This document shows, in pieces, positions 1 through 64,000 of a stretch of DNA of 64,000 nt. The stretch spans positions 94,644,922-94,708,921 of the forward strand of contig CP092872.1 of the NCBI GenBank assembly GCA_030710605.1, read 5' to 3'. How positions within the stretch are numbered: the first letter of the stretch is position 1; each line of letters begins with the position of its first letter. The translations under genes were made by a program, and so were the position numbers. Under the pieces are notes generated by a model. That model made no database searches. It saw only the letters and a list, made by a program, of their open reading frames with translations, and was not told the DNA's origin. The stretch is from Cordylochernes scorpioides. Its lineage: Eukaryota; Arthropoda; Arachnida; Pseudoscorpiones; Chernetidae.

Positions 1-600
1 CCAAGGGGATGTGAGCAGGTAGATTCATGGGAAGCTATGATTAGCATACCTAATACTTAAAAATGAATCATTAAGAAACGAGAGTTTGGGATCTATTGGG
101 TTTGGATCTTGAGAGATTTTTTTTGTTTCCGAACTTGTTTAAAAGCTTTTGAGCTATAATTCTTAATAATATATTACGCGAGAATCTATGCATTTCTTAC
201 TTTAAAAAGTCACAAGGGATTGCCAAAATAAGAGTTCCAATATGCACATATGGTAGTAGAAATATAAATTGTTTCACATATAAGCAGCCCATCAGTAAAT
301 AGACAGTTTCTATTTACAGTATTTTCAACCGCCATACACCAATATATAGCAGTTATAGAAGGTCATGTGTGTGTGTGTTGACGGTCACCTGTCATAGGTA
401 TAGAGAAGACTGTAACCTATGCAAATTGAAGATACAACAGCCTGTCTGTCATATAGTGTTTCCAAAATCTTCATGCATTGCATAATCCTGGTACGAGTTG
501 CAATTCACTTAGCAAAGCTTTTGCCTTTTAGTTCCTATGATTTCTTTTTTCAAGATTCAACTGTCTAGAATTATCTCTCTACCCATAACGTTTGAAGGCG
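1..600. other. No gene recognised
   Basis: AT-rich sequence with a short GT microsatellite near 366-379. I see no supported exon, tRNA or transposon end here. Confidence 0.5.
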
Positions 601-609
601 ATTTTATTC

Positions 610-1665
610 TTTAGATTGTTCTTTTTTAACCATACTGCCTTTCTAGATCTCTCAGAATCAGTTTTGAATCGTCAAATTCATCAATTAGGGTGGTCCTCTT
701 TCAACACAACCGTCTTATTGGACCTTTCAGATATCAAACCGGTCTGGGATCATCAGGATCACGGCCCTCCTTCAATAGAACTGTCTTTCTGGACTCATCA
801 GCCTTATAACCAGTTTTATATTATCAGGTTCCTTAATAGGATGGTCCTCTTTCAACAGAACTGTCTTTCTGGACCTCTCAGATATCAAACCGGTCTGGGA
901 GTCATCAGAGTCATCAGTAAAAACGACAAGACTATCTTTGCCGAGTAGAACCATCTTTTTGGATATCTCAAATACCAAGCCGGCCTGAAGTTAGTAAAGA
1001 ATTGTCCTCCCTTAACACAGAGAACCGTCTTTCTGGGTCTCTTAGCATAGGTCAGGAGTCGCCAGTTTCATCAATTGAGAACTGAATAACTATCGTCCTT
1101 TCACTCAACTGATTTTCGAGACCCCTCAAACATCAACCGGTATGAGTCATCAGGTGAATCCATCAATAAGGAATGCATAAATATCCTCCATCAGCAAAAT
1201 CGATCTTTCTGAAGCTCTCAGAACGGGTCAATCTCAGGTCCATCAATGGCTGCAAGATTTCAACAAGATATCTTTCTATATTTATCAGAATAGGTATAAA
1301 CTGAATTACCATATTTGCCAATAAGAACTTATTGAGTGTCTTCTTTACACAAAGCCTTCTATTTGGATTTTTCAGACCGGGCCTGGAATCTTTAGGACCA
1401 TCAATGACTGAAAATTAGAAATTTTTCAACAAACTATCTTCATAGATCTCCCAGAGTCAGCATATGGAATCTCCAGATTGACCAATAACAACTTCTGGAG
1501 TGTTTTCTTTTAACAAAACCTTCTTTCTTGATTTTTTTTACAGAACGCGTCTAGAGCCACCAGGTCTATCAATGCCCGTAGGACTGTCCTCTTTCAACGG
1601 AACCGTCTCTTTAGACTTCTCAGACAATCAAGCCGGTCTGGAATGGCCAGCTAGTGATACTGGAA
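610..1665. repeat. Diverged tandem repeat, unit about 75-90 bp
   Basis: A motif of the form GTCCTCTTTCAACAGAAC followed by GTCTTTCTGGACYTCTCAGA recurs near 614, 693, 769, 844, 928, 1002, 1092, 1180, 1338, 1500 and 1586. Many units continue with a variant of ATATCAAACCGGTCTGGGA and a run of ATCA. Spacing is mostly 74-90 bp. Copies have drifted and some units are lost or merged. Open frames inside the array follow its periodicity and carry no recognisable domain, so I treat it as non-coding. Confidence 0.6.
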
Positions 1666-1759
1666 AAGGAGTTAATAGGAGAGCTTCTCCTGGACGAGAC
1701 CAGAGTTCCCAACATCGTGTCTATTCACTCATGGGCTGTCTATTGCAGGATAGGTAGGT

Positions 1760-2400
1760 AGGACATGAGAGAACTCTCTACGTCGAGTCTCCTACTGCTG
1801 GGATGGGGGAGCTGTCAATATGACAGAGGAGAGGGGGGTACTTGGTCGTAGCAGGCTATTACACCTGGATGCCCGTCGCCAGAGGATCCGACGCATCCTT
1901 GATTACTGCAACACGACAAATTTGAGCTGAATATGCATATAGGCAATGTTATATACGCATATAGGCATCTATAGCAAAAGAGCCACTTCTCTCTTTAAAA
2001 AAAAATCAATCAAACATTGCTATTTGGTTCATCACTCAAATACAGAACTTCAACAGCCTAATCGCCTTTTTTTTTTGGCAAATTCGATTTATTTTATATA
2101 GAAATTGCTTAAATGTTTTATTTTCTTATGGATGGCACGTTATTGCCCTATAAAAATATATGTAAATATGTAAAGAAGTGGATTATAATCTCGTTGAGGC
2201 TAAATTGATTCTGGTATGACAATTCTGGGGATACAGATTATATAGATATAGTTTTAGTTGGAAAGAGATGTTGGAAGCTGTAGTGGTTATCCCTACCTTC
2301 CCATCCTTAACTTCAATCCCCAATCTATTTAAAAAGGATTGTTTCTAATTGGCTTGTGAGGGGGGAGCAATGAGTATCAGTATGAATGTAGTATCAGTCG
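1760..2400. other. Intergenic, no gene recognised
   Basis: A short GC-richer patch (1760-1920) is followed by AT-rich DNA. No coding exon, tRNA or transposon end could be supported. It lies downstream of the minus-strand TMEM192-like gene. Confidence 0.4.
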
Positions 2401-2413
2401 AATAGTTCAAACT

Positions 2414-2419
2414 TTTATT
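2414..2419 (-). promoter_or_regulatory. Putative AATAAA polyadenylation signal for the TMEM192-like gene
   Basis: TTTATT on the plus strand reads AATAAA on the minus strand about 120 nt after the stop codon of the 2541-3356 gene, a normal position for a short 3' UTR. Confidence 0.4.
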
Positions 2420-2540
2420 TCTAAATCAATTGTCTGTATGTCAGAGAGTCAAATGGTCATTATATATTCCAACGACGTTGTTACTGGAGAGCTAGCCAAT
2501 AGATGAGCGGTATGGAGGTCACGTGAGGTGGAGGAAGGAT

Positions 2541-3356
2541 CTAGTCCTGGGCAACTTCGGCCAATTTCATCTTTCGTTCCTTCTTCTCCAGTAGATGCAT
2601 CAGCCTTCTGTTGAGCGCGACTTGTTGCTGGCTGAGAAAGACGATGAAGTCGATCTGGAGTTCATGGAGTTTGTCAGCGTCACACTGCACGTCCCTGTGG
2701 GCCGTCTGAATCTCGTGGAGGCACAGAGAGAGCGAGACGCCTTTCAGCATCGTGGCCTCGGACAGATGCCGTCGATTGAATCTCACGCAGCGCAGGACAT
2801 ACAGGAACATGGGAGGGATCAGACATACCACCTCCACCACCAAGATAACTATCACGATATGGTAACTCTTCAGTGGATAGGGACAGTAGTCAGACTTGGT
2901 GTCGCAGAGGCTCTCTCGCAGAACGAATGAGGTAAGAAGAATGCTGTTGGTGGCAGAGAGGATATAGAGAGGTAGAACGCCCGGCTTGGTGATGGTACCG
3001 AGGAAATGATGGTACCCCAGCGCTTCAAGCCGGGCGTGCTCGGCGAGCGTGTAGTAATCTGTGACCGAAAAACAAGCGGAGGTGAAGAGATGGAAGACAA
3101 TGAGGAAGTAGGTGATGGTGTTGGGTGGAACGATGTCATCCTGGAGAGGCATTAAGATCAACGATAGCAGAAGGAGAGTCAGGAAGAAGATTTGCATCCA
3201 CTTGAACTGCAGCGTTCTCACGACGTGTCGAGCTGGGGTAGGCTTCGTGTCTTCAAATATGAGATCTTCTTCGTAGGCGAGCGTCGCTTTTTCAATGGGG
3301 TTTCCATTCTCTAAGGAGGATAGGGATTGATCAGAACGAGCCATTGCGGCTTTCAC
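2541..3356 (-). CDS. TMEM192: TMEM192-like four-pass membrane protein
   Basis: The single open frame encodes 271 residues, the same length as human TMEM192, a lysosomal/late endosomal membrane protein. Four hydrophobic segments lie near residues 52-70, 80-99, 126-148 and 166-189. The N-terminal tail is polar and acidic. The C-terminal tail has a leucine-rich coiled coil near 228-262, as in TMEM192. Family-like positions include a charged HARLEALGY segment after TM2, CVRFNRR after TM4 and LNRRLMHLLEKKE in the coiled coil. Cys151 and Cys158 sit in the predicted loop between TM3 and TM4. No intron interrupts the frame, so this is either a single-exon gene or an old retrocopy that stayed open. 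An AATAAA lies about 120 nt downstream. The start could be Met1 or Met5. The family call rests on topology, length and motif resemblance. Confidence 0.65.
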   Translation of the reverse strand: MKAAMARSDQSLSSLENGNPIEKATLAYEEDLIFEDTKPTPARHVVRTLQFKWMQIFFLTLLLLSLILMPLQDDIVPPNTITYFLIVFHLFTSACFSVTDYYTLAEHARLEALGYHHFLGTITKPGVLPLYILSATNSILLTSFVLRESLCDTKSDYCPYPLKSYHIVIVILVVEVVCLIPPMFLYVLRCVRFNRRHLSEATMLKGVSLSLCLHEIQTAHRDVQCDADKLHELQIDFIVFLSQQQVALNRRLMHLLEKKERKMKLAEVAQD

Positions 3357-3446
3357 GGATGGTTTACGCGGATAGTGTAACGTGAATGAGCTCGAGGCAG
3401 ATGTTGTTGCAAGCCTTCGTGAAATGAAACACTCAAGAAGTAATGC

Positions 3447-3595
3447 CTCGATTACTTTTACCGCAAGTGCACAACATGTCTACACATGTAGAAAGAAGTT
3501 CGACTTTCCCACTTACAAACGTGCCGTAGTTCCTTTTGGTTACTTGCACTCACTGGTGGGTTGGACTTTACAGAAAGCTGTTTAAAAAAACATAT
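3447..3595 (-). mobile_element. SINE-A fragment, copy 1
   Basis: It matches the body of the tRNA-headed SINE at 15106-15391: CACATGTCTACACATGT, then GTTCGACTTT..CACTTACAAA, then TTTTGGTTACTTGCACTC and GGTTGGACTTT. The tRNA-like head and the 3' end are missing. Confidence 0.6.
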
Positions 3596-3775
3596 CCAAG
3601 TACATACGGTACAGGCCATGATAATAATGGTAATAGTTACTGATTTTATTCTATGTGTAGACTTCATACTCCAAACGTGTAGAAATTAGCTTTACTTTTG
3701 AACTTACAATTTACCGGAGCCCCTTTGTTCATTTCCACTTACTAGTGGCATCGGATATTAAAGAAATTTTTTCTT
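3596..3775 (-). mobile_element. SINE-A fragment, copy 2, more diverged
   Basis: It begins with the SINE-A 3' end (CCAAGTACATACGGTACAGGCCATGATAAT) broken by small changes, and continues through the same body in the same order as copy 1. It directly abuts copy 1 in the same orientation. Confidence 0.55.
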
Positions 3776-4041
3776 CAGAAAAAGAGAAAAGTATCTACAA
3801 TGCAGGATTCATTTCCGGATTGTGGATGTCGAAAATAGACGTTTTATATCACTCCGTCTACCGACCCCAGTTGATGAGAAGGCGGACGGTGCTACAGGAC
3901 CTGTAGATAGAGATTCCACGTCATCCTAGTAGATCTGGGTAGCAGGTAGTCCTTGCTTGGCATCATGGACGGACAAAGTTACAGGAATGTGAACCTTGCA
4001 CAGATGTTAATTCCGTGCAGCGGTTTGTCTCCAGGGAGAGA

Positions 4042-4140
4042 TTATGTCGAGGGGTGATGACAGGATGGCGTGTTGTGCGTGGGGATGACACCGAGGGCTC
4101 TCTTCATCCTTTCTTTCTCGGCAGGGATGATCTGGGTGAT
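4042..4140 (-). CDS. Possible short terminal exon, unidentified
   Basis: On the minus strand a CAG at 4143-4141 is followed by 32 codons and a TAA at 4044-4042. The peptide starts ITQIIPAEKERMKRALGVI and has codon use GC-richer than the surrounding DNA. A phase-0 splice acceptor would fit. No upstream exon is visible and no family is recognised, so this may be chance. Confidence 0.2.
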   Translation of the reverse strand: MTQIIPAEKERMKRALGVIPTHNTPSCHHPST

Positions 4141-4299
4141 CTGCTTATGTCCATAGTTTCACTAAACATCGGTGCATGGAGAATGCATCATTCCTTTTGG
4201 TACGGTGGCCATATTAGCAGCATAGGTGCATGCTTCGCATGCAGGCTTGTGGACCTTCGAGGTCTGGGTGGCCACTACTACCAATACTACTCCTAGTTT

Positions 4300-4500
4300 C
4301 ACTAAACAACCCTGAGCTGCCTTCCATAGTAAATACAGAGTATATCCCAAACCAATCCAATAGTATAGTAAAGCGGCCTAGAGATTAATTTGGCGAAACC
4401 GCTGAGAGGGTTCACTACTGATGAGCCAAACCCTCTCATTCAATATCTTATATCATTACAGTTAGGTCTGTAGAGATAATATTTGATGGCATCATTGAAA
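4300..4500 (+). mobile_element. Kissing-hammerhead element copy (K-family), GAGAGGG subtype
   Basis: The core is at 4372-4437: AGCGG (4372-4376), UUUGGC-GAAA-CCGCU ending 4403, GAGAGGG (4404-4410), CUA-CUGAUGAG-CCAAA, CCCTCTC (4431-4437). Here the U before the predicted cleavage base is C (AGCGGCC), which should impair cleavage. Helix I is UAG/CUA instead of the usual UGGU/ACCA. The upstream flank (ATATCCCAAACCAATCCAATA) matches the copy at 13420-13670. Confidence 0.55.
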
Positions 4501-4512
4501 AGAAACAAATAC

Positions 4513-4769
4513 GGTTCCAAAATCACTTTATTATGTACCGCTCAACATGAGCAACCTAGTTTATGATAATTGAAACAATGAAAAAAACAAATCGGTTCAA
4601 AATCACATTAATAGGTACCGCTCAGCAAGAGCAACCTAGTTCATGATAATTGAAACAGTGAATAATATGTAAAGGTTATTCACATATTAAACAAAATGTT
4701 AACGCGGGATTCAATCCCGGTTCATGACTGTCGGGAATCGAGGGTGTTACCCACTCGTCCACCGACTTT
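4513..4769 (-). mobile_element. SINE-B copy with duplicated tail
   Basis: The minus strand has a tRNA-like head at 4701-4769 with an A-box-like GACGAGTGGGTAAC and a B-box-like GGGATTGAATCCC, with extra sequence between them like a long variable arm. The tail contains CTAGGTTGCTCT..GAGCGGTACCTA, and this tail block occurs twice (about 4513-4590 and 4592-4660). Related copies lie at 13845-13910, 14290-14372 and 14385-14555. Confidence 0.6.
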
Positions 4770-4950
4770 TTTTTTTTAAGAAACAAATTGCCAGTAAATT
4801 TATTTGTTACAAATTTTATGATCTAGGTGGTTGGTGAATTGTAAGAAATAAAACATTTAAAAACGTGAGTTTTATAAAATAAAACATTCTACTGCGTCTA
4901 TAGTTTGTTCTTATATATCATAACTAAGATTCCATCCTCTAGTGTCGCAT

Positions 4951-5648
4951 ATACACTCATGAACAAAAATTAAGGAATAGGAAAGTCTTTGATGCCGCTG
5001 GTAGTCTATATTTCCTATTTTTTCGAAGGAGACAGAGGCAATTTTGTTCACACTTGGTTATCTCGTATGTCTTCAATAAAGGTCACTGTAATATCTTTCA
5101 GCATTATTGTCTGAATCCCGATATACATGGTAAAAGGTACAACTTCCTTAAGTTTTGTCTATGAGTGTATATTGGTTATCTCGTGTGTCTTCAATAAAGG
5201 TCACTGTAATATCTTACAGATTTATTGTCTGAATCCCCGATATACATGGTAAAAGGTACAACTTCCTTAAGTTTTGTCCATGAGTGTATATTGGTTATCT
5301 CGTGTGTCTTCAATAAAGGTCACTGTAATATCTTACAGAGTTATTGTCTGAATCCCCGATATACATGGTAAAAGGTACAACTTCCTTAAGTTTTGTCCAT
5401 GAGTGTATATTGGTTATCTCGTGTGTCTTCAATAAAGGTCACTGTAATATCTTACAGAGTTATTGTCTGAATCCCCGATATACATGATAAAAGGTAAAAC
5501 TTCCTTAAGTTTTGTCCATGAGTGTATATTGGTTATCTCGTGTGTCTTCAATAAAGGACACTTTAATATCTTTCAGAGTTATTGTCTGAATCCCGATATA
5601 CATGCTAAAAGGTACAACTTCCTTGTAGTTTAGTCTATGAGTGTATAT
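4951..5648. mobile_element. CAT-family MITE expanded into 119-bp tandem copies
   Basis: The ends carry inverted ACACTCATGRACAAAAYTTAAGG sequences. Inside, a unit starting GGTTATCTCG recurs at 5056, 5174, 5293, 5412 and 5531, spacing 118-119 bp. Each unit holds TTCAATAAAGGTCACTG and a terminal-repeat half with CCGATATACATG. Solitary members are at 14139-14284, 29214-29420, 56917-57127, 58414-58634 and 63055-63280, and a smaller cluster at 38472-38920. The inverted ends suggest a Tc1/mariner-type non-autonomous element. No transposase is encoded. Confidence 0.7.
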
Positions 5649-5688
5649 AAGCAGTGTCATCCAATACAGTATTAGAGCTATGAAAAGC

Positions 5689-5770
5689 GGTTTGACCGAT
5701 TTGACGAAACTGCTGGGAGGGTTCCACATTGATGAAAAAAACTCATCCAATATATATTTTTTCATCGCAG
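5689..5770 (+). mobile_element. K-family relic
   Basis: AGCGG and CGAAACTGCTGGGAGGGTTC are preserved, with G-U wobble in helix III, but the CUGAUGA strand has decayed (CATTGATGAAAAA). The 3' part ATTTTTTCATCGCAGTAAGG is recognisable. Confidence 0.5.
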
Positions 5771-6690
5771 TAAGGACAGTAGAAAGCTTTATTTTATAAA
5801 AGAAAATGTGTGATCAATTATTTTATTATAAATCAAAGAAAATTATCCGAGGGAAGAGTTTCTTTCTTGTATAACGACAATACAAGTCCCCTCGGGAGCA
5901 ACAAGCCCTTCGACAGTTATAACTACGCTACTACAAAAACTATATCAAATAAATCACTAAATCAATTACTACAAAAATGATTTTATTTCTTACATATTGT
6001 CAGGAGGACAGAGTATTCCCTCTTATCTGGACTGGACGTACCGGTCAGGGAAAACAGTGGCGCCACGTGGAAGGTAGAAAAACTCAGTTCTCTCCTTTTG
6101 CTCTAACTGCTGGGTTGATTTGGCTCATGTACATAGTAACTTTTATTTTATATTCAAAATCTTTCCTATAACTAATTAAATAAATATTTAAAGTAATTCG
6201 GAAGCCTATTTGATTATTTTTATTCGCGACAATATAGATGGCGCGCGTTATAGAAATGGGAATTCTATTTAAGAGACTAGTCGCGATTTGAAAGAAATAT
6301 GAAGTGTATCTCACATTATTGTTGGAACTTCACGTAGTTTCGGCTAAAACAGATCTCATTGCAGCATAATATTGTCGTAGGAAATCGATCAAATGAGCTG
6401 GAAGACACTCTAGCTATATCTGTAGTACTTGGTCATCCTGTGAGGCTGAATAATCAACCACTGGAATAGATTAAAGGACGTTCTCTATTCTATAATGGCT
6501 CAATAGTAACAAGAATGGATTTTTACCGAAATACAATGACTGAACAGAGAGATAAAATCTGTCCTATCAAGAGAATATCAATTCTTGATTTACAGATTTA
6601 AGTCTGGTCATCAATGGACAATGATCTTCCATAGTTGTTGCTGGATTTTCCCACTCTGTACCAGGTGTAACTTCAAACCTTGCGACATCA
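5771..6690. other. Intergenic, no gene recognised
   Basis: AT-rich DNA. An AGATGGCGCG motif at 6236-6245, common near the ends of several element families here, suggests an eroded element. I see no coding exon. Confidence 0.4.
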
Positions 6691-6691
6691 T

Positions 6692-6815
6692 CGATTGAAT
6701 TGGCTCATCCATCAATGAGCTCTACTCTTCCCAAGATAATGCCATCAAATAACTCAAGATCCACAGACATGACACCTTTAAAGTATTGAGTGGAGATAAG
6801 CAAGAAGAGAGAGGA
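6692..6815 (+). mobile_element. SINE-C-type 3' tail fragment
   Basis: GGCTCATCCATCAATGAGCTCTACTCTTCCC followed at the end by ATTGAGTGGAGATAAG and an AAGAAGAG-rich tail matches 12715-12835. The tail is shared with the full SINE-C copies at 10488-10857 and 16733-17104. Confidence 0.45.
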
Positions 6816-7157
6816 ATAAGAGAATCAATATCTTGCAAACGGAAAATATAAATCCGCAATATTACTCTTCGTAAACCTCTCTATCCAGGTTTTTGAAACT
6901 CCATGTTACCTTTGCGGCAACAATGGTTCAAATTTTTGGCTCAAGCAGGCCGCACTAAATCAATGGGATGAAGTGACTCGAAATTTCCTTTTTTTCTTCC
7001 TCATCAAAATTGAAACCAATTAAAATTCACCGGGGATAAATTAGAATGACATTTTAAAGCGACTGCTCGACGTGGCCATCACAAACGGGTAAAATTTTTA
7101 TTTTTTTGAAATTAGGTACTCTCATTAACATCAGTTCTACAAAATCCAACAGCAGCA

Positions 7158-7892
7158 ATGGGTCAGACCTGCGACACCTGCCAAGTCGACCAACCCGAGG
7201 AGACGATTGATGCCCGCGACAAAGAGTCGACCATCGCCCTCGACGACAATGTCGACGTTTCGATGCGCGAGGAACCCTGCCAGAAGGAAGACGAAGAAGT
7301 CGAGGAATGCCTGTGCGGACCACCAGGGAAATGCGAATGGGCCGAGTTTGACTATCACCCGCCCCCTCCTCCCAAACTGCCTCACTGTCTCTGCAGCGGG
7401 CACATCTGCAGGATCCACCATACCGGGGTGTGCAGCTGCCCCGAGATCTTCCTAGATTGCTGTGGCAAGGTGCGGCTCAAATACACCAGCATCACACCTC
7501 ACAAACGCAAGAACCATTTCTGCTGTACGGGGATTCCAGCAAAGAGCATGTGGGACTTCTGCATGAGACCCTTCAACGCCAGCGATACATTTGGATTTGA
7601 TGATGAATGCGATTTCCCAGAATGCGTGTGTTCGGATGGGACTCCCAAAGGTCCAGCTTGCTGCTGCGTATGTCCCTGCGCGTTCCAAGGCGACAAACCT
7701 CCCGATTGCTACTGTAAATGTCCGCTGCCCAGCCAGGGCGGGTTGAAGATCGGCCAGGTGAAGCGAAAGCCCGAGAAGCCATTCGGAACGAAGGATGTCA
7801 TCAATGAAGAGGACATCGACCAATTCCTCACAGGAAGCCCCAAAGTGGAATGTCCGAATGAATGTGCGATCGAATGTCCAAACACTTGCTAA
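7158..7892 (+). CDS. Cysteine-rich protein of unknown function
   Basis: The intact 244-residue frame starts in a good context (CAGCAATGG) at 7158. About 31 residues are cysteine (near 13 percent), in many Cys-x-Cys, Cys-Cys and Cys-x2-Cys groups, including ACCCVCPC and DCYCKC, with a last pair ECPNECAIECPNTC. There is no hydrophobic signal peptide or membrane segment. An acidic stretch (about residues 15-52) is followed by a run of five prolines (about 68-72). A Lys-rich segment (about 196-212) separates the main cysteine region from the C-terminal cluster. Codon use is GC-richer than the flanks, typical of a real exon. No intron is evident. I do not recognise the family. Metal binding or a structural disulfide-rich role is possible but is inference only. 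Confidence 0.6.
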   Translation: MGQTCDTCQVDQPEETIDARDKESTIALDDNVDVSMREEPCQKEDEEVEECLCGPPGKCEWAEFDYHPPPPPKLPHCLCSGHICRIHHTGVCSCPEIFLDCCGKVRLKYTSITPHKRKNHFCCTGIPAKSMWDFCMRPFNASDTFGFDDECDFPECVCSDGTPKGPACCCVCPCAFQGDKPPDCYCKCPLPSQGGLKIGQVKRKPEKPFGTKDVINEEDIDQFLTGSPKVECPNECAIECPNTC

Positions 7893-8474
7893 ATCTGACT
7901 TGAGCGATCCTCCACTTATCTATACGTAATCCTGTATGATGCTACTGGAAGTCATGGTTTCGGTTTTTTGACGAGTTTCGCACCATTTGGTGGTATCAGG
8001 GGAATGATAAAAATATACTTTAAGATTGTTCTTCTTTCGCCGATATCAACACATTACAGATCGAGAGACCAAAAATGATATTTGTAAATATTTATTCACA
8101 CTTAAAGGTTTTCGAAATCGATGCAATTTTCGGAAAAGCGTAAATTTCCCCAAATGGTATAAATTGATTCATTTATCATTGGCTTAATAGCTTTAAAATT
8201 GGATAAACAAACGGGTATTCAATAAGCCAGGTAAAACATAACTTAAATAGGAAGTCAAAAAGGCCACAACCATTACCAGAACTATACAATTAACTGACAT
8301 CTGGTATACTTTAATTATGTGATAAGTGATGTTTTTATGTACAAAAAGGGAATGATGGCTTTATATCCGAAACACAACACAGTACATACCAAAAAAGGCA
8401 CCTCTCTCTCTCTTTAAAAATGCATTAAAATAAGTCAGTTTGGTAACCACCTCTGTACAGAATATAAAGGTGAA
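7893..8474. other. Downstream flank, no gene recognised
   Basis: AT-rich. No canonical AATAAA follows the 7158-7892 frame closely. There is a short CT run at 8402-8413. Nothing else is supported. Confidence 0.4.
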
Positions 8475-8750
8475 TATACCAATACCTCGCTTTGCGTCGT
8501 TTCGTTTTGCGTTTTTTTTTTGAAGTTGCGTCGCTACTTAAATTTTACTGATTTTCACTGTGCGTCGCTAGATTTTCGAAGTTGCGTTGTTTTGGATTCG
8601 AGTCTTTAATTTTTTTTGAATTTTTTTCCCTAAAATATGGAAACCTTTTTGTTTTTGATTGCGCCTTCACATATTTTCACTTTGCGTCGTTTCAATTTGC
8701 GTCGTGTTTTTTTGGAACGTAATCCCGACGCAAAGCGAGGTATGGGTGTA
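8475..8750. mobile_element. Tigger/pogo-like MITE
   Basis: The ends are inverted repeats: TATACCAATACCTCGCTTTGCGTCG at 8475-8499 and its complement with one to three changes at 8726-8750. The ATACCTCGCTTTGCGTC type of end resembles Tigger-like elements. The interior is T-rich with scattered TTGCGTCG repeats and no transposase. Confidence 0.6.
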
Positions 8751-8826
8751 TAATGCGTCACAGAACCAGTTTTACCAAAATTCTGACAAACCCAACTATA
8801 GTTTATTCATATAGGTATATTAAAAA

Positions 8827-8915
8827 AGCGGTCTGGTAGATTGAATTGGCGAAATCGCTGGAAGGGTTCATTACTTGATGAGCCAAGCCCTATTTTCCAT
8901 CGCAGTAAGGACAGT
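8827..8915 (+). mobile_element. K-family copy, degenerate
   Basis: AGCGGTC-TGGT, TTGGC-GAAA-TCGCT (one G-U pair) and TTGATGAGCCAAGCCC are present. The CUGAUGA strand has an inserted T (CTTGATGA) and helix I is broken. It ends with TTTCCATCGCAGTAAGGACAGTA. Confidence 0.55.
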
Positions 8916-9223
8916 ATTGAAAGTTACCCATTTATATTTCAAAATAATGACTATTTTAGCTATCAGGCTGCGAATATTATAGCGCCAAGTAGTTTAATTA
9001 CACTGTATATATATTTACAATGATGGATTTTTAGATTTATTTTGGGCGAGGTCATGGTGGACAAAACCTTTGATAATTCTTCCCTCTCTTCAAGACTATT
9101 GTAGCTAATAATGGGAACTGCATTAAGGACAGTAGAAATGTTTGTTTTATTGATAAAAGAAACTGGTGTGCTTGATACCTCTATATCTCATTAATGGATT
9201 CATCTACTGTAGCCAGCCTAGCA

Positions 9224-9370
9224 CACCTTTGGTGATAAAGTTTTTTACTGAATGACGTTTCGGTCTCCACTGTTACCATTTACAAGTATGTTTTTGTCAT
9301 TGAAAAAGGTGGCATTGGGTCACCGAAATGTCAGTCAGTAAAAAACATTATCATTAAAGAGGTGGACGAG
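9224..9370. mobile_element. Foldback element with hammerhead-like arms
   Basis: Inverted arms contain TGATAAAGTTTTTTACTGAATGAC on one side and its diverged complement on the other. Reading outward, each arm has a GAAA followed by CGUC or UGUC (CCGAAACGTCATTCAG on minus, ACCGAAATGTCAGTCAG on plus). The plus arm shows GGTG..CACC directly before GAAA. This fits a decayed hammerhead core with a degenerate CUGANGA strand (TTGAAAA). Confidence 0.4.
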
Positions 9371-9420
9371 TGTTCTATCCATTAAGACGTATAACTAGAA
9401 TAAGCCAATAAAATATTAGA

Positions 9421-9512
9421 ACTGGATGGTAGATTAAACTGGCGAAACCACTGGGAGGGTTCACCACTGATGAGCCATGCCCTCCCAATATATATTTTTT
9501 CATTGCGATAAG
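9421..9512 (+). mobile_element. K-family copy lacking a good 5' strand
   Basis: CTGGC-GAAA-CCACT, GGGAGGG, ACCA-CUGAUGA-GCCA and CCCTCCC are intact. The 5' strand reads ACTGGATGGT instead of AGCGGTMTGGT, so helix III and the cleavage site are lost. It ends TTCATTGCGATAAGGGCAGTAG. Confidence 0.55.
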
Positions 9513-9726
9513 GGCAGTAGTAAGTGTGTTTTATTTAAAAATTAAAAATTCGTTCTAGATGGTTGTATTTATAACATATTTCTAGGTTTTTTATTAGTCT
9601 TGAAATTCTCCGTCGCATGTGCGACGGGCTAATAAACGGATATAAACAATATGAAAAAAAAAAAAAGTACAAAAGTGAGAAATTGTACTGGAATAAGGTT
9701 GATAAATTAATTAATAAAAAAAAAAC

Positions 9727-9992
9727 TCTTGATCGTGTAACTAAAAGTTGCTGATGGCTTGCGCCATCTATCGGAATAAATCTAAACTAACCGTTGATTT
9801 TTTAATTAATTTCTAGAATATTAGCTAATTACCTGAAACGCGTGTACGTTGTTAGTTTTCCTTGATTTATCAAGAAAGTATATTTGGCGTATATTCTGGA
9901 AAATATATTTTTAAAAAATCAGCCGTCAGTTGAAATATATTCCGACAGATGGCGCAACCCATCAGTAACAATCAGTTTAACGATCAGGAGAA
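9727..9992. mobile_element. Foldback element of the Penelope-type hammerhead group
   Basis: The inverted arms each hold GTTGCTGATGGCTTGCGCCATCT-like sequence (TGATGGCTTGCGCCATCTATCGG left, CAGATGGCGCAACCCATCAG right). The centre carries a relic of the ribozyme strand, CTGAAACGCGTGTACG at about 9832. Confidence 0.5.
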
Positions 9993-10475
9993 ATGCTTTT
10001 TTTTCTTAAGGAAATAATCTAGCCGTGCAAATTTTCCTTTCTCTTCAACATATTTCATTGATCATTAAGACTGGAGCAAAGAAAGTCAACAATTAAAATA
10101 ATTTATCGCGATGCGGGTACGTTCATAATTATAAACAAGAAAAACAAATATTTAACATTTATCACTTGTTCTTTTTTTGTTCAACGTTAAAAAACTATTC
10201 TCCGACAATCTTTTATTTTCCCCTTTTTTAAAGAAGCTAGGTTTAATTATAACTTTTTTCCCTTTTTTTATCACCCTTTCTTTAACATTTTCTGCGAAAT
10301 CAACATTTGTTTTAACAATTCTCTGTTTATTTTTTTCTATGTAGAGCGTTTTTTTTTGGTGAAGATTGTATCTTTTAATTGAAGTTTGGCTGGGCTTCTT
10401 CTCGCTTGTATCTTGTTGGCGTTGACAATTGACAATAAAATCATTTTATTAGGACATTATGTCGGTTATATGAAC
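9993..10475. other. Intergenic, no gene recognised
   Basis: Very AT-rich with homopolymer T runs. No exon or transposon end is supported. Confidence 0.4.
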
Positions 10476-10869
10476 AGAATCATCTCCTTCTTCTTCTTCT
10501 TTCTTATCTCCACTCACACATATTAGGGTATCAAGTTGTGACCCTTGATGGTGTCTGTTTGACAACCATTATGACTGGGTGAAGTAGAATGCCTTTGTCA
10601 TTAAGACTGGGAGCACTACTCAGTGGCAGGCCGACTTAGCTCCAAAAGAAATGGCCGCCTTTGACACGAGGAACAGATGCCATGTGCAGCAGCTCCTAAC
10701 ATGGAGTACAAACGCTGCTCATCCTGTATCCCTGGATTAGGAGCCCTTACAAGGTACTATCAGCCGGGCCAGCTGAGCCCAGATATTTTAGTGAGGTTGT
10801 TACTGCTCCCCCTCCTCCTTTTTCATCCGGGCTTGGGACCAGCAAAGGTGGAGGTGGAGAATCATCTCC
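10476..10869 (-). mobile_element. SINE-C, full copy with 12-bp target-site duplication
   Basis: A 370-bp body (10488-10857) is bounded by AGAATCATCTCC at 10476-10487 and 10858-10869. On the minus strand it starts GC-rich with GGTCCCAAGCCCGGATG and ends ATGATTGAGTGGAGATAAG-like plus a GAA-rich tail. The tail and the duplication indicate LINE-driven insertion. A second full copy is at 16733-17104. Short open frames inside carry no domain. The insertion lies inside the 5' part of a K-family element whose core follows at 10896. Confidence 0.75.
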
Positions 10870-10895
10870 GATACAGTATCAGAGTAAAAAAAAAA

Positions 10896-10998
10896 GGTAT
10901 CGTGGATTAAACTGGCGAAACCGCTTGGAGGGTTCACCACTGATGAGCCAAGCCCTTCCAATATATATATATTTCATCGCAGTAAGGACAGTAGAAAG
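10896..10998 (+). mobile_element. K-family core downstream of the SINE-C insertion
   Basis: CTGGC-GAAA-CCGCT, GGAGGG, ACCA-CUGAUGA-GCCAA and CCCTTCC are present. The 5' strand is altered (GGTATCGTGG), so the predicted cleavage strand is lost. It ends TTTCATCGCAGTAAGGACAGTAG. Confidence 0.55.
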
Positions 10999-11084
10999 TG
11001 TGTTTTATCTGTAAAAGAAGATTTCATGCTTAATAGTTTTATTTCTTATATGGGGATAGTTGGAGGAGTAGTTTAAACTGTCGA

Positions 11085-11670
11085 TATTCAACACCTATGA
11101 CCCAGGATCGAATCCCGCATTTGGACACTTTTTTTTCCGGATCAAAACAACAGCAGCAACAACAAAAATTGCTCCAATGGTCCTTGATTCTTGCAAAGGT
11201 CCAAACCCACCAGCGAGTGTAAATAAACCAACGAAACCCTGGAACACTTGTACGAGGTGTGTTCAAAAAGTATCGCGACTTTTGTGTTTTTTCAAAAATT
11301 ATTTATTTATTTATGAATACCTATTTTTGTCCCCTTCAAAGTATTCCCCATGAGATATTATACACTTGTGCCAACGGTTTTTCCAATCTTCGAAGCACTT
11401 CAAAAAAACATTTTTTTTAAAAATCTTTTCAGCTCCTCCTTCGATGCCGTCTTTATCTCGTCAAGCGTAGCGTAACGTCGTCCTTTCATGGGCCTCTTCA
11501 GTTTAGGGGACAAGAAAAAGTCACAGGGGGCCAGATCTGGGGCCAGATCTTGTAAGTGCAAAAATCAAACTTCTTTCTATATGTGTAGACATGTGGTGTT
11601 CTTACAGTAAAAGCAGTCGCTTACTACTGCCCACCATGATTATCATGGCTTCTACCACTTGTACTAGGGA
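11085..11670 (+). mobile_element. SINE-A copy split by a mariner remnant
   Basis: The left part (11085-11250) has the tRNA-like B box GGATCGAATCCC followed by the SINE-A body to GGAACACTTG. The right part (11551-11670) continues with AGTGCAAAAATCAAACTTCT through TACTAGGGATAATA. The two halves rejoin at a TA, the usual mariner target. Confidence 0.6.
11251..11552 (-). pseudogene. Mariner transposase remnant, D,D34D type
   Basis: The left end is a mariner terminal repeat, TACGAGGTGTGTTCAAAAAG. On the minus strand a frame keeps the last catalytic Asp block (APCDFFLSPKLK) and the C-terminal MKGRRYATLDEIKTASKEE segment, then frameshifts in an A run. The other terminal repeat and the first two thirds of the gene are deleted, so it is inactive. 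A sister remnant lies at 17283-17548. Confidence 0.75.
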
Positions 11671-11689
11671 TAATACAAATTCCTTAATA

Positions 11690-12008
11690 ACGACATTTGA
11701 AAATTATCCCGCATGTGTTTCTTTTAAACGAAAAATCGAAATTTATTTTTAAGGAGAAATAACGATTATTTCTAACCTTAAAGATGAAGTATGAAAGGAT
11801 GAATTGTGAAGAGTAATGATAAACGGAAAAATAAAAGTGTCCAGAGGGATGGGAATTCCCATCTTTTTTTTTCCGTTTATCATTACTCTTCACAATTCAT
11901 TCTTTCATACTTCATCTCTAAGGTTAGAAATAATCGTTATTTCTCCTTGAAAATAAATTTCGATTTTTTTAGTTTAAAAGAAACACACGCGGGATAATTT
12001 TCAAATGT
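11690..12008. repeat. Inverted repeat (foldback), arms about 130-150 bp
   Basis: The left arm (AAAATTATCCCGCATGTG...GATGAAGTATGAAAGGATGAA) is repeated inverted on the right with few changes. The centre has GTGTCCAGAGGGATGGGAATTCCCAT, a relic of a tRNA-like segment. A related foldback with an intact tRNA-like centre is at 48700-49015. Confidence 0.65.
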
Positions 12009-12529
12009 CGTTTTACAATCATAAGCCGCATTATATTGGATTACAAATTTCTTATATACATTAAAGAAATGTTGAAGACAAAGACATCCAATTCGACAAT
12101 GCTTTCTCGATGTCGGTAAATCTTTGAAACACTGGCCATTCTATGCCCACCAAGCTAACCACAACTTTGAACTTCCGCTGCCTTGTTTCGTGTCCAAAAA
12201 TTGTCTTTAAAAATACCAATGAGATCCGCCCAGCAATCTTCCTTGGAAGTGTTCCATCAATTACGTCATGGGTCGTATGACGCAATAATCCGACTACATC
12301 GAAATTCCCCCTTTACAAATTAATAGACCAATTAATTCCACAGACTCTGTTAAGTGGAAAGAAGGAAAAATTATTATTAATCCCTTCAATTAATTGGTCA
12401 CGCAACCATTACGTAAAGTTCCTCCTCCCCCCCCAATCTAAAATCTACAATGGCTAGTTTCCATATGCCGATGGGATTTGGTGAGAATTCGGAGATAGAG
12501 GAAATTTTCTGGTGGTTTTAAACTTCTCG

Positions 12530-13140
12530 TATTCAGAGATCAGGTAACATATATAGGTTGAATTTTTTTTTTTTAATCTGTAATGGTTTAACCCTCTCAA
12601 CTTCTGAGATTAGGTAGTATTATCTTATCAACACTCCGAGTAAATGATAGAAAATGGTAAATTAGTTTAAAGTAGATGAGATGCAACCCTGCAACCCCAA
12701 AACACATTATTGACTGTATTAACTCATCCATTAATGAGCTCTACTCTTCCCCGGCAAATACCATCAACAAGCTTTACAAGCTTGATACCCTAATATGATT
12801 GAGTGGAGATAAGAAAGAAGAAGAAGAATATTGGCATGTTATATTGGTTAAAATTTTAAAAAAATCTGTAATGGTTGTTAAACCCTCTCCACTTCTGAGA
12901 TTAGGAAGTATAACTTATCAACACTCGGAGAAAAATGATAGAAAACGGTAAATTAGGCTAAAGTTGATTGGTAATTCCCAAGTTGTATTGTTTAATTTTT
13001 TTTTTGTAATTGTTTATCCCTTTACATTTCTGAGATCAGGTACCATTGGCTTATCAACACTCGGAGTAAAATTATGGAAAATGGTAAATTAGACTAAAGT
13101 TGATTGATAATTCCCATGTTATATCGGTTAAAAATACTTT
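12530..13140. repeat. Three diverged tandem copies, about 150-bp unit
   Basis: Each copy has TCTGTAATGGTT..ACCCTCTC-like, TTCTGAGATTAGGTA and TTATCAACACTCGGAG followed by ATGATAGAAAATGGTAAATTAG. They start near 12577, 12868 and 13003. Copies 1 and 2 are separated by a SINE-C tail (12715-12835). Confidence 0.6.
12715..12835 (+). mobile_element. SINE-C-type 3' tail fragment
   Basis: It contains CTCATCCATTAATGAGCTCTACTCTTCC and CTTGATACCCTAATATGATTGAGTGGAGATAAG with an AAGAAG tail, matching the 3' end of the full SINE-C copies. Confidence 0.55.
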
Positions 13141-13419
13141 AATATCTTTAGGTAAATCTAATATATGTCTTAATATGCATATAAGGTATGTAGGTTTATA
13201 TGGTGTCAGTTTTATTTGACCGCTGATTGGTTCTCTACGATCACATGACCTTAATCAGCCAATCAGAGTTCAATAAAGCGAGGTTGTAGCTCAGTGGTGA
13301 CATTGATGAAATGATACGAGAGACATGAAGTAAACGTTATACAAGTAAATACGATGTTACGTCATCATTTTAATCTTCAGACTTCTTTATTATATTGTAG
13401 CGAAGTATTTATCATTTTA

Positions 13420-13670
13420 CACTTTTATTAACAGAGTATTTTTACACATATAAATTTACTGGCAATGCGCTTCTTTTAAATATCATCAAATATTATCTCT
13501 ACAGACCTTACTGCAATGATACGAGTTATTGAATGAGAGGGCTTGGCTCATCAGTAGTGAACCCTCTCAGCGGTTTCGCCAAATTAATCTCTAGACCGCT
13601 CTATTATTGTATTGGATTGGTTTGGAATATACCCTGTATTTTTTATGGAAGAGTATTTTCCATTTTTTTA
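13420..13670 (-). mobile_element. K-family element, complete ribozyme core, GAGAGGG subtype
   Basis: On the minus strand: AGCGG (13600-13596), U, C (13594) with the predicted cut after it, UAG pairing with CUA, UUGGC-GAAA-CCGCU, GAGAGGG, CUA-CUGAUGA-GCCAA, CCCTCTC (ending 13535). Compared with the copy at 49978-50044, helix I (G-C to A-U) and helix IV (G-C to A-U) change on both strands. The 3' part is ATTGCAGTAAGGTCTGTAGA. Confidence 0.65.
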
Positions 13671-13844
13671 TGTTTATATTTTTATACTCTGTAAAATTCC
13701 CTCATTCCTTATCTTTTGTTTTATCATTGATAGTTTGTTCTTGCCTTAAATAAATTGCTATCTCATCCTGAAGTTTTTGTCTTCCCTAATTTTCCACATG
13801 GCAATAATGTATTGGACTGGTTCTTTTCAGTTCCAAAAATAACT

Positions 13845-13910
13845 TTACTAGGTACCGCTCAAAAAGAGCAACCTAGCTTATGTTATTTACAACAATGAAT
13901 AATATTAACA
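13845..13910 (-). mobile_element. SINE-B tail fragment
   Basis: The block CTAGGTTGCTCTT..TGAGCGGTACCTAGTAAAG is present on the minus strand without the tRNA-like head. Confidence 0.5.
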
Positions 13911-13911
13911 A

Positions 13912-14130
13912 CAAAAAAGGCATATCCTGACCAGGCTCAAATGAGCATTTCTAGATGGCAGAGCGCCATCTAGTGGAACAAAAATGAACTAAACGTTTAT
14001 TTAACGTATTCCGTGATATTTGGCCAATCCAATTTCTTGATAAATCAAGAAAAATTCAACCACGAACGCATTTCGGGCTGTTGGCCCTCGTCAGCGTAAC
14101 GCAGACTGTACCTCTACGACCAAAATTTTG
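13912..14130 (-). mobile_element. Short Penelope-type hammerhead element
   Basis: It contains GGCATATCCTGACCAGG, TAGATGGCAGAGCGCCATCTAGTGG and, on the minus strand, a hammerhead. The same modules in the same order occur at 49468-49700 and in fragments at 44000-44390. No protein is encoded. Confidence 0.6.
14058..14100 (-). ncRNA. Hammerhead ribozyme, type I, slightly altered stem III
   Basis: On the minus strand CUGACGA (14094-14088), GGGC-CAACA-GCCC and GAAA are perfect. The stem III strand is UGCGUU rather than CGCGUU, and stem I is partly lost (TTACG against CGUGG). Confidence 0.6.
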
Positions 14131-14138
14131 GTGAAGGT

Positions 14139-14284
14139 TACACTGATAGACAAAACTTAAGGAAGTTGTACCTTATAGGATATATATATCGGGATTAAGA
14201 AAATATCTCTCAGAGTTACTTTCTGAATCCCGATATATATATGCTATAAGGTACAACTTCCTTAAGTTTTGTCTATCAGTGTTA
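14139..14284. mobile_element. CAT-family MITE, near-palindromic
   Basis: The two halves are inverted: ACACTGATAGACAAAACTTAAGG at the left and its complement at the right, with CCGATATATATA inside both arms. Confidence 0.65.
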
Positions 14285-14289
14285 TTTAC

Positions 14290-14372
14290 ATATTAAAACA
14301 TAGTGTCCAATGAGGGATTCGATCCTGGTTCATGGCTGTCAGGAATCGAGGGTTTTAACCCCTCGTCCTTGT
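14290..14372 (-). mobile_element. SINE-B head fragment
   Basis: Minus strand: GACGAGGGGTTAAAACCCTCGATTCC, then GAACCAGGATCGAATCCC, the same tRNA-like head as at 4701-4769 and 14480-14555. Confidence 0.5.
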
Positions 14373-14384
14373 ATTGGACGGTTC

Positions 14385-14555
14385 CAAAACACTTTATTAG
14401 GTACCGCTCAACAAGAGCAACCTAGTTTATGATAATTGAAACAATAAATAATAAGTGAAGGTTATTCACTTATTAAACAATTTTTAACGCGGGATTCAAT
14501 CCAGGTTCATGACTGTCGGGAATCGAGGGTGTTACCCACTCGTCTACCGACTATG
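14385..14555 (-). mobile_element. SINE-B, near-complete copy
   Basis: The tRNA-like head (AGTCGGTAGACGAGTGGG to GGATTGAATCCCGCG) is followed by a linker and the CTAGGTTGCTCTTGTTGAGCGG tail block, ending ATAAAGTG. The long spacer between A and B boxes recalls a class II tRNA (Ser/Leu), but identity is uncertain. Confidence 0.6.
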
Positions 14556-14724
14556 TTAAAAAAAAAAAAAAAAAAAAAAAACTTTATTAGGGCATCTAGC
14601 CCTGTACGGATTCCCCGTGGAGTTACAGACAATATTAAACTTAAGGGAACAGGTGAAGATGGAATATTTACAATTAAGGTATGGCAAACAGGGTGACTTT
14701 TTATTGTGCCCCTGTTCTTCTCTC

Positions 14725-14787
14725 TTCCACGAGTGCAATTTTCTGGCTTTCACCCAGAAGGCCCGGGTTCGATTCCCGGCGTGGGAA
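14725..14787 (+). pseudogene. tRNA-Glu(UUC) pseudogene
   Basis: The anticodon arm TTCTGG-CTTTCAC-CCAGAA, T arm GGCCCGGGTTCGATTCCCGG and acceptor strand CGTGGGAA match tRNA-Glu(UUC). The 5' acceptor strand is shortened (TTCCACG) and most of the D arm is deleted. Confidence 0.65.
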
Positions 14788-14815
14788 CTACCGACTATGT
14801 TTTATATTTAAAAAA

Positions 14816-14889
14816 TGGCCCATGGGGGGATCGAACCCACGACCTTCGCGTTATTAGCACGACGCTCTAATCAAATGAGCTAATGGGCC
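14816..14889 (-). tRNA. tRNA-Ile(AAU), D-loop damaged
   Basis: A 74-nt gene with a complete cloverleaf: GGCCCAT acceptor pairing with ATGGGCC, anticodon loop CTAATAA (anticodon AAU) and T arm GTGGGTTCGATCCCCC. Compared with the copy at 19420-19493, the D loop is changed (CATTTGAT instead of CAGTTGGT), which removes a conserved G and weakens the A box. It may be a recent pseudogene. A TTTTTT run follows the 3' end. Confidence 0.8.
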
Positions 14890-15105
14890 GATTGGACTGA
14901 GTTTCCCTATATACACTGCGCACTTGCTATTGGATTCAGTAAATTGATGTTTTGATCAAAACTATGGACATATGCCTCTAAGAATGTAACAATTATTATC
15001 TAAATTATACATCAAAGATATAATGCATCGAACAATGCTTTTTCACAAAATCACAAATAAGCATGTTAGACAACATATAAAATATCATCTTTCACTTTTT
15101 TTTGC

Positions 15106-15391
15106 TTATCCCAAGTACACGTGGTACAGACCATGATAATCATGGTGGGTAGTTAGCGACTGCTTTTACTGTAAGTGCACCACATGTCTACACATGTGAA
15201 AAGCAGTTCGACTTTGCACTTACAAATGCCAGAGCCCCGTTTGGTTACTTGCACTCGCTGGTGGGGTTGGACTTTTGCAAGAATAGGGGGCCATTAGAGC
15301 ATTTTTTTTTTAAACAGAAAAAAGTGTCCAATGCGGGAATCGAACCCGGGTCCTAGTGGTCGAAAACCAAACGGTTTAACCAGCCTTCGAC
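15106..15391 (-). mobile_element. SINE-A, reference copy with tRNA-like head
   Basis: Minus strand: a tRNA-like head (15391-15325) with TGGTTAAACCG and the B box GGGTTCGATTCCC, a TTTTTT stretch, then the body with AAAAGTCCAACCCCACC, CATGTGTAGACATGTGG, and the 3' end GTACACG-like..TTGGGATAA. Other copies: 3447-3775, 11085-11670, 16693-17644 (nested) and 61321-61595. Confidence 0.7.
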
Positions 15392-15394
15392 TTG

Positions 15395-15480
15395 GCGCCA
15401 TCTATTGTTTAAAATTATAAACATTTTAAGCATTTCCTTATCGTGCAATTAAAAGTAGCTGATGGCTTGCGCCATCTATT
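15395..15480. mobile_element. Fragment of a Penelope-type short element
   Basis: GGCGCCATCTATTG and TCGTGCAATTAAAAGTAGCTGATGGCTTGCGCCATCTAT match the ends of the foldback at 9727-9992 and the sequence following the hammerhead at 19176-19229. Confidence 0.45.
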
Positions 15481-15579
15481 TGTACACAACACATTTGTAC
15501 TATTTTTTAAAAGACAAATTTAATTATATATTTAAAAAATAAAGAAAAGTAGCGTTAAAAATATGTTTTGAATATTCGT

Positions 15580-15868
15580 AGTGGGGGGGCCCGAGTCCGA
15601 CTTCCAAGTCGTTCCGCCAAGAGATCAACACCACAGAGGTCCGTACGTCTCTTGACCTCACGGACAATACAGCAGCTACATTATGCACTCATGATCCACC
15701 CCGGAATCTGTCACCCCGGAAGCCCTGAACTGGCTGAAGGCCTTGCCTCTCAGACTTTAATGACCGATATGTCCTCACTTCTTTTTTCTAGATTTAATTC
15801 ATTTTGTCTCCTCTCTAATTGTAAATACGCTGCTGTATCACCTTATAAGCGTAAATAAATAAATTTTG
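15580..15868 (+). mobile_element. Probable 3' end of a non-LTR retrotransposon
   Basis: A GC-rich stretch resembling decayed coding sequence passes into CGCTGCTGTATCACCTTATAAGCG and ends in TAAATAAATAAA, a typical LINE tail. There is no intact domain. Confidence 0.35.
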
Positions 15869-15906
15869 AATATTTAGACTTGTGGTTCCATCAATGAGAG
15901 ACTCAC

Positions 15907-16091
15907 CGCTGGTATTAATGAAGGCCACCCCCCAGAGGATGCTCCAGACCCAGCCCAGCACGAATGGCGCCGTCACCAACTGCAGCACGGCCGCCAGGAC
16001 ATTGTAGAGGAAAGGTTTGAGACATCCGTGGTACTCCGTCGTACAGCCGCAGAGTACGGTGAGTGCGGACAGCAGGGTGCCTGTTGACATC
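15907..16091 (-). CDS. Exon of a STUM/Spec3-family membrane protein gene
   Basis: The minus strand reads GTLLSALTVLCG, then CTTEYHG, then two hydrophobic runs including LYNVLAAVLQLVTAPFVLG and GWVWSILWGVAF. This spacing and the GT-SA-TVLCG and GW-WSI-WG motifs are characteristic of the STUM (mechanosensory transduction mediator) / Spec3 family of small two-pass membrane proteins. The exon ends at a good donor, AGC|GTGAGT-like (GTGAGT is the complement of 15901-15906). The acceptor is either after CAG at 16083-16081 (exon start 16080) or after TAG with exon start 16091. Neither has a strong pyrimidine tract. The other exons, including the N-terminal one, are not seen in this window. The frame continues into the intron without meaning. 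Confidence 0.7.
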
Positions 16092-16203
16092 CTACTTGTT
16101 TACACCACACTTACTTCAACATCTGTTACCTAAGCATGTATATATAACACCTTTGTCATAGGCAAGTGTACAACATAGAATATAGGGATATTTAATATTA
16201 TGA

Positions 16204-16530
16204 TGATGCATTAACGCGCTATCTGTTATGAAAATTCGAAACTATTATAGACGCGTATGATTCTTTTTAAAAATTAAACAATTTATACTGCCTTTACTGA
16301 AATGGAAAAAAAAATTAATAGGAGGTCCTGGCTCATCAGTGGTGAACCCTCCCAGCGGTTTCGCCAGTTTAATTAATGGTAGATTAAACTGGCGAAACTA
16401 CTGGGAGGGTTCACCACTGATGAGCTAAGGCCCTCCCATTAATTTTTCCATTGCAGTAAGGGCAGTAGAAACTGTTTCTCTTTAAAAAGAATCATACGCG
16501 TCTATAATAGTTTCGAATTTTCATAAGGAC
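16204..16530. mobile_element. K-family foldback element with long inverted arms
   Basis: Each arm holds, from the outside, GCGCGCCATCTGTTAT-like, TTCGAAACTATTATAGACGCG, an A-rich part, the GCAGTAAGGGCAGTA part, and then the B and C strands of the ribozyme core (CTGGC-GAAA-CCGCT, GGGAGGG, ACCA-CUGAUGA-GCCAG on minus). Helix II is CTGGC/GCCAG here, against TTGGC/GCCAA elsewhere. No AGCGG strand is present between the arms. Confidence 0.65.
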
Positions 16531-16720
16531 ATTTAATAAAGACACCTCTCCTGGGATCTTGCAATTGAAAGGTGATGAATGATAAATAATAAGTTCACTC
16601 GGGCAGAACCATGGCAGAGTTGGGTTATTTGCCTAATCTAGGCTATTTAAGTCTAGCATAGTTTTTTTTTTATATTAATACATTTTTTTTTAAATTATCC
16701 CCAGTATACGTGGAACAGGC

Positions 16721-17116
16721 AATGATAATCATCTTCTTCTTCTTTCTTATCTCCACTCAATCATATTAGGGTATCAAGTTGTGACCCTTGATGGTGTCTG
16801 TTTGACAACCATCATGACTGGGTGAAGTAGAATGCGTCTGCCATTGTCATTAAGACTGGGAGCACTACTCAGTAGCAGGCCGACTTAGCTCCAAAAGAAA
16901 TGGCCGCCTCTGACATGAGGAACAGATGCCATGTGCAACTGCTCCTAACATGGAGTACAAACGCTGCTCATCCTGTATCCCTGGATCAGGAGCCCTTACA
17001 GGGTACTATCAGCCGGGCCAGCTGAGCCCAGGTTTTTTAGTGAGCTTGTTACTGCTCCCCATCCTCCTTTTTCATCCGGGCTTGGGACCGACAAAGGCGG
17101 AGTTAATGATAATCAT
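16721..17116 (-). mobile_element. SINE-C, full copy with 12-bp target-site duplication
   Basis: The 372-bp body 16733-17104 is flanked by AATGATAATCAT at 16721-16732 and 17105-17116. Sequence and tail match the copy at 10488-10857 closely. Confidence 0.8.
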
Positions 17117-17282
17117 GGTAGATAGTAGTTGACGATTGCTTTTTACTGTTAGTGCACCCACATGACTACACACGTAAAAAAAAAAAGTTCGATGTATTTA
17201 CAAATTTACAGAGTTCCGTTTGGTTACATGTATTCATTGGTGGGATGAGACTTTTTCAAGAATCAGGGAGAGCCATTGGGGA

Positions 17283-17548
17283 TACGAGGCTGAACTGAAA
17301 CTGAAGAGGCCCATGAAAGGACGACGTTACGCTACGCTTGACGAGATAAAGACGGCATCGAAGGAGGAGCTGAAAAAGATTTTAAAAAATGATTTTTTGA
17401 AGTGCTTCGAAGATTGGAAAAACCGTTGGCTTAAGTGTATAATATCTCATGGGGATTACTTTGAAGGGGACAAAATAGGTATTCATGAATAAATAAATAA
17501 TTTTTGAAAAAACACAAAAGTCGCGATACTTTTTGAACACACCTCGTA
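17283..17548 (+). pseudogene. Mariner transposase remnant, C-terminal end
   Basis: The left side keeps only TACGAGG of the terminal repeat, then jumps into the transposase C terminus (LKRPMKGRRYATLDEIKTAS, later FEDWKNRWLKCI and GDYFEGDK, stop near 17492). The right terminal repeat GTCGCGATACTTTTTGAACACACCTCGTA is intact, ending 17548. Flanking TA and rejoining SINE-A halves show insertion at a TA. It is the same family as 11251-11552. Confidence 0.75.
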
Positions 17549-17699
17549 TTTTTTAAATTGAGGGGGAAAAAGTGTTTAATGTGAGATTCAACCCCGGGTC
17601 ATGGCAGTAGGAAAACGACAGTTTAGACCATTCGTCAAGCGACCCCCTAATACCAAAATTTTACAGAAGTCAATCATTTTTCTGATACTTTGACCGGTG

Positions 17700-17790
17700 A
17701 CTACAAGGGTTTCGACAAAACAAAGCTATTCTTCAAATAATAGATACTTCGGCCAGTAAACCTTTTTATTGTATCGACAAAATTATTGTA
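17700..17790. mobile_element. End of a hammerhead-type foldback element
   Basis: TTCAAATAATAGATACTTCGGCCAGTAAACCTTTTTATTGT matches, inverted, 18366-18415 and 21570-21605 (the sequence that follows GAAACGTC in this family). Confidence 0.4.
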
Positions 17791-17857
17791 ACATAGTATT
17801 TCTCTTAATTTTATTATTTTTTTATTTAACAGAGTGGTCATTTTTATGTTTTATATC

Positions 17858-18105
17858 TTGCTTTCTTTCCTCTTTTCGCTCTCCACTTCTCCCATCCATA
17901 TTTCCAAATTTTTTTTATTTTATTTATTTATTTTTTAAAATTCTTCTTATTTCTTTATTCTTTCTTATAATCTGTATATATTTACCATATGTATATATTC
18001 TTTCACCATTTTTATTTCCCACTTTCTCCGTTTTGTAACCCCAAGGAGAATCCTCTGTAAGACCTGTGTGTCTTAATAAAGGCTTTTGTGTGTGTGTGTG
18101 TGTGT
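17858..18105 (+). mobile_element. 3' end of a non-LTR element with a TG-rich tail
   Basis: It is nearly identical to 52516-52757: TTTCTTTCCTCTTTTCGCTCTCCACTTCTCCCATCCATA ... CCCCAAGGAGAATCCTCTGTAAGACC, then CTTAATAAAGGC and TTTTGTGTGTG. The 52516 copy is inside an insertion with a 13-bp target duplication, so this is a LINE 3' end. Confidence 0.6.
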
Positions 18106-18234
18106 GTGTTTTATATCTTGCGACTATGTAAATTTCCCTCGTGGCTTATCTTTTGTTTACCTTTTGATAGTTTGTCCTTCCCCTGAAATAAATTGTTGTC
18201 TCCTCCTGAAGTTTTTGTCTTCCCTAATTTTCCA

Positions 18235-18420
18235 CTTGGCAATATTTTGTCCTCGTCAGGAGCGAACAGAAAATTAAAAACATTTGGCAAAGCGTTAGAA
18301 ATTATTCGTTGTTTTAATTTTTGTTCGTTTATGAAAAGGAGAAAAGATTTTTGTCGAAACGTCGAGACAATAAAAAGATTTACTGGCTGAAATATCTTTG
18401 ATTTGAAGAACTATGAATGC
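18235..18420. mobile_element. Foldback with hammerhead-like strands in opposite arms
   Basis: The minus strand near 18245-18260 reads GCTCCTGACGAGGAC (CUGACGA then stem II GGAC). The plus strand near 18352-18372 reads TTTGTCGAAACGTCGAGACAA (stem II GUC, GAAA, palindromic ACGU, C). The two halves of a hammerhead core are thus on opposite strands after an inversion, so neither strand holds a full ribozyme. Confidence 0.45.
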
Positions 18421-18937
18421 CGGCCAGGCAGCCTCTATCTTTACAATAAAAAAAAAGCGGTTTAAAAAAATTCTCAGCTCTCTACGTCTACCTCTCATTA
18501 CCTAACCTGGATGTAACAAAATCGATTTTTATATCGTTGTTTTTTTTCCAGTATTTTCTCAGTCAGTTGTTTCTCAACTGTGGCTCTCCCCCAGTTGTCC
18601 AGGAAACCACAGGTTCAATACACACCGATATAAGTAGACCCTGATCAATTCAATGATTTACCATTGATTTGAGATATCAACTTGAAAGGTCGAGGAAATA
18701 GGCGCCATGTTTAATGTATGGGATATTGATGACACTATTCTGAGAAGTGTAATTTAGTGGAAAAATCATTGAAATTTGGATTTCATTACGCTATAAATAG
18801 AATTACTGTTAAATATTTTATAAAATATAATATAAAAAGGTTTGAATATATCTTTTTTTTATTTATTGATATATAGCAAGCTTTCGGATATTTATTACTT
18901 TCGTTTTATGCGCTTAGAGTATTTCGGACACATCTTA

Positions 18938-19135
18938 TTTAAAGAGACAAGTGTCGCCTCTCCCGTCAAAACCAGACGCCATCTATTGACCGTCGCGACA
19001 AACTAACGGCCTCAGGTCGGTAACAAAGTCACAACACCAGCTTTGGCAAACTGAAAAAAGCGTGTGGACGCTAGTTTGCGGCGACGGTCAATTGACGTCT
19101 ATTTTGACGGGAGAGGCGACACTTGTCTCTTTAGA
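18938..19135. mobile_element. TIR element, TCGCCTCTCCCGTCAAAA family
   Basis: Perfect inverted ends, TAAAGAGACAAGTGTCGCC... and its complement, each followed inward by TCTCCCGTCAAAA. The interior matches the larger element at 39625-39965 (GACGCCATCTATTGACCGTCG, CGGTCGGTAACAAAG). Fragments lie at 19711-19785, 25695-25775 and 44395-44455. Confidence 0.6.
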
Positions 19136-19175
19136 TCAATATCGTCCCGGCAAAATTCACATCTATATCTTATAC

Positions 19176-19229
19176 AGCTTGCACCACGCTGATGAGGGCC
19201 AATAGCCCGAAACGCGTCCGTGGTTAGCT
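19176..19229 (+). ncRNA. Hammerhead ribozyme, type I, palindromic stem III
   Basis: Stem I ACCACG (19183-19188) pairs with CGUGGU (19219-19224), extended past a small internal loop by AGCU (19176-19179 and 19226-19229). CUGAUGA is 19189-19195, stem II GGGC-CAAUA-GCCC 19196-19208, GAAA 19209-19212. Stem III is the self-complementary ACGCGU (19212-19217), too short to close on itself, so two RNAs could pair to build it. Cleavage is predicted between C19218 and C19219. This is the minimal hammerhead type known from Penelope-like elements. Confidence 0.8.
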
Positions 19230-19419
19230 TTTCTGGATTAATCAAGAATGGGTATTTGGCCAATTCTGGAATAATTAGAAATCAAAGAGAATAGTTGATA
19301 TTTATTCCGATAGATGGCGCAAGCCACCAGCAACTTTCAGTTGCACGATAAGGAAACTTTTTTTCTTAATACATCTTATTTAGGTATCAAAAAAAGTTCC
19401 GTCTATAAAAAAAAAAAAA

Positions 19420-19493
19420 TGGCCCATGGGGGGATCGAACCCACGACCTTCGCGTTATTAGCACGACGCTCTAACCAACTGAGCTAATGGGCC
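19420..19493 (-). tRNA. tRNA-Ile(AAU), intact
   Basis: A 74-nt cloverleaf on the minus strand: acceptor GGCCCAT/ATGGGCC, D arm TAGCTCAGTTGGTTAGAG, anticodon loop CTAATAA with anticodon AAU, T arm GTGGGTTCGATCCCCC, discriminator A. A and B boxes are intact. A run of 13 T follows the 3' end and can act as the Pol III terminator. Confidence 0.9.
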
Positions 19494-19710
19494 GATATGC
19501 AAAGTGGTGGACACTATACTTATATATGAACAACCTGATGTTTCATTGTTGGTGTTTGGTGGTCTAATGAAGGTAGATTTACAACAACAACAAAAATCTT
19601 TATTAAGACCTTTTAGTCTTATACAGATTCTTCAAGCAGAAATGTAGAATACGTGCAGGAAAAAAAAGTAATAGTACCTTAATGGTAATATAGATGGAAA
19701 TTTTTGGCGG

Positions 19711-19800
19711 GAGGATAGTCATCTAAGGAGACAAAGGTCGCTTCTCCCGTCAAAATAGACGTCAAAACTAGACGCCATCTATTAATGGTATATCTAATTA
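19711..19800. mobile_element. Fragment of the TCGCCTCTCCCGTCAAAA TIR family
   Basis: GGAGACAAAGGTCGCTTCTCCCGTCAAAATAGACG with ACTAGACGCCATCTATTAATGG matches one end of 39625-39965. Confidence 0.5.
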
Positions 19801-20243
19801 ATACCATCATTAATATAATTAATGGTAATATGATATTTATATAGAGAAAAAAATATATATATAAATGAAGGTAGATTTATGTAATTGTTTAAACATTTAT
19901 GGGAGGTCTCGGGAATAGTTCCCATGTCTACTAACTCTAATCTAACGTAAAGTGTTTTACAAGCCATGGCGAGGTTAGTTTAAAGTTCAGGTTCGAGTTA
20001 GGAAACCAGGAAGCTGGTCCCGACATTTATTTGTATCCGGTAAAGTTATTTATTATTTTATTTAATTACCAGTTACAAACAAGACATGCTATATCCGATC
20101 TGGATAATTGCGCGTGAAACTATTTACAATAATTGTAGTAGAGTAGGTAACAGAATTATCAAAAGTTATTTATTACGTGGTTAAAGATTAAAATACGAAC
20201 GATTCAACACTATTTAAAACAATATTTTTTTATTTATTAAGTT

Positions 20244-20450
20244 ACTAGCCAAATGACCCGGGCAACGCCCGTGTTTTACCCGACTGTAGATGTTACAACG
20301 GTGATCCTTAGGTCGCTGGTTCAAATCCGGCTCGAGGGAGCCGGCGAGCACGTGACCTCCCTGTGCGCGCGCATCCGTGACAGAGGCCGATTAGGAAAGA
20401 CGGTCGTGACTATATATAGGGATACACATCTAGCTGTATTGTCCTACAAA
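20244..20450 (-). mobile_element. Helitron/Helentron-like 3' end
   Basis: On the minus strand the sequence ends with a GC-rich hairpin (ACGGGCGTTGCCCGGGTCATTTGG) followed by CTAGT (20248-20244). The same terminus occurs at 23078-23111, 53743-53773 and 55460-55494. Confidence 0.6.
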
Positions 20451-20576
20451 TAATATGGTTTCTACAAACGACTCCTATTTACACTCGTATACACAAAGCT
20501 AAATGGATTAAACGTTGCTTAAAGTTTGTTAATATATGTCCTAATCCATTTTATTGATAAATCAAGATAAGCCGAA

Positions 20577-20632
20577 CACACACCTACGCGCTTCAGGTTG
20601 TTGTCCCTCGTCAGCGTGCTGCAGGCTTTTCC
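20577..20632 (-). ncRNA. Decayed hammerhead ribozyme
   Basis: Minus strand: CACG-CUGACGA-GGGACAACAACCU-GAAG-CGCGUAGGUG. GAAA has become GAAG and stem II is reduced, so it should be inactive. Confidence 0.4.
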
Positions 20633-20757
20633 TTAACGAACCAAAAAAATTGGTTCCGAGGCTTCCCGAGAAATCAATCATTACTTTTTTTTAATTTTTC
20701 ACATGAAACTATTACAAAAAGGCATAAAGATGCCGTAATTCTTTGTATTTATTTGAT

Positions 20758-20850
20758 TAAAGGAAACTTTCGGACCTTTTTCAGGTAACTAAAACGTTTT
20801 AGCTAGTTGAAGAAGGGCTTATATCCCGAAAGCTTCCTTTAATAAAGTAA
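20758..20850. mobile_element. Foldback with hammerhead-like arms, AGCTT type
   Basis: Plus arm: TTGAAGAAGGG-CTTATAT-CCC-GAAA-GCTT. Minus arm: CCTGAAAAAGGTCCGAAAGTTTCC. The arms are inverted relative to each other, around TAACTAAAACGTTTTAGCTAG. A second copy of the same structure lies at 21600-21730. Confidence 0.5.
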
Positions 20851-21089
20851 ATAAATAGAGTTGCGACGTCTTATGCGTTGTTTTTTTTTAATTTTCCGAA
20901 ATATAAAATCCTTTGATAATGATAAATACATGAAACTATATTCACACACACAAAGCCTTTTATTAAGACACCAGTCAGTTTCTCCTCTCTCATTACCGGC
21001 TTGCAACGATATCCTCACAATGATCAATCACCATCATGTAGTGGAGGAGAAAGCGATAAAGTTTATACTTACTGCTTTGTAAAAGTTAT

Positions 21090-21440
21090 ATAGGGACAGA
21101 TTCGACTTGATATGGCGCTGGTTAAAATACTTTGTACTGAGGTAAGTTGGCTGTCCTTTACTTTTGAAAAGAACGTCTCTCTTTATTCACTAATATAATG
21201 ACAGCCAAAGATCTAATTAGATAATTTAATAACGAATGAAGACATTAAGAAGCGAATGTTTATTTTCACAAATAAATCTAACTTCTACTGTCCTTACTGT
21301 GATGAAAAAATATTGGGAGGGCTGAGTCAAGCTCTTCCAATATTTTTTCATCGCAGTAAGGTCAGTAGGAGTTTGCTTTATTTGTGAAAATAAACATTCG
21401 CGTCTTAATGTCTTTATTCGTTATATATAGATGGCGCGTT
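21090..21440. mobile_element. K-family palindromic element with long arms
   Basis: The inverted arms run from ACATTAAGAAGCGAATGTTTATTTTCAC through TTCTACTGTCCTTACTGYGATG to AATATTGGGAGGGCT and back. The ribozyme B and C strands are lost. The left flank from 21090 is repeated at 24437-24650 (GATATGGCGCTGG..CTTTGTACT). It ends ATAGATGGCGCGTTATTGC. Confidence 0.6.
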
Positions 21441-21544
21441 ATTGCTTTGTATTATATATTTTAATTTCTATTTTTTTATTTGTGCAAATATAGCATATAT
21501 GAAACTATAGTTAACTACAGTAAAGATAGAGGCTGCCTGACCGG

Positions 21545-21790
21545 CGGTATTCATAGTTCTTCAAATTAAAGATACTTCGGCCAGTAAATATTTTTTTATT
21601 ATCTCTGCCGTAATTCTTTGTATTTACTTGCTTAAAGGAAGCTTTCGGGCCTTTTTCAGGTAACTAAAACGTTTTAGCTAGTTGAAGAAGGGCTTGTCCG
21701 AAAGCTTTTCCTTTAATCAAATAAATAAACAGAGTTGCGGTGTCTTACATATAAAAAAGATTTACTGGCCGAAATGTCTTTCATTTGAAG
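21545..21790. mobile_element. Composite of two hammerhead-type foldback relics
   Basis: TTCTTCAAATTAAAGATACTTCGGCCAGTAAATA flanks an inner foldback AGGAAGCTTTCGGGCC..GAAGAAGGGCTTGTCCGAAAGCTTTTCC. The latter repeats the structure at 20758-20850. Confidence 0.45.
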
Positions 21791-22104
21791 ATATATTTAA
21801 CTAATTATTTTCCTCAAGAGATCGTCTCAAATAAGTCCTACATCTGTCAGTGGACGGACAGCCGGACAGACAGACAGACGGAGGAGTGGGTGACGCCCTA
21901 ACCCAGCCCAGTGGTCTAACAGATGATGACACGCAGAGTTATTAATAACTCCTCTGTGACCACCTCGTAAGAAATCATCATTGTCTCTCCCTAGAGGAAC
22001 ACTCAGAAATAGCTTCAGATTTTTCTATTTTTATATATCCACACTAGAGACAATCTGATAATTTAAACATAATTATTGACTTACAATTATCCATTCGATA
22101 AAAT

Positions 22105-22290
22105 TGTTTTTAAATTACAAAACTATTTTAGACGCGTAATATTCTTTTTAAACCACTGATGAGCCAGGCCCTCCCTTTAATTTTTCCATTGCAGTAAGGG
22201 CAGTAGAAATTGTTTTATTTTTAAAAAGAATATTACGCGTCTAAAATAGTTTTGTAATTTGATAACAGATGGCGCGCTAGTGCATCGAAA
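22105..22290. mobile_element. K-family element, internally deleted
   Basis: Outer inverted arms (AAACTATTTTAGACGCG, complement near 22238-22254) surround only ACCACTGATGAGCCAGGCCCTCCC and the GCAGTAAGGGCAGTAGAAATTG part. It ends AACAGATGGCGCGCTAGTGCATC. Confidence 0.6.
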
Positions 22291-22649
22291 CAAAATTGTT
22301 TTTATCACACACAAATATTCTAATATATTTCTCTCAATATCACAAGTATTTTGAAATATGTAAATAATAATTTGAACAAAAATAGCATATATCAATAATA
22401 TGTTAATGTGATACTCTTATTGAAGAACTGACAAGTCCGAAAGCTTGAAAATAAAAAGTTTGTATAAGAAACTTAGCCCTGGAAGATTTATTTTATTATA
22501 TTATTGACTCTCCTAATTATTATTGTTACCAAAAAGTATAATACAATAAAGGGATAATATATAATAAAGGGTAGATAAAATGTAGGGAAATATATGTTAT
22601 ATTAAAATATTATTCTTTTTTTTATTTATATATTTATATATATCTATCT

Positions 22650-23111
22650 TCTATATATATAAAAATGAATGTTTGTATGTTTGTCTGTTGGTTGGTCTGT
22701 ATGTCCGGTATACAAATTCGCAGTAGTTCACTAATACAAACCAAAATTTCCATACATAGGTAAAAAAAAACGAGGATGACGATAGGCTATTTTAAAAAAT
22801 ATATAAATCAATTATTAAAACTATATATTCAAATTATTCTAAATAGCTCACGAGCAGCGCCCTTTAGAACGCGGTGGATCTGATGGCGGGGCGCGCCCAT
22901 TGGCCGCCTGCGAGCACGTGGCTTCCCTGTGCGCGCGCATGCGCCGGGAAGCCACTTGCTCGCCGGCAGCCGACGGGAGCAGTCACTTGCTCGCCGGGAG
23001 TCAACGGGCGCAGACATTTACTCGCTGCCAGCCAACGGGCACATGTTTAATGTGTTTGAATTATACATTTAATCATGTAAACCCGGGCGTTGCCCGGGTC
23101 ATTCGTCTAGT
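22650..23111 (+). mobile_element. Non-autonomous Helentron-like element
   Basis: The 5' end TCTATATATATAAAAATGAATG followed by TTTGTATGTTTGTCTG is the usual style of Helentron 5' ends. The 3' end is a hairpin ACCCGGGCGTTGCCCGGGT followed by CATTCGTCTAGT. A GC-rich tandem stretch (about 22910-23045) has repeats of CTCGCCGG-AGYCRACGGG. No Rep/helicase is present. Confidence 0.6.
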
Positions 23112-23129
23112 ATATTATATATTTCATAT

Positions 23130-24245
23130 ATCCAAATACTCTGCTAAATCGACCGCCAGAGGTCACTCTTCCCCTATAAAAACTCGTTGTTGTTTTATCC
23201 CAATGGAGAAAAATCGGCGGCCCACACAGTGGTCATCTCTGATGACCCACAGGCTGACCCAAGGAAGATGCTTAAAGCTGTCCGCGCTGCCCACACTCTT
23301 CCCCAAGGCGTTTGGGCCTCCCTGCGCACCAAGGGGAAGCTGGTCCTCCACTCCAGTAATCCTGAGACCATCCCTGAGGTGTCTACCTCCCTGGCCAGCA
23401 AGTTAAATGGAATGAAGGTCCGCCAGCAGAAGGAGATCCTGCCACGAATCTGCCTCTTCAAAGTGGATGAGGAAACATCCAACACCGTTCGGCACCCAGA
23501 AACGGGATCTGCACCGCCTTCATCGAGGTGGACATCAAGACCTTTAGAGCCCTGGGCGTTCGCGGGAGAATCGTGGTGGATGGAGTAATCCTCAACTTCG
23601 AGGAGTCCATCTGCGCCCGCGTATGCTTCCGCTGTTGTGGCTTCGGCCACAACTCTGCCCAATGCACCAGAGCTTCTAAGTGCTTCCACTGCGGTGAAGA
23701 CGGCCATGAAGGCCGCGCCTGCCCATCCATTGCTGACCAGCGCACCTCCAAATGTGCCAACTGCTGCTCAAAGGGCCTTCCAGACAAGCACGAAGCGAGA
23801 GCCTCAAGCTGCCCCATCCTGAAGTCTAGGGCCCTCAAGTTCTAGGCTTCAAGGACCTTCTGCCTCCTATTTCCATCTGCCACTTCTACTGGATTCCTGG
23901 CCAATTCAAGACTCCTGCCCCGCTGCACCCTGGCACGTTCCCCTGAACGTTTCCACCACCCCTGCGAGATATCTCCAGCCGCCAGATCCTAGGATCCCTG
24001 GCCACCTGATATCGCGTCTGCTGCCTTGACGTTTTAGATACAGTGTGCCCGGAAAAGTCTCCACTGAGACTTGTGCGAGCGATGGCAAGAATATTCCCGT
24101 TGTTTTATCCCAATGGCCGGCCCAAAACTTTTGTACATTATGTAAATAATCTTTTGTTTTCCTTATTCTACTCGCCTTAAGCCAGGTATTACTTTTATCA
24201 AATTGTTTTTTATATATATTACATGGGTTCAATTAAATAAATCAA
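23130..24245 (+). mobile_element. Short element split by a LINE insertion
   Basis: Outer parts 23130-23206 and 24117-24245 together match the uninterrupted minus-strand copy at 40010-40340 (CCAAATACTCTG, AATCGACCGC-AGAGGTCAC, CCAATGGCCGG, TTTTGTACATTATGTAAATAA, CGCCTTAAGCCAGG). The join falls exactly at the 18-bp duplication. Confidence 0.65.
23207..24098 (+). pseudogene. Non-LTR retrotransposon ORF1 fragment with CCHC zinc knuckles
   Basis: The insertion is flanked by GTTGTTTTATCCCAATGG at 23189-23206 and 24099-24116. The first frame (to about 23515) encodes a segment including HTVVISDDPQADPRKMLKAV. A frameshift near 23500 moves reading to a frame that ends at 23843-23845. That part has two perfect CX2CX4HX4C knuckles (CFRCCGFGHNSAQC and CFHCGEDGHEGRAC) and a third Cys/His group (CANCC..H..C). 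This is the nucleic-acid-binding end of a LINE ORF1. The reverse transcriptase is absent; the element is broken at both ends and has no A tail. Confidence 0.7.
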
Positions 24246-24436
24246 TGATCAAAACTCTTTTATTATTCCCACGACTGCAAAGAACAATTACATAATGATA
24301 CTCATGGATACCAAAATCAAGCAACACCTAATAATTCTGTATATTTCAAGATAATCAGCGGAACATATTTTTATTTATAACATAGATTATAGTTGTGTAT
24401 GTGAGCAATAGTTATCCAGAAATTATTGGAAAAATG

Positions 24437-24720
24437 TAAAAGTTATATAAGGACAGAACAACCATTGATATGGCGCTGGTACTTTGTACTAAGGTAAGTT
24501 GGCTGTCGTTTACTTTTGAGAAGAACATCTCTCTTTCTTCGCTAATATAATGACACTCAAAGATGTAATTAGATAATTTAATAACGAATAAAGACATTAA
24601 GAAGCGAATATTTATTTTCACAAATAAATCAAACTTCTACTGTCCTTACTGCGATGAAAAAATATTGGGAGGGCTGAGCCAAGCCCTAAATTGTATTTGT
24701 GTATAACTTTCTTCAGCAAG
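24437..24720. mobile_element. K-family element, truncated copy of the 21090 unit
   Basis: It repeats AAAGTTATAT..GGACAGA..GATATGGCGCTGG, GTAAGTTGGCTGTCGTTTACT, then the TTCTACTGTCCTTACTGCGATG arm, and stops inside AATATTGGGAGGGCTGAGCC. Confidence 0.5.
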
Positions 24721-25690
24721 GGAGGCTTTTCCACCTTTAGAGAGTTCTCCTCCAGATAGGGAGGGGAGTATACATACTAGAGGACAGAGTGTTTCATACC
24801 CAGAGGAGTTTGACGAAAAAAAAAAACACTTGGAATATGTGGATAAAATTAACTTTGCGTTGCGTGTAATGAATGATTCAACTATGGATGCAAAACCTTT
24901 TTTTTTTTATAATTAATTTTAAACGTTTTTAATTTTTATATCGCACTTGTAGTTTATGTAATTTGAATATTATGATATATTCATGCCAAATTGCATATTT
25001 CCACTAATATATGCAACACTAACCGAATGACTAGGTTTCGTCCAGGTTCTTTCCAGAGTGAATGTTGGTCAAACGAATACTGGGTGCTTGAACAAATGTT
25101 AGTTATTATATTATTGTGATTACATTATCATTACACTCTTAATTACAGAAGCCGTAATGATATGAGAATTAATTAATTAATTATTATACTCGTCCATCGA
25201 TTCTTTGAAAGAGCATCTCTACCCACTTTGAATACAGGGATCTTTTAATGTTTATAAACAGTAAGGAGGAAAAGGCACCTCTGTTGGCCGGTATCGTGAT
25301 CAGGGTTCATGGACCGATCTGATCTGCTCCACGGACAAGATACCATCAAACAGTAAGAACTCCTATTTAAATTTTAGGAAATTCTGTGAATATATGATTT
25401 TATCTCTTTGTTAAAAAAAAATCGTAATTACTAAACTATTTATATATTTGTATTTATTTCATTGGTTGTTCCTAGGTAAGATGTATAATCAAGCTTGGTT
25501 TCAATGTCCTTTTCTTTTCTTTAAACTTCTACTAAAACCTTGTAATTAAACAATTGTTTATGTAAATTAGTTCTCTGAATTTAGTGTTGTTTATTGAAGC
25601 AAGCATCCCTTATGGGGATATCGCGTCTGATTTGATAATAATAAATAGATAATTTTTGAAATATTCATCAATATCAAATTAAATACTTTA
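24721..25690. other. Intergenic, no gene recognised
   Basis: AT-rich, with no supported exon or transposon end. Confidence 0.4.
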
Positions 25691-25694
25691 TGAG

Positions 25695-25775
25695 AATAAA
25701 GGTCGCCTCTTCCGTCAATAGACGGCGCTTAGTTTTAACGTCTATTTTAATGGGAGAGATGACCTTTATTTTTAA
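25695..25775. mobile_element. Small TIR element, TCGCCTCTYCCGTCAAAA family
   Basis: AAAGGTCGCCTCTTCCGTCAATAGACG is followed closely by the inverted TCTATTTTAATGGGAGAGATGACCTTTA, leaving almost no interior. Confidence 0.5.
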
Positions 25776-26319
25776 TAGATCAATTTCCTCTCGGCAAAAA
25801 AAAAAAAAAAATCTATATAATATTAAATTAATGAAATTAGTTTGTGTTGTCCGTTCTCTATTGAATATATTTATATTCTAAGCTATCTCTCAAAAATAAA
25901 CAAAATATTGGTCTGCATTTAAAAAACGGGATATTAAATTGAGAACAATTTGAATCGCCCACCCCAAGAAAGCAACTATCTGGCCACCACTCTCTGTCAA
26001 CAAGATAGCGTGACCATCGAAAATGGATTATTCTCTCTTCGTGGGATTTCTCAGAAAGAGATTGTAACAAAATAACATTTTCTGGGGAAAACATCGAACT
26101 GTGATAGGATTGGATGGAAACCACGAATAGATCTTAACTATTTACTAACTATTCTAATTTCTATTCTATTAGAGAATCATAATTACTTTGATGTGGGAAT
26201 ATTGGGAAGATGAAAAAAAAAAAACATGTGTATATGGTCAGAGTATGTCTTTTTTATTTTGAAATATATAATATATATTTCGGCTACATGAACTCAGTAG
26301 AATTTAGTTTAAATATATA
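25776..26319. other. Intergenic, no gene recognised
   Basis: AT-rich with poly-A at 25797-25811 and 26213-26224. No coding signal is supported. Confidence 0.4.
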
Positions 26320-26540
26320 AGGATTAAAAGATTACATGATGAGCTTCTTTTTAGATTTATTGCGAGCTTTCGAACCTTCCGGTTCTTCTACAGGCATGGA
26401 TAGCATGGATATACTAATCTAGTGTTAGTATATCCATGCTATCCATGCCTGTAGAAGAACAGGAAGGTTCGGAAGCTCTAGATAAATCTAAAAAGAAGCT
26501 CCTCATGTAATCTTTTAATCCTTATATATTTAATATAACA
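26320..26540. repeat. Near-perfect palindrome with hammerhead-like arms
   Basis: The two arms of about 100 bp (ATTAAAAGATTACATGATGAGC... to ...ATGGATATACTAA) are mirror images with few changes and almost no spacer. Each arm holds CUGUAGA, a stem II AGAACC-GGAA-GGUUC and GAAA followed by palindromic AGCU and C. A6 of the hammerhead core is U here. The same palindrome, in better condition, is at 59396-59612. Confidence 0.6.
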
Positions 26541-26939
26541 TATATATATATGTAGAAAAAAAAAGGCATTTCCTAATCGTGCAACTTAAAGTTGCTGATG
26601 GCTTCTTAAAGAGAAGGTGGAATATGTTGTTTAAATTAGACTTAAGGTATCATTATTGCTTTTGTCCATAGGAATCAAAATGTGAGAATGGTTCACTTTC
26701 ATCAACAACATTGCGGTTTATCAATAGATTAGATGGCGATATTTGTCAACATTGCGATTTTAAAAAACTATAAGAGATTATTAATGTGCTTCTTCCATCT
26801 TTCGGATATATATTCTTGTACACCTTTTATAAATTGATCCGTGAACGGACAACACTTTTTCCCGATGGCTATGCAAACTTTTATGCAAATTTTTAACAAT
26901 TGTCAGTCTCTTTTGATTGATATATAAATTGAACGTTCC

Positions 26940-28839
26940 TAAACAACCTGACATAACTAACAAGACAGGTACTGTACAAATGGACTTAACAACGGGCTGT
27001 GAAGTGAGAAATGTACGTCCTTACACAACCTGACATATCTAACAAGACAGGTACTGTACATATGGACGTAACAACGGGCTGTGAAGTGAGAAATGTACGT
27101 CCTTACACAACCTGACATATCTAACAAGACAGGTACTGTACAAATGGACGTAAGTCCGGGCTGTGAAGTGAGTAATGTACGTCCTTACACAACCTGACAT
27201 ATCTAACAAGACAGGTACTGTACAAATGGACGTAACAACGGGCTGTGAAGTGAGAAATGTACGTCCTCACACAACCTGACATATCTAACAAGACAGGTAC
27301 TGTACAAATGGACGTAACAACGGGCTGTGGAGTGAGAAATGTACGCCCTCACACAACCTGACATATCTAACAAGACAGGTACTGTACAAATGGACGTAAC
27401 AACGGGCTGTGGAGTGAGAAATGTACGCCCTCACACAACCTGACATATCTAACAAGACAGGTACTGTACAAATGGACGTAAAAACGGGCTGTGGAGTGAG
27501 AAATGTACGCCCTCACACAACCTGACATATCTTACAAGACAGGTACTGTACAAATGGACGTAACAACGGGCTGTGGAGTGAGAAATGTACGCCCTCACAC
27601 AACCTGACATATCTAACAAGACAGGTACTGTACAAATGGACGTAACAACGGGCTGTGAAGTGAGAAATGTACGTCCTTACACAACCTGACATATCTAACA
27701 AGACAGGTACTGTACAAATTGACGTAACAACGGGCTGTGAAGTGAGAAATGTACGTCCTCACACAACCTGACATATCTAACAAGACAGGTACTGTACAAA
27801 TGGACGTAACAACGGGCTGTGAAGTGAGAAATGTACGTCCTCACACAACCTGACATATCTAACAAGACAGGTACTGTACAAATGGACGTAACAACGGGCT
27901 GTGAAGTGAGAAATGTACGTCCTTACACAACCTGACATATCTAACAAGACAGGTACTGTACAAATGGACGTAACAACGGGCTGTGAAGTGAGAAATGTAC
28001 GTCCTTACACAACCTGACATATCTAACAAGACAGGTACTGTACAAATGGACGTAACAACGGGCTGTGAAGTGAGAAATGTACGTCCTTACACAACCTGAC
28101 ATATCTAACAAGACAGGTACTGTACAAATGGACGTAACAACGGGCTGTGAAGTGAGAAATGTACGTCCTTACACAACCTGACATATCTAACAAGACAGGT
28201 ACTGTACAAATGGACGTAACAACGGGCTGTGAAGTGAGAAATGTACGTCCTTACACAACCTGACATATCTAACAAGACAGGTACTGTACAAATGGACGTA
28301 ACAACGGGCTGTGAAGTGAGAAATGTACGTCCTTACACAACCTGACATATCTAACAAGACAGGTACTGTACAAATGGACGTAACAACGGGCTGTGAAGTG
28401 AGAAATGTACGTCCTTACACAACCTGACATATCTAACAAGACAGGTACTGTACAAATGGACGTAACAACGGGCTGTGAAGTGAGAAATGTACGTCCTCAC
28501 ACAACCTGACATATCTAACAAGACATGTACTGTACAAATGGACGTAACAACGGGCTGTGAAGTGAGAAATGTACGTCCTTACACAACCTGACATATCTAA
28601 CAAGACATGTACTGTACAAATGGACTTAACAACGGGCTGTGAAGTGAGAAATGTACGTCCTCACACAACCTGACATATCTAACAAGACAGGTACTGTACA
28701 AATGGACGTAACAACGGGCTGTGGAGTGAGAAATGTACGTCCTCACACAACCTGACATATCTAACAAGACAGGTACTGTACAAATGGACGTAACAACGGG
28801 CTGTGAAGTGAGAAATGTACGTCCTCACACAACCTGACA
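26940..28839. repeat. Satellite array, 82-bp unit, about 23 copies
   Basis: The unit contains ACAGGTACTGTACAAATGGACG, TAACAACGGGCTGTGAAGTGAG, AAATGTACGTCCTTACACAACC and TGACATATCTAACAAG (82 bp). Most copies differ at one or two sites, chiefly GTGAAG/GTGGAG and CCTTAC/CCTCAC, and variants cluster in runs (GTGGAG in about 27330-27590). A single GTCCGGG variant occurs near 27150. The array ends abruptly at both sides in unrelated sequence. Open frames on the minus strand simply follow the repeat. Confidence 0.9.
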
Positions 28840-29213
28840 ACATTGTAATCCCCAGTGCACAGACCATTCATTAGCACAATTAGATATTGATCCGTTCCAC
28901 TTCATTTACGCTGTCTGTCCACACCGGCAGCCTAATTGCCCCAACTTGGTGTTCCAGAACAACTCTCCACACAATCCTCTTTCAGACAACAATCATTTAA
29001 TAAAGCGACATCTGCGAAAATGGTAACAACATCACCGCTAGTTCTTTTTTCCCACTTTTCTAATTGAGAGCTACTCCTCTAGACATTACTGAATTACTGA
29101 AATGGGAGTACAAAAAGTCTAACTGCCTAGCTCATCATTTGTAAACCCTCTTAGAAATTTTACAAACTCAATCTTTGTAAAACACCCTCAGATTCTATTG
29201 GACTGTACGTCTT
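28840..29213. other. Array flank with a K-family relic
   Basis: 28840-29090 shows nothing recognisable. 29095-29190 resembles a strongly decayed K-family element (TTACTGAAATGGGAG, CTAGCTCATCATTTGTAAACCCTC). Confidence 0.3.
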
Positions 29214-29420
29214 AAACTCATGGACAAAACTTAAAGAAGTTGTACCTTTCAGCATGTATATCGGGATTCAGACAATAACTATGAAAGATATTACAGTGAC
29301 CTTTATTGAAGACATACGAGATAACCAAATTCGATCAATATTGCCTCTGTCTCTTCCAAAAAGCAACAAATGCAACATAAAATGCTTTCTACTTCCTTAT
29401 GTTTTGTCCATGAGTGTTCA
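29214..29420. mobile_element. CAT-family MITE
   Basis: Inverted ends AACTCATGGACAAAACTTAAAG and its complement at 29390-29420. The interior has TATCGGGATTCAGACAATAACT and GACCTTTATTGAAGACATACG. Confidence 0.65.
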
Positions 29421-29682
29421 TAACGTGTAATCCTTTATCGAAAGTCTTTTCCTCTTTTAAAATTGCTCTCTGATATTTATGATTTAATATGTTGTTTTTT
29501 CCGCTAAATCCCTTTATTTGGTTTTACCCTATAGAAGCTTTAGAAAAATTAGGGGCAATTAGAAGATATAGGAGATTTTTGCCTCACCGAAGTAATACAC
29601 AAATCTCATCTAGATATATGTAAATATGAAAAAAAAACAATAGAAAAAATAAAAGATAAGTGGGTCAGGTGTTGATATTAAA

Positions 29683-29812
29683 AATAAAGAAGGCATCTCC
29701 TGACCACGAGCACATGTGCTTTTTAGTTTATTTTTGCTCCACTAGATGGCACTCTGCCATCTAAAAAGCACATGTGCTCGTGGTCAGGAGATGCCTTCTT
29801 TATTTTTAATAT
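29683..29812. repeat. Foldback of the GGCAT..CCTGACCA element end
   Basis: AAGAAGGCATCTCCTGACCACGAGCACATGTGC is repeated perfectly inverted at the right, around GTTTATTTTTGCTCCACTAG. These are the outer ends of the Penelope-type elements at 13912 and 49468. Confidence 0.6.
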
Positions 29813-29916
29813 GTAAATATGTACAATTTAAAGTTAAAGTTAACATTAAGCATATATTTTTTGTTCTGAAAATAGAGCAATCCATACTTAAATCATTAGA
29901 TAATAAAAAGGCATAT

Positions 29917-30254
29917 TGTTGCACCAGGTTGCGGCTTGGCAGACTCTTCAGGCATGATTCTCTCCTGTGCTGGGTCTTGCATCTTACCAGAGCGTGTTTC
30001 AACCATCCTACAAATTTATATAAGGGAATAATGAGATAAGTCTACTTTAAGTAGCCTCCAGAATAATTTATTTATTTCCTCACATCAAAGAGAGCAGTGA
30101 AGTCACACGTGTACCTAAATACAAATGATGATAATCTAAAAAATAATCTGTTTTAAATAAATATCATAGAATATAAAAATAAATAAATATATAATTTAAA
30201 TTTCAAATATATTAAAAATGATATAAGAAATACGCCATTAATCATGATGGAACA
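29917..30254 (-). repeat. 3' LTR of the Ty3/gypsy element
   Basis: 338 bp. Identical to 34776-35113 except GGAACA versus GTAACA at the terminal edge. It holds the last codons and stop of pol (TAA at 30240-30238). Confidence 0.92.
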
Positions 30255-33200
30255 CTTCCCCCTCTCCAGAGGTCGTCACGTCCTCGTGAGTTACCTCATC
30301 AATTCTCTCAAAATAGGGTTTGAGTCTTGAGACATGGACAATCAATGGGTCTTGGCCAGGATTATCTTTCGGCTCAATTAAGTAATTTACGTTAGACAGC
30401 TTCTTTAATATTCGATATGGGCCAAAATATTTTCTCAATAGTTTTTCACATTTTCCGATTTTCCTGACTGGTGTCCAAACTGCCACTAAATGTCCTGGTT
30501 CATAGATTTTCTCATTGTGTTTTTTGTCATAGTTTCTTTTCATTCTTTCCTGAGTCTTCTCTGTGTTGTTAATGACTACCTGTCTCGTCCTTGCTATTTT
30601 ATCTAAGTAGTTTTCTATATATTCGTCGTAATCGTCCATGTTACTGTCCGTTGGGATATTCTCGTCGTCTAAGAGGGACATGGGTTCCCTTCCAAACAAC
30701 AGGAAAAATGGAGAGTAGCCTGTGGTTTCTTGAATCGTGGTATTATACGCGTGGGTGATAAAAGGGAGGATTTCATCCCAGTTCTTTTGGTCTGTGTTCA
30801 CATACATGCTGATCATATTGATTAAAGTTCTATTTAGCCGTTCCGTTAGTCCGTTAGTCTGGGGGTGGTAGCTCGTTGTGAAGCAGTGTTTCACTTTGCA
30901 CATTTTCATTACCTCCTTCATCAAATTGCTAGTGAATTGTGAACCTCTATCGCTAATAAGAAATTTTGGGGCCCCGTGACGTAAAATAATATGTTCGATT
31001 AAAAATGTAGAGACTTCTTTCACGGTTGCTTCTGATACTGCCTTTGTTTCAGCATACTTGGTATAATAATCAGTCAACACAATTATCCACTTCCTTCTTC
31101 TTTTCGTTGATGGCAAGGGGCCAACAAAGTCAATTCCGATTCTTTCAAAAGGGTAGTTAGCTGGGGGAATAGGTTGTAGAAGTCCAGAAGGCAAGTGATT
31201 TGAACCTTTCCGACTTTGGCAAAGATGGCACGTCTTTACAAATTCTGAAACATCTTTCAACATGGAAGGCCAATAGTATTTATTCTTCAATCGGTAAGTG
31301 GTTCTGGCGACGTCCAGATGGCCATTCAGCATATGGTTGTGGTATTCACTCATGACTTCCTTCCTTCTCTTCTTTGGCACTACCAGCAACCATGCCCTAC
31401 CTTCAGGATTTGGATTTTTCTTGTAGAGACACCCATTTTCTTCTTTGAAGTTCTGTGTAATTGAACGCTTGTTTCCACTAAGGTTCTCCTTAATATTCTC
31501 AATAAAATCATCCTTTTCGTCTATTATTTGATTCAGAAATAGTCTTTGATAATCTTCGTCCCATTCGTTTTCAGGTAAGGGTCCTCTAGATAGACCATCA
31601 GCGTCCAGATGTTTTTTACCCGATTTGTGTATAATTTCGAAATTATATTCCTGAATCTTCAGTGCCCATCGTGCTAATCGGCCGGTCGGATCTTTCAGAT
31701 TCTTAAGCCAGCATAGTGCGTGATGATCAGTTACGATTTTGAAGTGCCTTCCATATAGGTAGGGTCGTAACTTGGACATTGACCACACAACAGCTAGACA
31801 TTCTTTTTCGGTAGTCGAATAATTTTGCTCAGGTTTGCTCAGTGTTCGACTTAAATATGAGATAACTTTTTCTTTATCGCCGAACTTTTGGACTAATGTT
31901 GCACCCAGGCCGATGTTAGATGCGTCAGTATGAATGTAAGTAATTGCATTCGGGTCAAAGTGCCCTAAGATTGGAGGATTTATCAATGCTACTTTAAGGG
32001 TTTGAAATGCTTTTTCTTGATTTTCTGTCCAGGTAAAAGGTACATTCTTTTTTATAAGACTGGTTAATGGATCGGCAATTTTTGAAAAACCTTTGATAAA
32101 TTTTCTATAATATGAGCATATTCCTAAAAATGATTGAACTTCTTTTATCTTTTTGGGCCGAGGAAAATCTCTAATAGCCTTGATATTATGCTCCGCTGGT
32201 TTTATACCATGTTGATTAGTTATATGGCCAAGAATCTCCAGTTCTTCGAAAGCAAATTGGCATTTTTTGTTGTTCAATTTTAAATTAGCCTCGCGAAAAC
32301 ATTTTAAAACAGCTTCTATTCTTTTGAGATGTGTTGAAAAATCCGAGCTATAAATGATTACGTCATCTAGATAACATAAGCAAATTTGCCATCTAAGATT
32401 ACCAAGCATATTTTCCATGTTCCTCTCAAATGTAGCAGGGGCATTGCATAGACCAAAGGGCATTACGTTGAACTCATATAGGCCATGTGCTGTAGTGAAG
32501 GCTGTCTTTTCTTTATCTTTCTCCTCAACCTCTACTTGCCAATATCCTGATTTAAGGTCGATTGCTGAAAAGTATTTGGATCCTTGAAGTGTATCCAATA
32601 CTTCATCAATTCTGGGAATTGGGTAAACATCCTTCACTGTTACATCATTCAATTTTCTGTAGTCAACGCAAAATCTGTACTTACCATCTCGCTTCTTGAC
32701 CAAGATTACAGGGAAGGACCATGGACTCGAGGATGGTCTAATTATGCCGTCTCTGAGCATTTCATCAATTTGTTCTTTTATGATTTCTCGCTCTTTCGCG
32801 CTCACCCTATACGGCTTGTGTTTGATCGGTTTCGCGCCTTCTGTATCGATCCGATGTTTCGCTAAGTTGGATCTTCCTAATCCAGACGAAAACAAATCCT
32901 CGTACCTTTCCAAAACTTGTTTCAATTGCTCCTTTTCCTTATATGCTAAATTTTCGTTTATCTGAAATTGGGGTTCTTCATGCTCTTTTTGTTCACTTTC
33001 TTCCACAAGATTCACTTCGGCTGGCTGGCTTCCAAAGCACAATGTTTGGTTTTTTAATATTTTTAATGGTCGAGGGTAAGGGTTTGTTATCCAGATATAT
33101 GTTTCCTTATTCACAACATTTATTAAGCTTCTCGCTAGTCGAAGTCCATTTGTTTGAAACATTTTATGGTTCTCCTCGATGATGTATTCGCCATCCTCTG

Positions 33201-33711
33201 CTTCTACAAATGCATTAATCAATTTAATAGAAAGTTCTGGTATAATGGCATCCTTTGCACTTTTTATTTTCTTCTGTTGATATTTGATTACGTCACGATT
33301 TTCTGTCAAGTCATATTTGATTATTTCACGCTGACAATCAATTTTTGCGTTCATTTTCTTAAGAAAATCACGTCCAAGTATAAATATTCGCAAATGTGTT
33401 CTCATTATCACAAATTGATGTGTGATTGTTTTGTCATCAAATTTTATATTTAAAATAATATTTCCTACGATATCTAATTCTTTGCCATCGGGTCCAGAGC
33501 ACATTTTATCAGGATTTATTATTTCAAGACCTGTGTTGAGAGCTGTATTAAGGTCGACCACTGAAAGATCGGCGCCTGTATCAATCAAAGCTTCGCAGAT
33601 ACCGATTCTATCCACGTTAATGTTCATTTTATATTTGGGGTCCAACTTTTTAATTCCATTTATGGTCGACTTGCTTTGATTGACGGACTCAGGCGCGATG
33701 TTTAGTTTAAA
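30238..33711 (-). CDS. pol: Pol polyprotein (protease, reverse transcriptase, RNase H, integrase)
   Basis: The frame is uninterrupted and lies -1 to gag. Counting from a TTG codon at 33645, protease has the DTG active site near residue 22 and ILGRDFL near 90. Reverse transcriptase spans about 270-450 with YRFCVDYRKLN, FSAIDLKSGYWQ and the catalytic YLDD near 426. RNase H follows (HTDASNIGLGA, later DHHALCWL). Integrase has the HHCC zinc segment (NGHLDVARTTY..CHLCQ), then the DDE residues in IGIDFVGPLP, DRGSQFTS and NGLTERLNR. A GPY/F-like end (YFGPYRILKKL) closes it. There is no ATG near the start; expression by frameshift at 33705-33711 is likely. The stop lies inside the 3' LTR. The domain order with integrase last is that of Ty3/gypsy. 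Confidence 0.92.
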   Translation of the reverse strand, partial: FKLNIAPESVNQSKSTINGIKKLDPKYKMNINVDRIGICEALIDTGADLSVVDLNTALNTGLEIINPDKMCSGPDGKELDIVGNIILNIKFDDKTITHQFVIMRTHLRIFILGRDFLKKMNAKIDCQREIIKYDLTENRDVIKYQQKKIKSAKDAIIPELSIKLINAFVEAEDGEYIIEENHKMFQTNGLRLARSLINVVNKETYIWITNPYPRPLKILKNQTLCFGSQPAEVNLVEESEQKEHEEPQFQINENLAYKEKEQLKQVLERYEDLFSSGLGRSNLAKHRIDTEGAKPIKHKPYRVSAKEREIIKEQIDEMLRDGIIRPSSSPWSFPVILVKKRDGKYRFCVDYRKLNDVTVKDVYPIPRIDEVLDTLQGSKYFSAIDLKSGYWQVEVEEKDKEKTAFTTAHGLYEFNVMPFGLCNAPATFERNMENMLGNLRWQICLCYLDDVIIYSSDFSTHLKRIEAVLKCFREANLKLNNKKCQFAFEELEILGHITNQHGIKPAEHNIKAIRDFPRPKKIKEVQSFLGICSYYRKFIKGFSKIADPLTSLIKKNVPFTWTENQEKAFQTLKVALINPPILGHFDPNAITYIHTDASNIGLGATLVQKFGDKEKVISYLSRTLSKPEQNYSTTEKECLAVVWSMSKLRPYLYGRHFKIVTDHHALCWLKNLKDPTGRLARWALKIQEYNFEIIHKSGKKHLDADGLSRGPLPENEWDEDYQRLFLNQIIDEKDDFIENIKENLSGNKRSITQNFKEENGCLYKKNPNPEGRAWLLVVPKKRRKEVMSEYHNHMLNGHLDVARTTYRLKNKYYWPSMLKDVSEFVKTCHLCQSRKGSNHLPSGLLQPIPPANYPFERIGIDFVGPLPSTKRRRKWIIVLTDYYTKYAETKAVSEATVKEVSTFLIEHIILRHGAPKFLISDRGSQFTSNLMKEVMKMCKVKHCFTTSYHPQTNGLTERLNRTLINMISMYVNTDQKNWDEILPFITHAYNTTIQETTGYSPFFLLFGREPMSLLDDENIPTDSNMDDYDEYIENYLDKIARTRQVVINNTEKTQERMKRNYDKKHNEKIYEPGHLVAVWTPVRKIGKCEKLLRKYFGPYRILKKLSNVNYLIEPKDNPGQDPLIVHVSRLKPYFERIDEVTHEDVTTSGEGEVFHHD
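30255..30267 (-). promoter_or_regulatory. Polypurine tract
   Basis: GGAGAGGGGGAAG lies directly upstream of the 3' LTR in element orientation, the expected primer site for plus-strand DNA synthesis. It is also coding sequence of pol. Confidence 0.8.
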
Positions 33712-34865
33712 TCTTCTAATGCGGCATATCTATTCCTTGTAGGGATACTCGAGTACGGGCTATTACTTACGTCCGCGTAGAGCAGAGGTCTCGACTTCTG
33801 AGTTCCATTATCCATTCGGATTTCTTCTTCGACCTTGTCTTGTGTAACTATGGGGTCCTCTTCCACAATTCTTACAAACCTGACTCTGCAATACCGCGCT
33901 ACGTGTCCTGGCTTGTTACACTTGAAACATATTGGTCTCCCGTCTTCTGTCCTATTCCTATTTGAATTTGGATTCTTATTGTATGTTTTACTTGGGTAGA
34001 CCGGTTTTGGCTCAGGATTGGGAGTATAAGATCGTCTAGGGGCAGATACCTGGGGCAGAGGCTTGTTCTGGTAATACCTCGGAGTGGGGGCCTGGGGCTT
34101 GGAGGTGTTCTGGTAGTACCTCGGAGCGGGGGCCTGGGGCTTGGAGGTGTTCTGATATGGTCTTCTGAACGACGTAGCATTCTTCCATTGCTCTTGATGA
34201 TGGGGACGAGGAGAGCGTGGTCCATTATAAAGAGCTTTTGATTTTTCTGCACGTTCTTGGTAATTCTTTTCGAACAAATCCAGCTTTTTACAAATTTCTA
34301 GAAGTTCATTGGTATTTTTAGGAGGGTTTAGGTGAAGGGCAAAAGAGTATTCTTTCTTTAACCCTCCAATAACCCAGTTTATTTTAGTCTCTTCTTCCAT
34401 TTGGGGGTCGACCTTGTTGCACAGTACAAGGATATCCTCTGCGAACCTGATTGCAGGTTCATTCCACTGCTGCATTCTGTTTAGCCTCATCTTCATTTCT
34501 TCTTTGTTGGCGTCTGAGGCAAAATCCTGAATTAGGCGGCTCTTGAAATTTTCCCAGCTGGTGAAACTTATCTTGTGTAGGTTCAGCCAGGTTTTGGCGC
34601 TACCAATCATATTCATGGCAGCATAACGAGAGATAATGTAGTCTGCCCAATGGTACAGGAAGCCAATTTCTTCAAGAGATTCAATCCATGGGCGAGGGTC
34701 TTCCGTTCCATCAAACTTGGGGATGTCGATGTTGGGATTCAGGACAACTGGGTCGGAACTAGCATCTCTACCAATTGTTGCACCAGGTTGCGGCTTGGCA
34801 GACTCTTCAGGCATGATTCTCTCCTGTGCTGGGTCTTGCATCTTACCAGAGCGTGTTTCAACCAT
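33702..34865 (-). CDS. gag: Gag protein with CCHC zinc knuckle
   Basis: 387 residues, intact. The ATG (34865) lies in the 5' LTR and the first 30 codons are LTR sequence. A retrotransposon capsid-type segment covers about 50-190 (WIESLEEIGFLYHWADYI, later WENFKSRLIQDF). A proline-rich middle has imperfect 14-residue tandem repeats of the type YYQNTSKPQAPAPR. One CX2CX4HX4C knuckle (CFKCNKPGHVARYC) lies near 313-326. The frame ends LEDLN at the frameshift site. The role is particle assembly and RNA packaging, inferred from family. Confidence 0.9.
   Translation of the reverse strand: MVETRSGKMQDPAQERIMPEESAKPQPGATIGRDASSDPVVLNPNIDIPKFDGTEDPRPWIESLEEIGFLYHWADYIISRYAAMNMIGSAKTWLNLHKISFTSWENFKSRLIQDFASDANKEEMKMRLNRMQQWNEPAIRFAEDILVLCNKVDPQMEEETKINWVIGGLKKEYSFALHLNPPKNTNELLEICKKLDLFEKNYQERAEKSKALYNGPRSPRPHHQEQWKNATSFRRPYQNTSKPQAPAPRYYQNTSKPQAPTPRYYQNKPLPQVSAPRRSYTPNPEPKPVYPSKTYNKNPNSNRNRTEDGRPICFKCNKPGHVARYCRVRFVRIVEEDPIVTQDKVEEEIRMDNGTQKSRPLLYADVSNSPYSSIPTRNRYAALEDLN
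33705..33711 (-). promoter_or_regulatory. Programmed -1 frameshift heptamer
   Basis: Minus-strand TTTAAAC is read in gag as T-TTA-AAC and is followed immediately by the gag stop TAA (33704-33702). It fits the X-XXY-YYZ rule in the right phase to shift into pol, whose frame is open across this point. Confidence 0.75.
34761..34775 (-). promoter_or_regulatory. Candidate primer-binding site
   Basis: Just inside the 5' LTR the minus strand reads AT-TGGTAGAGATGC. The TGG two bases in is the expected start of a tRNA-complementary site. It is also gag coding sequence. The matching tRNA is not identified. Confidence 0.5.
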
Positions 34866-35113
34866 CCTACAAATTTATATAAGGGAATAATGAGATAAGT
34901 CTACTTTAAGTAGCCTCCAGAATAATTTATTTATTTCCTCACATCAAAGAGAGCAGTGAAGTCACACGTGTACCTAAATACAAATGATGATAATCTAAAA
35001 AATAATCTGTTTTAAATAAATATCATAGAATATAAAAATAAATAAATATATAATTTAAATTTCAAATATATTAAAAATGATATAAGAAATACGCCATTAA
35101 TCATGATGTAACA
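34776..35113 (-). repeat. 5' LTR of the Ty3/gypsy element, containing the gag start
   Basis: 338 bp, almost identical to the 3' LTR. The gag ATG is at 34865-34863, so codons 1-30 are LTR-encoded. Confidence 0.92.
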
Positions 35114-35117
35114 ATAT

Positions 35118-35310
35118 ATTGAATTGAATAAAAGATTTATATGTCAATATTTCGGCTGGCTGAACGTCAACCTTTATCGAGGCATATGCGGCGCTGAGTT
35201 TGTGTATACAAAAATGTAATGCCTCAATAAAGGTTAGCGTTCAGCCAACCGAAATATTGACATATAAATCTTTTATTCAATCCAATATATGCCTTTTTAC
35301 TATCTAATTA
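35118..35310. mobile_element. Foldback hammerhead-type element, target of the LTR insertion
   Basis: Together with 29890-29912 it forms an inverted repeat: AAAAAGGCATAT|ATTGAATTGAATAAAAG ... CTTTTATTCAATCCAATATATGCCTTTTT. Each arm has ATTTCGGYTGGCTGAACG; its complement reads GGTT-AGCGTTCAGCC-AACC-GAAA followed by palindromic AUAU and U, a hammerhead-like strand with a degraded CUGANGA (CTCAATA). A relative is at 39425-39620. Confidence 0.5.
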
Positions 35311-35725
35311 AGCATATATGTGACAATATAGTGGTAATGATGTGGTGAGGTGAGAAATAATCACACGAAGAGTTGTTAGAGCAATCATCCAGGCAGCCAG
35401 CCGAGAGAGAGCGAGCGAGACGTTATCAGCTGAACGACTGTTTTCCCTGTGTACACAACCGGGGGGGGGCTAACCAGGATAGTCGCCAGGTGGTGACGCC
35501 CCCCTCAGGAATGTGGCCAAAAAAATGGTCGTTAGTTAGTTGTCTAAAGTGTCTCGCTTTAGCGGCCCATTTCTCTCTCGTTGGCTGTTGGTTTGTTTTA
35601 TTAATCCTGGAAGAGCATATATTATGACATATGTGTATATATCAATAGAGAGTAAAAATATAATATAACCGTTAAACAATATTCTCGATATTTGTATTAA
35701 GATTTTTATATGATTAATATAATAA
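35311..35725. other. No gene recognised
   Basis: It includes a GC-richer stretch (35380-35530) with GGGGGGGGG at 35461-35469. No domain or transposon end is seen. Confidence 0.35.
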
Positions 35726-37470
35726 TTGTATCATTTCTCTCCTCTCTCTTGTGCCTGCAGCGCAGCCCTATTCTCCATCTTCACCGGTCCCCTCCTGCGC
35801 CACCTGGAGAGAGCTCTCGGAAGAGGGAACGTCCTGGCGTACGCCGATGATATTCTCCTGCTGATCCGTGAAGATTGGCAGTTCGAGAAAGTCAAGACCA
35901 TCTTTGACGAATTCCGGCGTGCGTCAGGAGTATGCGTGAACTTCACCAAGAGTAAGGGACTGTGGTGCGGCGCCTGGAGGGACCGCGCCGACTCTCCGCT
36001 GGGCATCTCGTGGTCCGCCTCTTCTATCACGGTGCTGGGCTGCGAAGTTACATCTGGCCAAGGAAGATCGGTCCAGGAAAATCATCTGCTGGGCATCCTG
36101 GAGAGAGCAATCTCTAGATGGTCTCCATACGTCCGTGGCTTCTCCCTGGTCGGGCGAGCGAGAGCGGCCAACTCGCTGGTACTAGCGGCAGTGCTCCACC
36201 ATCTGCACGGCTACCTGCCCGGCGAAGCCACTATCGCTAAATTACAATTCAGGCTGACGCGGTTCGTCTGGGGGTCCTGCCATCGAGCTGCTTGGCTCCC
36301 GGGAAATCTAATGGCTCGCCCTGTGTCCGTCGGTGGTGCAGGGCTGCTGGATGTAAAGACCCAACTCCAGCTTGCCTGCTTCAAGGGAGTTCAAGCTGCA
36401 TGCCGAGCGGGGGGCAAAAATGCTTATTCATGGCTGGTGGAGTCCGGTGCCTGGATGGCCCCCTTGTCCTCGGGTTCCTGGCTGCTGCCCCGTCGCCGTC
36501 GGCTGCTGGATCTGTGGGAGCAGGTCTCCTCCATCCTGAGCCTGAACCACCGGGTGGTGCCCACTCCCGCCCTAATGAACCTGCCTCTCGTCGGTGCCTG
36601 CAGGTTCCTGGTTACGCCATCGCTTCGGGCTCCTTCAAGGTGGAGTGGAGTGCGCGTCCGCGACCTGGCGGGTCCTGCTACGTCGCTCATCACAAGACTG
36701 ACGAGAAACACCTGCGACGATGCAGCCGCCCTTGGTTCATTCTGCCGCCGTCTGGTGGCGGAAAACGCGGGGAGCTCGCATCAAGAGAGGAGCCTGGAGG
36801 AAGCCGTGGTGCTGCGCGTGACGGCTACGCCGTTCTTGCGCATCAGCACACGCACTGCGCGTCGCATGTTGGAGCGTCCCCGCCTGGCCGCCGTTCCCAT
36901 CTCGCGGTATCTCCGGCGCTGGGCGCCTGTCGTCGACGTGCCCTCCACCAGCCTAGCGTTCTCATCCCTTCGGGGGCCATGCGGCGGACATCGCTCTGCG
37001 GCTGGCCCTGCACGCCCTGCCTCATCCGGGACACCCGGCGTCTAGCCAGCCCGTCTGCATCGCCTGCGGCTCCAGCGACCTGTCGCTGGCCCACCGCTAC
37101 TGGTCCTGCAGTGCCGTCCGCCCTCTTGTCCAAGAGGTGTTTTCCATCATCGGGCGGCCGCCGGACCTGCAGTCCTGGATCTTCGCGGTGGACCTCGAGG
37201 ACCAAGCCATCACTATCTCCTCAGCGGCAAAGCATGCCATCTACGTTTTCTTTGTAGATCGCGAAATGCGTGGTGTCGCTGGGGACCCATTGGCGATCTT
37301 CCATCAAACTCTGCAGCGGTGGCGCCATGTACATAGTTGTATTTTTTAATCATTTTTTGTTATAACCATCATCCTCATTGCAAATTTCTCATTTTCTCAT
37401 AATTAGTGAGGACTGTGCATTTATCTGAATTGACAAGATGTCAATAAAATATGATAATTGTCTCTCTCTC
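35726..37470 (+). pseudogene. Non-LTR retrotransposon ORF2, C-terminal half, frameshifted
   Basis: It starts in the reverse transcriptase palm: TGPLLRHLERALGRGN and the catalytic YADD (NVLAYADDILLLI), then a long thumb/C-terminal region. The first frame stops at 37043-37045. The second frame, entered through a one-base change in the GGGGG run near 36971-36975, carries a Cys/His motif (CIACGSSDLSLAHRYWSC) and ends at 37349. The 3' UTR ends TTGACAAGATGTCAATAAAAT and a TC-rich tail. The upstream part of RT, endonuclease and ORF1 are missing (5' truncation near 35750). The related 3' ends at 42571-42806 and 54489-54640 share this terminus. The clade is uncertain. Confidence 0.75.
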
Positions 37471-38471
37471 TCATAGGATTTAGAGTTTTATATTTATAAT
37501 AAATCTATGTATTGGTATGATGTTCAAAATCCCACTTTCTCTCCTGATAACTCTTTGCAACCAACCGAACAATTCTGTATCGTTTATTTTTTTTCAAAAA
37601 TCAATTTTAATTAGGGAGATTGTTTTTTTTAACTCTTTGTTTTAATTATTGGAGAATTAATTATAGGCAAGATCGTGTTTTTTTTTTTTAATTTATTTTG
37701 ATAGAATATATTGCTCTTTCTACTTAAAACATTTTAATTATATTTTACCGCTTTAACTAAATTAAGATGGAAGGTTTCGTAGACGAATATTTTAAGTTCT
37801 TTTTTTTTAATCTTTTAGACCGAAATATCGAATTTTTTTTCCCCTCCTTAGAAGAAAGTTTTTCCCGCCATTTTTGTTTCTAAGCAGACGAGAAAAGACA
37901 AATTTACTCTGTGAGTAAACCTAGTTAAAAAAAATTGTTTTAAGAAAATCGTTTGAAATGTTTTAAATTGATTTTTAAATAACTTGGAAAAATGAAAATC
38001 TTAGAACATTGTTATTTAAATTTCTTAATAATGATGGAATGGATTGTTTCCGTGCGGGCACTTTTTTTTATTATCAGAAAGCGTTTTAAAAAAAAAGTGT
38101 TAAATAGCTATTTAGTGAGTTTCCTTTTTTATTATTTTGGTATAAAAATAATTTTCGTTTTTATGTATTACGTAATTGCGTTTAGGAACTGCTATGTAAT
38201 TGACTGATAAAAAAACTTTTTCTTTTTGTAAGGTAGCGCTGTTACTATGGGAAAGAGTTATTGGTATTTGGCATACAGTTAAATGTTAACAGACAAAGAC
38301 CTACCTTTGTGTGATGTTCCCATCAACAGGAAACACATCCAATAATTCCGTATTAATTCTACTTTTCTCTCAATAAAGTTGCTGCATGAAACTTGCTATT
38401 TAAAATAAGTATATATATGATTATCATAGTTAACCCAGGTTCCTGGAGATACCTCTATATTATTCGAGGAA
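37471..38471. other. Intergenic, no gene recognised
   Basis: Very AT-rich with many T runs. No exon, tRNA or transposon end is seen. Confidence 0.4.
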
Positions 38472-38920
38472 TACACTCATTGACAAAACTTAAGAAGTGG
38501 AATTCTTTAATGTTGCCGTTCGTCTATATTTTGAAGGGGATAGAGGCAATTTCCTTGACACTTGGTTATCTCGCGTGTCTTCAATAAAGGTCCTGTAATA
38601 TCTTTCAGAGTTATTATCTGAATTCCGATATACATGCTGAAAGATACAACTTCCTTTAGTTTTGTTTATGAGTGTATACACACTTGGTTATCTCGTATGT
38701 CTTCAATAAAGATCACTGTAATATCTTTCAGAGTTATTATCTGAATCTCGATATACATGCTGAAAGGTACAACTTCCTTTAGTTTTGTCCATGAGTGTAT
38801 ATTGGTTATCTCGTGTGTCTACAATAAAGGTCACTGTAATATATTTCAGAGTTATTGTCTCAATCCCGATATACATGCTGAAAGGTACAACTTCCTTAAG
38901 TTTTGTCCATGAGTATAGTT
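38472..38920. mobile_element. CAT-family MITE cluster
   Basis: ACACTCATTGACAAAACTTAAG opens it. GGTTATCTCG..TTCAATAAAG units start near 38564, 38684 and 38803 (spacing about 119 bp), and the last ends TTAAGTTTTGTCCATGAGT. This is the same architecture as 4951-5648. Confidence 0.65.
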
Positions 38921-39084
38921 ACTAAGGTAATTCCTAAAATGGGAACACTTTGTTGTTGGCTGAAGCGCATCTTTTTAATTTTGAGGTTATATAAGCTTTC
39001 AATCGAAAATTTATTTTCTTGATTACAAACAAAATGAAGCTATGAAGAACATTGCTCGATGCAAATATTTGTATGTAATTCTAC

Positions 39085-39360
39085 TGTCCTGAAAGCTTAT
39101 GTCCATAGTTTACTTAAATACCATTTCTAAGATTCCAGCCTTCAGTGTAGCATATATAAGCAGAATGATCCAATACAGTATTAGAGCTCTAAAGAAGCGG
39201 TATGGTAGATTAAAAAAATTGGCGAAACCGCTGGGAGGGTTCACCACTGATGAGCCAAGCCCTTCCAATATTTTCCATCCCAGTAAGGACAGTAGAAGTT
39301 TGTTTTAGGTATAAAAGAAACATTTGTGTTTTAATGATTTCTTTTCATATATATAAAAGG
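39085..39360 (+). mobile_element. K-family element, complete, with intact ribozyme core
   Basis: It begins TTCTACTGTCCTGAAAGCTTATG and its 3' part is CAGTAAGGACAGTAGAAG, so outer ends are inverted. Core: AGCGG 39196-39200, U, A39202 with the predicted cut after it, UGGU, linker, UUGGC-GAAA-CCGCU, GGGAGGG, UUC, ACCA-CUGAUGA-GCCAA, CCCUUCC ending 39267. H17 is A, an allowed base. All hammerhead core positions are present. Confidence 0.65.
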
Positions 39361-39424
39361 CGTGTTATTGCCTTATAATTAGTATATACATTTCTGAAAA
39401 TGATCAACCCATAAATAGATCTTT

Positions 39425-39620
39425 AATTAAAAAGACATATATTGGATCCAAAAAATAATTTAGTTTCCATTATTTCAGTTGGCTGAACGCCAACCTTTTT
39501 CAGGGTTTTTACAATATATAAATATGAAATAAATATGTTGTAAAAACCTCTTTTAAAAAGGTTGGCGTACAGCCAACTGAAATATTGGTAAATAAATTAT
39601 ATTTTGATCCTATATATATA
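39425..39620. mobile_element. Foldback hammerhead-type element
   Basis: Inverted arms with ATATATTGGATCCAAAA, TATTTCAGTTGGCTGAACGCC and AACCTTTTTCAGG. The minus strand of the left arm reads CCTGAAAAAGGTTGGC-GTTCA-GCCAACT-GAAA-TAATGG, close to CUGANGA-stem II-GAAA. Confidence 0.5.
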
Positions 39621-39624
39621 TCTA

Positions 39625-39965
39625 AAGAGACAAAGGTCGCCTCTCCCGTCAAAATAGACGTCAAAACTAGACGCCATCTATTGACCGTCGCCATAAACTA
39701 GCGGCCTCGGGTCGGTGACAAAGCCACAACACCAGCTTTGGCAGACTGAAAAGCGTCCACCTAGAGACCATGATTTCGGGCTAATGGCCCTCGTCAGTCT
39801 AGGGCGGACTTTATTCCATGAGATCCACACGGGATCTAATGGAATCTTGACAATCTGCCAAAGAGGTGTTTTGCTGGCAAAGTGGCTGGGCCAAATCTAT
39901 GGCTAGAATATAGATGGCGTCTAGTTTTGACGGGAGAGGCGACCTTTGTCTCTTTAGATCAATAT
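39625..39965. mobile_element. TIR element carrying a full hammerhead ribozyme
   Basis: Inverted ends CTAAAGAGACAAAGGTCGCCTCTCCCGTCAAAA and its complement at 39930-39960. TAGACGCCATCTAT follows inside both ends. The interior has inverted blocks (CCAGCTTTGGCAGA, complement of TCTGCCAAAG at 39852-39861) and a hammerhead on the minus strand. The smaller relative at 18938-19135 lacks the ribozyme. Confidence 0.65.
39755..39809 (-). ncRNA. Hammerhead ribozyme, complete core with extended stem I
   Basis: On the minus strand: stem I outer GUCC (39809-39806) pairs with GGAC (39758-39755). After a small internal loop, stem I inner CCUAGA (39803-39798) pairs perfectly with UCUAGG (39765-39760). CUGACGA is 39797-39791, stem II GGGC-CAUUA-GCCC 39790-39778, GAAA 39777-39774. 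Stem III AUCAUGGU (39774-39767) is self-complementary with two G-U pairs, so dimer pairing is likely. Cleavage is predicted between C39766 and U39765. The internal loop in stem I is where natural hammerheads make their activating contact. Confidence 0.82.
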
Positions 39966-40009
39966 CCTCATGGCAAAATTTGCATATATATATATGTTAT
40001 AAATATATA

Positions 40010-40340
40010 TCAATAGGAGATTTCTGTTGATTTTTGGGATTGTTGAGATTAATGCTATGGTAATGCAGTCGTGGCAAGAATCTTGAAAGTATAATAATAA
40101 AAACAGTAAAGATTAGAAATGGCTTTAATTGAGATTTTGGAATATAGAAAACATATTTGATAAAAGTACTGCCTGGCTTAAGGCGTAAGAATAAAAAAAT
40201 GAAATACTTATTTACATAATGTACAAAAGGGTTTAGCCGGCCAATGGGGAAGAACAACAATGAGTATTTATAGGGAAAGCGTGACCTCTCGCGGTCGATT
40301 TAAACAGAGTATTTGGATCTATGAAATATATTTTTAAATA
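40010..40340 (-). mobile_element. Short element, uninterrupted copy of 23130-24245
   Basis: The minus strand gives CCAAATACTCTG, AAATCGACCGCGAGAGGTCACG, CCCATTGGCCGGC and CGCCTTAAGCCAGGCAG in the same order as the split copy, but without the LINE ORF1 insert. It therefore serves as the empty site. Confidence 0.65.
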
Positions 40341-40389
40341 AAACAATACCTTAATTTAACATTTTAAATAATACCTTTATATAACATAT

Positions 40390-40440
40390 ATATATATCCA
40401 GTACTGATGAGGGTCATAGCCTGATACCATGGTATACAGG
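40390..40440 (+). ncRNA. Decayed hammerhead ribozyme
   Basis: CCAGUA-CUGAUGA-GGGUCAUAGCCU-GAUA-CCAUGGUA-UACAGG. Stem I CCAGUA/UACAGG pairs except one A-A, and stem III is palindromic. GAAA has become GAUA, so activity is doubtful. Confidence 0.4.
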
Positions 40441-40597
40441 TTGTTGGCTTTTGTCTGAATTTGTCAAAACTGGTGTTGTGTGGCTCCTTCTTTATTATCA
40501 CTAGTAAAGTGTTTTTACTGGGGTGATGCACATCGTTCTGATACACCATTAAAGGGAGAGGTACCCACCTCTTTTTATACATAAATATATAACATAT

Positions 40598-40745
40598 TAT
40601 GATGCATTAGCGCGCCATCTGTTATCAAAATTCGAAACTATTATTGAGCCAGGCCCTCCCATTAATTTTTCCCATTGCAATAAGGGCTGTAGAAATTGTT
40701 TATTTTTAAAAAGAATCCGTATATAATAGTTTCGAATTTTTGATA
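40598..40745. mobile_element. K-family element, internally deleted
   Basis: It begins GATGCATTAGCGCGCCATCTG, keeps GAGCCAGGCCCTCCC and the GCAATAAGGGCTGTAGAAATTG part, then the inverted outer arm TATAATAGTTTCGAA. It is like 22105-22290. Confidence 0.55.
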
Positions 40746-40814
40746 TAAAATATTATTTAGATATAGAAGATTCTTCTCAGTAAGATATGTAGTGATTTAA
40801 TAGAATGAAAGAAG

Positions 40815-41835
40815 ACAAGTTTTGTTAATCATTTAGCGACGCAAGCTTTCGGGCAAAAACCCTTCAACAGGCAAGCTAAAGCATAAATACGACACTATGA
40901 ACGTAGATACTAATGGCTGAAGTGAATATATGTAAATTCGACACTATGAACGTAGATACTAATGGCTGAAGTGAATATATGTAAATACGACACTATGAAC
41001 GTAGATACTAATGGCTGAAGTGAATATATATAAATACGACACTATGAACGTAGATACTAATGGCTGAAGTGAATATATGTAAATACGACACTATGAACGT
41101 AGATACTAATGGCTGAAGTGAATATATGTAAATACGACACTATGAACGTAGATACTAATGGCTGAAGTGAATATATGTAAATTCGACACTATGAACGTAG
41201 ATACTAATGGCTGAAGTGAATATATGTAAATACGACACTATGAACGTAGATACTAATGGCTGAAGTGAATATATATAAATACGACACTATGAACGTAGAT
41301 ACTAATGGCTGAAGTGAATATATGTAAATACGACACTATGAACGTAGATACTAATGGCTGAAGTGAATATATGTAAATACGACACTATGAACGTAGATAC
41401 TAATGGCTGAAGTGAATATATGTAAATTCGACACTATGAACGTAGATACTAATGGCTGAAGTGAATATATGTAAATACGACACTATGAACGTAGATACTA
41501 ATGGCTGAAGTGAATATATATAAATACGACACTATGAACGTAGATACTAATGGCTGAAGTGAATATATGTAAATACGACACTATGAACGTAGATACTAAT
41601 GGCTGAAGTGAATATATGTAAATACGACACTATGAACGTAGATACTAATGGCTGAAGTGAATATATGTAAATACGACACTATGAACGTAGATACTAATGG
41701 CTGAAGTGAATATATATACACATATATTCACTTCAGCCATTAGTATCTACTTTCATAGTGTCGTATTTATGCCTTAGCTTGCCTGTTGAAGGGTTTTTGC
41801 CCGAAAGCTTGCGTCGTTAAATGATTAAAAAAACA
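40815..41835. mobile_element. Foldback hammerhead-type element enclosing a 49-bp array
   Basis: The left arm (ATCATTTAGCGACGCAAGCTTTCGGGC..AAACCC..CAACAGGCAAGCTAA) is repeated inverted at 41760-41835. The plus strand of the right arm reads CUGUUGA-AGGG-UUUUUG-CCC-GAAA-GCUUGCG, a hammerhead-like core with one altered core base. The array lies between the arms. Confidence 0.65.
40884..41718. repeat. 49-bp tandem array, 17 units, with 245-bp higher-order period
   Basis: The unit is TACGACACTATGAACGTAG + ATACTAATGGCTGAAGTG + AATATATGTAAA. Junction variants recur in a fixed cycle of five: TGTAAATTCG, TGTAAATACG, TATAAATACG, TGTAAATACG, TGTAAATACG. The TTCG form starts at about 40933, 41178 and 41423, spacing 245 bp. 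Confidence 0.9.
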
Positions 41836-42440
41836 TGTCTTCTTTCATTTTATTAAATCACAAAATATTATTTAATAATCTAAAATATATAATTACACTC
41901 TCGAAGCCTGGAAACTCAATATGAAATATGTTTTGTAAAAAGTATATATAATGTATCAAAGTGTGTTTCAATGTTTGCATCACATATATATCATTTTCAA
42001 TATGAAGTGAAGTAAACAGATCTCGGTAAATAGCTCCCAGCTGATTCAATTTTGAAACTTTTAAATCTTCCTCTAAAAACTTCAAATGACGCCAAAGCTG
42101 AGGAATCTTTCCCCCATACATATATACCCGCGGCAAATTAGAAATTTGAGAAAAAAGCTAGATCAAACAGAGATGTGCTGAAAGAATTTCTCCATAGAAA
42201 TATTAATTTCCTTCCATTTAGGAATTAAGAACTTAAATCAATCTTTCTGGGTCAATTAGTCGAGAGTAAATATTGAATTTGATGCCTCCCCTTCTCTCTT
42301 GATGGTTTTTTTTTAACAGAGGAGGTTGGAATATTGCTAGTAGAAGGAAGGTTGTTAGTTCGGGTTTCAACATCTAGATGGCAGTGTCTGACGTTTATAT
42401 CTATTTGAGAGAATCGGAATGTAATAAAACAATATATATA
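41836..42440. other. Intergenic, no gene recognised
   Basis: AT-rich. Short minus-strand open frames have no recognisable domain. Confidence 0.35.
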
Positions 42441-42863
42441 TAGTTAAACCTGTCTATAGCGCCCCCTCTAAATAGCGCCTTCCTCTCTATAGCGCCCGAT
42501 TTTAAATACGTAGTACGATGCGATTTACATTAAAAGTGACCTGTCTATAGCACCCTCTCTCTATAGCACCCCATCTCCTCAGCGGCGAAGTACGCGATCT
42601 ACATATTCTTCGTAGATCGCGAAATGCGTGGTGTCGCTGGAGACTCACTGGTGATTCTCCTCCAAACTCTGCAGCGCTGGCAGAGGCGCCATATTCATTG
42701 TACATAGTGTATATAATGCATATTATCTTTTTTAAAAAATGGTACAGACTGTGCACTTTGTATGTATTGACAAGATGTCAATAAAATTATTTTAATTGTC
42801 AATTGTCTATACCACCCTATTTTGGCGAGTCCCAAGAGGGGGCGCTATAGACAGGTTTAACTG
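42441..42863. mobile_element. Pogo-like MITE containing a LINE 3' end
   Basis: Inverted ends: AGTTAAACCTGTCTATAGCGCC at 42442 and its complement ending at 42863, of the pogo/Fot type. TGTCTATAGCACC repeats occur inside. The interior from about 42571 to 42806 is a LINE 3' end, so a LINE landed in the MITE. Confidence 0.6.
42571..42806 (+). mobile_element. Non-LTR retrotransposon 3' end
   Basis: It matches the end of 35726-37470: ATCTCCTCAGCGGCGAAG, CTTCGTAGATCGCGAAATGCG, CTCTGCAGCGCTGGC, and the terminus TTGACAAGATGTCAATAAAAT. Confidence 0.65.
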
Positions 42864-43000
42864 TTTATGCATCTTATCCCAGTACAATATCACATTTGTA
42901 CTATTTTTTCACATTGTTTCTCACATAATTCCGGCCTAAACATCAGTTTCATGGTTTTTCAGGATGCCCCAAAAACCAGCCTTTTTGGTCGTTGAGGTAC

Positions 43001-43054
43001 AGCTTGCACCACACTGACGAGGGCCAACAGCCCGAAACGCGTACATGGTTAGCT
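43001..43054 (+). ncRNA. Hammerhead ribozyme, core intact, stem I weakened
   Basis: CUGACGA 43014-43020, GGGC-CAACA-GCCC 43021-43033, GAAA 43034-43037, palindromic ACGCGU 43037-43042, A43043 as cleavage base. Outer AGCU pairs (43001-43004 with 43051-43054) and ACC/GGU remain, but the two stem I pairs nearest the core are mismatched (CA against CA). Confidence 0.65.
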
Positions 43055-43170
43055 TTTCTTGATTTATAAAGAATGAGCATTTGGCCAATATTTTGAAGAA
43101 GTAATAAGAAATCAACGAATAGTTGATATTTATTCCGATAGATGGCGCAAACCATTGTGTATTTAACAAT
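43055..43170 (+). mobile_element. 3' part of the Penelope-type element carrying the 43001 hammerhead
   Basis: TTGATTTATAAAGAATGAGC, ATTTGGCCAATATTTTG and GATATTTATTCCGATAGATGGCGCAA follow the ribozyme, as they do after the one at 19176. Confidence 0.5.
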
Positions 43171-43900
43171 CTCAAATTAAAAATGTTGAAATAAATTGAT
43201 ATATTCTAATCCATATCTTATTATGGACATCGATGCAGCTATTCCAAACTTATAAGAATAACTACAAGAAATATTTCAGTATTTTCGACTAAGTTTCTCA
43301 GAAGAGAGAAATTTATTGAAAACCATTTAATACAATATATGGCCTACATTAGAAATCGGAGTGGGGTTGGTGGAGCAGAATAGATGGTCAGTGGTCAATT
43401 TATTTTAACTGCCCTCTGTGAATTTGGTATTCATGGTGGGGATGATGGATGTTGACAGCTGAGATTGGCACCACTAAACAAATATTGGTCCAGAGGAAGT
43501 GTGGAAATAGGATGAAAGAGGCGAGGGGTTAGCAGTGCTATGCAAATTAAACGTAAATCTTAGCTGCATATAGTACATTGATGGGGACCATTTAAGAAAG
43601 AAAGACTTTGGTCTATTTTGAAGGCATTTTTTATTCTTTCTTTATTTTTGTATTTTGTAGAGTAACTTCCGTATAAAGTATATTTTTAATACACATGAAG
43701 TACATTTTGAATCGCTATGCAACTTTTTTAGCGATATTATGTGTGACGTGCAGCATGTTTAACTTTATCAAACACTGATTCTTTTACGACCAGGCTGTTT
43801 TTCAAATAGGTAGTAGCTATTTATGCCTATTTATGTTTCTTTTTTTTTTTATGATAGCTATGTAATACTATTAATTAAATAATACAACACACAGGTTTCT
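43171..43900. other. Intergenic, no gene recognised
   Basis: AT-rich, no supported exon or transposon end. Confidence 0.35.
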
Positions 43901-43929
43901 GGAGATGAACTTCATTTTTATTAACGCAA

Positions 43930-43966
43930 TCTCGAGCTTTCGGGCATCTCTGCCCTTCTACAGAAG
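43930..43966 (-). ncRNA. Hammerhead-like motif, AGCUC type
   Basis: Minus strand: CUGUAGA, AGGGC-AGAGAU-GCCC, GAAA, then palindromic AGCU and C. Core base A6 is U, as in the palindromes at 26320 and 59396. Confidence 0.4.
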
Positions 43967-43989
43967 TATGTAAATACGAATAAAAACTG

Positions 43990-44390
43990 ATAAATCAAGA
44001 AAATGGGTTGGCTAAATATCAGGGAACAGGCTAGATTAACGTTTAGTTGTTGATTTTCTCGTGGCCAACAGCCCAAAACGCGTTCGTGGATGGCTTTTCT
44101 TGATATATCAAGAAAATGGGTTGGCCAATAATTAGGCAACAGGCTAAATCAACGTTTAGTTGATTTCTGTTCCACTAGTTGGCGCTCTGCCATCTTAAAA
44201 AGCTCATGTGCTCATGGCCAACAGCCCAAAACGCGTTCGTGGTTGGCTTTTCTTAATTAAAAAAAAAAAAATGGGTTAGCTAATAATCAGGGAACAGGCT
44301 AAATCAACGTTTAGTTGATTTCTGTTCCACTAGTTGGCGCTCTGCCATCTAAAAAGCACATGTGCTCGTGGTCAGGATATGATTAAAGGG
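43990..44390. mobile_element. Three overlapping fragments of the Penelope-type element
   Basis: The block GCCCAAAACGCGTTCGTGG, CTTTTCTTGAT, ATGGGTTGGC-TAA, AACGTTTAGTTGATTTCTG occurs at about 43990, 44070 and 44220, partly with the end GGCGCTCTGCCATCTAAAAAGC. The ribozyme GAAA is AAAA and the CUGACGA strand is lost, so these are dead copies. Confidence 0.55.
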
Positions 44391-44394
44391 GTGT

Positions 44395-44455
44395 TACCTT
44401 TCCGATCGAAGATGACGCATAGTATCTACGCCTATTTTGACGGGAGTGATAACTT
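44395..44455. mobile_element. Fragment of the TCGCCTCTCCCGTCAAAA TIR family
   Basis: ACGCCTATTTTGACGGGAGTGATAACTTTTA matches one inverted end of that family with changes. Confidence 0.35.
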
Positions 44456-44892
44456 TTAACGAGAAGTAATTTAACGATATTTAAACAGCTTGCTCTTTAC
44501 AATCCTGTATTCCATGTACGAGGAATGTGAAGTAGCCAAGGAATAGAAGGAAGCCACTTCGATCGAACTCAGGGCTGGCTAGCCAGGACAAGTATTGAGT
44601 AGCTGTCATATGAACATGTTTCTTGTCATATATTTATATCGACCCGCAATGTCATTTCAAACCCTTGTTTCCTCAGACGTCACTGTCGTTTGGCCTATTA
44701 TGCGCAGATACTCACTGCGCATGTATTACAAGGACACGTTACTCCTGAAAGCAAAATTATTTCGTATTCCCTCTTTTTTCTAAAGTCTGAATTTATAAGG
44801 TCAATATAAAGTAAAATCTCTCCTACGAACGACCTACCTGTTGAGCGACCGCTTCCCTAAACGATTACTGTAGATAAGATTAAAATAATTCC

Positions 44893-45070
44893 ATAGAACC
44901 TCCATGAGAAGACACTCCCGATAGAGGACACCTTTCTACAAAGGACAGTTTTCATCACCAGAATGACCATTTTTACTATTTAACAACTCTCCGGTAAGAG
45001 GACACCTCTTCATAAAAGACACTTTTGCTCTGTAACTAGGTGTCCTCTACAGGGAGGTTATACTATACTG
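44893..45070. mobile_element. Pogo/Tigger-like MITE
   Basis: ATAGAACCTCCATGAGAAGACAC and, inverted at the right, GTGTCCTCTACAGGGAGGTTATACTATACTG. The interior (AAAGGACAGTTTTCAT, GGTAAGAGGACACCTCTTC) is shared with 55721-55901. Confidence 0.6.
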
Positions 45071-45513
45071 AGATCTAAGCTAACCTCCAATAAGAGACGA
45101 CCTCCTACAAGAGAAACCAGTAGTTTCCATGTTCTTTGGGTGATGTATCATGGGAGTCTTTCTTTAATTATTTAATTTTGTTCCTTTCCTAGTCTCCGGG
45201 ACGAATATAAAATAAGACAAACGGGACTTTATTAAGAGCTTTTGTTGTTGTAAATAAATGCACAGATTCGATTAAGGAAGTAATTCCAAAATGTTGAGTC
45301 ATGCTAATCTCTATAGAGATCCATCAATAAGCTTTGATGAGCCAAAATGGGCGGTAAAGGAGAGGTCTGTGGACCGGTTCCCTTGTTCGCTAACTCAAAT
45401 CTACCGTAAAGTTGTAGTAAGACTTGATAATTTTATCTTGAAGATAAGAGGTTGCCTGGCCAGCATTCATATTTCTTTTTAAAAAATCATTTTTAGCGCC
45501 TTTTCAAATGCTT

Positions 45514-45562
45514 TATTTTCTTGACGAGGACAAAAGACTTTTGTCGGAACGTTGAGAAAATA
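45514..45562 (+). ncRNA. Decayed hammerhead ribozyme, ACGUU type
   Basis: AUUUUC-UUGACGA-GGACAAAAG-ACUUUUGUC-GGAA-CGUU-GAGAAAAU. Stem II is long. Core C3 is U and GAAA is GGAA, so it should be inactive. Confidence 0.35.
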
Positions 45563-45604
45563 AAATTTTCCCTGACCGAAGTGTCTCTTTTTTGAAAGAA
45601 ATTA

Positions 45605-45995
45605 ATAAAGTTAGGGAAGGTTAGGTTAGGATCGTTTTCAGCTTTGATTTAGTTAAATTGAGGTTAGGTTTAGTTTAGGTTAAAGTTGGGTTGAGGTTAG
45701 GCTTCGTTAGGTTAAAGTTGGGTTGAGGTTAGGTTTTGTTAGGTTAAAGTTGGGTTGAGGTTAGGTTTAGTTTAGGTTAAAGTTGGGTTGAGGTTAGGTT
45801 TAGTTTAGGTTAAAGTTGGGTTGAGGTTAGGTTTAGTTAGGTTAAAGTTGGGTTGAGGTTAGGTATAGTTTAGGTTAAAGTTGGGTTGAGGTTAGGTATA
45901 GTTTAGGTTAAAGTTGGGTTGAGGTTAGGTTTCGTTAGGTTAAAGTTGGGTTGAGGTTAGGTTTAGTTTAGGTTAAAGTTGGGTTGAGGATAGTG
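45605..45995. repeat. TTAGG-like degenerate tandem array
   Basis: Units of about 32-33 bp, GGTTAGGTTTAGTTTAGGTT followed by AAAGTTGGGTTGA, are repeated about 11-12 times. Each holds several TTAGG or TTGGG steps, like the arthropod telomere repeat TTAGG in diverged form. It ends about 80 bp before the start codon of the 46077 gene. Confidence 0.75.
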
Positions 45996-46076
45996 TGAGT
46001 AAAGCATGGGAACCGGTCCCGAGACCTCCCATGATAAAGGGATAACCATGGAGATTATGGGTTTCCCCTCATCACC

Positions 46077-46718
46077 ATGTACTCCCTCGAGGGCGACGGC
46101 GTGCGACAACGTCTGGAACGACTCCTGGGGCAGAACGTTGAGTCCACCGACTCGGAGACCGTGAAGCGACTGAGAAAAGCCATTGTGGACGATTACTTCA
46201 ACACGATGCGAGCCAACATCCAAGAACGGCGTCTACGACAGCGATGGCGGGACAGGATGCTGGCCGCGAAGAACCCCGAGCCATTCACCCGACTTCGAAG
46301 ACAGGTCCAGAAGACAGAATCACCGCTCGACCTACAGCTTAAGCTTGACGAGGAGAGGGAGACGTTGAACCGACAGAAATTTACGGAGAGCCTAAAGCCT
46401 GTACATGAGGATGCCATCTACGAGATCCTGATGGAGGATCTGGTAACGCGGGTGGTAGAAGAAGTCGAGATTCCACAGTCCACGGGGATCGAACATCCCA
46501 ACGAGAACGAGCTGGTGAAATGTGTGAAGAAAGAACAAAGTTTTACTCGGATGTGGAAACTGGCGAAGTACGTCGCTGAGGGCTTGCATCGCTTCGACAG
46601 CGAGGTGGAGCTGAGATTGGAAGCGGAGTCGTCGCTTCTTTTCGAAGAGTACGAAGAGGAGCAGGCGACGGTCTTCTCAGGTGTCTCTTCGGAGGAATCT
46701 TCGTCGGAAGCATTTTGA
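46077..46718 (+). CDS. Unrecognised 213-residue charged protein
   Basis: The intact frame ATG-TAC-TCC to TGA is clearly GC-richer than its flanks. It is mostly predicted helical and charged: an Arg-rich block (about 40-70, including RRLRQRWRDR), a mixed middle and an acidic Ser/Glu-rich C terminus (SSEESSSEAF). There is no signal peptide, membrane segment or known motif that I recognise. No intron is visible, and there is no canonical AATAAA soon after the stop. It faces the 47448-48353 gene tail to tail. Both being intronless, charged and of unknown family would fit tissue-restricted (for example testis/ciliary) proteins, but this is speculation. Confidence 0.6.
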   Translation: MYSLEGDGVRQRLERLLGQNVESTDSETVKRLRKAIVDDYFNTMRANIQERRLRQRWRDRMLAAKNPEPFTRLRRQVQKTESPLDLQLKLDEERETLNRQKFTESLKPVHEDAIYEILMEDLVTRVVEEVEIPQSTGIEHPNENELVKCVKKEQSFTRMWKLAKYVAEGLHRFDSEVELRLEAESSLLFEEYEEEQATVFSGVSSEESSSEAF

Positions 46719-46964
46719 GTCGTATGGCGATAAATTAAATAAGCTGAGTTCTTCGTGGAACAACAGAAAACATTCCACTCACCCGTTCTCTGCGTGAAAA
46801 CTTTACATTCCTCCATTTTTACAACACTGATTACTGGTGGATAGTAATTATGGACAAAGAAATGACACATCTCTCTTTTAAAATGCAGTAAAACAATGCT
46901 TTCAGGGTTTATCACACAAGTACAAAACGTAATGGTGGTATCTATCCTATTGTAATTTGGTTAT

Positions 46965-47125
46965 TGGGGTAGAGTCGACACCACGCTGATGAGGGCCATC
47001 AGCTTGGAACAGAGTAAATCTTGATTTATAAAGAAACTGTATTGGACACTGGATTGAACTAAATTTAAAAATCAACGTTTAATTGATACTTAGTCCAAAA
47101 GATGGCGCTTCGCCATCTAAGAAGA
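46965..47125 (+). mobile_element. Penelope-type element with decayed hammerhead
   Basis: ACACCACG-CUGAUGA-GGGCCAUCAGCUU-GGAAC, then ATCTTGATTTATAAAG, AATCAACGTTTAATTGATA and GATGGCGCTTCGCCATCT. CUGAUGA is intact but GAAA and the cleavage strand are gone. Confidence 0.5.
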
Positions 47126-47446
47126 TCATTTAAGCGGCTCAGCCCAAACCTTTTCATTCGTATTTCCATCAAGTTACAGTAATATGGAGTATTTATAAGG
47201 CTCCCCATATCGGATAATGGGTGACTTTTGTACGCACCGGGTTACACAGTCGTAAGAAACATTTCCTATCTTTATTTACATACTCCAATTAATATTTACA
47301 TACTCCTTTTGTTTACCTTTACAGATGTCCTGTTAATTCTTTCTTTCAAAAGCCTTGCAGATTACATAACGGTTATTTGATAGAATTTATAAGACTTTAA
47401 ATACGTTTTGAACAAGTAGTGAAGCTATTGCAGTGTGACAATGCAG

Positions 47447-47452
47447 TTTATT
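47447..47452 (-). promoter_or_regulatory. AATAAA overlapping the stop codon
   Basis: The minus strand reads CAA-TAA-ACTG at the end of the 47448-48353 frame, so the stop codon TAA is part of AATAAA. If used, the 3' UTR would be only about 10-30 nt. Confidence 0.45.
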
Positions 47453-48353
47453 GCGTCCCAGCTCGCATCTTGCGAGTCTTCAAGGCACGGAACCAGTCTC
47501 TGGTGAGGGAATAGGTTCGAATGAGTTCTCGTAGAATGATGAAGTCGCGGAAGAGAGTCTGCGGTAGAGTCACTAGGTTCCTGAACTTGTAGGGCATGAC
47601 CGTGCGAGTGACCCGGGTAGGATAGGGCGGAATCTTGAAGGCGATCATACCCCGCTGGAGCTGGGACAGTACCTGGACATTGTGGTCCTCCAGCTCGCGA
47701 TACTCCCGCAAGTACGGTCCCTTGATGGCGTACTGTTGGGCGTACATCTGCTCCAGAGCCACCCCCAGCACCTGGTTGTTGTAGTAGTTCTTCTGGAAGC
47801 TCAGTGCACGGGGCAGCGCGATGTCCTTCAAGTACGGCACGTTCTTGATCTTCGGTAGCCATTCGTACACGACGTCCTCCACCCCGCTCTCAAAGTCCGG
47901 GTCGGTCAGATGCCTAGCGAGGAGAAGAGATTTGACGCGGTGAGCGTGTTGGAGCGCTGTTTCGGCGTTGTTGGCGATGGCCTCGTAGATCTGACGCTCC
48001 AGATCAGTCACCTTGAGCTTAGGTGTGATGGGGTAGGCGCGTAGATAGCGTACGAAGTCCAAGTTGGGGTCCGTGAAGAGCTCCCTAGGAAGATTTTTCG
48101 CTTCAGAGTCTGAAGAAGGGTCATAAGGAGGAATGCCTTCGAAAGGGTCGATTCTAGTGGACTGGGTTCGGCCAGAGGAAGGCTCGGACGGTGGGATGTA
48201 GGTGTCAGGTCTGTGGATGGAGGAATCCTCGCCCGTGAAGAAGTAGGCGTTGGCCCATCTGGGATTGAGGGGGAGTGGGGTGGACATGTCTGTTCTGACG
48301 TAAGAGCCCCTGGCCGTGGAGGACCCTGGATGGGATTCAATAATGGTAGTCAA
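47448..48353 (-). CDS. Unrecognised 301-residue protein
   Basis: The frame is intact. The first 100 residues are Pro/Ser/Asp-rich and look disordered (IPPSEPSSGRTQSTRIDPFEG). From about 105 it is predicted helical with long aliphatic and aromatic stretches (LEQMYAQQYAIKGPYLREYR, later TLFRDFIILRELIRTYS) and a basic C terminus (RALKTRKMRAG). There is no signal peptide or membrane segment. I recognise no family. Codon use is clearly GC-richer than the flanks and no intron is seen. Alternative frames on this interval are shadows. Confidence 0.6.
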   Translation of the reverse strand: MTTIIESHPGSSTARGSYVRTDMSTPLPLNPRWANAYFFTGEDSSIHRPDTYIPPSEPSSGRTQSTRIDPFEGIPPYDPSSDSEAKNLPRELFTDPNLDFVRYLRAYPITPKLKVTDLERQIYEAIANNAETALQHAHRVKSLLLARHLTDPDFESGVEDVVYEWLPKIKNVPYLKDIALPRALSFQKNYYNNQVLGVALEQMYAQQYAIKGPYLREYRELEDHNVQVLSQLQRGMIAFKIPPYPTRVTRTVMPYKFRNLVTLPQTLFRDFIILRELIRTYSLTRDWFRALKTRKMRAGTQ

Positions 48354-48699
48354 TCAGCATACTCATATCTCTACGTATAGAACATGATCCTGGGACTTTG
48401 TGATCCAGTTCTTTGCCGATACGATGTTGAGGGACTACATGGCAAAGTGATTGTCATTGAGAGAAGCTCAATTTGACAAAGAGGACCCATGGAGGGTGTA
48501 ACAAAGAATCTGTGGCAATCGAATAGATAATGGACAAGATGTCTGGAAAAATGTACAAGATCGAAGTATGTCTAGTGATAGTTAGCTTGGTACGTCTGAC
48601 TGTTAGGAGTGCAACAAGCCCAATCTGGTATACAATTCGGGAACTATTAGAAACATATTTTAACGTTATTTTTCTTTTTAAAAAATATATATTATAAGG
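48354..48699. other. Upstream flank, no gene recognised
   Basis: Presumed promoter side of the 48353 start. No TATA box or exon could be supported. Confidence 0.35.
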
Positions 48700-49015
48700 G
48701 ACTGCGGCGTATGATTATAAAACAACTTAAAGTTTCACCGCATAAGTTTCTTTTCTGTGAAAAAAACAATATTTATTTCAAAGAGAAATATTTACTATTT
48801 CTAACTTTTTTGGATGAAGTATGAAAGGGTGAAAATATGAAGAGTAATGGCGAACGGAAAAATAAAAGTGTCCAGGGGCGGGAATCGAACCCACAACCTT
48901 CCGCTTACCGGGCAGATGCCATGTCCACTAGAAAATTTCTCTTTGAAATAAATATTGGTTTTTTCACAGAAAAGAAACTTATGCGGTGAAACTTTAAGTT
49001 GTTTTAAAAAATATA
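48700..49015. mobile_element. Foldback element with a tRNA-like centre
   Basis: Inverted arms AAACAACTTAAAGTTTCACCGC..AAAGAAACTTATGCGGTGAAAC, about 100 bp. The minus strand of the centre has CTAGTGGACATGG, TCTGC-CCGGTAA-GCGGA and the B box TGTGGGTTCGATTCCCGC (48868-48932), resembling a Thr-type tRNA with a changed U33. The foldback at 11690-12008 carries a decayed version. Confidence 0.6.
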
Positions 49016-49067
49016 TAATTAAAATATATTTCTATAGCCCTTATATCAGGGTATTTTGTTTAAATAT

Positions 49068-49448
49068 TGTTGCACCAAGTTGTAGCTTTGCAGGGTCGTC
49101 GACCTTGGTTTCCTCCTCCTTCTTGGTGTTATACACGTTTCCCGAGCGGGTTTCCATATTCAAAGCAAATACATAAAAGTAAATAAATAAAAGTAAATAA
49201 AAATAAATTACCTTTCAAAGTTATTGTGTTTATTTATTCGTGGTCTTCCTCGTAGGCCGTTATCCGCAGTCTCCCTCTAGGTCCTCTCTCGCTCCAATAA
49301 CCAATCAAAATATATATACAATAAATATTACAAAAGGAATGAAACTATAAAAAGGAATGAAGATAATCTAAATATTCTGTTTCAAATAAATATTAAATAT
49401 CATAGAATATTTTGAATAAATGTGAGACGCATTAAAATTGATGTAACA
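49068..49448 (-). mobile_element. Solo LTR of a related Ty3/gypsy family
   Basis: 381 bp, ends TGTTGCACC and GATGTAACA on the plus strand as in the full element, but otherwise diverged. On the minus strand an ATG at 49157 opens 30 codons beginning METRSG and ending at the LTR edge with GGT-GCA-ACA, exactly as in the full-length element. Flanking AATAT sequences suggest a target duplication, offset by one base. No internal region is present. Confidence 0.75.
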
Positions 49449-49467
49449 CAATATATTAAAAACAAAA

Positions 49468-49700
49468 TAGGCATATCCTGTTCGCGTCACATGAGCTTTA
49501 TAGATGGCAGAGCGCCATCTAGTGGAACAGAAATCAACTAAACGTTAATTTAACCTCTTCCCTGATATCTGGCCAACCCAATTTCTTAAAAAATCAAGAA
49601 AAGACAACCACGAACGCGTTTCGGGCTGTTGGGCCTCGTCAGCGTGGTGCACGCTGTAACTCTACGACCAAAATTCTTTTGGTACCAGAGGCTTCTTGAG
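49468..49700 (-). mobile_element. Penelope-type short element
   Basis: GGCATATCCTGTTCGCG, TAGATGGCAGAGCGCCATCTAGTGG, AACTAAACGTTAATTTAACC, ATTTCTTAAAAAATCAAG, then the ribozyme. Module order is as in 13912-14130. Confidence 0.6.
49604..49653 (-). ncRNA. Hammerhead ribozyme, near-intact
   Basis: Minus strand: ACCACG-CUGACGA-GGCC-CAACA-GCCC-GAAA-CGCGUU-CGUGGU. Stem I pairs perfectly (ACCACG/CGUGGU) and ACGCGU is palindromic. One stem II base is changed (GGGC to GGCC), giving a mismatch. The predicted cleavage base is U. Confidence 0.7.
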
Positions 49701-49746
49701 AACTAATTTAAAAAAAGGGTATTTAAGGCCAAACTTTCGTAACATA

Positions 49747-49850
49747 TATATTTGCTCATCAGTGGTGAACTCTCTCAGCGGTTTCGCCAGTTTGATTTAC
49801 CACTGATGAGCCCCAAGTCCTCTCAATATATATTTGCAATTATTTAGTTA
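49747..49850 (-). mobile_element. K-family partial foldback
   Basis: The minus strand has CTGGC-GAAA-CCGCT, GAGAGAG, ACCA-CUGAUGAGC; the plus strand starts ACCACTGATGAGCCCC. There is no AGCGG strand. Confidence 0.5.
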
Positions 49851-49859
49851 TTTGAATGT

Positions 49860-50165
49860 AATTCTACTGTCCTATAAGCTTATATCCATAGTTTTCTTGA
49901 AAACCATTTCTGAGATTCCATCCTTCAGTGCTGCGTATATAATCAGAATCATCCAATACAGTATTAGAACTCTGAGAAGCGGTCTGGTGGATTAAATTGG
50001 CGAAACCGCTGGGAGGGTTCACCACTGATGAGCCAAGCCTTCCCAATACATATTTTTTCATCGCAGTGAGGACAGTAGAAGTTTGTATTATGTATAAAAG
50101 AAACATTCGTGCTTTTAAATTCTTTCATTTTATATGTATAGATGGCGCGTTATTACTTTGTGTTA
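49860..50165 (+). mobile_element. K-family element, reference copy
   Basis: It starts TTCTACTGTCCTATAAGCTTATATCC and its 3' part is GCAGTGAGGACAGTAGAAG, then AACATTCGTGC and ATAGATGGCGCGTTATTAC. Similar 5' modules (ATTCCATCCTTCAGTG, ATCCAATACAGTATTAGA) occur at 39085 and 55720-55500. It encodes no protein. Confidence 0.65.
49978..50044 (+). ncRNA. Candidate kissing-loop hammerhead ribozyme
   Basis: Strand order: AGCGG 49978-49982, U, C49984 (predicted cut after it), UGGU 49985-49988, linker of 8 nt, UUGGC 49997-50001, GAAA 50002-50005, CCGCU 50006-50010, GGGAGGG 50011-50017, UUC, ACCA 50021-50024, CUGAUGA 50025-50031, GCCAA 50032-50036, G, CCUUCCC 50038-50044. Helix III (AGCGG/CCGCU) and helix IV (GGGAGGG/CCUUCCC) make two hairpins. 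Helices I (UGGU/ACCA) and II (UUGGC/GCCAA) join their loops. All conserved hammerhead bases, including the G10.1-C11.1 and C15.2-G16.2 pairs, are present. Confidence 0.55.
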
Positions 50166-51015
50166 ATTATTTAGTCTTTGTGTAGAAATTTGTCTTTAAA
50201 AAAATATAATTAAAAAATAATCTAAGGCTATATGATTATAACTTCATATTTTCACATATAGATGACGCTGAATATTATTTTCAAATGGGATTATTTATTA
50301 TATATCTACACAACAATTTTATATCAAATATTTAAAATATTAATAAATTTCTCATTAAGTAATGAACTTATTTATATTTTCCCTATGTACATATTAAACA
50401 TTTACGTAAAAAAAAGTCATAAGTATTGTGTAATAAAGTCAATAAAAACTGTTAAAGAAAGGGTTAAAAAAATTGTCGATACACATTCTAAATCTTCTTA
50501 TCGAAAAAGGATAAAAAAAAGAGAGAAAGGTAAATCTTCAAATAGATAAAAACAAAAAACTCAGTATTTGATAAAATTACATTTAAAAAAAAAGATAGCA
50601 AACTATCTGGTCACCCTGTTTACTCTGTGAAAACAAAATAAAACGGTTAATTAAAGGGGTGATGAAATCGCCATAAAATTTTAAAATTTTCAATAAAATG
50701 GTCAAATTTATTAGTTTTCTCCATCTTCGATAAAAGCGATCAATTTTTTATGTCGATTTTATTACCTATAACTCGGATGGAACTGCCTTGAGCTTTTCCG
50801 GATGAGAAAAAAAAGGTATAATTTCCTATTTTAGCGGCAGGGGGGAGCTTATTTCTCAAGGAGGGATTTACAACTCTGAGACATGGCGTGGAAAATCAAT
50901 GAAAATCTTTTATGGTGGTCTTCTGATAGTTAGACAAGTATCTGTGTTGAGAGGAATTTGTCTTTTGATCAAAATTGCTTCTAATTTTTCAAAGCTACTT
51001 TTTTTAAAGTACATA
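50166..51015. other. Intergenic, no gene recognised
   Basis: AT-rich. A 95-codon open frame at 50262-50549 is low-complexity and has no domain. Confidence 0.35.
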
Positions 51016-51019
51016 TATC

Positions 51020-51965
51020 TACATAGTGTGATCAATAATTTACAGGAATGCTAAATATTTAAAGAAATACAAAAGTATAATAAAGTTTTATTTAAAATTT
51101 CTCAAAATAATGACAGTCACTATCTATACACTTGTTCCATCTTTTTTTTTTCCGGATATCAAAACACCTCTGAAAATCCTCATCTTTCAGGCTTTTCAAA
51201 ATATTCTTCGAATTCTCCTTCATTTCAGGTATTGAGTCAAATCGAGGTCCTTTTAAGACTCTTTTAATTTTAGGGTAAAGGAAAAAGTCGTTGAGAGCAA
51301 GGTCAGGAGAATAGGGTGGCTGGGGGAGTAAAGCAATTCCGAGTTTAGCCAAATAGAGTTGTACAGTGACTGCTGTATGTGGCCGTGCGTTGTCATGACG
51401 CAAGAGACAATTTTTCTGATGCCATTTTTCGGGTCTTTTCTGACGCATAGGCTCTCTTAAACGTCGCAATACATCAAGATAGTAATGTTGATTAATGGTC
51501 TGACACTCGGGCACGAATTCATAGTGTACCAATCCCTTTACATCAAATAAAGTGATAAGAAGACACTTAAGCTTCGATTTGAACATCCTTGCTTTCTCTT
51601 GCTTATTCGACAAGCTTTTAATCGTGCAAACCATTCAAATGTCCTCGATTGTGATCGGGCATCTTCTTTAAAAGCCTGCTTCAAGATTTTAAATGATTCG
51701 GAAGCTGTTTTCCCTAATTTAAAGCAAAACCCTATGCAGACTCGCTGTTTTTCAATACAGTCCATACTGAAATTTAAAAATGTTCTGATATACTCGAGCT
51801 TATAAATTCGATAAAACGTGAGCGCGTGCGTCTATGTGATATATTTTTATTTCTACGTGTTGATAAATGTTTTATCTATAAGGTCTCCTTATAAAATTAT
51901 TTCATTATTTTGAATATTTTACGTGATCCAGTCTCATTCCTGGAAATTATTGATCACACGTTGTA
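51020..51965 (-). mobile_element. Mariner-type transposon with both terminal repeats
   Basis: The left end TACATAGTGTGATCAATAATTTACAGG and the right end, complement TACAACGTGTGATCAATAATTTCCAGG, are inverted repeats at TA sites. The element is about 945 bp, shorter than a full mariner, because the middle of the gene is deleted. Confidence 0.8.
51092..51765 (-). pseudogene. Mariner transposase, internally deleted and frameshifted
   Basis: The N-terminal helix-turn-helix part (51765 to about 51620) reads EKQRVCIGFCFKLGKTASES and FEWFARLK. It then breaks into another frame that resumes near LFDVKGLVHYEFVP, the first catalytic Asp region. The second Asp is in LLRHDNARPHTA and the third in PDLALNDFFLYPKIK, with 34 residues between them, the D,D34D mariner signature. 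The C terminus runs to a stop at 51092. The DNA-binding to linker region is missing, so it is inactive. Confidence 0.8.
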
Positions 51966-52045
51966 TAAGCTATTGTCATGGATATTAAATTAGAATAATG
52001 CAACAGTTTTTGGAGATGAGTTTCGTTTCAATTTATTCGGGCGTT

Positions 52046-52086
52046 CTCAAGCTTTCGGTGCATATTTTCGCCCTTCTTCAGGAATA
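52046..52086 (-). ncRNA. Hammerhead-like motif, AGCUU type, with consensus CUGANGA
   Basis: Minus strand: UUC-CUGAAGA (52081-52075), stem II GGGC..GCACC imperfect, GAAA (52056-52053), palindromic AGCU, U52049 as cleavage base, then GAG pairing with UUC. The core bases fit CUGANGA and GAAA. Confidence 0.5.
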
Positions 52087-52169
52087 TAAAAACAAATAAT
52101 AATAATCGCCGTTAGATACTAATTAAATTTAGTTATAAATTCAATTGCCATCTATCGATAAAATATGTA

Positions 52170-52850
52170 ACAAATAAATGTACTGGCAATATGTTTCTTT
52201 TCAATAATATCATCAAATATTATCTCTACAGACCTTACTGTAATGATATAAGTTATTAAATGAGAGGGTTTGGCTCATTAGTGGTGAATCATTCAATAAC
52301 TTCTATCATTGCATTAAGGTATGTAGAGGTACATCCAATTATTTGTTTAGGCAGATACGATAAGTTAACCCCCACACTGATAAAACGGTGTTTACCTTAC
52401 AACCCTGAACACTCGGATTTTCCTGGAAAATCTCTTGAAGATTTCTTGAAAAAGCCATGGTCCACTTGTGCTATGTGAGCAGAAGAACTTAAATTGACTT
52501 GTTCCATATGTAAATACCTGTTTTCTTTCCTCTTTTCGCTCTCCACTTCTCCCATCCATATCTCCAAAAAATTTTAATTTTATTTATTTATTTTTTAAAA
52601 TTCTTCTTATTTCTTTATTCTTTCTTATAATCTGTATATATTTACCATATGTATATATTCTTTCACCATTTTTATTTCCCACTTTCTCCGTTTTGTAACC
52701 CCAAGGAGAATCCTCTGTAAGACCTGTGTGTCTTAATAAAGGCTTTTGTGTGTGTGTGGTATGTAGAGGTAATAATTGGTGTTATTATTGAAAAGAAACA
52801 CATTGCCAGCAAATTTATTTGTTACAAATTTTATCTAATTGGATTGTTGA
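52170..52850. mobile_element. K-family relic split by a LINE insertion
   Basis: AAATGTACTGGCAATATG, TATCATCAAATATTATCTCTACAGACCTTACTG, GAGAGGGTTTGGCTCATTAGTGG on the left, and GAGGTAATAATTGG..GAAAAGAAACACATTGCC on the right, match 4440-4500 and 13430-13560. The ribozyme core has decayed. Confidence 0.5.
52331..52757 (+). mobile_element. Non-LTR retrotransposon 3' end with 13-bp target duplication
   Basis: GGTATGTAGAGGT occurs at 52318-52330 and 52758-52770. The insert begins with the end of a coding frame (RYDKLTPTLIKRCLPYNPEH to a stop at 52478), followed by a 3' UTR identical in type to 17858-18105 and a TG-rich tail after AATAAAGGC. It is strongly 5'-truncated. Confidence 0.7.
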
Positions 52851-53224
52851 GTGGAGATAAGAAAGAAGGAGAATAATTGAGATACGGTAATTTTGTGAAA
52901 GGAATTTGTTGTGTTCTCTACCTAACAAAAATAGCACTTGACGAACACTAAGGTATTAGCCATTTATTTCTATAAAAAAGATACTTTTTCACTCTCCTCT
53001 TACACTCTATATACATCCAATCATTTTTACATATTTTATTTTCTATCAGAAAATTAATACATATTTACATATATGCTGCATTTTTTTTCTTTAATAATAA
53101 AATTTGCATATGGAATCATTACAGAATTAAAATTACGAAAGATTTATTTTTTCACAATAAAAATATTTCTTATAGAAGCGTGTTCAAGATTTATACAATA
53201 TAATATGTTTGGAAAAAGAGACAT
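52851..53224. other. No gene recognised
   Basis: It has a short GAGTGGAGATAAGAAAGAAGGAG (52854-52876), like the SINE-C tail. The rest is AT-rich. Confidence 0.35.
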
Positions 53225-53243
53225 CAGCCAATGATTTATTTAA

Positions 53244-53286
53244 CTCCCAACGTTTCAATGATTCGCTGCCACTCTCCTCAGGGGTA
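53244..53286 (-). ncRNA. Hammerhead-like motif, ACGUU type
   Basis: Minus strand: ACCC-CUGAGGA (53281-53275), stem II AGUG..CAUU with one G-U pair, GAAA (53256-53253), palindromic ACGU, U53249 as cleavage base, then GGG pairing with CCC. CUGAGGA fits CUGANGA. Confidence 0.5.
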
Positions 53287-53312
53287 TTATTATTTTGAAT
53301 CCTATTTTCTAC

Positions 53313-53773
53313 TCTATATACAGTTACACGAGCGTCATTCCTCATTTCCTAATCAATCAGTCAGTTTTCATCTCTGTCACCGTTTGCTTTTTTTTTTTTT
53401 TTTTGGAATGGCGCCCTCCTATTGGTTGGCTACGGTCAGGCCACCTTTGCCCCCCCCCCCCCCCCCCCCATCATGCCCCCCCCCCCCCCCCCCACTCGCT
53501 ATTTCGTCTTTGTAACTATTGTGTTGGAGCGGGTCGCTCCTTAAATAAATGCATATATTAGATAATAACCAAATGGAATCCTCTCTTTCTTTTTCCCAGT
53601 AAGAGACGCCTACGGAAGCCAACAGTACATAGACAGATAAAGCACATAGGCTATAGTTATTAACTAACATATGCAATTATTTAAGGCGCCAATTTATAAT
53701 TGTAACAAATAGTATTTGAATCAATACATTCAATCGGGTAAAACACGGGCGTTGCCCGGGTCATTCGGCTAGT
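53313..53773 (+). mobile_element. Non-autonomous Helentron-like element, copy 1
   Basis: It starts TCTATATACAGTTACACG and ends with the hairpin ACGGGCGTTGCCCGGGT, CATTCGG and CTAGT. Inside are two C runs (53453-53470, 53476-53493) and TTGTGTTGGAGCGGGTCGC. The copy at 55066-55494 is highly similar. Confidence 0.6.
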
Positions 53774-53884
53774 ACTTATATATGTACAAAATTTCCTAAA
53801 TACATGAGGATGCATTACATGTATTTTATACAATTGTGTAAGTATATAAGTTGAAAATAGGAATTAAACTAAATCATACCACTG

Positions 53885-54080
53885 ATCCTCCTCTACATCC
53901 CGGCTCTCCTGGCCTTACCCGGCGATGATCCCCTGGCCACCCATCCCCAGGTTCCTGTACAATGTATATAGTGGTTTGTATATATTCCGCTTTATGTGTC
54001 CATCGGGGCTCAAAAATCATCCATTCTGGTTAGCAGCCTGTAAATAAAGATATGTCCAAACTAAATCATTCCCCTGAAGT
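53885..54080 (+). mobile_element. Possible non-LTR 3' end
   Basis: A GC-rich piece (CCCGGCTCTCCTGGCCTTACCC) passes into TAGCAGCCTGTAAATAAAG, in the style of LINE ends. No domain remains. Confidence 0.3.
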
Positions 54081-54480
54081 CACTAAAACTTCGGGAATTA
54101 AATAATTGATTGATGTAGCTATCTCTTTTTCCAAACATCTTTTTCACCTCTGAGATCCCTGTACAATACTAGCTTCTCACACTGTTATAATATGTTTTAC
54201 ACGATTACATTAAATTTGTAAGCTTAGAATAAATGGAAGAACTCCCCACCTTCCATGTAATTTTGTGTAATTATATATTACTAACGGCGTCACCGTGGTT
54301 CTACCCAGTTGAATACTTGCCAAAAGTGTGTTAACAAATGTTATTTTATTATACAAGTAGTATAGTACAAGTATTACTTGTAATTGGATTCTTATTTTTT
54401 TTAATTATTATTATCCCTAGTACACACACGGCCATGATAATCATTACTCTTTACCCTAAAGTATCTTTTATCATTTCGGA
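54081..54480. other. No gene recognised
   Basis: AT-rich. TATTATCCCTAGTACACAC..GCCATGATAATCAT (54408-54445) resembles the SINE-A 3' end on the minus strand. Confidence 0.3.
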
Positions 54481-54488
54481 GAGAAAAG

Positions 54489-54640
54489 ACAATTTGACAA
54501 TTAAAATAATTTTATTGACATCTTGTCAATACATGCAAAGTGCACAGTCTGTACTGTTAAAAAAAAGACAATATGCATTATATATACTATGTACAATGAA
54601 TATGGCACCTCTGCCAGCGCTGCAGAGTTTCGGAGGGAAA
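54489..54640 (-). mobile_element. Non-LTR retrotransposon 3' end
   Basis: The minus strand has CTCTGCAGCGCTGGCAGAGG, GTGCCATATTCATTGTACAT, GTACAGACTGTGCACTTTG and TTGACAAGATGTCAATAAAAT, the same family as 42571-42806 and the end of 35726-37470. Confidence 0.65.
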
Positions 54641-55020
54641 AGAAGAAACGTAATTTTTTTTAATTAAAACAAAGCTCCTTTATTTTTTACCAGAAGGAAC
54701 TTTTAATATGGAAGGGATCAGCTATAAGTATAAACTGTACAGGCATAGCTGTACATAATGTGACCATAAAAGCATATTTCCATAGAACTTTCACCTAACG
54801 ATGTCCTAAACTTAACATAATATTGCCTTAACACTAACCTGACTATGCAAATAAAAAAAGTTGCCATATATACAGATATGCAACTTAAAATATATATACA
54901 TCAATAGTCAATATATAAATAGACAAGGGATTAATATTCTTCACAGAAATATTCTCGATTTGTGTCCTACTGTCAACTGTAATAGCCATAAAAATTTATT
55001 TGAACCTTAGAGTCAATATA
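54641..55020. other. No gene recognised
   Basis: AT-rich, nothing supported. Confidence 0.35.
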
Positions 55021-55065
55021 AAATGAAAGGATTTAAAAGCACGAATGTTTATTTTAAACAAGTAT

Positions 55066-55494
55066 TCTATATACAGTTACGAGCGTCATTCCTCATCTCC
55101 TAATCAACAATCAGTCATCAGTTTTCATCTCTGTCACCGTTTGCTTTTTTTTTTGGAATGGCGCCCTCCTATTGGTTGGCTACGGTCACGCCACCTTTGC
55201 CCCCCCCCCCCCCCACTCGCCTTTTCGTTTATGTAATTATTGTGTTGGAGCGGGTCGCTCCTTAAATAAATGCATATATTAGTTAATAACCAAATGGAAT
55301 CCTCTCTTTCTTTTTCCCAGTAAGAGACGCCTACGGGAGCCAACAGTACATAGACAGATAAAACACATAGGCTATAGTTATTAACTAACATATGCATTTA
55401 TATAAGGCGCCAATTTATAATTGTAACAAATAGTATTTAAATCAAAACATTCAATCGGGTAAAACACGGGCGTTGCCCGGGTCATTCGGCTAGT
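55066..55494 (+). mobile_element. Non-autonomous Helentron-like element, copy 2
   Basis: Same ends and interior as 53313-53773. It interrupts a K-family element: ACGAATGTTTATTTTAAACA lies before it and TTTTACATATAAAACAAACTTTTACTG after it. Confidence 0.65.
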
Positions 55495-55722
55495 TTTACA
55501 TATAAAACAAACTTTTACTGTCCTTACTGCAATGAATAAATATTTGGAGTGCTTGGCTTATCAGTGGTGAACTCTCCCAGCGTTTTCGCCAATTCAATCT
55601 ACCAGACTGCTTCTTTAGAGCTCTAATACTGTATTGGATCCTTCTGCTTATATATGCTACACTGAAGATTGGAATCTTAGAAATGGTATTTAGGCAAACT
55701 ATAAACATAAGCTTTTAGGACA
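55495..55722 (-). mobile_element. K-family element with a decayed core
   Basis: Minus strand: AGCAGUC-UGGU, UUGGC-GAAA-ACGCU, GGGAGAG, ACCA-CUGAUAA-GCCAA. Helix III is broken and G8 of the core is A, so it should be inactive. The 5' modules ATTCCAATCTTCAGTG and ATCCAATACAGTATTAGAGC are intact. Confidence 0.6.
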
Positions 55723-55901
55723 GTAGAACCTCTATGAAAGGACACTCACGCTTGAGCACACCTCTCTACAAAGGACAGTTTTCATTTGCAAAATTACTAT
55801 TTTTACTATTTAGCAACTCCCCGGTAAGAAGACACCTCTTCCTAGAGGACACTTTGGCTTTGTTATTATGTGTTGTCCTTTACAGGGAGGTAGTTCTACT
55901 G
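55721..55901. mobile_element. Pogo/Tigger-like MITE
   Basis: Inverted ends CAGTAGAACCTCTATGAAAGG and its complement-like CTTTACAGGGAGGTAGTTCTACTG. Its first bases coincide with the outer end of the K-family element (AGGACAGTAGAA). Confidence 0.6.
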
Positions 55902-56916
55902 TGGTGGATAATATAATAGCGTATAATATTTTACTATGGACATAAGCTATAAATGTTTAAATATATCATTGAAAAAAACCTTTTTACATTAAACTTTTCA
56001 ACAAAAAAAAAAATCTCTATTCTTGTGTGAAGTACATATTCTCCCTATAACGTGAAATACAATTGAAGTCAATGTAATTTGAAATGGAAAATTTTCCCAT
56101 TTACCACTTCTCAATAATTCAACCATGACGTACACTTTTAAGATTCAGCCTATTTTAAATTTTTCCAATTTGAAAAAAAAAATTCTCTTTTCCTTTCCTT
56201 TTTTGTTTTGTTCAAAATTAAAACAGAGGAACATTCAATTAAATAATCCTCCCCCAGTCAAATGTGTTGTATAAATTCCATTCTATGAAAATAAAGTTAT
56301 TTAGAAAAGACGGAAATGTACGAGAAAAATAAGAATTTTTACATTTATTTCTGTGACAGGAAGCCATTTCTGTGAATAACTAAAATGTAATAATTTTAAC
56401 TCTGTGATTTTTTCTTTATTTTCTTTCCCCCTTTCTCTATTATATCTCACTTCCTCCTTTTCATCCTTTTTGACAATAAACTGTGTTGAAAATTGAATTT
56501 TCACTCTGTGAATTGTAATAAGAAAATTTTGCTTACTACTATTAAAATAATAGGTTTCTTGCGCGCGCGCGCGTAAATAGTTTATTGTTCGTCTGCTACA
56601 TATTTACATAACTAATGCTAGCGAGTATCCGGCGGCTTCTCCCGGTTGTAATCTTATTCGAATTTTGCCTAACAACGGTTATCAGCAGTATAAAATTCAT
56701 TAATATACCATTGTCATCATTTTTTTATTTTATAAAATATGCAAATAAGTTAGTTATTAGTTTAATTTGTGTTAAGGCTTTGAATACACTATATTTTTTA
56801 ACTGAATCTTCATCAATACATATATTTGTTTTTTTAAAAAATCGATTAAATTTTATTAATAGTTTTAATATAAAAGAGTGAAAGTGGCCTTTGAATCTCC
56901 CTCCCTTGTATATATG
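55902..56916. other. Intergenic, no gene recognised
   Basis: AT-rich, with a GC dinucleotide run (CGCGCGCGCGCG) at about 56561-56573. The 88-codon frame at 56615-56881 is hydrophobic low-complexity without a domain. Confidence 0.35.
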
Positions 56917-57127
56917 CATACCCATGGACAAAAATTAAGGAAGTGGAATGTCTTTGATGTTGCTGGTCGTCTGCTTTTTTTTTTTTTTTTTTTAAGGAGA
57001 CAGAGACAATTTTGTTCACACTTGGCTATTTCGCGTGTCTTCAATAAAGGTCATTGTAATATCTTCCAGAGTTATTGTCTGAATCCCGATATACATGTTA
57101 AAAGGTACAACTTCCTTAATGAATGTA
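56917..57127. mobile_element. CAT-family MITE
   Basis: CCCATGGACAAAAATTAAGGAAGTGG at one end, ATACATGTTAAAAGGTACAACTTCCTTAA at the other, with TTCAATAAAGGTCATTG inside. Confidence 0.6.
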
Positions 57128-58413
57128 TATAAATATGACCTGGCTTCGCCCGCGTTCTGCTTGAATGAATATTTCGCCTATTAAACATGATACAACATAT
57201 CATCATCATAATAATAATTAATCTCTAATTAAAAAAAAGTAAGTAAATAAGTCCAGTATTTGGCTAATTGGATTTATATTTTGGTTGAAAATATGACAAA
57301 GTCTTCTTCCACAGATGCATCCCTATATCCTGTTTAAAAAAGGTTGATGAATTTTACAAATTGAATTCTATATCGTATCAGAAATCTACTCACAAAGGTC
57401 AAATATTATGGGAATGTATGCATAATATAAACGGAATATGCAAATATTCAGTCTGATTTGCATACTCAGGGATCAAGCCTAGGACAATGCCTTCTTTTAA
57501 ATACCTACTCAGCCTAACGAACGTTAAAAAAGAAACACAATGGAGAGAGAGCTTTATTATAAAGAAAATCCTTTTTAAAAAAATTCAAATTAGTGGGATT
57601 ATTATTAACTTACATTAATAGAGAAGAAAATTAGAGTTAAATATTTAATTAAAAAGCGTCCAATTTAGTCTATAAAGAAAAGGGTTCTTTAAAAATATCT
57701 TAGGGAGAAAGAGGATTGTTAGAACAATTTATAAGAAACGTTAGTAGAGAAAGAAGGATATGTCCATTAGCTGCAATTGTACAGATAGACAAAGGCTTGG
57801 TGGTATCGTCTGAAACTTTAAGCGCCATTTTGGTATTCTACTTCTGTTTCTATCGTCTGTTTAACATCGCCGTAATATTGATGCATGATAATTGAAGCTA
57901 TTTTAGCGATTTTTTTTACATTATATTTAATAACTAAACTACTTTATCTACTGTCCGTACTCCGATAAAAAAAAAATGGGGAGCATTTTAATTGTGAATG
58001 AAAATAATTAATACAGAAATAGAGGTTAAATTCTTATATATTATCACAGTTTCAAATTAGAATTTTATTAATCAATTGTTACACTTTGAGAGTGATGTTT
58101 TCCCTCAAAACTAAACTATAGAAAGTGAAAAATCAGTTATACAATTTACATACCTTCCTTATATAACATTAAACATAAAAGTATTTACATATTTACTAAT
58201 ATAAACATTTGCTTTACATTTTCTATAAAAAAATTTCGTGACAATATAGATGGGGTACTAATACCTTGAAATTTATTATATAAATAACTGGTATTTGTGT
58301 GAATTGTTTGTTGAAGAGCTTCGCTCGATGCAAATTTGTTTGTATGTATTTCTACTCTGTGTCATTTGGAAATAAAATTCATCCACGTGGATCAAATTCA
58401 ATATTTCGATATA
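57128..58413. other. Intergenic, no gene recognised
   Basis: AT-rich. ACCTGGCTTCGCCCGCGTTCT at 57139-57159 resembles a GC-rich Helitron-type terminus but has no CTAG after it. No exon is seen. Confidence 0.35.
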
Positions 58414-58634
58414 CACTAATAGACAAAACTTAAGGAAGTGTCATATTTTGATGTCGCCGGTCGTCTGTTTTTTTTTAATTTGGTTTTTGAAGGAGACAGA
58501 GATAATTTTGTTCTAACTTGGTAATCTCGTATATCTTCAATAAAGGTCATTGTATTATATATCAGAGTTATTGTCTTAATCCCGATATACATGGTAAAAT
58601 GTACAACTTTCTTAAGTTTTGTCCATGAGTGTAC
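58414..58634. mobile_element. CAT-family MITE
   Basis: ACACTAATAGACAAAACTTAAGG and TTCTTAAGTTTTGTCCATGAGTGT are the inverted ends. CCGATATACATGG and TTCAATAAAGGTC lie inside. Confidence 0.65.
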
Positions 58635-58889
58635 TCAGATATTTAAAAACAAATTTATCGGTAAATGATAAAGAAAACTCAAAGTTGAGGTAAAAGTAAA
58701 ACATTATAAAATTTGCTTTCTTTAGGGCGTATTTGCTTGAAATAATAAACTACACTCATACGTTTTATACTGGGGTGATAACATAAAATGCATTATTTCA
58801 CTTTTTAAAATACATTTTAAAAGAGAGAGGAGCCACTTTTTGATACATGAATATCATCCTCCCGTAACTTTATGTTGTGTTATATATAT

Positions 58890-59060
58890 ATATTAAATAG
58901 AGCAATCCATAAATATATCTTTACTCAAAAAGGCATATATTGGCCTATAAGGTAAAATAAATTATATTTTGATCCAATCCATGATTTTTAATTTAAAAAT
59001 ATTGTAAATAGAGCAATCCATAAATATATCTTTAAATAATAATATTTTGATTCAATATAT
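58890..59060. mobile_element. Decayed foldback fragments
   Basis: TAGAGCAATCCATAAATATATCTTTA occurs twice (58907 and 59008) with AAGGCATATATTGG and its inverse between them, as at 29868-29912 and 39425-39620. Confidence 0.4.
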
Positions 59061-59395
59061 GCCTTTTTATTTTAAACATATATATATTAAAAATTAAAAA
59101 AAAGGCATATCCTGACCAGGAGCACATGTGCTTTTTAGATGGCAAAGCGCCATATATATTGTAGTGTAGTTTATTTATAATTTACATAATTTTGAGTTTT
59201 ATTTTTTAATATAGAATTACATAGTTTGTGGCTCGAAATGTGTATTTGTTATATAAATGTTACAATTTTAGACCGTTGTTACCGAGAATAAAGTTGGTTT
59301 GTGTGTAGTATCTCTCTTCGCATCTATGTTCCAACGCGACAAATATATATATATTGTAACCTCACGATGATTCTCACGACGTAGGAACTGTTTTA

Positions 59396-59612
59396 AATAT
59401 ATACGAATAAAAGATTACATGAGGAGCTTCTTTTTCGATTTATTGCGAGCTTTCGAACCTTTCGGTTCTTCTACAGGCATGGATAGCATGAATATACTAA
59501 CGTTAGTATATTCATGCTATCCATGCCTGTAGAAGAACCGAAAGGTTCGAAAGCTCGCAATAAATCGAAAAAAGAAGCTCCTCATGTAATCTTTTATTCG
59601 TATATATTTAAA
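59396..59612. repeat. Near-perfect palindrome with hammerhead-like arms
   Basis: The arms are about 107 bp, start ATATATACGAATAAAAGATTACATGAGG, and meet at CTAACGTTAG with no spacer. The plus strand of the right arm reads CUGUAGA-AGAACC-GAAA-GGUUC-GAAA-GCUC-GC. Stem II is perfect. Core A6 is U. Confidence 0.75.
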
Positions 59613-59889
59613 CAAAATCGACTGAGTTCATGTAGCCGAAAATACTGTTTTAAATGGATAGAAAGGTAGACAGAGTGAGGTACAGGAAGGAAATCAAAGC
59701 GAAAGCCTTACCCGGCAACACCCGACTTTATTTAAAATGCGGACCCCATAAAAAAGAAGGTGTTTGGTGTTAGCTGTGACACACCCTATGGTGACATTTG
59801 GACACCCGCCAAGACCTGTCGGGACTCGTGACCTACAGTAGGCGACATCTACCGTGGTGGTGACATCTAGCGGGGCTGTCCTGTAGACT

Positions 59890-60985
59890 GATCTTCATCA
59901 CCCGAAACTCGTCTTGTATATCTCCTTCATCACCCGAAAGTCGTCTTGCATATCTCCTTCATCACCCGAAAGTCGTCTTGCATATCTCCTTCATCACCCG
60001 AAAGTCATCTTGCATATCTCCTTCATCACCCGAAACTCGTCTTGCATATCTCCTTCATCACCCGAAACTCGTCTTGCATATCTCCTTCATCACCCGAAAG
60101 TCGTCTTGCATATCTCCTTCATCACCCGAAAGTCGTCTTGCATATCTCCTTCATCACCCGAAACTCGTCTTGCATATCTCCTTCATCACCCGAAACTCGT
60201 CTTGCATATCTCCTTCATCACCCGAAAGCCGTTTTGCACATCTCCTTCATCACCCGAAAGCCGTCTCGCATATCTCCTTCATCACCCGAAAGTCGTCATG
60301 CATATCTCATTCATCACCCGAAAGTCCGTCTTGCATATCTCCTTCATCACCCGAAAGTCGTCTTGCATATCTCCTTCATCACCCGAAAGTCGTCTTGCAT
60401 ATCTCCTTCATCACCCGAAAGTCGTATTGTATATCTCCTTCATCACCCAAAAGTTGTCTTGTATATCTCCTTCATCACGCGAAAGTCGTCTTGCATATTT
60501 CCTTCATCACCCGAAATTCGTCTTGCATATCTCCTTCATCACCCGAAAGTCGTCTTGTATATCTCCTTCATCACCCGAAAGTCGTCTTGCATATCTCCTT
60601 CATCACCCGAAAGTCGTCTTGCATATCTCCTTCATCACCGAAAGTTGTCTTGCATATCTCCTTCGTCACCCGAAAGTCGTCTTGCATATCTCCTTCATCA
60701 CCCGAAAGTCGCCTTGCATATCTCCTTCATCACCCGAAACTCGTCTTGCATATCTCCTTCGTCACCCGAAAGTCCGTCTTGTATATCTCCTTCATCACCC
60801 GAAAGTCGTCTTGCATATTTCCTTCATCACCCGAAACTCGTCTTGCATATCTCCTTCATCACCCGAAAGTTGTCTTGCATATCTCCTTCATCACCCGAAA
60901 GTCGTCTTGCATATCTCCTTCATCACCCGAAAGTCGTCTTGTATATCTCCTTCATCACCCGAAAGTCGTCTTGCATATCTCCACT
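59890..60985 (+). repeat. 32-bp minisatellite, about 34 units
   Basis: The unit is TCTCCTTCATCACCCG + AAAGTCGTCTTGCATA. Variants include AAACTC for AAAGTC, and GTATA for GCATA. Two one-base insertions (GTCCGTC near 60325 and 60774) and one deletion (CACCGAAAG near 60640) shift frame. All three forward frames stay open because no stop falls in any phase of the unit. No start context or domain suggests translation. Confidence 0.9.
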
Positions 60986-61069
60986 CTATCCTATTGAGAT
61001 TGTCACAAGTCAATTTATAAGAAATTTACTCCATTTTTGAAGCGTATGATTCGGTTTAAAATAAAACAA

Positions 61070-61215
61070 TTGCCTTACAGCAATGATAAATTAATGGAAG
61101 GGCCTGTGTGGTGTGAACCCTCCCAATAATTTATCATTTGGAGTAAGAGAGAAGTAGAAAACCTTTTTAAAAAAGGAATCATACGCGTCAAAAATAGTTT
61201 AAATTTATGATAACA
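61070..61215. mobile_element. K-family relic
   Basis: AATGATAAATTAATGGAAGGGCCTG..GTGAACCCTCCCAATAATTTATCATT, then AGTAGAAAACC, ATCATACGCGTC and AACAGATGACG. The ribozyme strands are lost. Confidence 0.4.
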
Positions 61216-61320
61216 GATGACGTGTTAATGCATCAAAAGTCTCTTAATATTGAGCTTTTTGATAATGTCTGTGTTGAGGATGGGTAGAGCTCATCAATGG
61301 ATGCATTCCTTGATGTGTTT

Positions 61321-61595
61321 TGGGAATCGGTGGACAGTTACGACCCGGGGTCGAATCCTGATTTGGGTACTTTTTTTCCTTAAGAAAAAATTGCTTCATT
61401 GGCTCTACCGTTTCTTGTAAAAGTCCAACCCCACTGGTTCAAATAACCAAACGGGTATCTGCCACACTTTTAAATGTAATTGCTAATATCAAACTGGTAG
61501 ACATGTGGTGCACTTACAGTAAAATCAGACGTTAACTACTACCAACCATTAAAATCATGCCCTGTACCATGTGTACTAGGGATAATAATAACTTT
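61321..61595 (+). mobile_element. SINE-A copy
   Basis: B box GGGGTCGAATCCTG near 61339-61352, then AAAGTCCAACCCCACTGG, GGTAGACATGTGGTGCACTTAC and the 3' end TGTACTAGGGATAATAA. Confidence 0.6.
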
Positions 61596-61734
61596 ATTTT
61601 CCAAAAAATGTTACAAGTTTTTCTCTAAAAGGTGTAGCGAATGGGTCAGTCTATTTACATATTTTTATTTACAACTTCAATAAGTAACAACAGTAAAAGT
61701 AAACAAAGATATTTACATTTGCTATCTTGACTCC

Positions 61735-61955
61735 TGGTCAGTGCTGTTGCCCTCGCCGTTATGGTCCCCTGATGTCCTGCAGCTCTCCAGCAGTCTTTCT
61801 ATGGCCTCTCCTAGTGGCTCCTCGATAAAATGGTCCCCTGGCCTTGATCCATTCTTGTCTGTCAGGTCTCCTGTCTCTGCTCTAGGTCGTTCTCCTGGAT
61901 CTCTTCTATGGCCGTTGTATCCCGAAATAATAATAATAATAATAATAATAAAAGA
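61735..61955 (+). mobile_element. Probable non-LTR 3' end with an ATA microsatellite tail
   Basis: A GC-rich piece (CTCCAGCAGTCTTTCTATGGCC, GTCCCCTGGCCTTGATCC) ends at CCGAAATAATAATAATAA, an (ATA)n tail as in several LINE clades. No domain is readable. Confidence 0.35.
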
Positions 61956-62324
61956 CGTGGATTGCTATTAATTGTGATTTGTATAAATTTCATTAGATGC
62001 ATATTGTCAGACGGGTGAACCAATCACCAGCACGTGTACGAGTTGTACCTGGACTACTCACTTATATATTCCGAAGAGATTTTTCCTATCAACCATCATT
62101 CCGTTTATAATGTTGTATACATGTTAGTAGCTCTTGGTTTTAAGATGTGGAATACATGTTGGTAGCTTTGAGGATGTTATTAAGATTGTAGAGCAGTGTG
62201 TTTTAAGCAAATTTCTACAATTACAGAATTCTCATTCCGTAGTTTCCTTGGACATCGTCACAAAGAATAAACCTTCAAATACATACCATATAAAAACATA
62301 ATGAGCAATACACTAATTGTTGCT
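61956..62324. other. Intergenic, no gene recognised
   Basis: AT-rich, nothing supported. Confidence 0.35.
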
Positions 62325-62480
62325 ATCTGTTGGATTATATTGGCGAAATTGTGTGTGTGGCCTAAAACCACTGATGAGCCAAGCCCTCTCATTCAATAAC
62401 TTTCACCATTTCAATAAGGTCTATAGTGATAATATTGGATATGTGAAAAGGAACACATTGCCAAAAATATAATTATTACA
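62325..62480 (+). mobile_element. K-family relic, GAGAGGG-like subtype
   Basis: ATTGGC-GAAA-TTGTG, ACCA-CUGAUGA-GCCAA, CCCTCTCATTCAATAAC and AATAAGGTCTATAG. Helix III is gone. Downstream AAAGGAACACATTGCC matches 4500 and 52790. Confidence 0.5.
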
Positions 62481-62900
62481 AATTTTAACGATAGATGGCA
62501 ATTTAATTTTAAATGTAATAGGTAATGTTATATACGCGCGATGGGTTTGCGAACTGATTTTACTTTAAGTATACTACAAGAAAATAATGTAAAATCAATT
62601 GGAGTTTTGTACTCTCGAGGTGCTAAAGCCCCGCATGGTTACATATACTCTTTGCTGGGGTTAGAATCTCTTGTATATAAATTGAGATTAATTGAACAAT
62701 GTATTCTGTGGTTCTACTGACCACAAACTTCGCCCCAGTTTCGAATGACGTCACAAGGAGTGCCTTCACGCGACCGCCCTGTCACGATACACCCGACACC
62801 TCTGTCAGGAAAGGTGTGATGGGCAATAAACCACCGGGGAGGAATGTCAGCGAGGTCTGGCCAGGGTCAAAATGTTGGAATGGTCGACACCAGGATAGCC
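62481..62900. other. Intergenic, no gene recognised
   Basis: A GC-richer stretch (62720-62890) has a 69-codon frame without any domain I recognise. Confidence 0.3.
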
Positions 62901-62904
62901 ATTG

Positions 62905-63345
62905 TTAGAAATGTACAACTCCTGAATATGTCAAACACTAGAATCTACAACTCCAGAACTTACAATTCCAGAACGTACAACGTTTGAATGTCCAACACAT
63001 TAGAAACTAGAACTTACAACTTACTTACAGAACGTACAACGACTTAAAATTCCATAAATACACTTATGGACAAAAATTAAAGAAGTGGAAAGTTTTTGAT
63101 GTCACAGGTCGTCTGTTGTTGTTTTTTTTTCTAAGGAGACAGATGCAATTTTATTTACACTTGATTATCTCGTATGTCTTCAATAAAGGTCACTAAAATA
63201 TATTTTAGAGTTATTGTCTGAATACCGATATACAAACTAAAAGGTACAACTTCCTTAAGTTTTGTCCATGAGTATACAGCACACCAGAAGGTGCGACATT
63301 AAAACTTACAATTTCAGAACTAACACAACTCCAGAATCCACAATT
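62905..63345. repeat. Degenerate short-period repeat interrupted by a CAT MITE
   Basis: Variants of CTACAACTCCAGAAC and ACGTACAAC recur about every 15-20 bp at 62905-63050 and again at 63290-63345. The MITE at 63055-63280 splits the tract. Confidence 0.5.
63055..63280. mobile_element. CAT-family MITE
   Basis: ATACACTTATGGACAAAAATTAAAG at the left, CTTCCTTAAGTTTTGTCCATGAGTATA at the right, with TTCAATAAAGGTCAC inside. Confidence 0.65.
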
Positions 63346-63770
63346 CCAATATAAGTAAACCAACTAATGTTTTACGCTAGAAGAGAGAATCCACACACAC
63401 AACAGAATGTCCCCATCTGTCACCATCCATCAATGAGGAAACTTACTTACACCACCCATTATCATCTCCATGTATTAATGGGGTACGCCTTAGGCTTGTT
63501 TACACCTCATTGATAATCCCTACCACGCCATCACATTGTTGGTTTATTCATCTGGGGGCGCTGCTCATCACTCAACTATATTTACACTCTCTGTCATACA
63601 CCTGATTACTGAAAACATCGCTCTCTTTCTCTCCATTCCATTTTTTATATGTTTGTTGTATACGCAAATTCCTTTCTTTATTAAGACATATAGTCTGGTA
63701 TACGGATTCATCACGGAGGCTTACAAAGGAAAATAATACAAAGGTGAACGCAATTCATATTTAATGTTAA
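63346..63770. other. Intergenic, no gene recognised
   Basis: Nothing supported. Confidence 0.35.
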
Positions 63771-63773
63771 TAA

Positions 63774-64000
63774 TATGATGCACTAGCGCGCCATCTGTTA
63801 TCAAAATACAAAACTATTTTAAAGGCGTAAGATTCTTTTTGATATTTCTACTGCCCTTAAAAAGAAGTTCCAAAAATGCAATATAACAGCGGTATGGTAA
63901 ATTAAACTGGCGAAACCGCTGAGAGGGTTCACCACTGATGAACCAGGCCCTCTCATTAATTTTTCCATTGCAGTAAGGGCAGTAGAAATTGTTTAATATC
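63774..64000 (+). mobile_element. K-family element with complete ribozyme strands, cut by the window end
   Basis: It starts GATGCACTAGCGCGCCATCTG and the arm AAACTATTTTAAAGGCG. Core 63888-63954: AGCGG, U, A63894 (predicted cut after it), UGGU, CUGGC-GAAA-CCGCU, GAGAGGG, ACCA-CUGAUGA-ACCAG, CCCTCTC. Helix II is CUGG/CCAG with the first pair mismatched (A against C). The 3' arm continues past 64000. Confidence 0.6.

Follow-up and report, generated by a model that had tools for sequence, protein, structure and literature searches.

The sequence at positions 49978–50044 of the window (the whole 64-kb stretch of Cordylochernes scorpioides DNA analyzed here) raises the question of whether a set of letters that includes every conserved part of a hammerhead ribozyme, but arranges its strands in an order from which no flat three-way junction can be drawn, represents a ribozyme, and if so of what kind. 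The reading as a hammerhead in a non-planar order is well supported, and the locus is probably a type-SGC hammerhead ribozyme, one of the copies that a short dispersed repeat has spread in an arachnid genome. The topology of the motif is already known, and what is new is probably its host and setting.

The core, its strand order and its fold

The core at 49978–50044 is complete on the plus strand, its letters being read directly from the sequence, and it consists of helices I, II and III of 4, 5 and 6 bp together with a 7-bp outer stem (Table 1). The conserved pairs G10.1-C11.1, C15.2-G16.2 and A15.1-U16.1 are all present, and the same core is found in the family consensus. The sequence-only reading had listed these nucleotides, pairs and helices, which are borne out letter by letter, and its claim of a non-planar order also holds, as the strand with the UH cleavage site (S) comes first, that with GAAA (G) second, and that with CUGAUGA (C) third, giving the order SGC. 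The hairpin AGCGGU/ACCGCU carries in its loop C and UGGU on either side of the predicted cut, the 8-nt linker and UUGGC-GAA, and it is adjoined with no linker by the hairpin GGGAGGG/CCUUCCC, the loop of which holds ACCA-CUGAUGA-GCCAA. Helix I can form between UGGU and ACCA and helix II between UUGGC and GCCAA, with both pseudoknotted with helix III. In the 49978–50044 copy helix I can be extended to 7 bp (UGGUGGA/UUCACCA, with one G-U), and its fifth pair is an A.C mismatch in the family consensus. Folding restricted to nested pairs placed both hairpins in the minimum-free-energy structure of all three sequences tested, namely the 49978–50044 copy, the 39195–39266 copy and the family consensus (z-scores of −1.8, −2.6 and −2.5), in agreement with the two-hairpin arrangement proposed earlier; the longer stretch 49970–50060 has a fold z-score of −1.41.

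Table 1. Positions of the motif parts, repeat copies and head-to-head pairs in the window, with core changes of individual copies.
Feature	Position	Strand	Basis or remark
Helix III, 5' strand AGCGGU (final U is U16.1)	49978–49983	+	sequence
C17, the H of UH	49984	+	sequence; predicted cut 49984/49985 by analogy with type SGC as described in PMC10085705
Helix I, first strand UGGU	49985–49988 (to 49991 if extended)	+	sequence; one pair with two-sided change
Linker joining helix I and II strands, 8 nt, GGAUUAAA	49989–49996	+	sequence
Helix II, first strand UUGGC	49997–50001	+	sequence; one pair with two-sided change
GAAA (last A paired in helix III)	50002–50005	+	sequence
Helix III, 3' strand ACCGCU	50005–50010	+	sequence and fold
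Outer stem, 5' strand GGGAGGG	50011–50017	+	sequence, fold and one two-sided pair change
UUC between outer stem and helix I strand	50018–50020	+	sequence
Helix I, second strand ACCA	50021–50024	+	sequence
CUGAUGA	50025–50031	+	sequence
Helix II, second strand GCCAA	50032–50036	+	sequence
Single G before outer stem 3' strand	50037	+	sequence
Outer stem, 3' strand CCUUCCC	50038–50044	+	sequence and fold
Repeat copy carrying the motif	49851–50150	+	profile positions 2–299
Second copy passing the strict core search	39196–39266	+	predicted cut 39202/39203
Head-to-head pair of partial copies	49744–49835	.	minus arm starts at consensus 136
Head-to-head pair	16214–16515	.	arms start at consensus 135 and 142
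Partial copy with inverted ends and 13-bp candidate target duplication	22105–22303	+	
Copy 4414			U16.1 to C
Copy 9463			U16.1 to G
Copy 8870			core altered to CUUGAUGA
Copy 55556			core altered to CUGAUAA
Copy 63931			G10.1 to A

At the Rfam gathering thresholds the window contains no hammerhead and three tRNA matches only, and below threshold the minus strand has a Hammerhead_II match at 49746–49789 that scores 16 bits against a cut-off of 37. A conventional hammerhead in the repeat was ruled out, since no window site in a classical order (CGS, GSC or SCG) passes the strict 4/4/4-bp search and the 16-bit match falls on an inverted copy; a MIR7723 match (31.8 bits, cut-off 200) was likewise dismissed, as it spans inverted copies.

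Chance expectation was taken from a search for CUGANGA, GAAA and UH connected through three helices, run in the six strand orders on both strands of the window and on dinucleotide shuffles. At 4/4/4 bp the window has two sites, 39243 and 50021, both in SGC order, which count as one independent event because they are copies of one repeat. The bare core of this size appeared at 53 sites over the six orders in 4000 shuffles, or about 0.013 per window (1 in 75), with nine of the sites in SGC order and one of these nine having an outer stem of at least 5 bp. Helices of 4/4/5 bp in SGC order were found at three sites in the 4000 shuffles, and at none in combination with an outer stem of at least 5 bp, while smaller 4-bp sets gave no site in 60 shuffles and five sites in four of 300 shuffles. 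At 3/3/3 bp the window holds three SGC sites and one CGS site, with 67 sites in all orders (14 of them SGC) in 300 shuffles, and at 2/3/2 bp it holds 13 sites in four orders, with 121 sites in 100 shuffles, loosened helices yielding CGS, SCG and GCS sites in the window besides SGC. The window thus exceeds the shuffles in the looser searches too, and the excess at 2/3/2 bp extends beyond SGC, an effect presumably of the repeat, which brings so many CUGAUGA words that sites in every order become more frequent.

The repeat family and covariation among its copies

The sequence-only reading treated the motif as a single locus, which proved mistaken, as the repeat to which it belongs is dispersed through the window in many copies. 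A profile of nine copies returns 32 rows, many of them partial and 25 with E below 1e-3, values that are not independent evidence because the profile was made from window copies. The region at 49851–50150 is 85% identical over 311 nt to 39066–39369, and two words of the repeat, ACCACTGATGAGC and GGCGAAACCGCT, each have 17 window matches at two mismatches or fewer (0.85 and 1.91 expected, respectively), a few of which lie outside the family. In the profile consensus the type-SGC core is complete; H17 is A, and the predicted cut falls at 135/136. Two of the nine aligned copies pass the strict core search; read by eye, the core letters are intact in four (50021, 39243, 13546 and 10936, the last with stems I and III damaged) and carry a disabling change in the other five (4414, 8870, 9463, 55556 and 63931), a decay pattern that has the look of old transposon copies. 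A family-specific exact pattern had no match in the genome contigs searched and none in viral contigs. A looser pattern matched at least 120 stretches of viral contigs, and 120 of these (1.07 Mb) gave 88 GSC, one SCG, one CGS and no SGC site, counts that check the strand-order scan and are no survey of SGC, since the looser pattern favors type II.

A tRNA-derived SINE was ruled out as the source of the family, with tRNA-like sequence occurring in the window only at 14725, 14816 and 19420 (two genes by ARAGORN, three matches in Rfam). Ahead of the ribozyme, in window positions 49930–49975, a TATA-like TATATAAGCAG or a near form of it lies about 25 nt upstream of CAGTATTAG, and it recurs at the equivalent place in copies 39243, 55556 and 5725 and is missing from some others; judged by its letters, it is possibly a promoter of the repeat. 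The words AGATGGCG and CGCCATCT recur at or near repeat ends (49500–49530, 50140–50150, 21430, 22280 and 63770) and are also found in unrelated-looking places.

Of 15 copies compared, nine span the whole motif and make up the main alignment, from which we left out 16413, 16331 and 49754, whose starts coincide with or adjoin the predicted cut, so that the S strand is missing, and the degenerate copies 5725, 62367 and 29130. Standard pairs occupy 91.2% of its 194 cells, as against 34–51% when the partners are slid by one to three columns, and of the two crossing helices, helix I is 97% and helix II 93% paired. One pair each of helix I (G-C to A-U, in two copies), helix II (U-A to C-G, in one copy) and the outer stem (G-C to A-U, in three copies) changes on both sides, while helix III has in this alignment no two-sided change and breakage only. 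In comparison with 500 shuffles, the percentage paired is reached by none, the covariation score by one and the count of two-sided cells by three, whereas the number of two-sided pairs is reached by 161 and that of pair types by 469. A second alignment of 11 rows, in which 8870 is removed and three partial copies are added, is 88.8% paired over 214 cells (34–56% with slid partners), and none of 500 shuffles attains its eight two-sided cells, whereas 35 attain its four two-sided pairs; row 16413 is misplaced in it by one base in the outer stem, and the fourth of the pairs is discounted and three are kept, because copy 49754 lacks the 3' strand of the outer stem there. Each two-sided change may be a single event in a subfamily. 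The sequence-only reading had named a lack of covariation in helices I and II as one outcome that would refute it; with one two-sided pair found in each, this refutation does not arise, though the copies are few.

Relation to type SGC and competing readings

The sequence-only reading also held that no hammerhead with such a topology had been described, which is wrong, as type SGC was published in 2023 with mutation and compensation tests by Eckert, Friedrich, Weinberg and Weinberg (Eckert et al. NAR 2023, PMC10085705), who define six strand orders and present it as the first natural non-circular permutation of the hammerhead. Type SGC comprises 583 predicted sequences from environmental data, none of which comes from a known organism's genome, and it cleaves in vitro at the predicted site at 0.007–0.13 per min, in measurements made during transcription and described as in cis, with activity lost and then rescued by changes in stems I, II and III and in the stem joining I and II. 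A few of these ribozymes have a zero-nucleotide junction between stem III and the joining stem, an arrangement that, in the authors' own view, is difficult to reconcile with the crystal structure (PMC10085705).

Judged by this published motif description, the pseudoscorpion motif is similar to type SGC in its S-G-C order, in CUGANGA, GAAA, UH and stems I–III, in having stems I and II connected by a linker on one side and by an additional stem on the other, and, as in the few published cases, in having stem III meet the outer stem without a linker. It differs in a linker between I and II that is 8 nt long, where 3 nt is described as typical, in a stem I of 4 bp in the repeat consensus compared with 5 bp in the type-SGC ribozyme HRIMA-1, and in being multi-copy in the genomic DNA of an animal, whereas the published examples are described as without a known-organism genome. 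The cut that had been placed between 49984 and 49985 gains support as to its position from the analogy with type SGC. Hammerheads of types I, II and III (orders CGS, GSC and SCG) share the core letters and three helices, but not the strand order, with helices I and II of the pseudoscorpion motif being pseudoknotted with helix III. Metazoan retrozymes (Cervera and de la Pena 2020, PMC7229834) resemble the pseudoscorpion repeat as short non-coding hammerhead repeats of animal genomes that are probably non-autonomous retroelements, and differ from it in that their hammerheads are of type I and stand in tandem, whereas the order in the pseudoscorpion repeat is SGC and no head-to-tail pair was seen among its 32 profile rows in the window. 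A literature search by titles and abstracts among journal papers, mostly those outside subscription, returned no animal genomic case of type SGC.

If the motif behaves as a type-SGC hammerhead, the loops of the two hairpins would pair in the RNA to form helices I and II, thereby restoring the normal active site of a hammerhead, and self-cleavage would follow between 49984 and 49985. The resemblance might instead be due to chance, in a foldback repeat whose two hairpins carry hammerhead-like letters and have no RNA function, and hairpins at the DNA level would indeed account for helix III and the outer stem, just as the 53 bare cores in 4000 shuffles, the few copies and the few independent changes leave some room for accident; we consider this very improbable, given that the full SGC motif, with a helix III of 5 bp and the outer stem, never arose in those shuffles and that helices I and II, needed by no DNA hairpin, are nevertheless nearly completely paired and each show a two-sided change. 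It is unlikely, though more credible than coincidence, that an active type-SGC ancestor has left only relics, so that the present copies, 49978–50044 included, are untranscribed or non-cleaving in the animal, a view suggested by the disabling core changes in five of the nine aligned copies and opposed by 49978–50044 and 39196–39266, in both of which the core is undamaged and satisfies the strict search. The ribozyme could also act between two RNA molecules, as a dimer or in trans, with loop-to-hairpin pairing across molecules instead of in cis, which we regard as improbable: the junction of helix III and the outer stem without a linker, where the crystal structure as discussed in PMC10085705 has the far ends apart, and the dimeric hammerheads reported for vertebrate retrozymes (PMC7229834) argue for it, but the few type-SGC ribozymes that likewise have no linker belong to a type for which cleavage is reported in cis (PMC10085705).

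A type-SGC hammerhead in a multi-copy family of an animal whose genome has been sequenced would give the type a host and a heritable DNA context, and such a family would probably offer many natural variants for the study of covariation, as well as a role in a mobile element that could be tested. It also suggests that hammerhead searches confined to types I–III miss cases in animal repeats.

Movement of the repeat and other features of the window

Copies arranged head to head bear on how the repeat moves. The start of the minus arm in the 49744–49835 pair, consensus position 136, is the base that directly follows the predicted cut, and the two arms of this pair meet at the helix I complement, TGGT/ACCA, while the 16214–16515 pair has inverted ends of 46 nt that are 100% complementary (16226–16271/16481–16526). 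Eight arm starts could be placed on the consensus, at 135, 142, 136, 169, 172, 180, 169 and 187, and with only two of the eight at the cut their link to it is no more than suggestive. Further inverted ends occur in the 22152 copy (22105–22152/22220–22267, 48 nt, 96%), at 40627–40644/40723–40740 (18 nt, 100%) and at 21229–21323/21330–21424 (95 nt, 91%), and a repeat search found no inverted pair joining copy ends in 38800–39700 or 55000–56000. Flanks picked by eye were compared for target duplications, and the 13-bp direct repeat flanking the 22152 copy is matched in length by 12 of 20000 random window pairs, whereas the evidence is weak for the 8-bp repeat at the 16376 copy (282 of 20000) and for a 7-bp repeat at another copy (734 of 20000). 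Although the best duplication flanks the 22152 copy, the left arm of this copy lacks its outer portion. Foldback copies of the 3' part of the repeat at 21229–21424 and 24583–24675 are joined near the outer stem and not at the cut, and as their flanks are alike they are maybe copies of one larger element.

With less confidence than for the ribozyme itself, we suggest that the repeat may be a non-autonomous retroelement moved by the reverse transcriptase of another element, and that the cut may fix where the copied RNA begins at its 5' end; head-to-head copies starting at the cut would thereby be accounted for. A cDNA ending there could fold its 3' ACCA back on an internal TGGT, and extension would then produce a junction like that at 49744–49835. 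The whole of this scheme, in which a type-SGC hammerhead works in an animal retroelement, with its cut as the 5' end, ACCA/TGGT foldback priming and head-to-head copies at the cut, is offered tentatively and may well not hold; if true, no earlier non-circularly permuted ribozyme would have been known with covariation support from an identified organism's genome, nor any tied to transposition. Penelope-like elements are similar in being animal retroelements that contain a hammerhead, prefer AT-rich targets and have unusual copy arrangements (PMC11167929), and different in their classical strand order, with no GIY-YIG or Penelope protein identified in the window. As they insert in vitro without need for hammerhead activity, and no reads start at the presumed hammerhead cut (PMC11167929), these results speak against assuming a role for the cut in the pseudoscorpion repeat. 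Eight window ORFs scanned against Pfam gave no GIY-YIG match, and the analysis identified no reverse transcriptase belonging to the repeat family; an ORF with an RVT_1 match lies at 35726–37045.

The carrier might instead be a cut-and-paste DNA element, a MITE with inverted ends in which the ribozyme is a passenger, and we hold this to be a serious possibility, if short of an even one. The four sets of inverted ends, two of them perfect, and the 8-bp direct repeat at the 16376 copy are what such an element would display, but its duplications would be expected to agree, whereas the candidates are of unequal length (13, 8 and 7 bp) and the two shorter ones are weak, the strongest flanks a copy that has lost the outer left arm, and no end-joining inverted pair was found for the copies in the two regions searched. 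Overall the analysis leans away from cut-and-paste transposition and toward target-primed reverse transcription with 5' inversion.

The window contains other mobile and repetitive sequence. Residues 180–680 of a gypsy polyprotein at 30238–33645 are 99–100% identical to several C. scorpioides proteins, and two 300-nt stretches flanking the gypsy gag-pol pair, 29915–30214 and 34774–35073, are 100% identical and probably represent the LTRs of an element that was inserted recently. Protein searches with two other window ORFs returned no match; one of the two, on the minus strand at 2541–3356, has a TMEM192 match in Pfam. A partial mariner-type transposase (Transposase_1) lies on the minus strand at 51092–51634. 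Tandem arrays are found at 4998–5711 (119-nt unit), 26845–28948 (82 nt), 40737–41869 (49 nt) and 59773–61033 (32 nt), and relatives of the 119-nt unit occur at 14200, 38593–38917, 57054, 58550 and 63193, some of them near copies of the ribozyme repeat.
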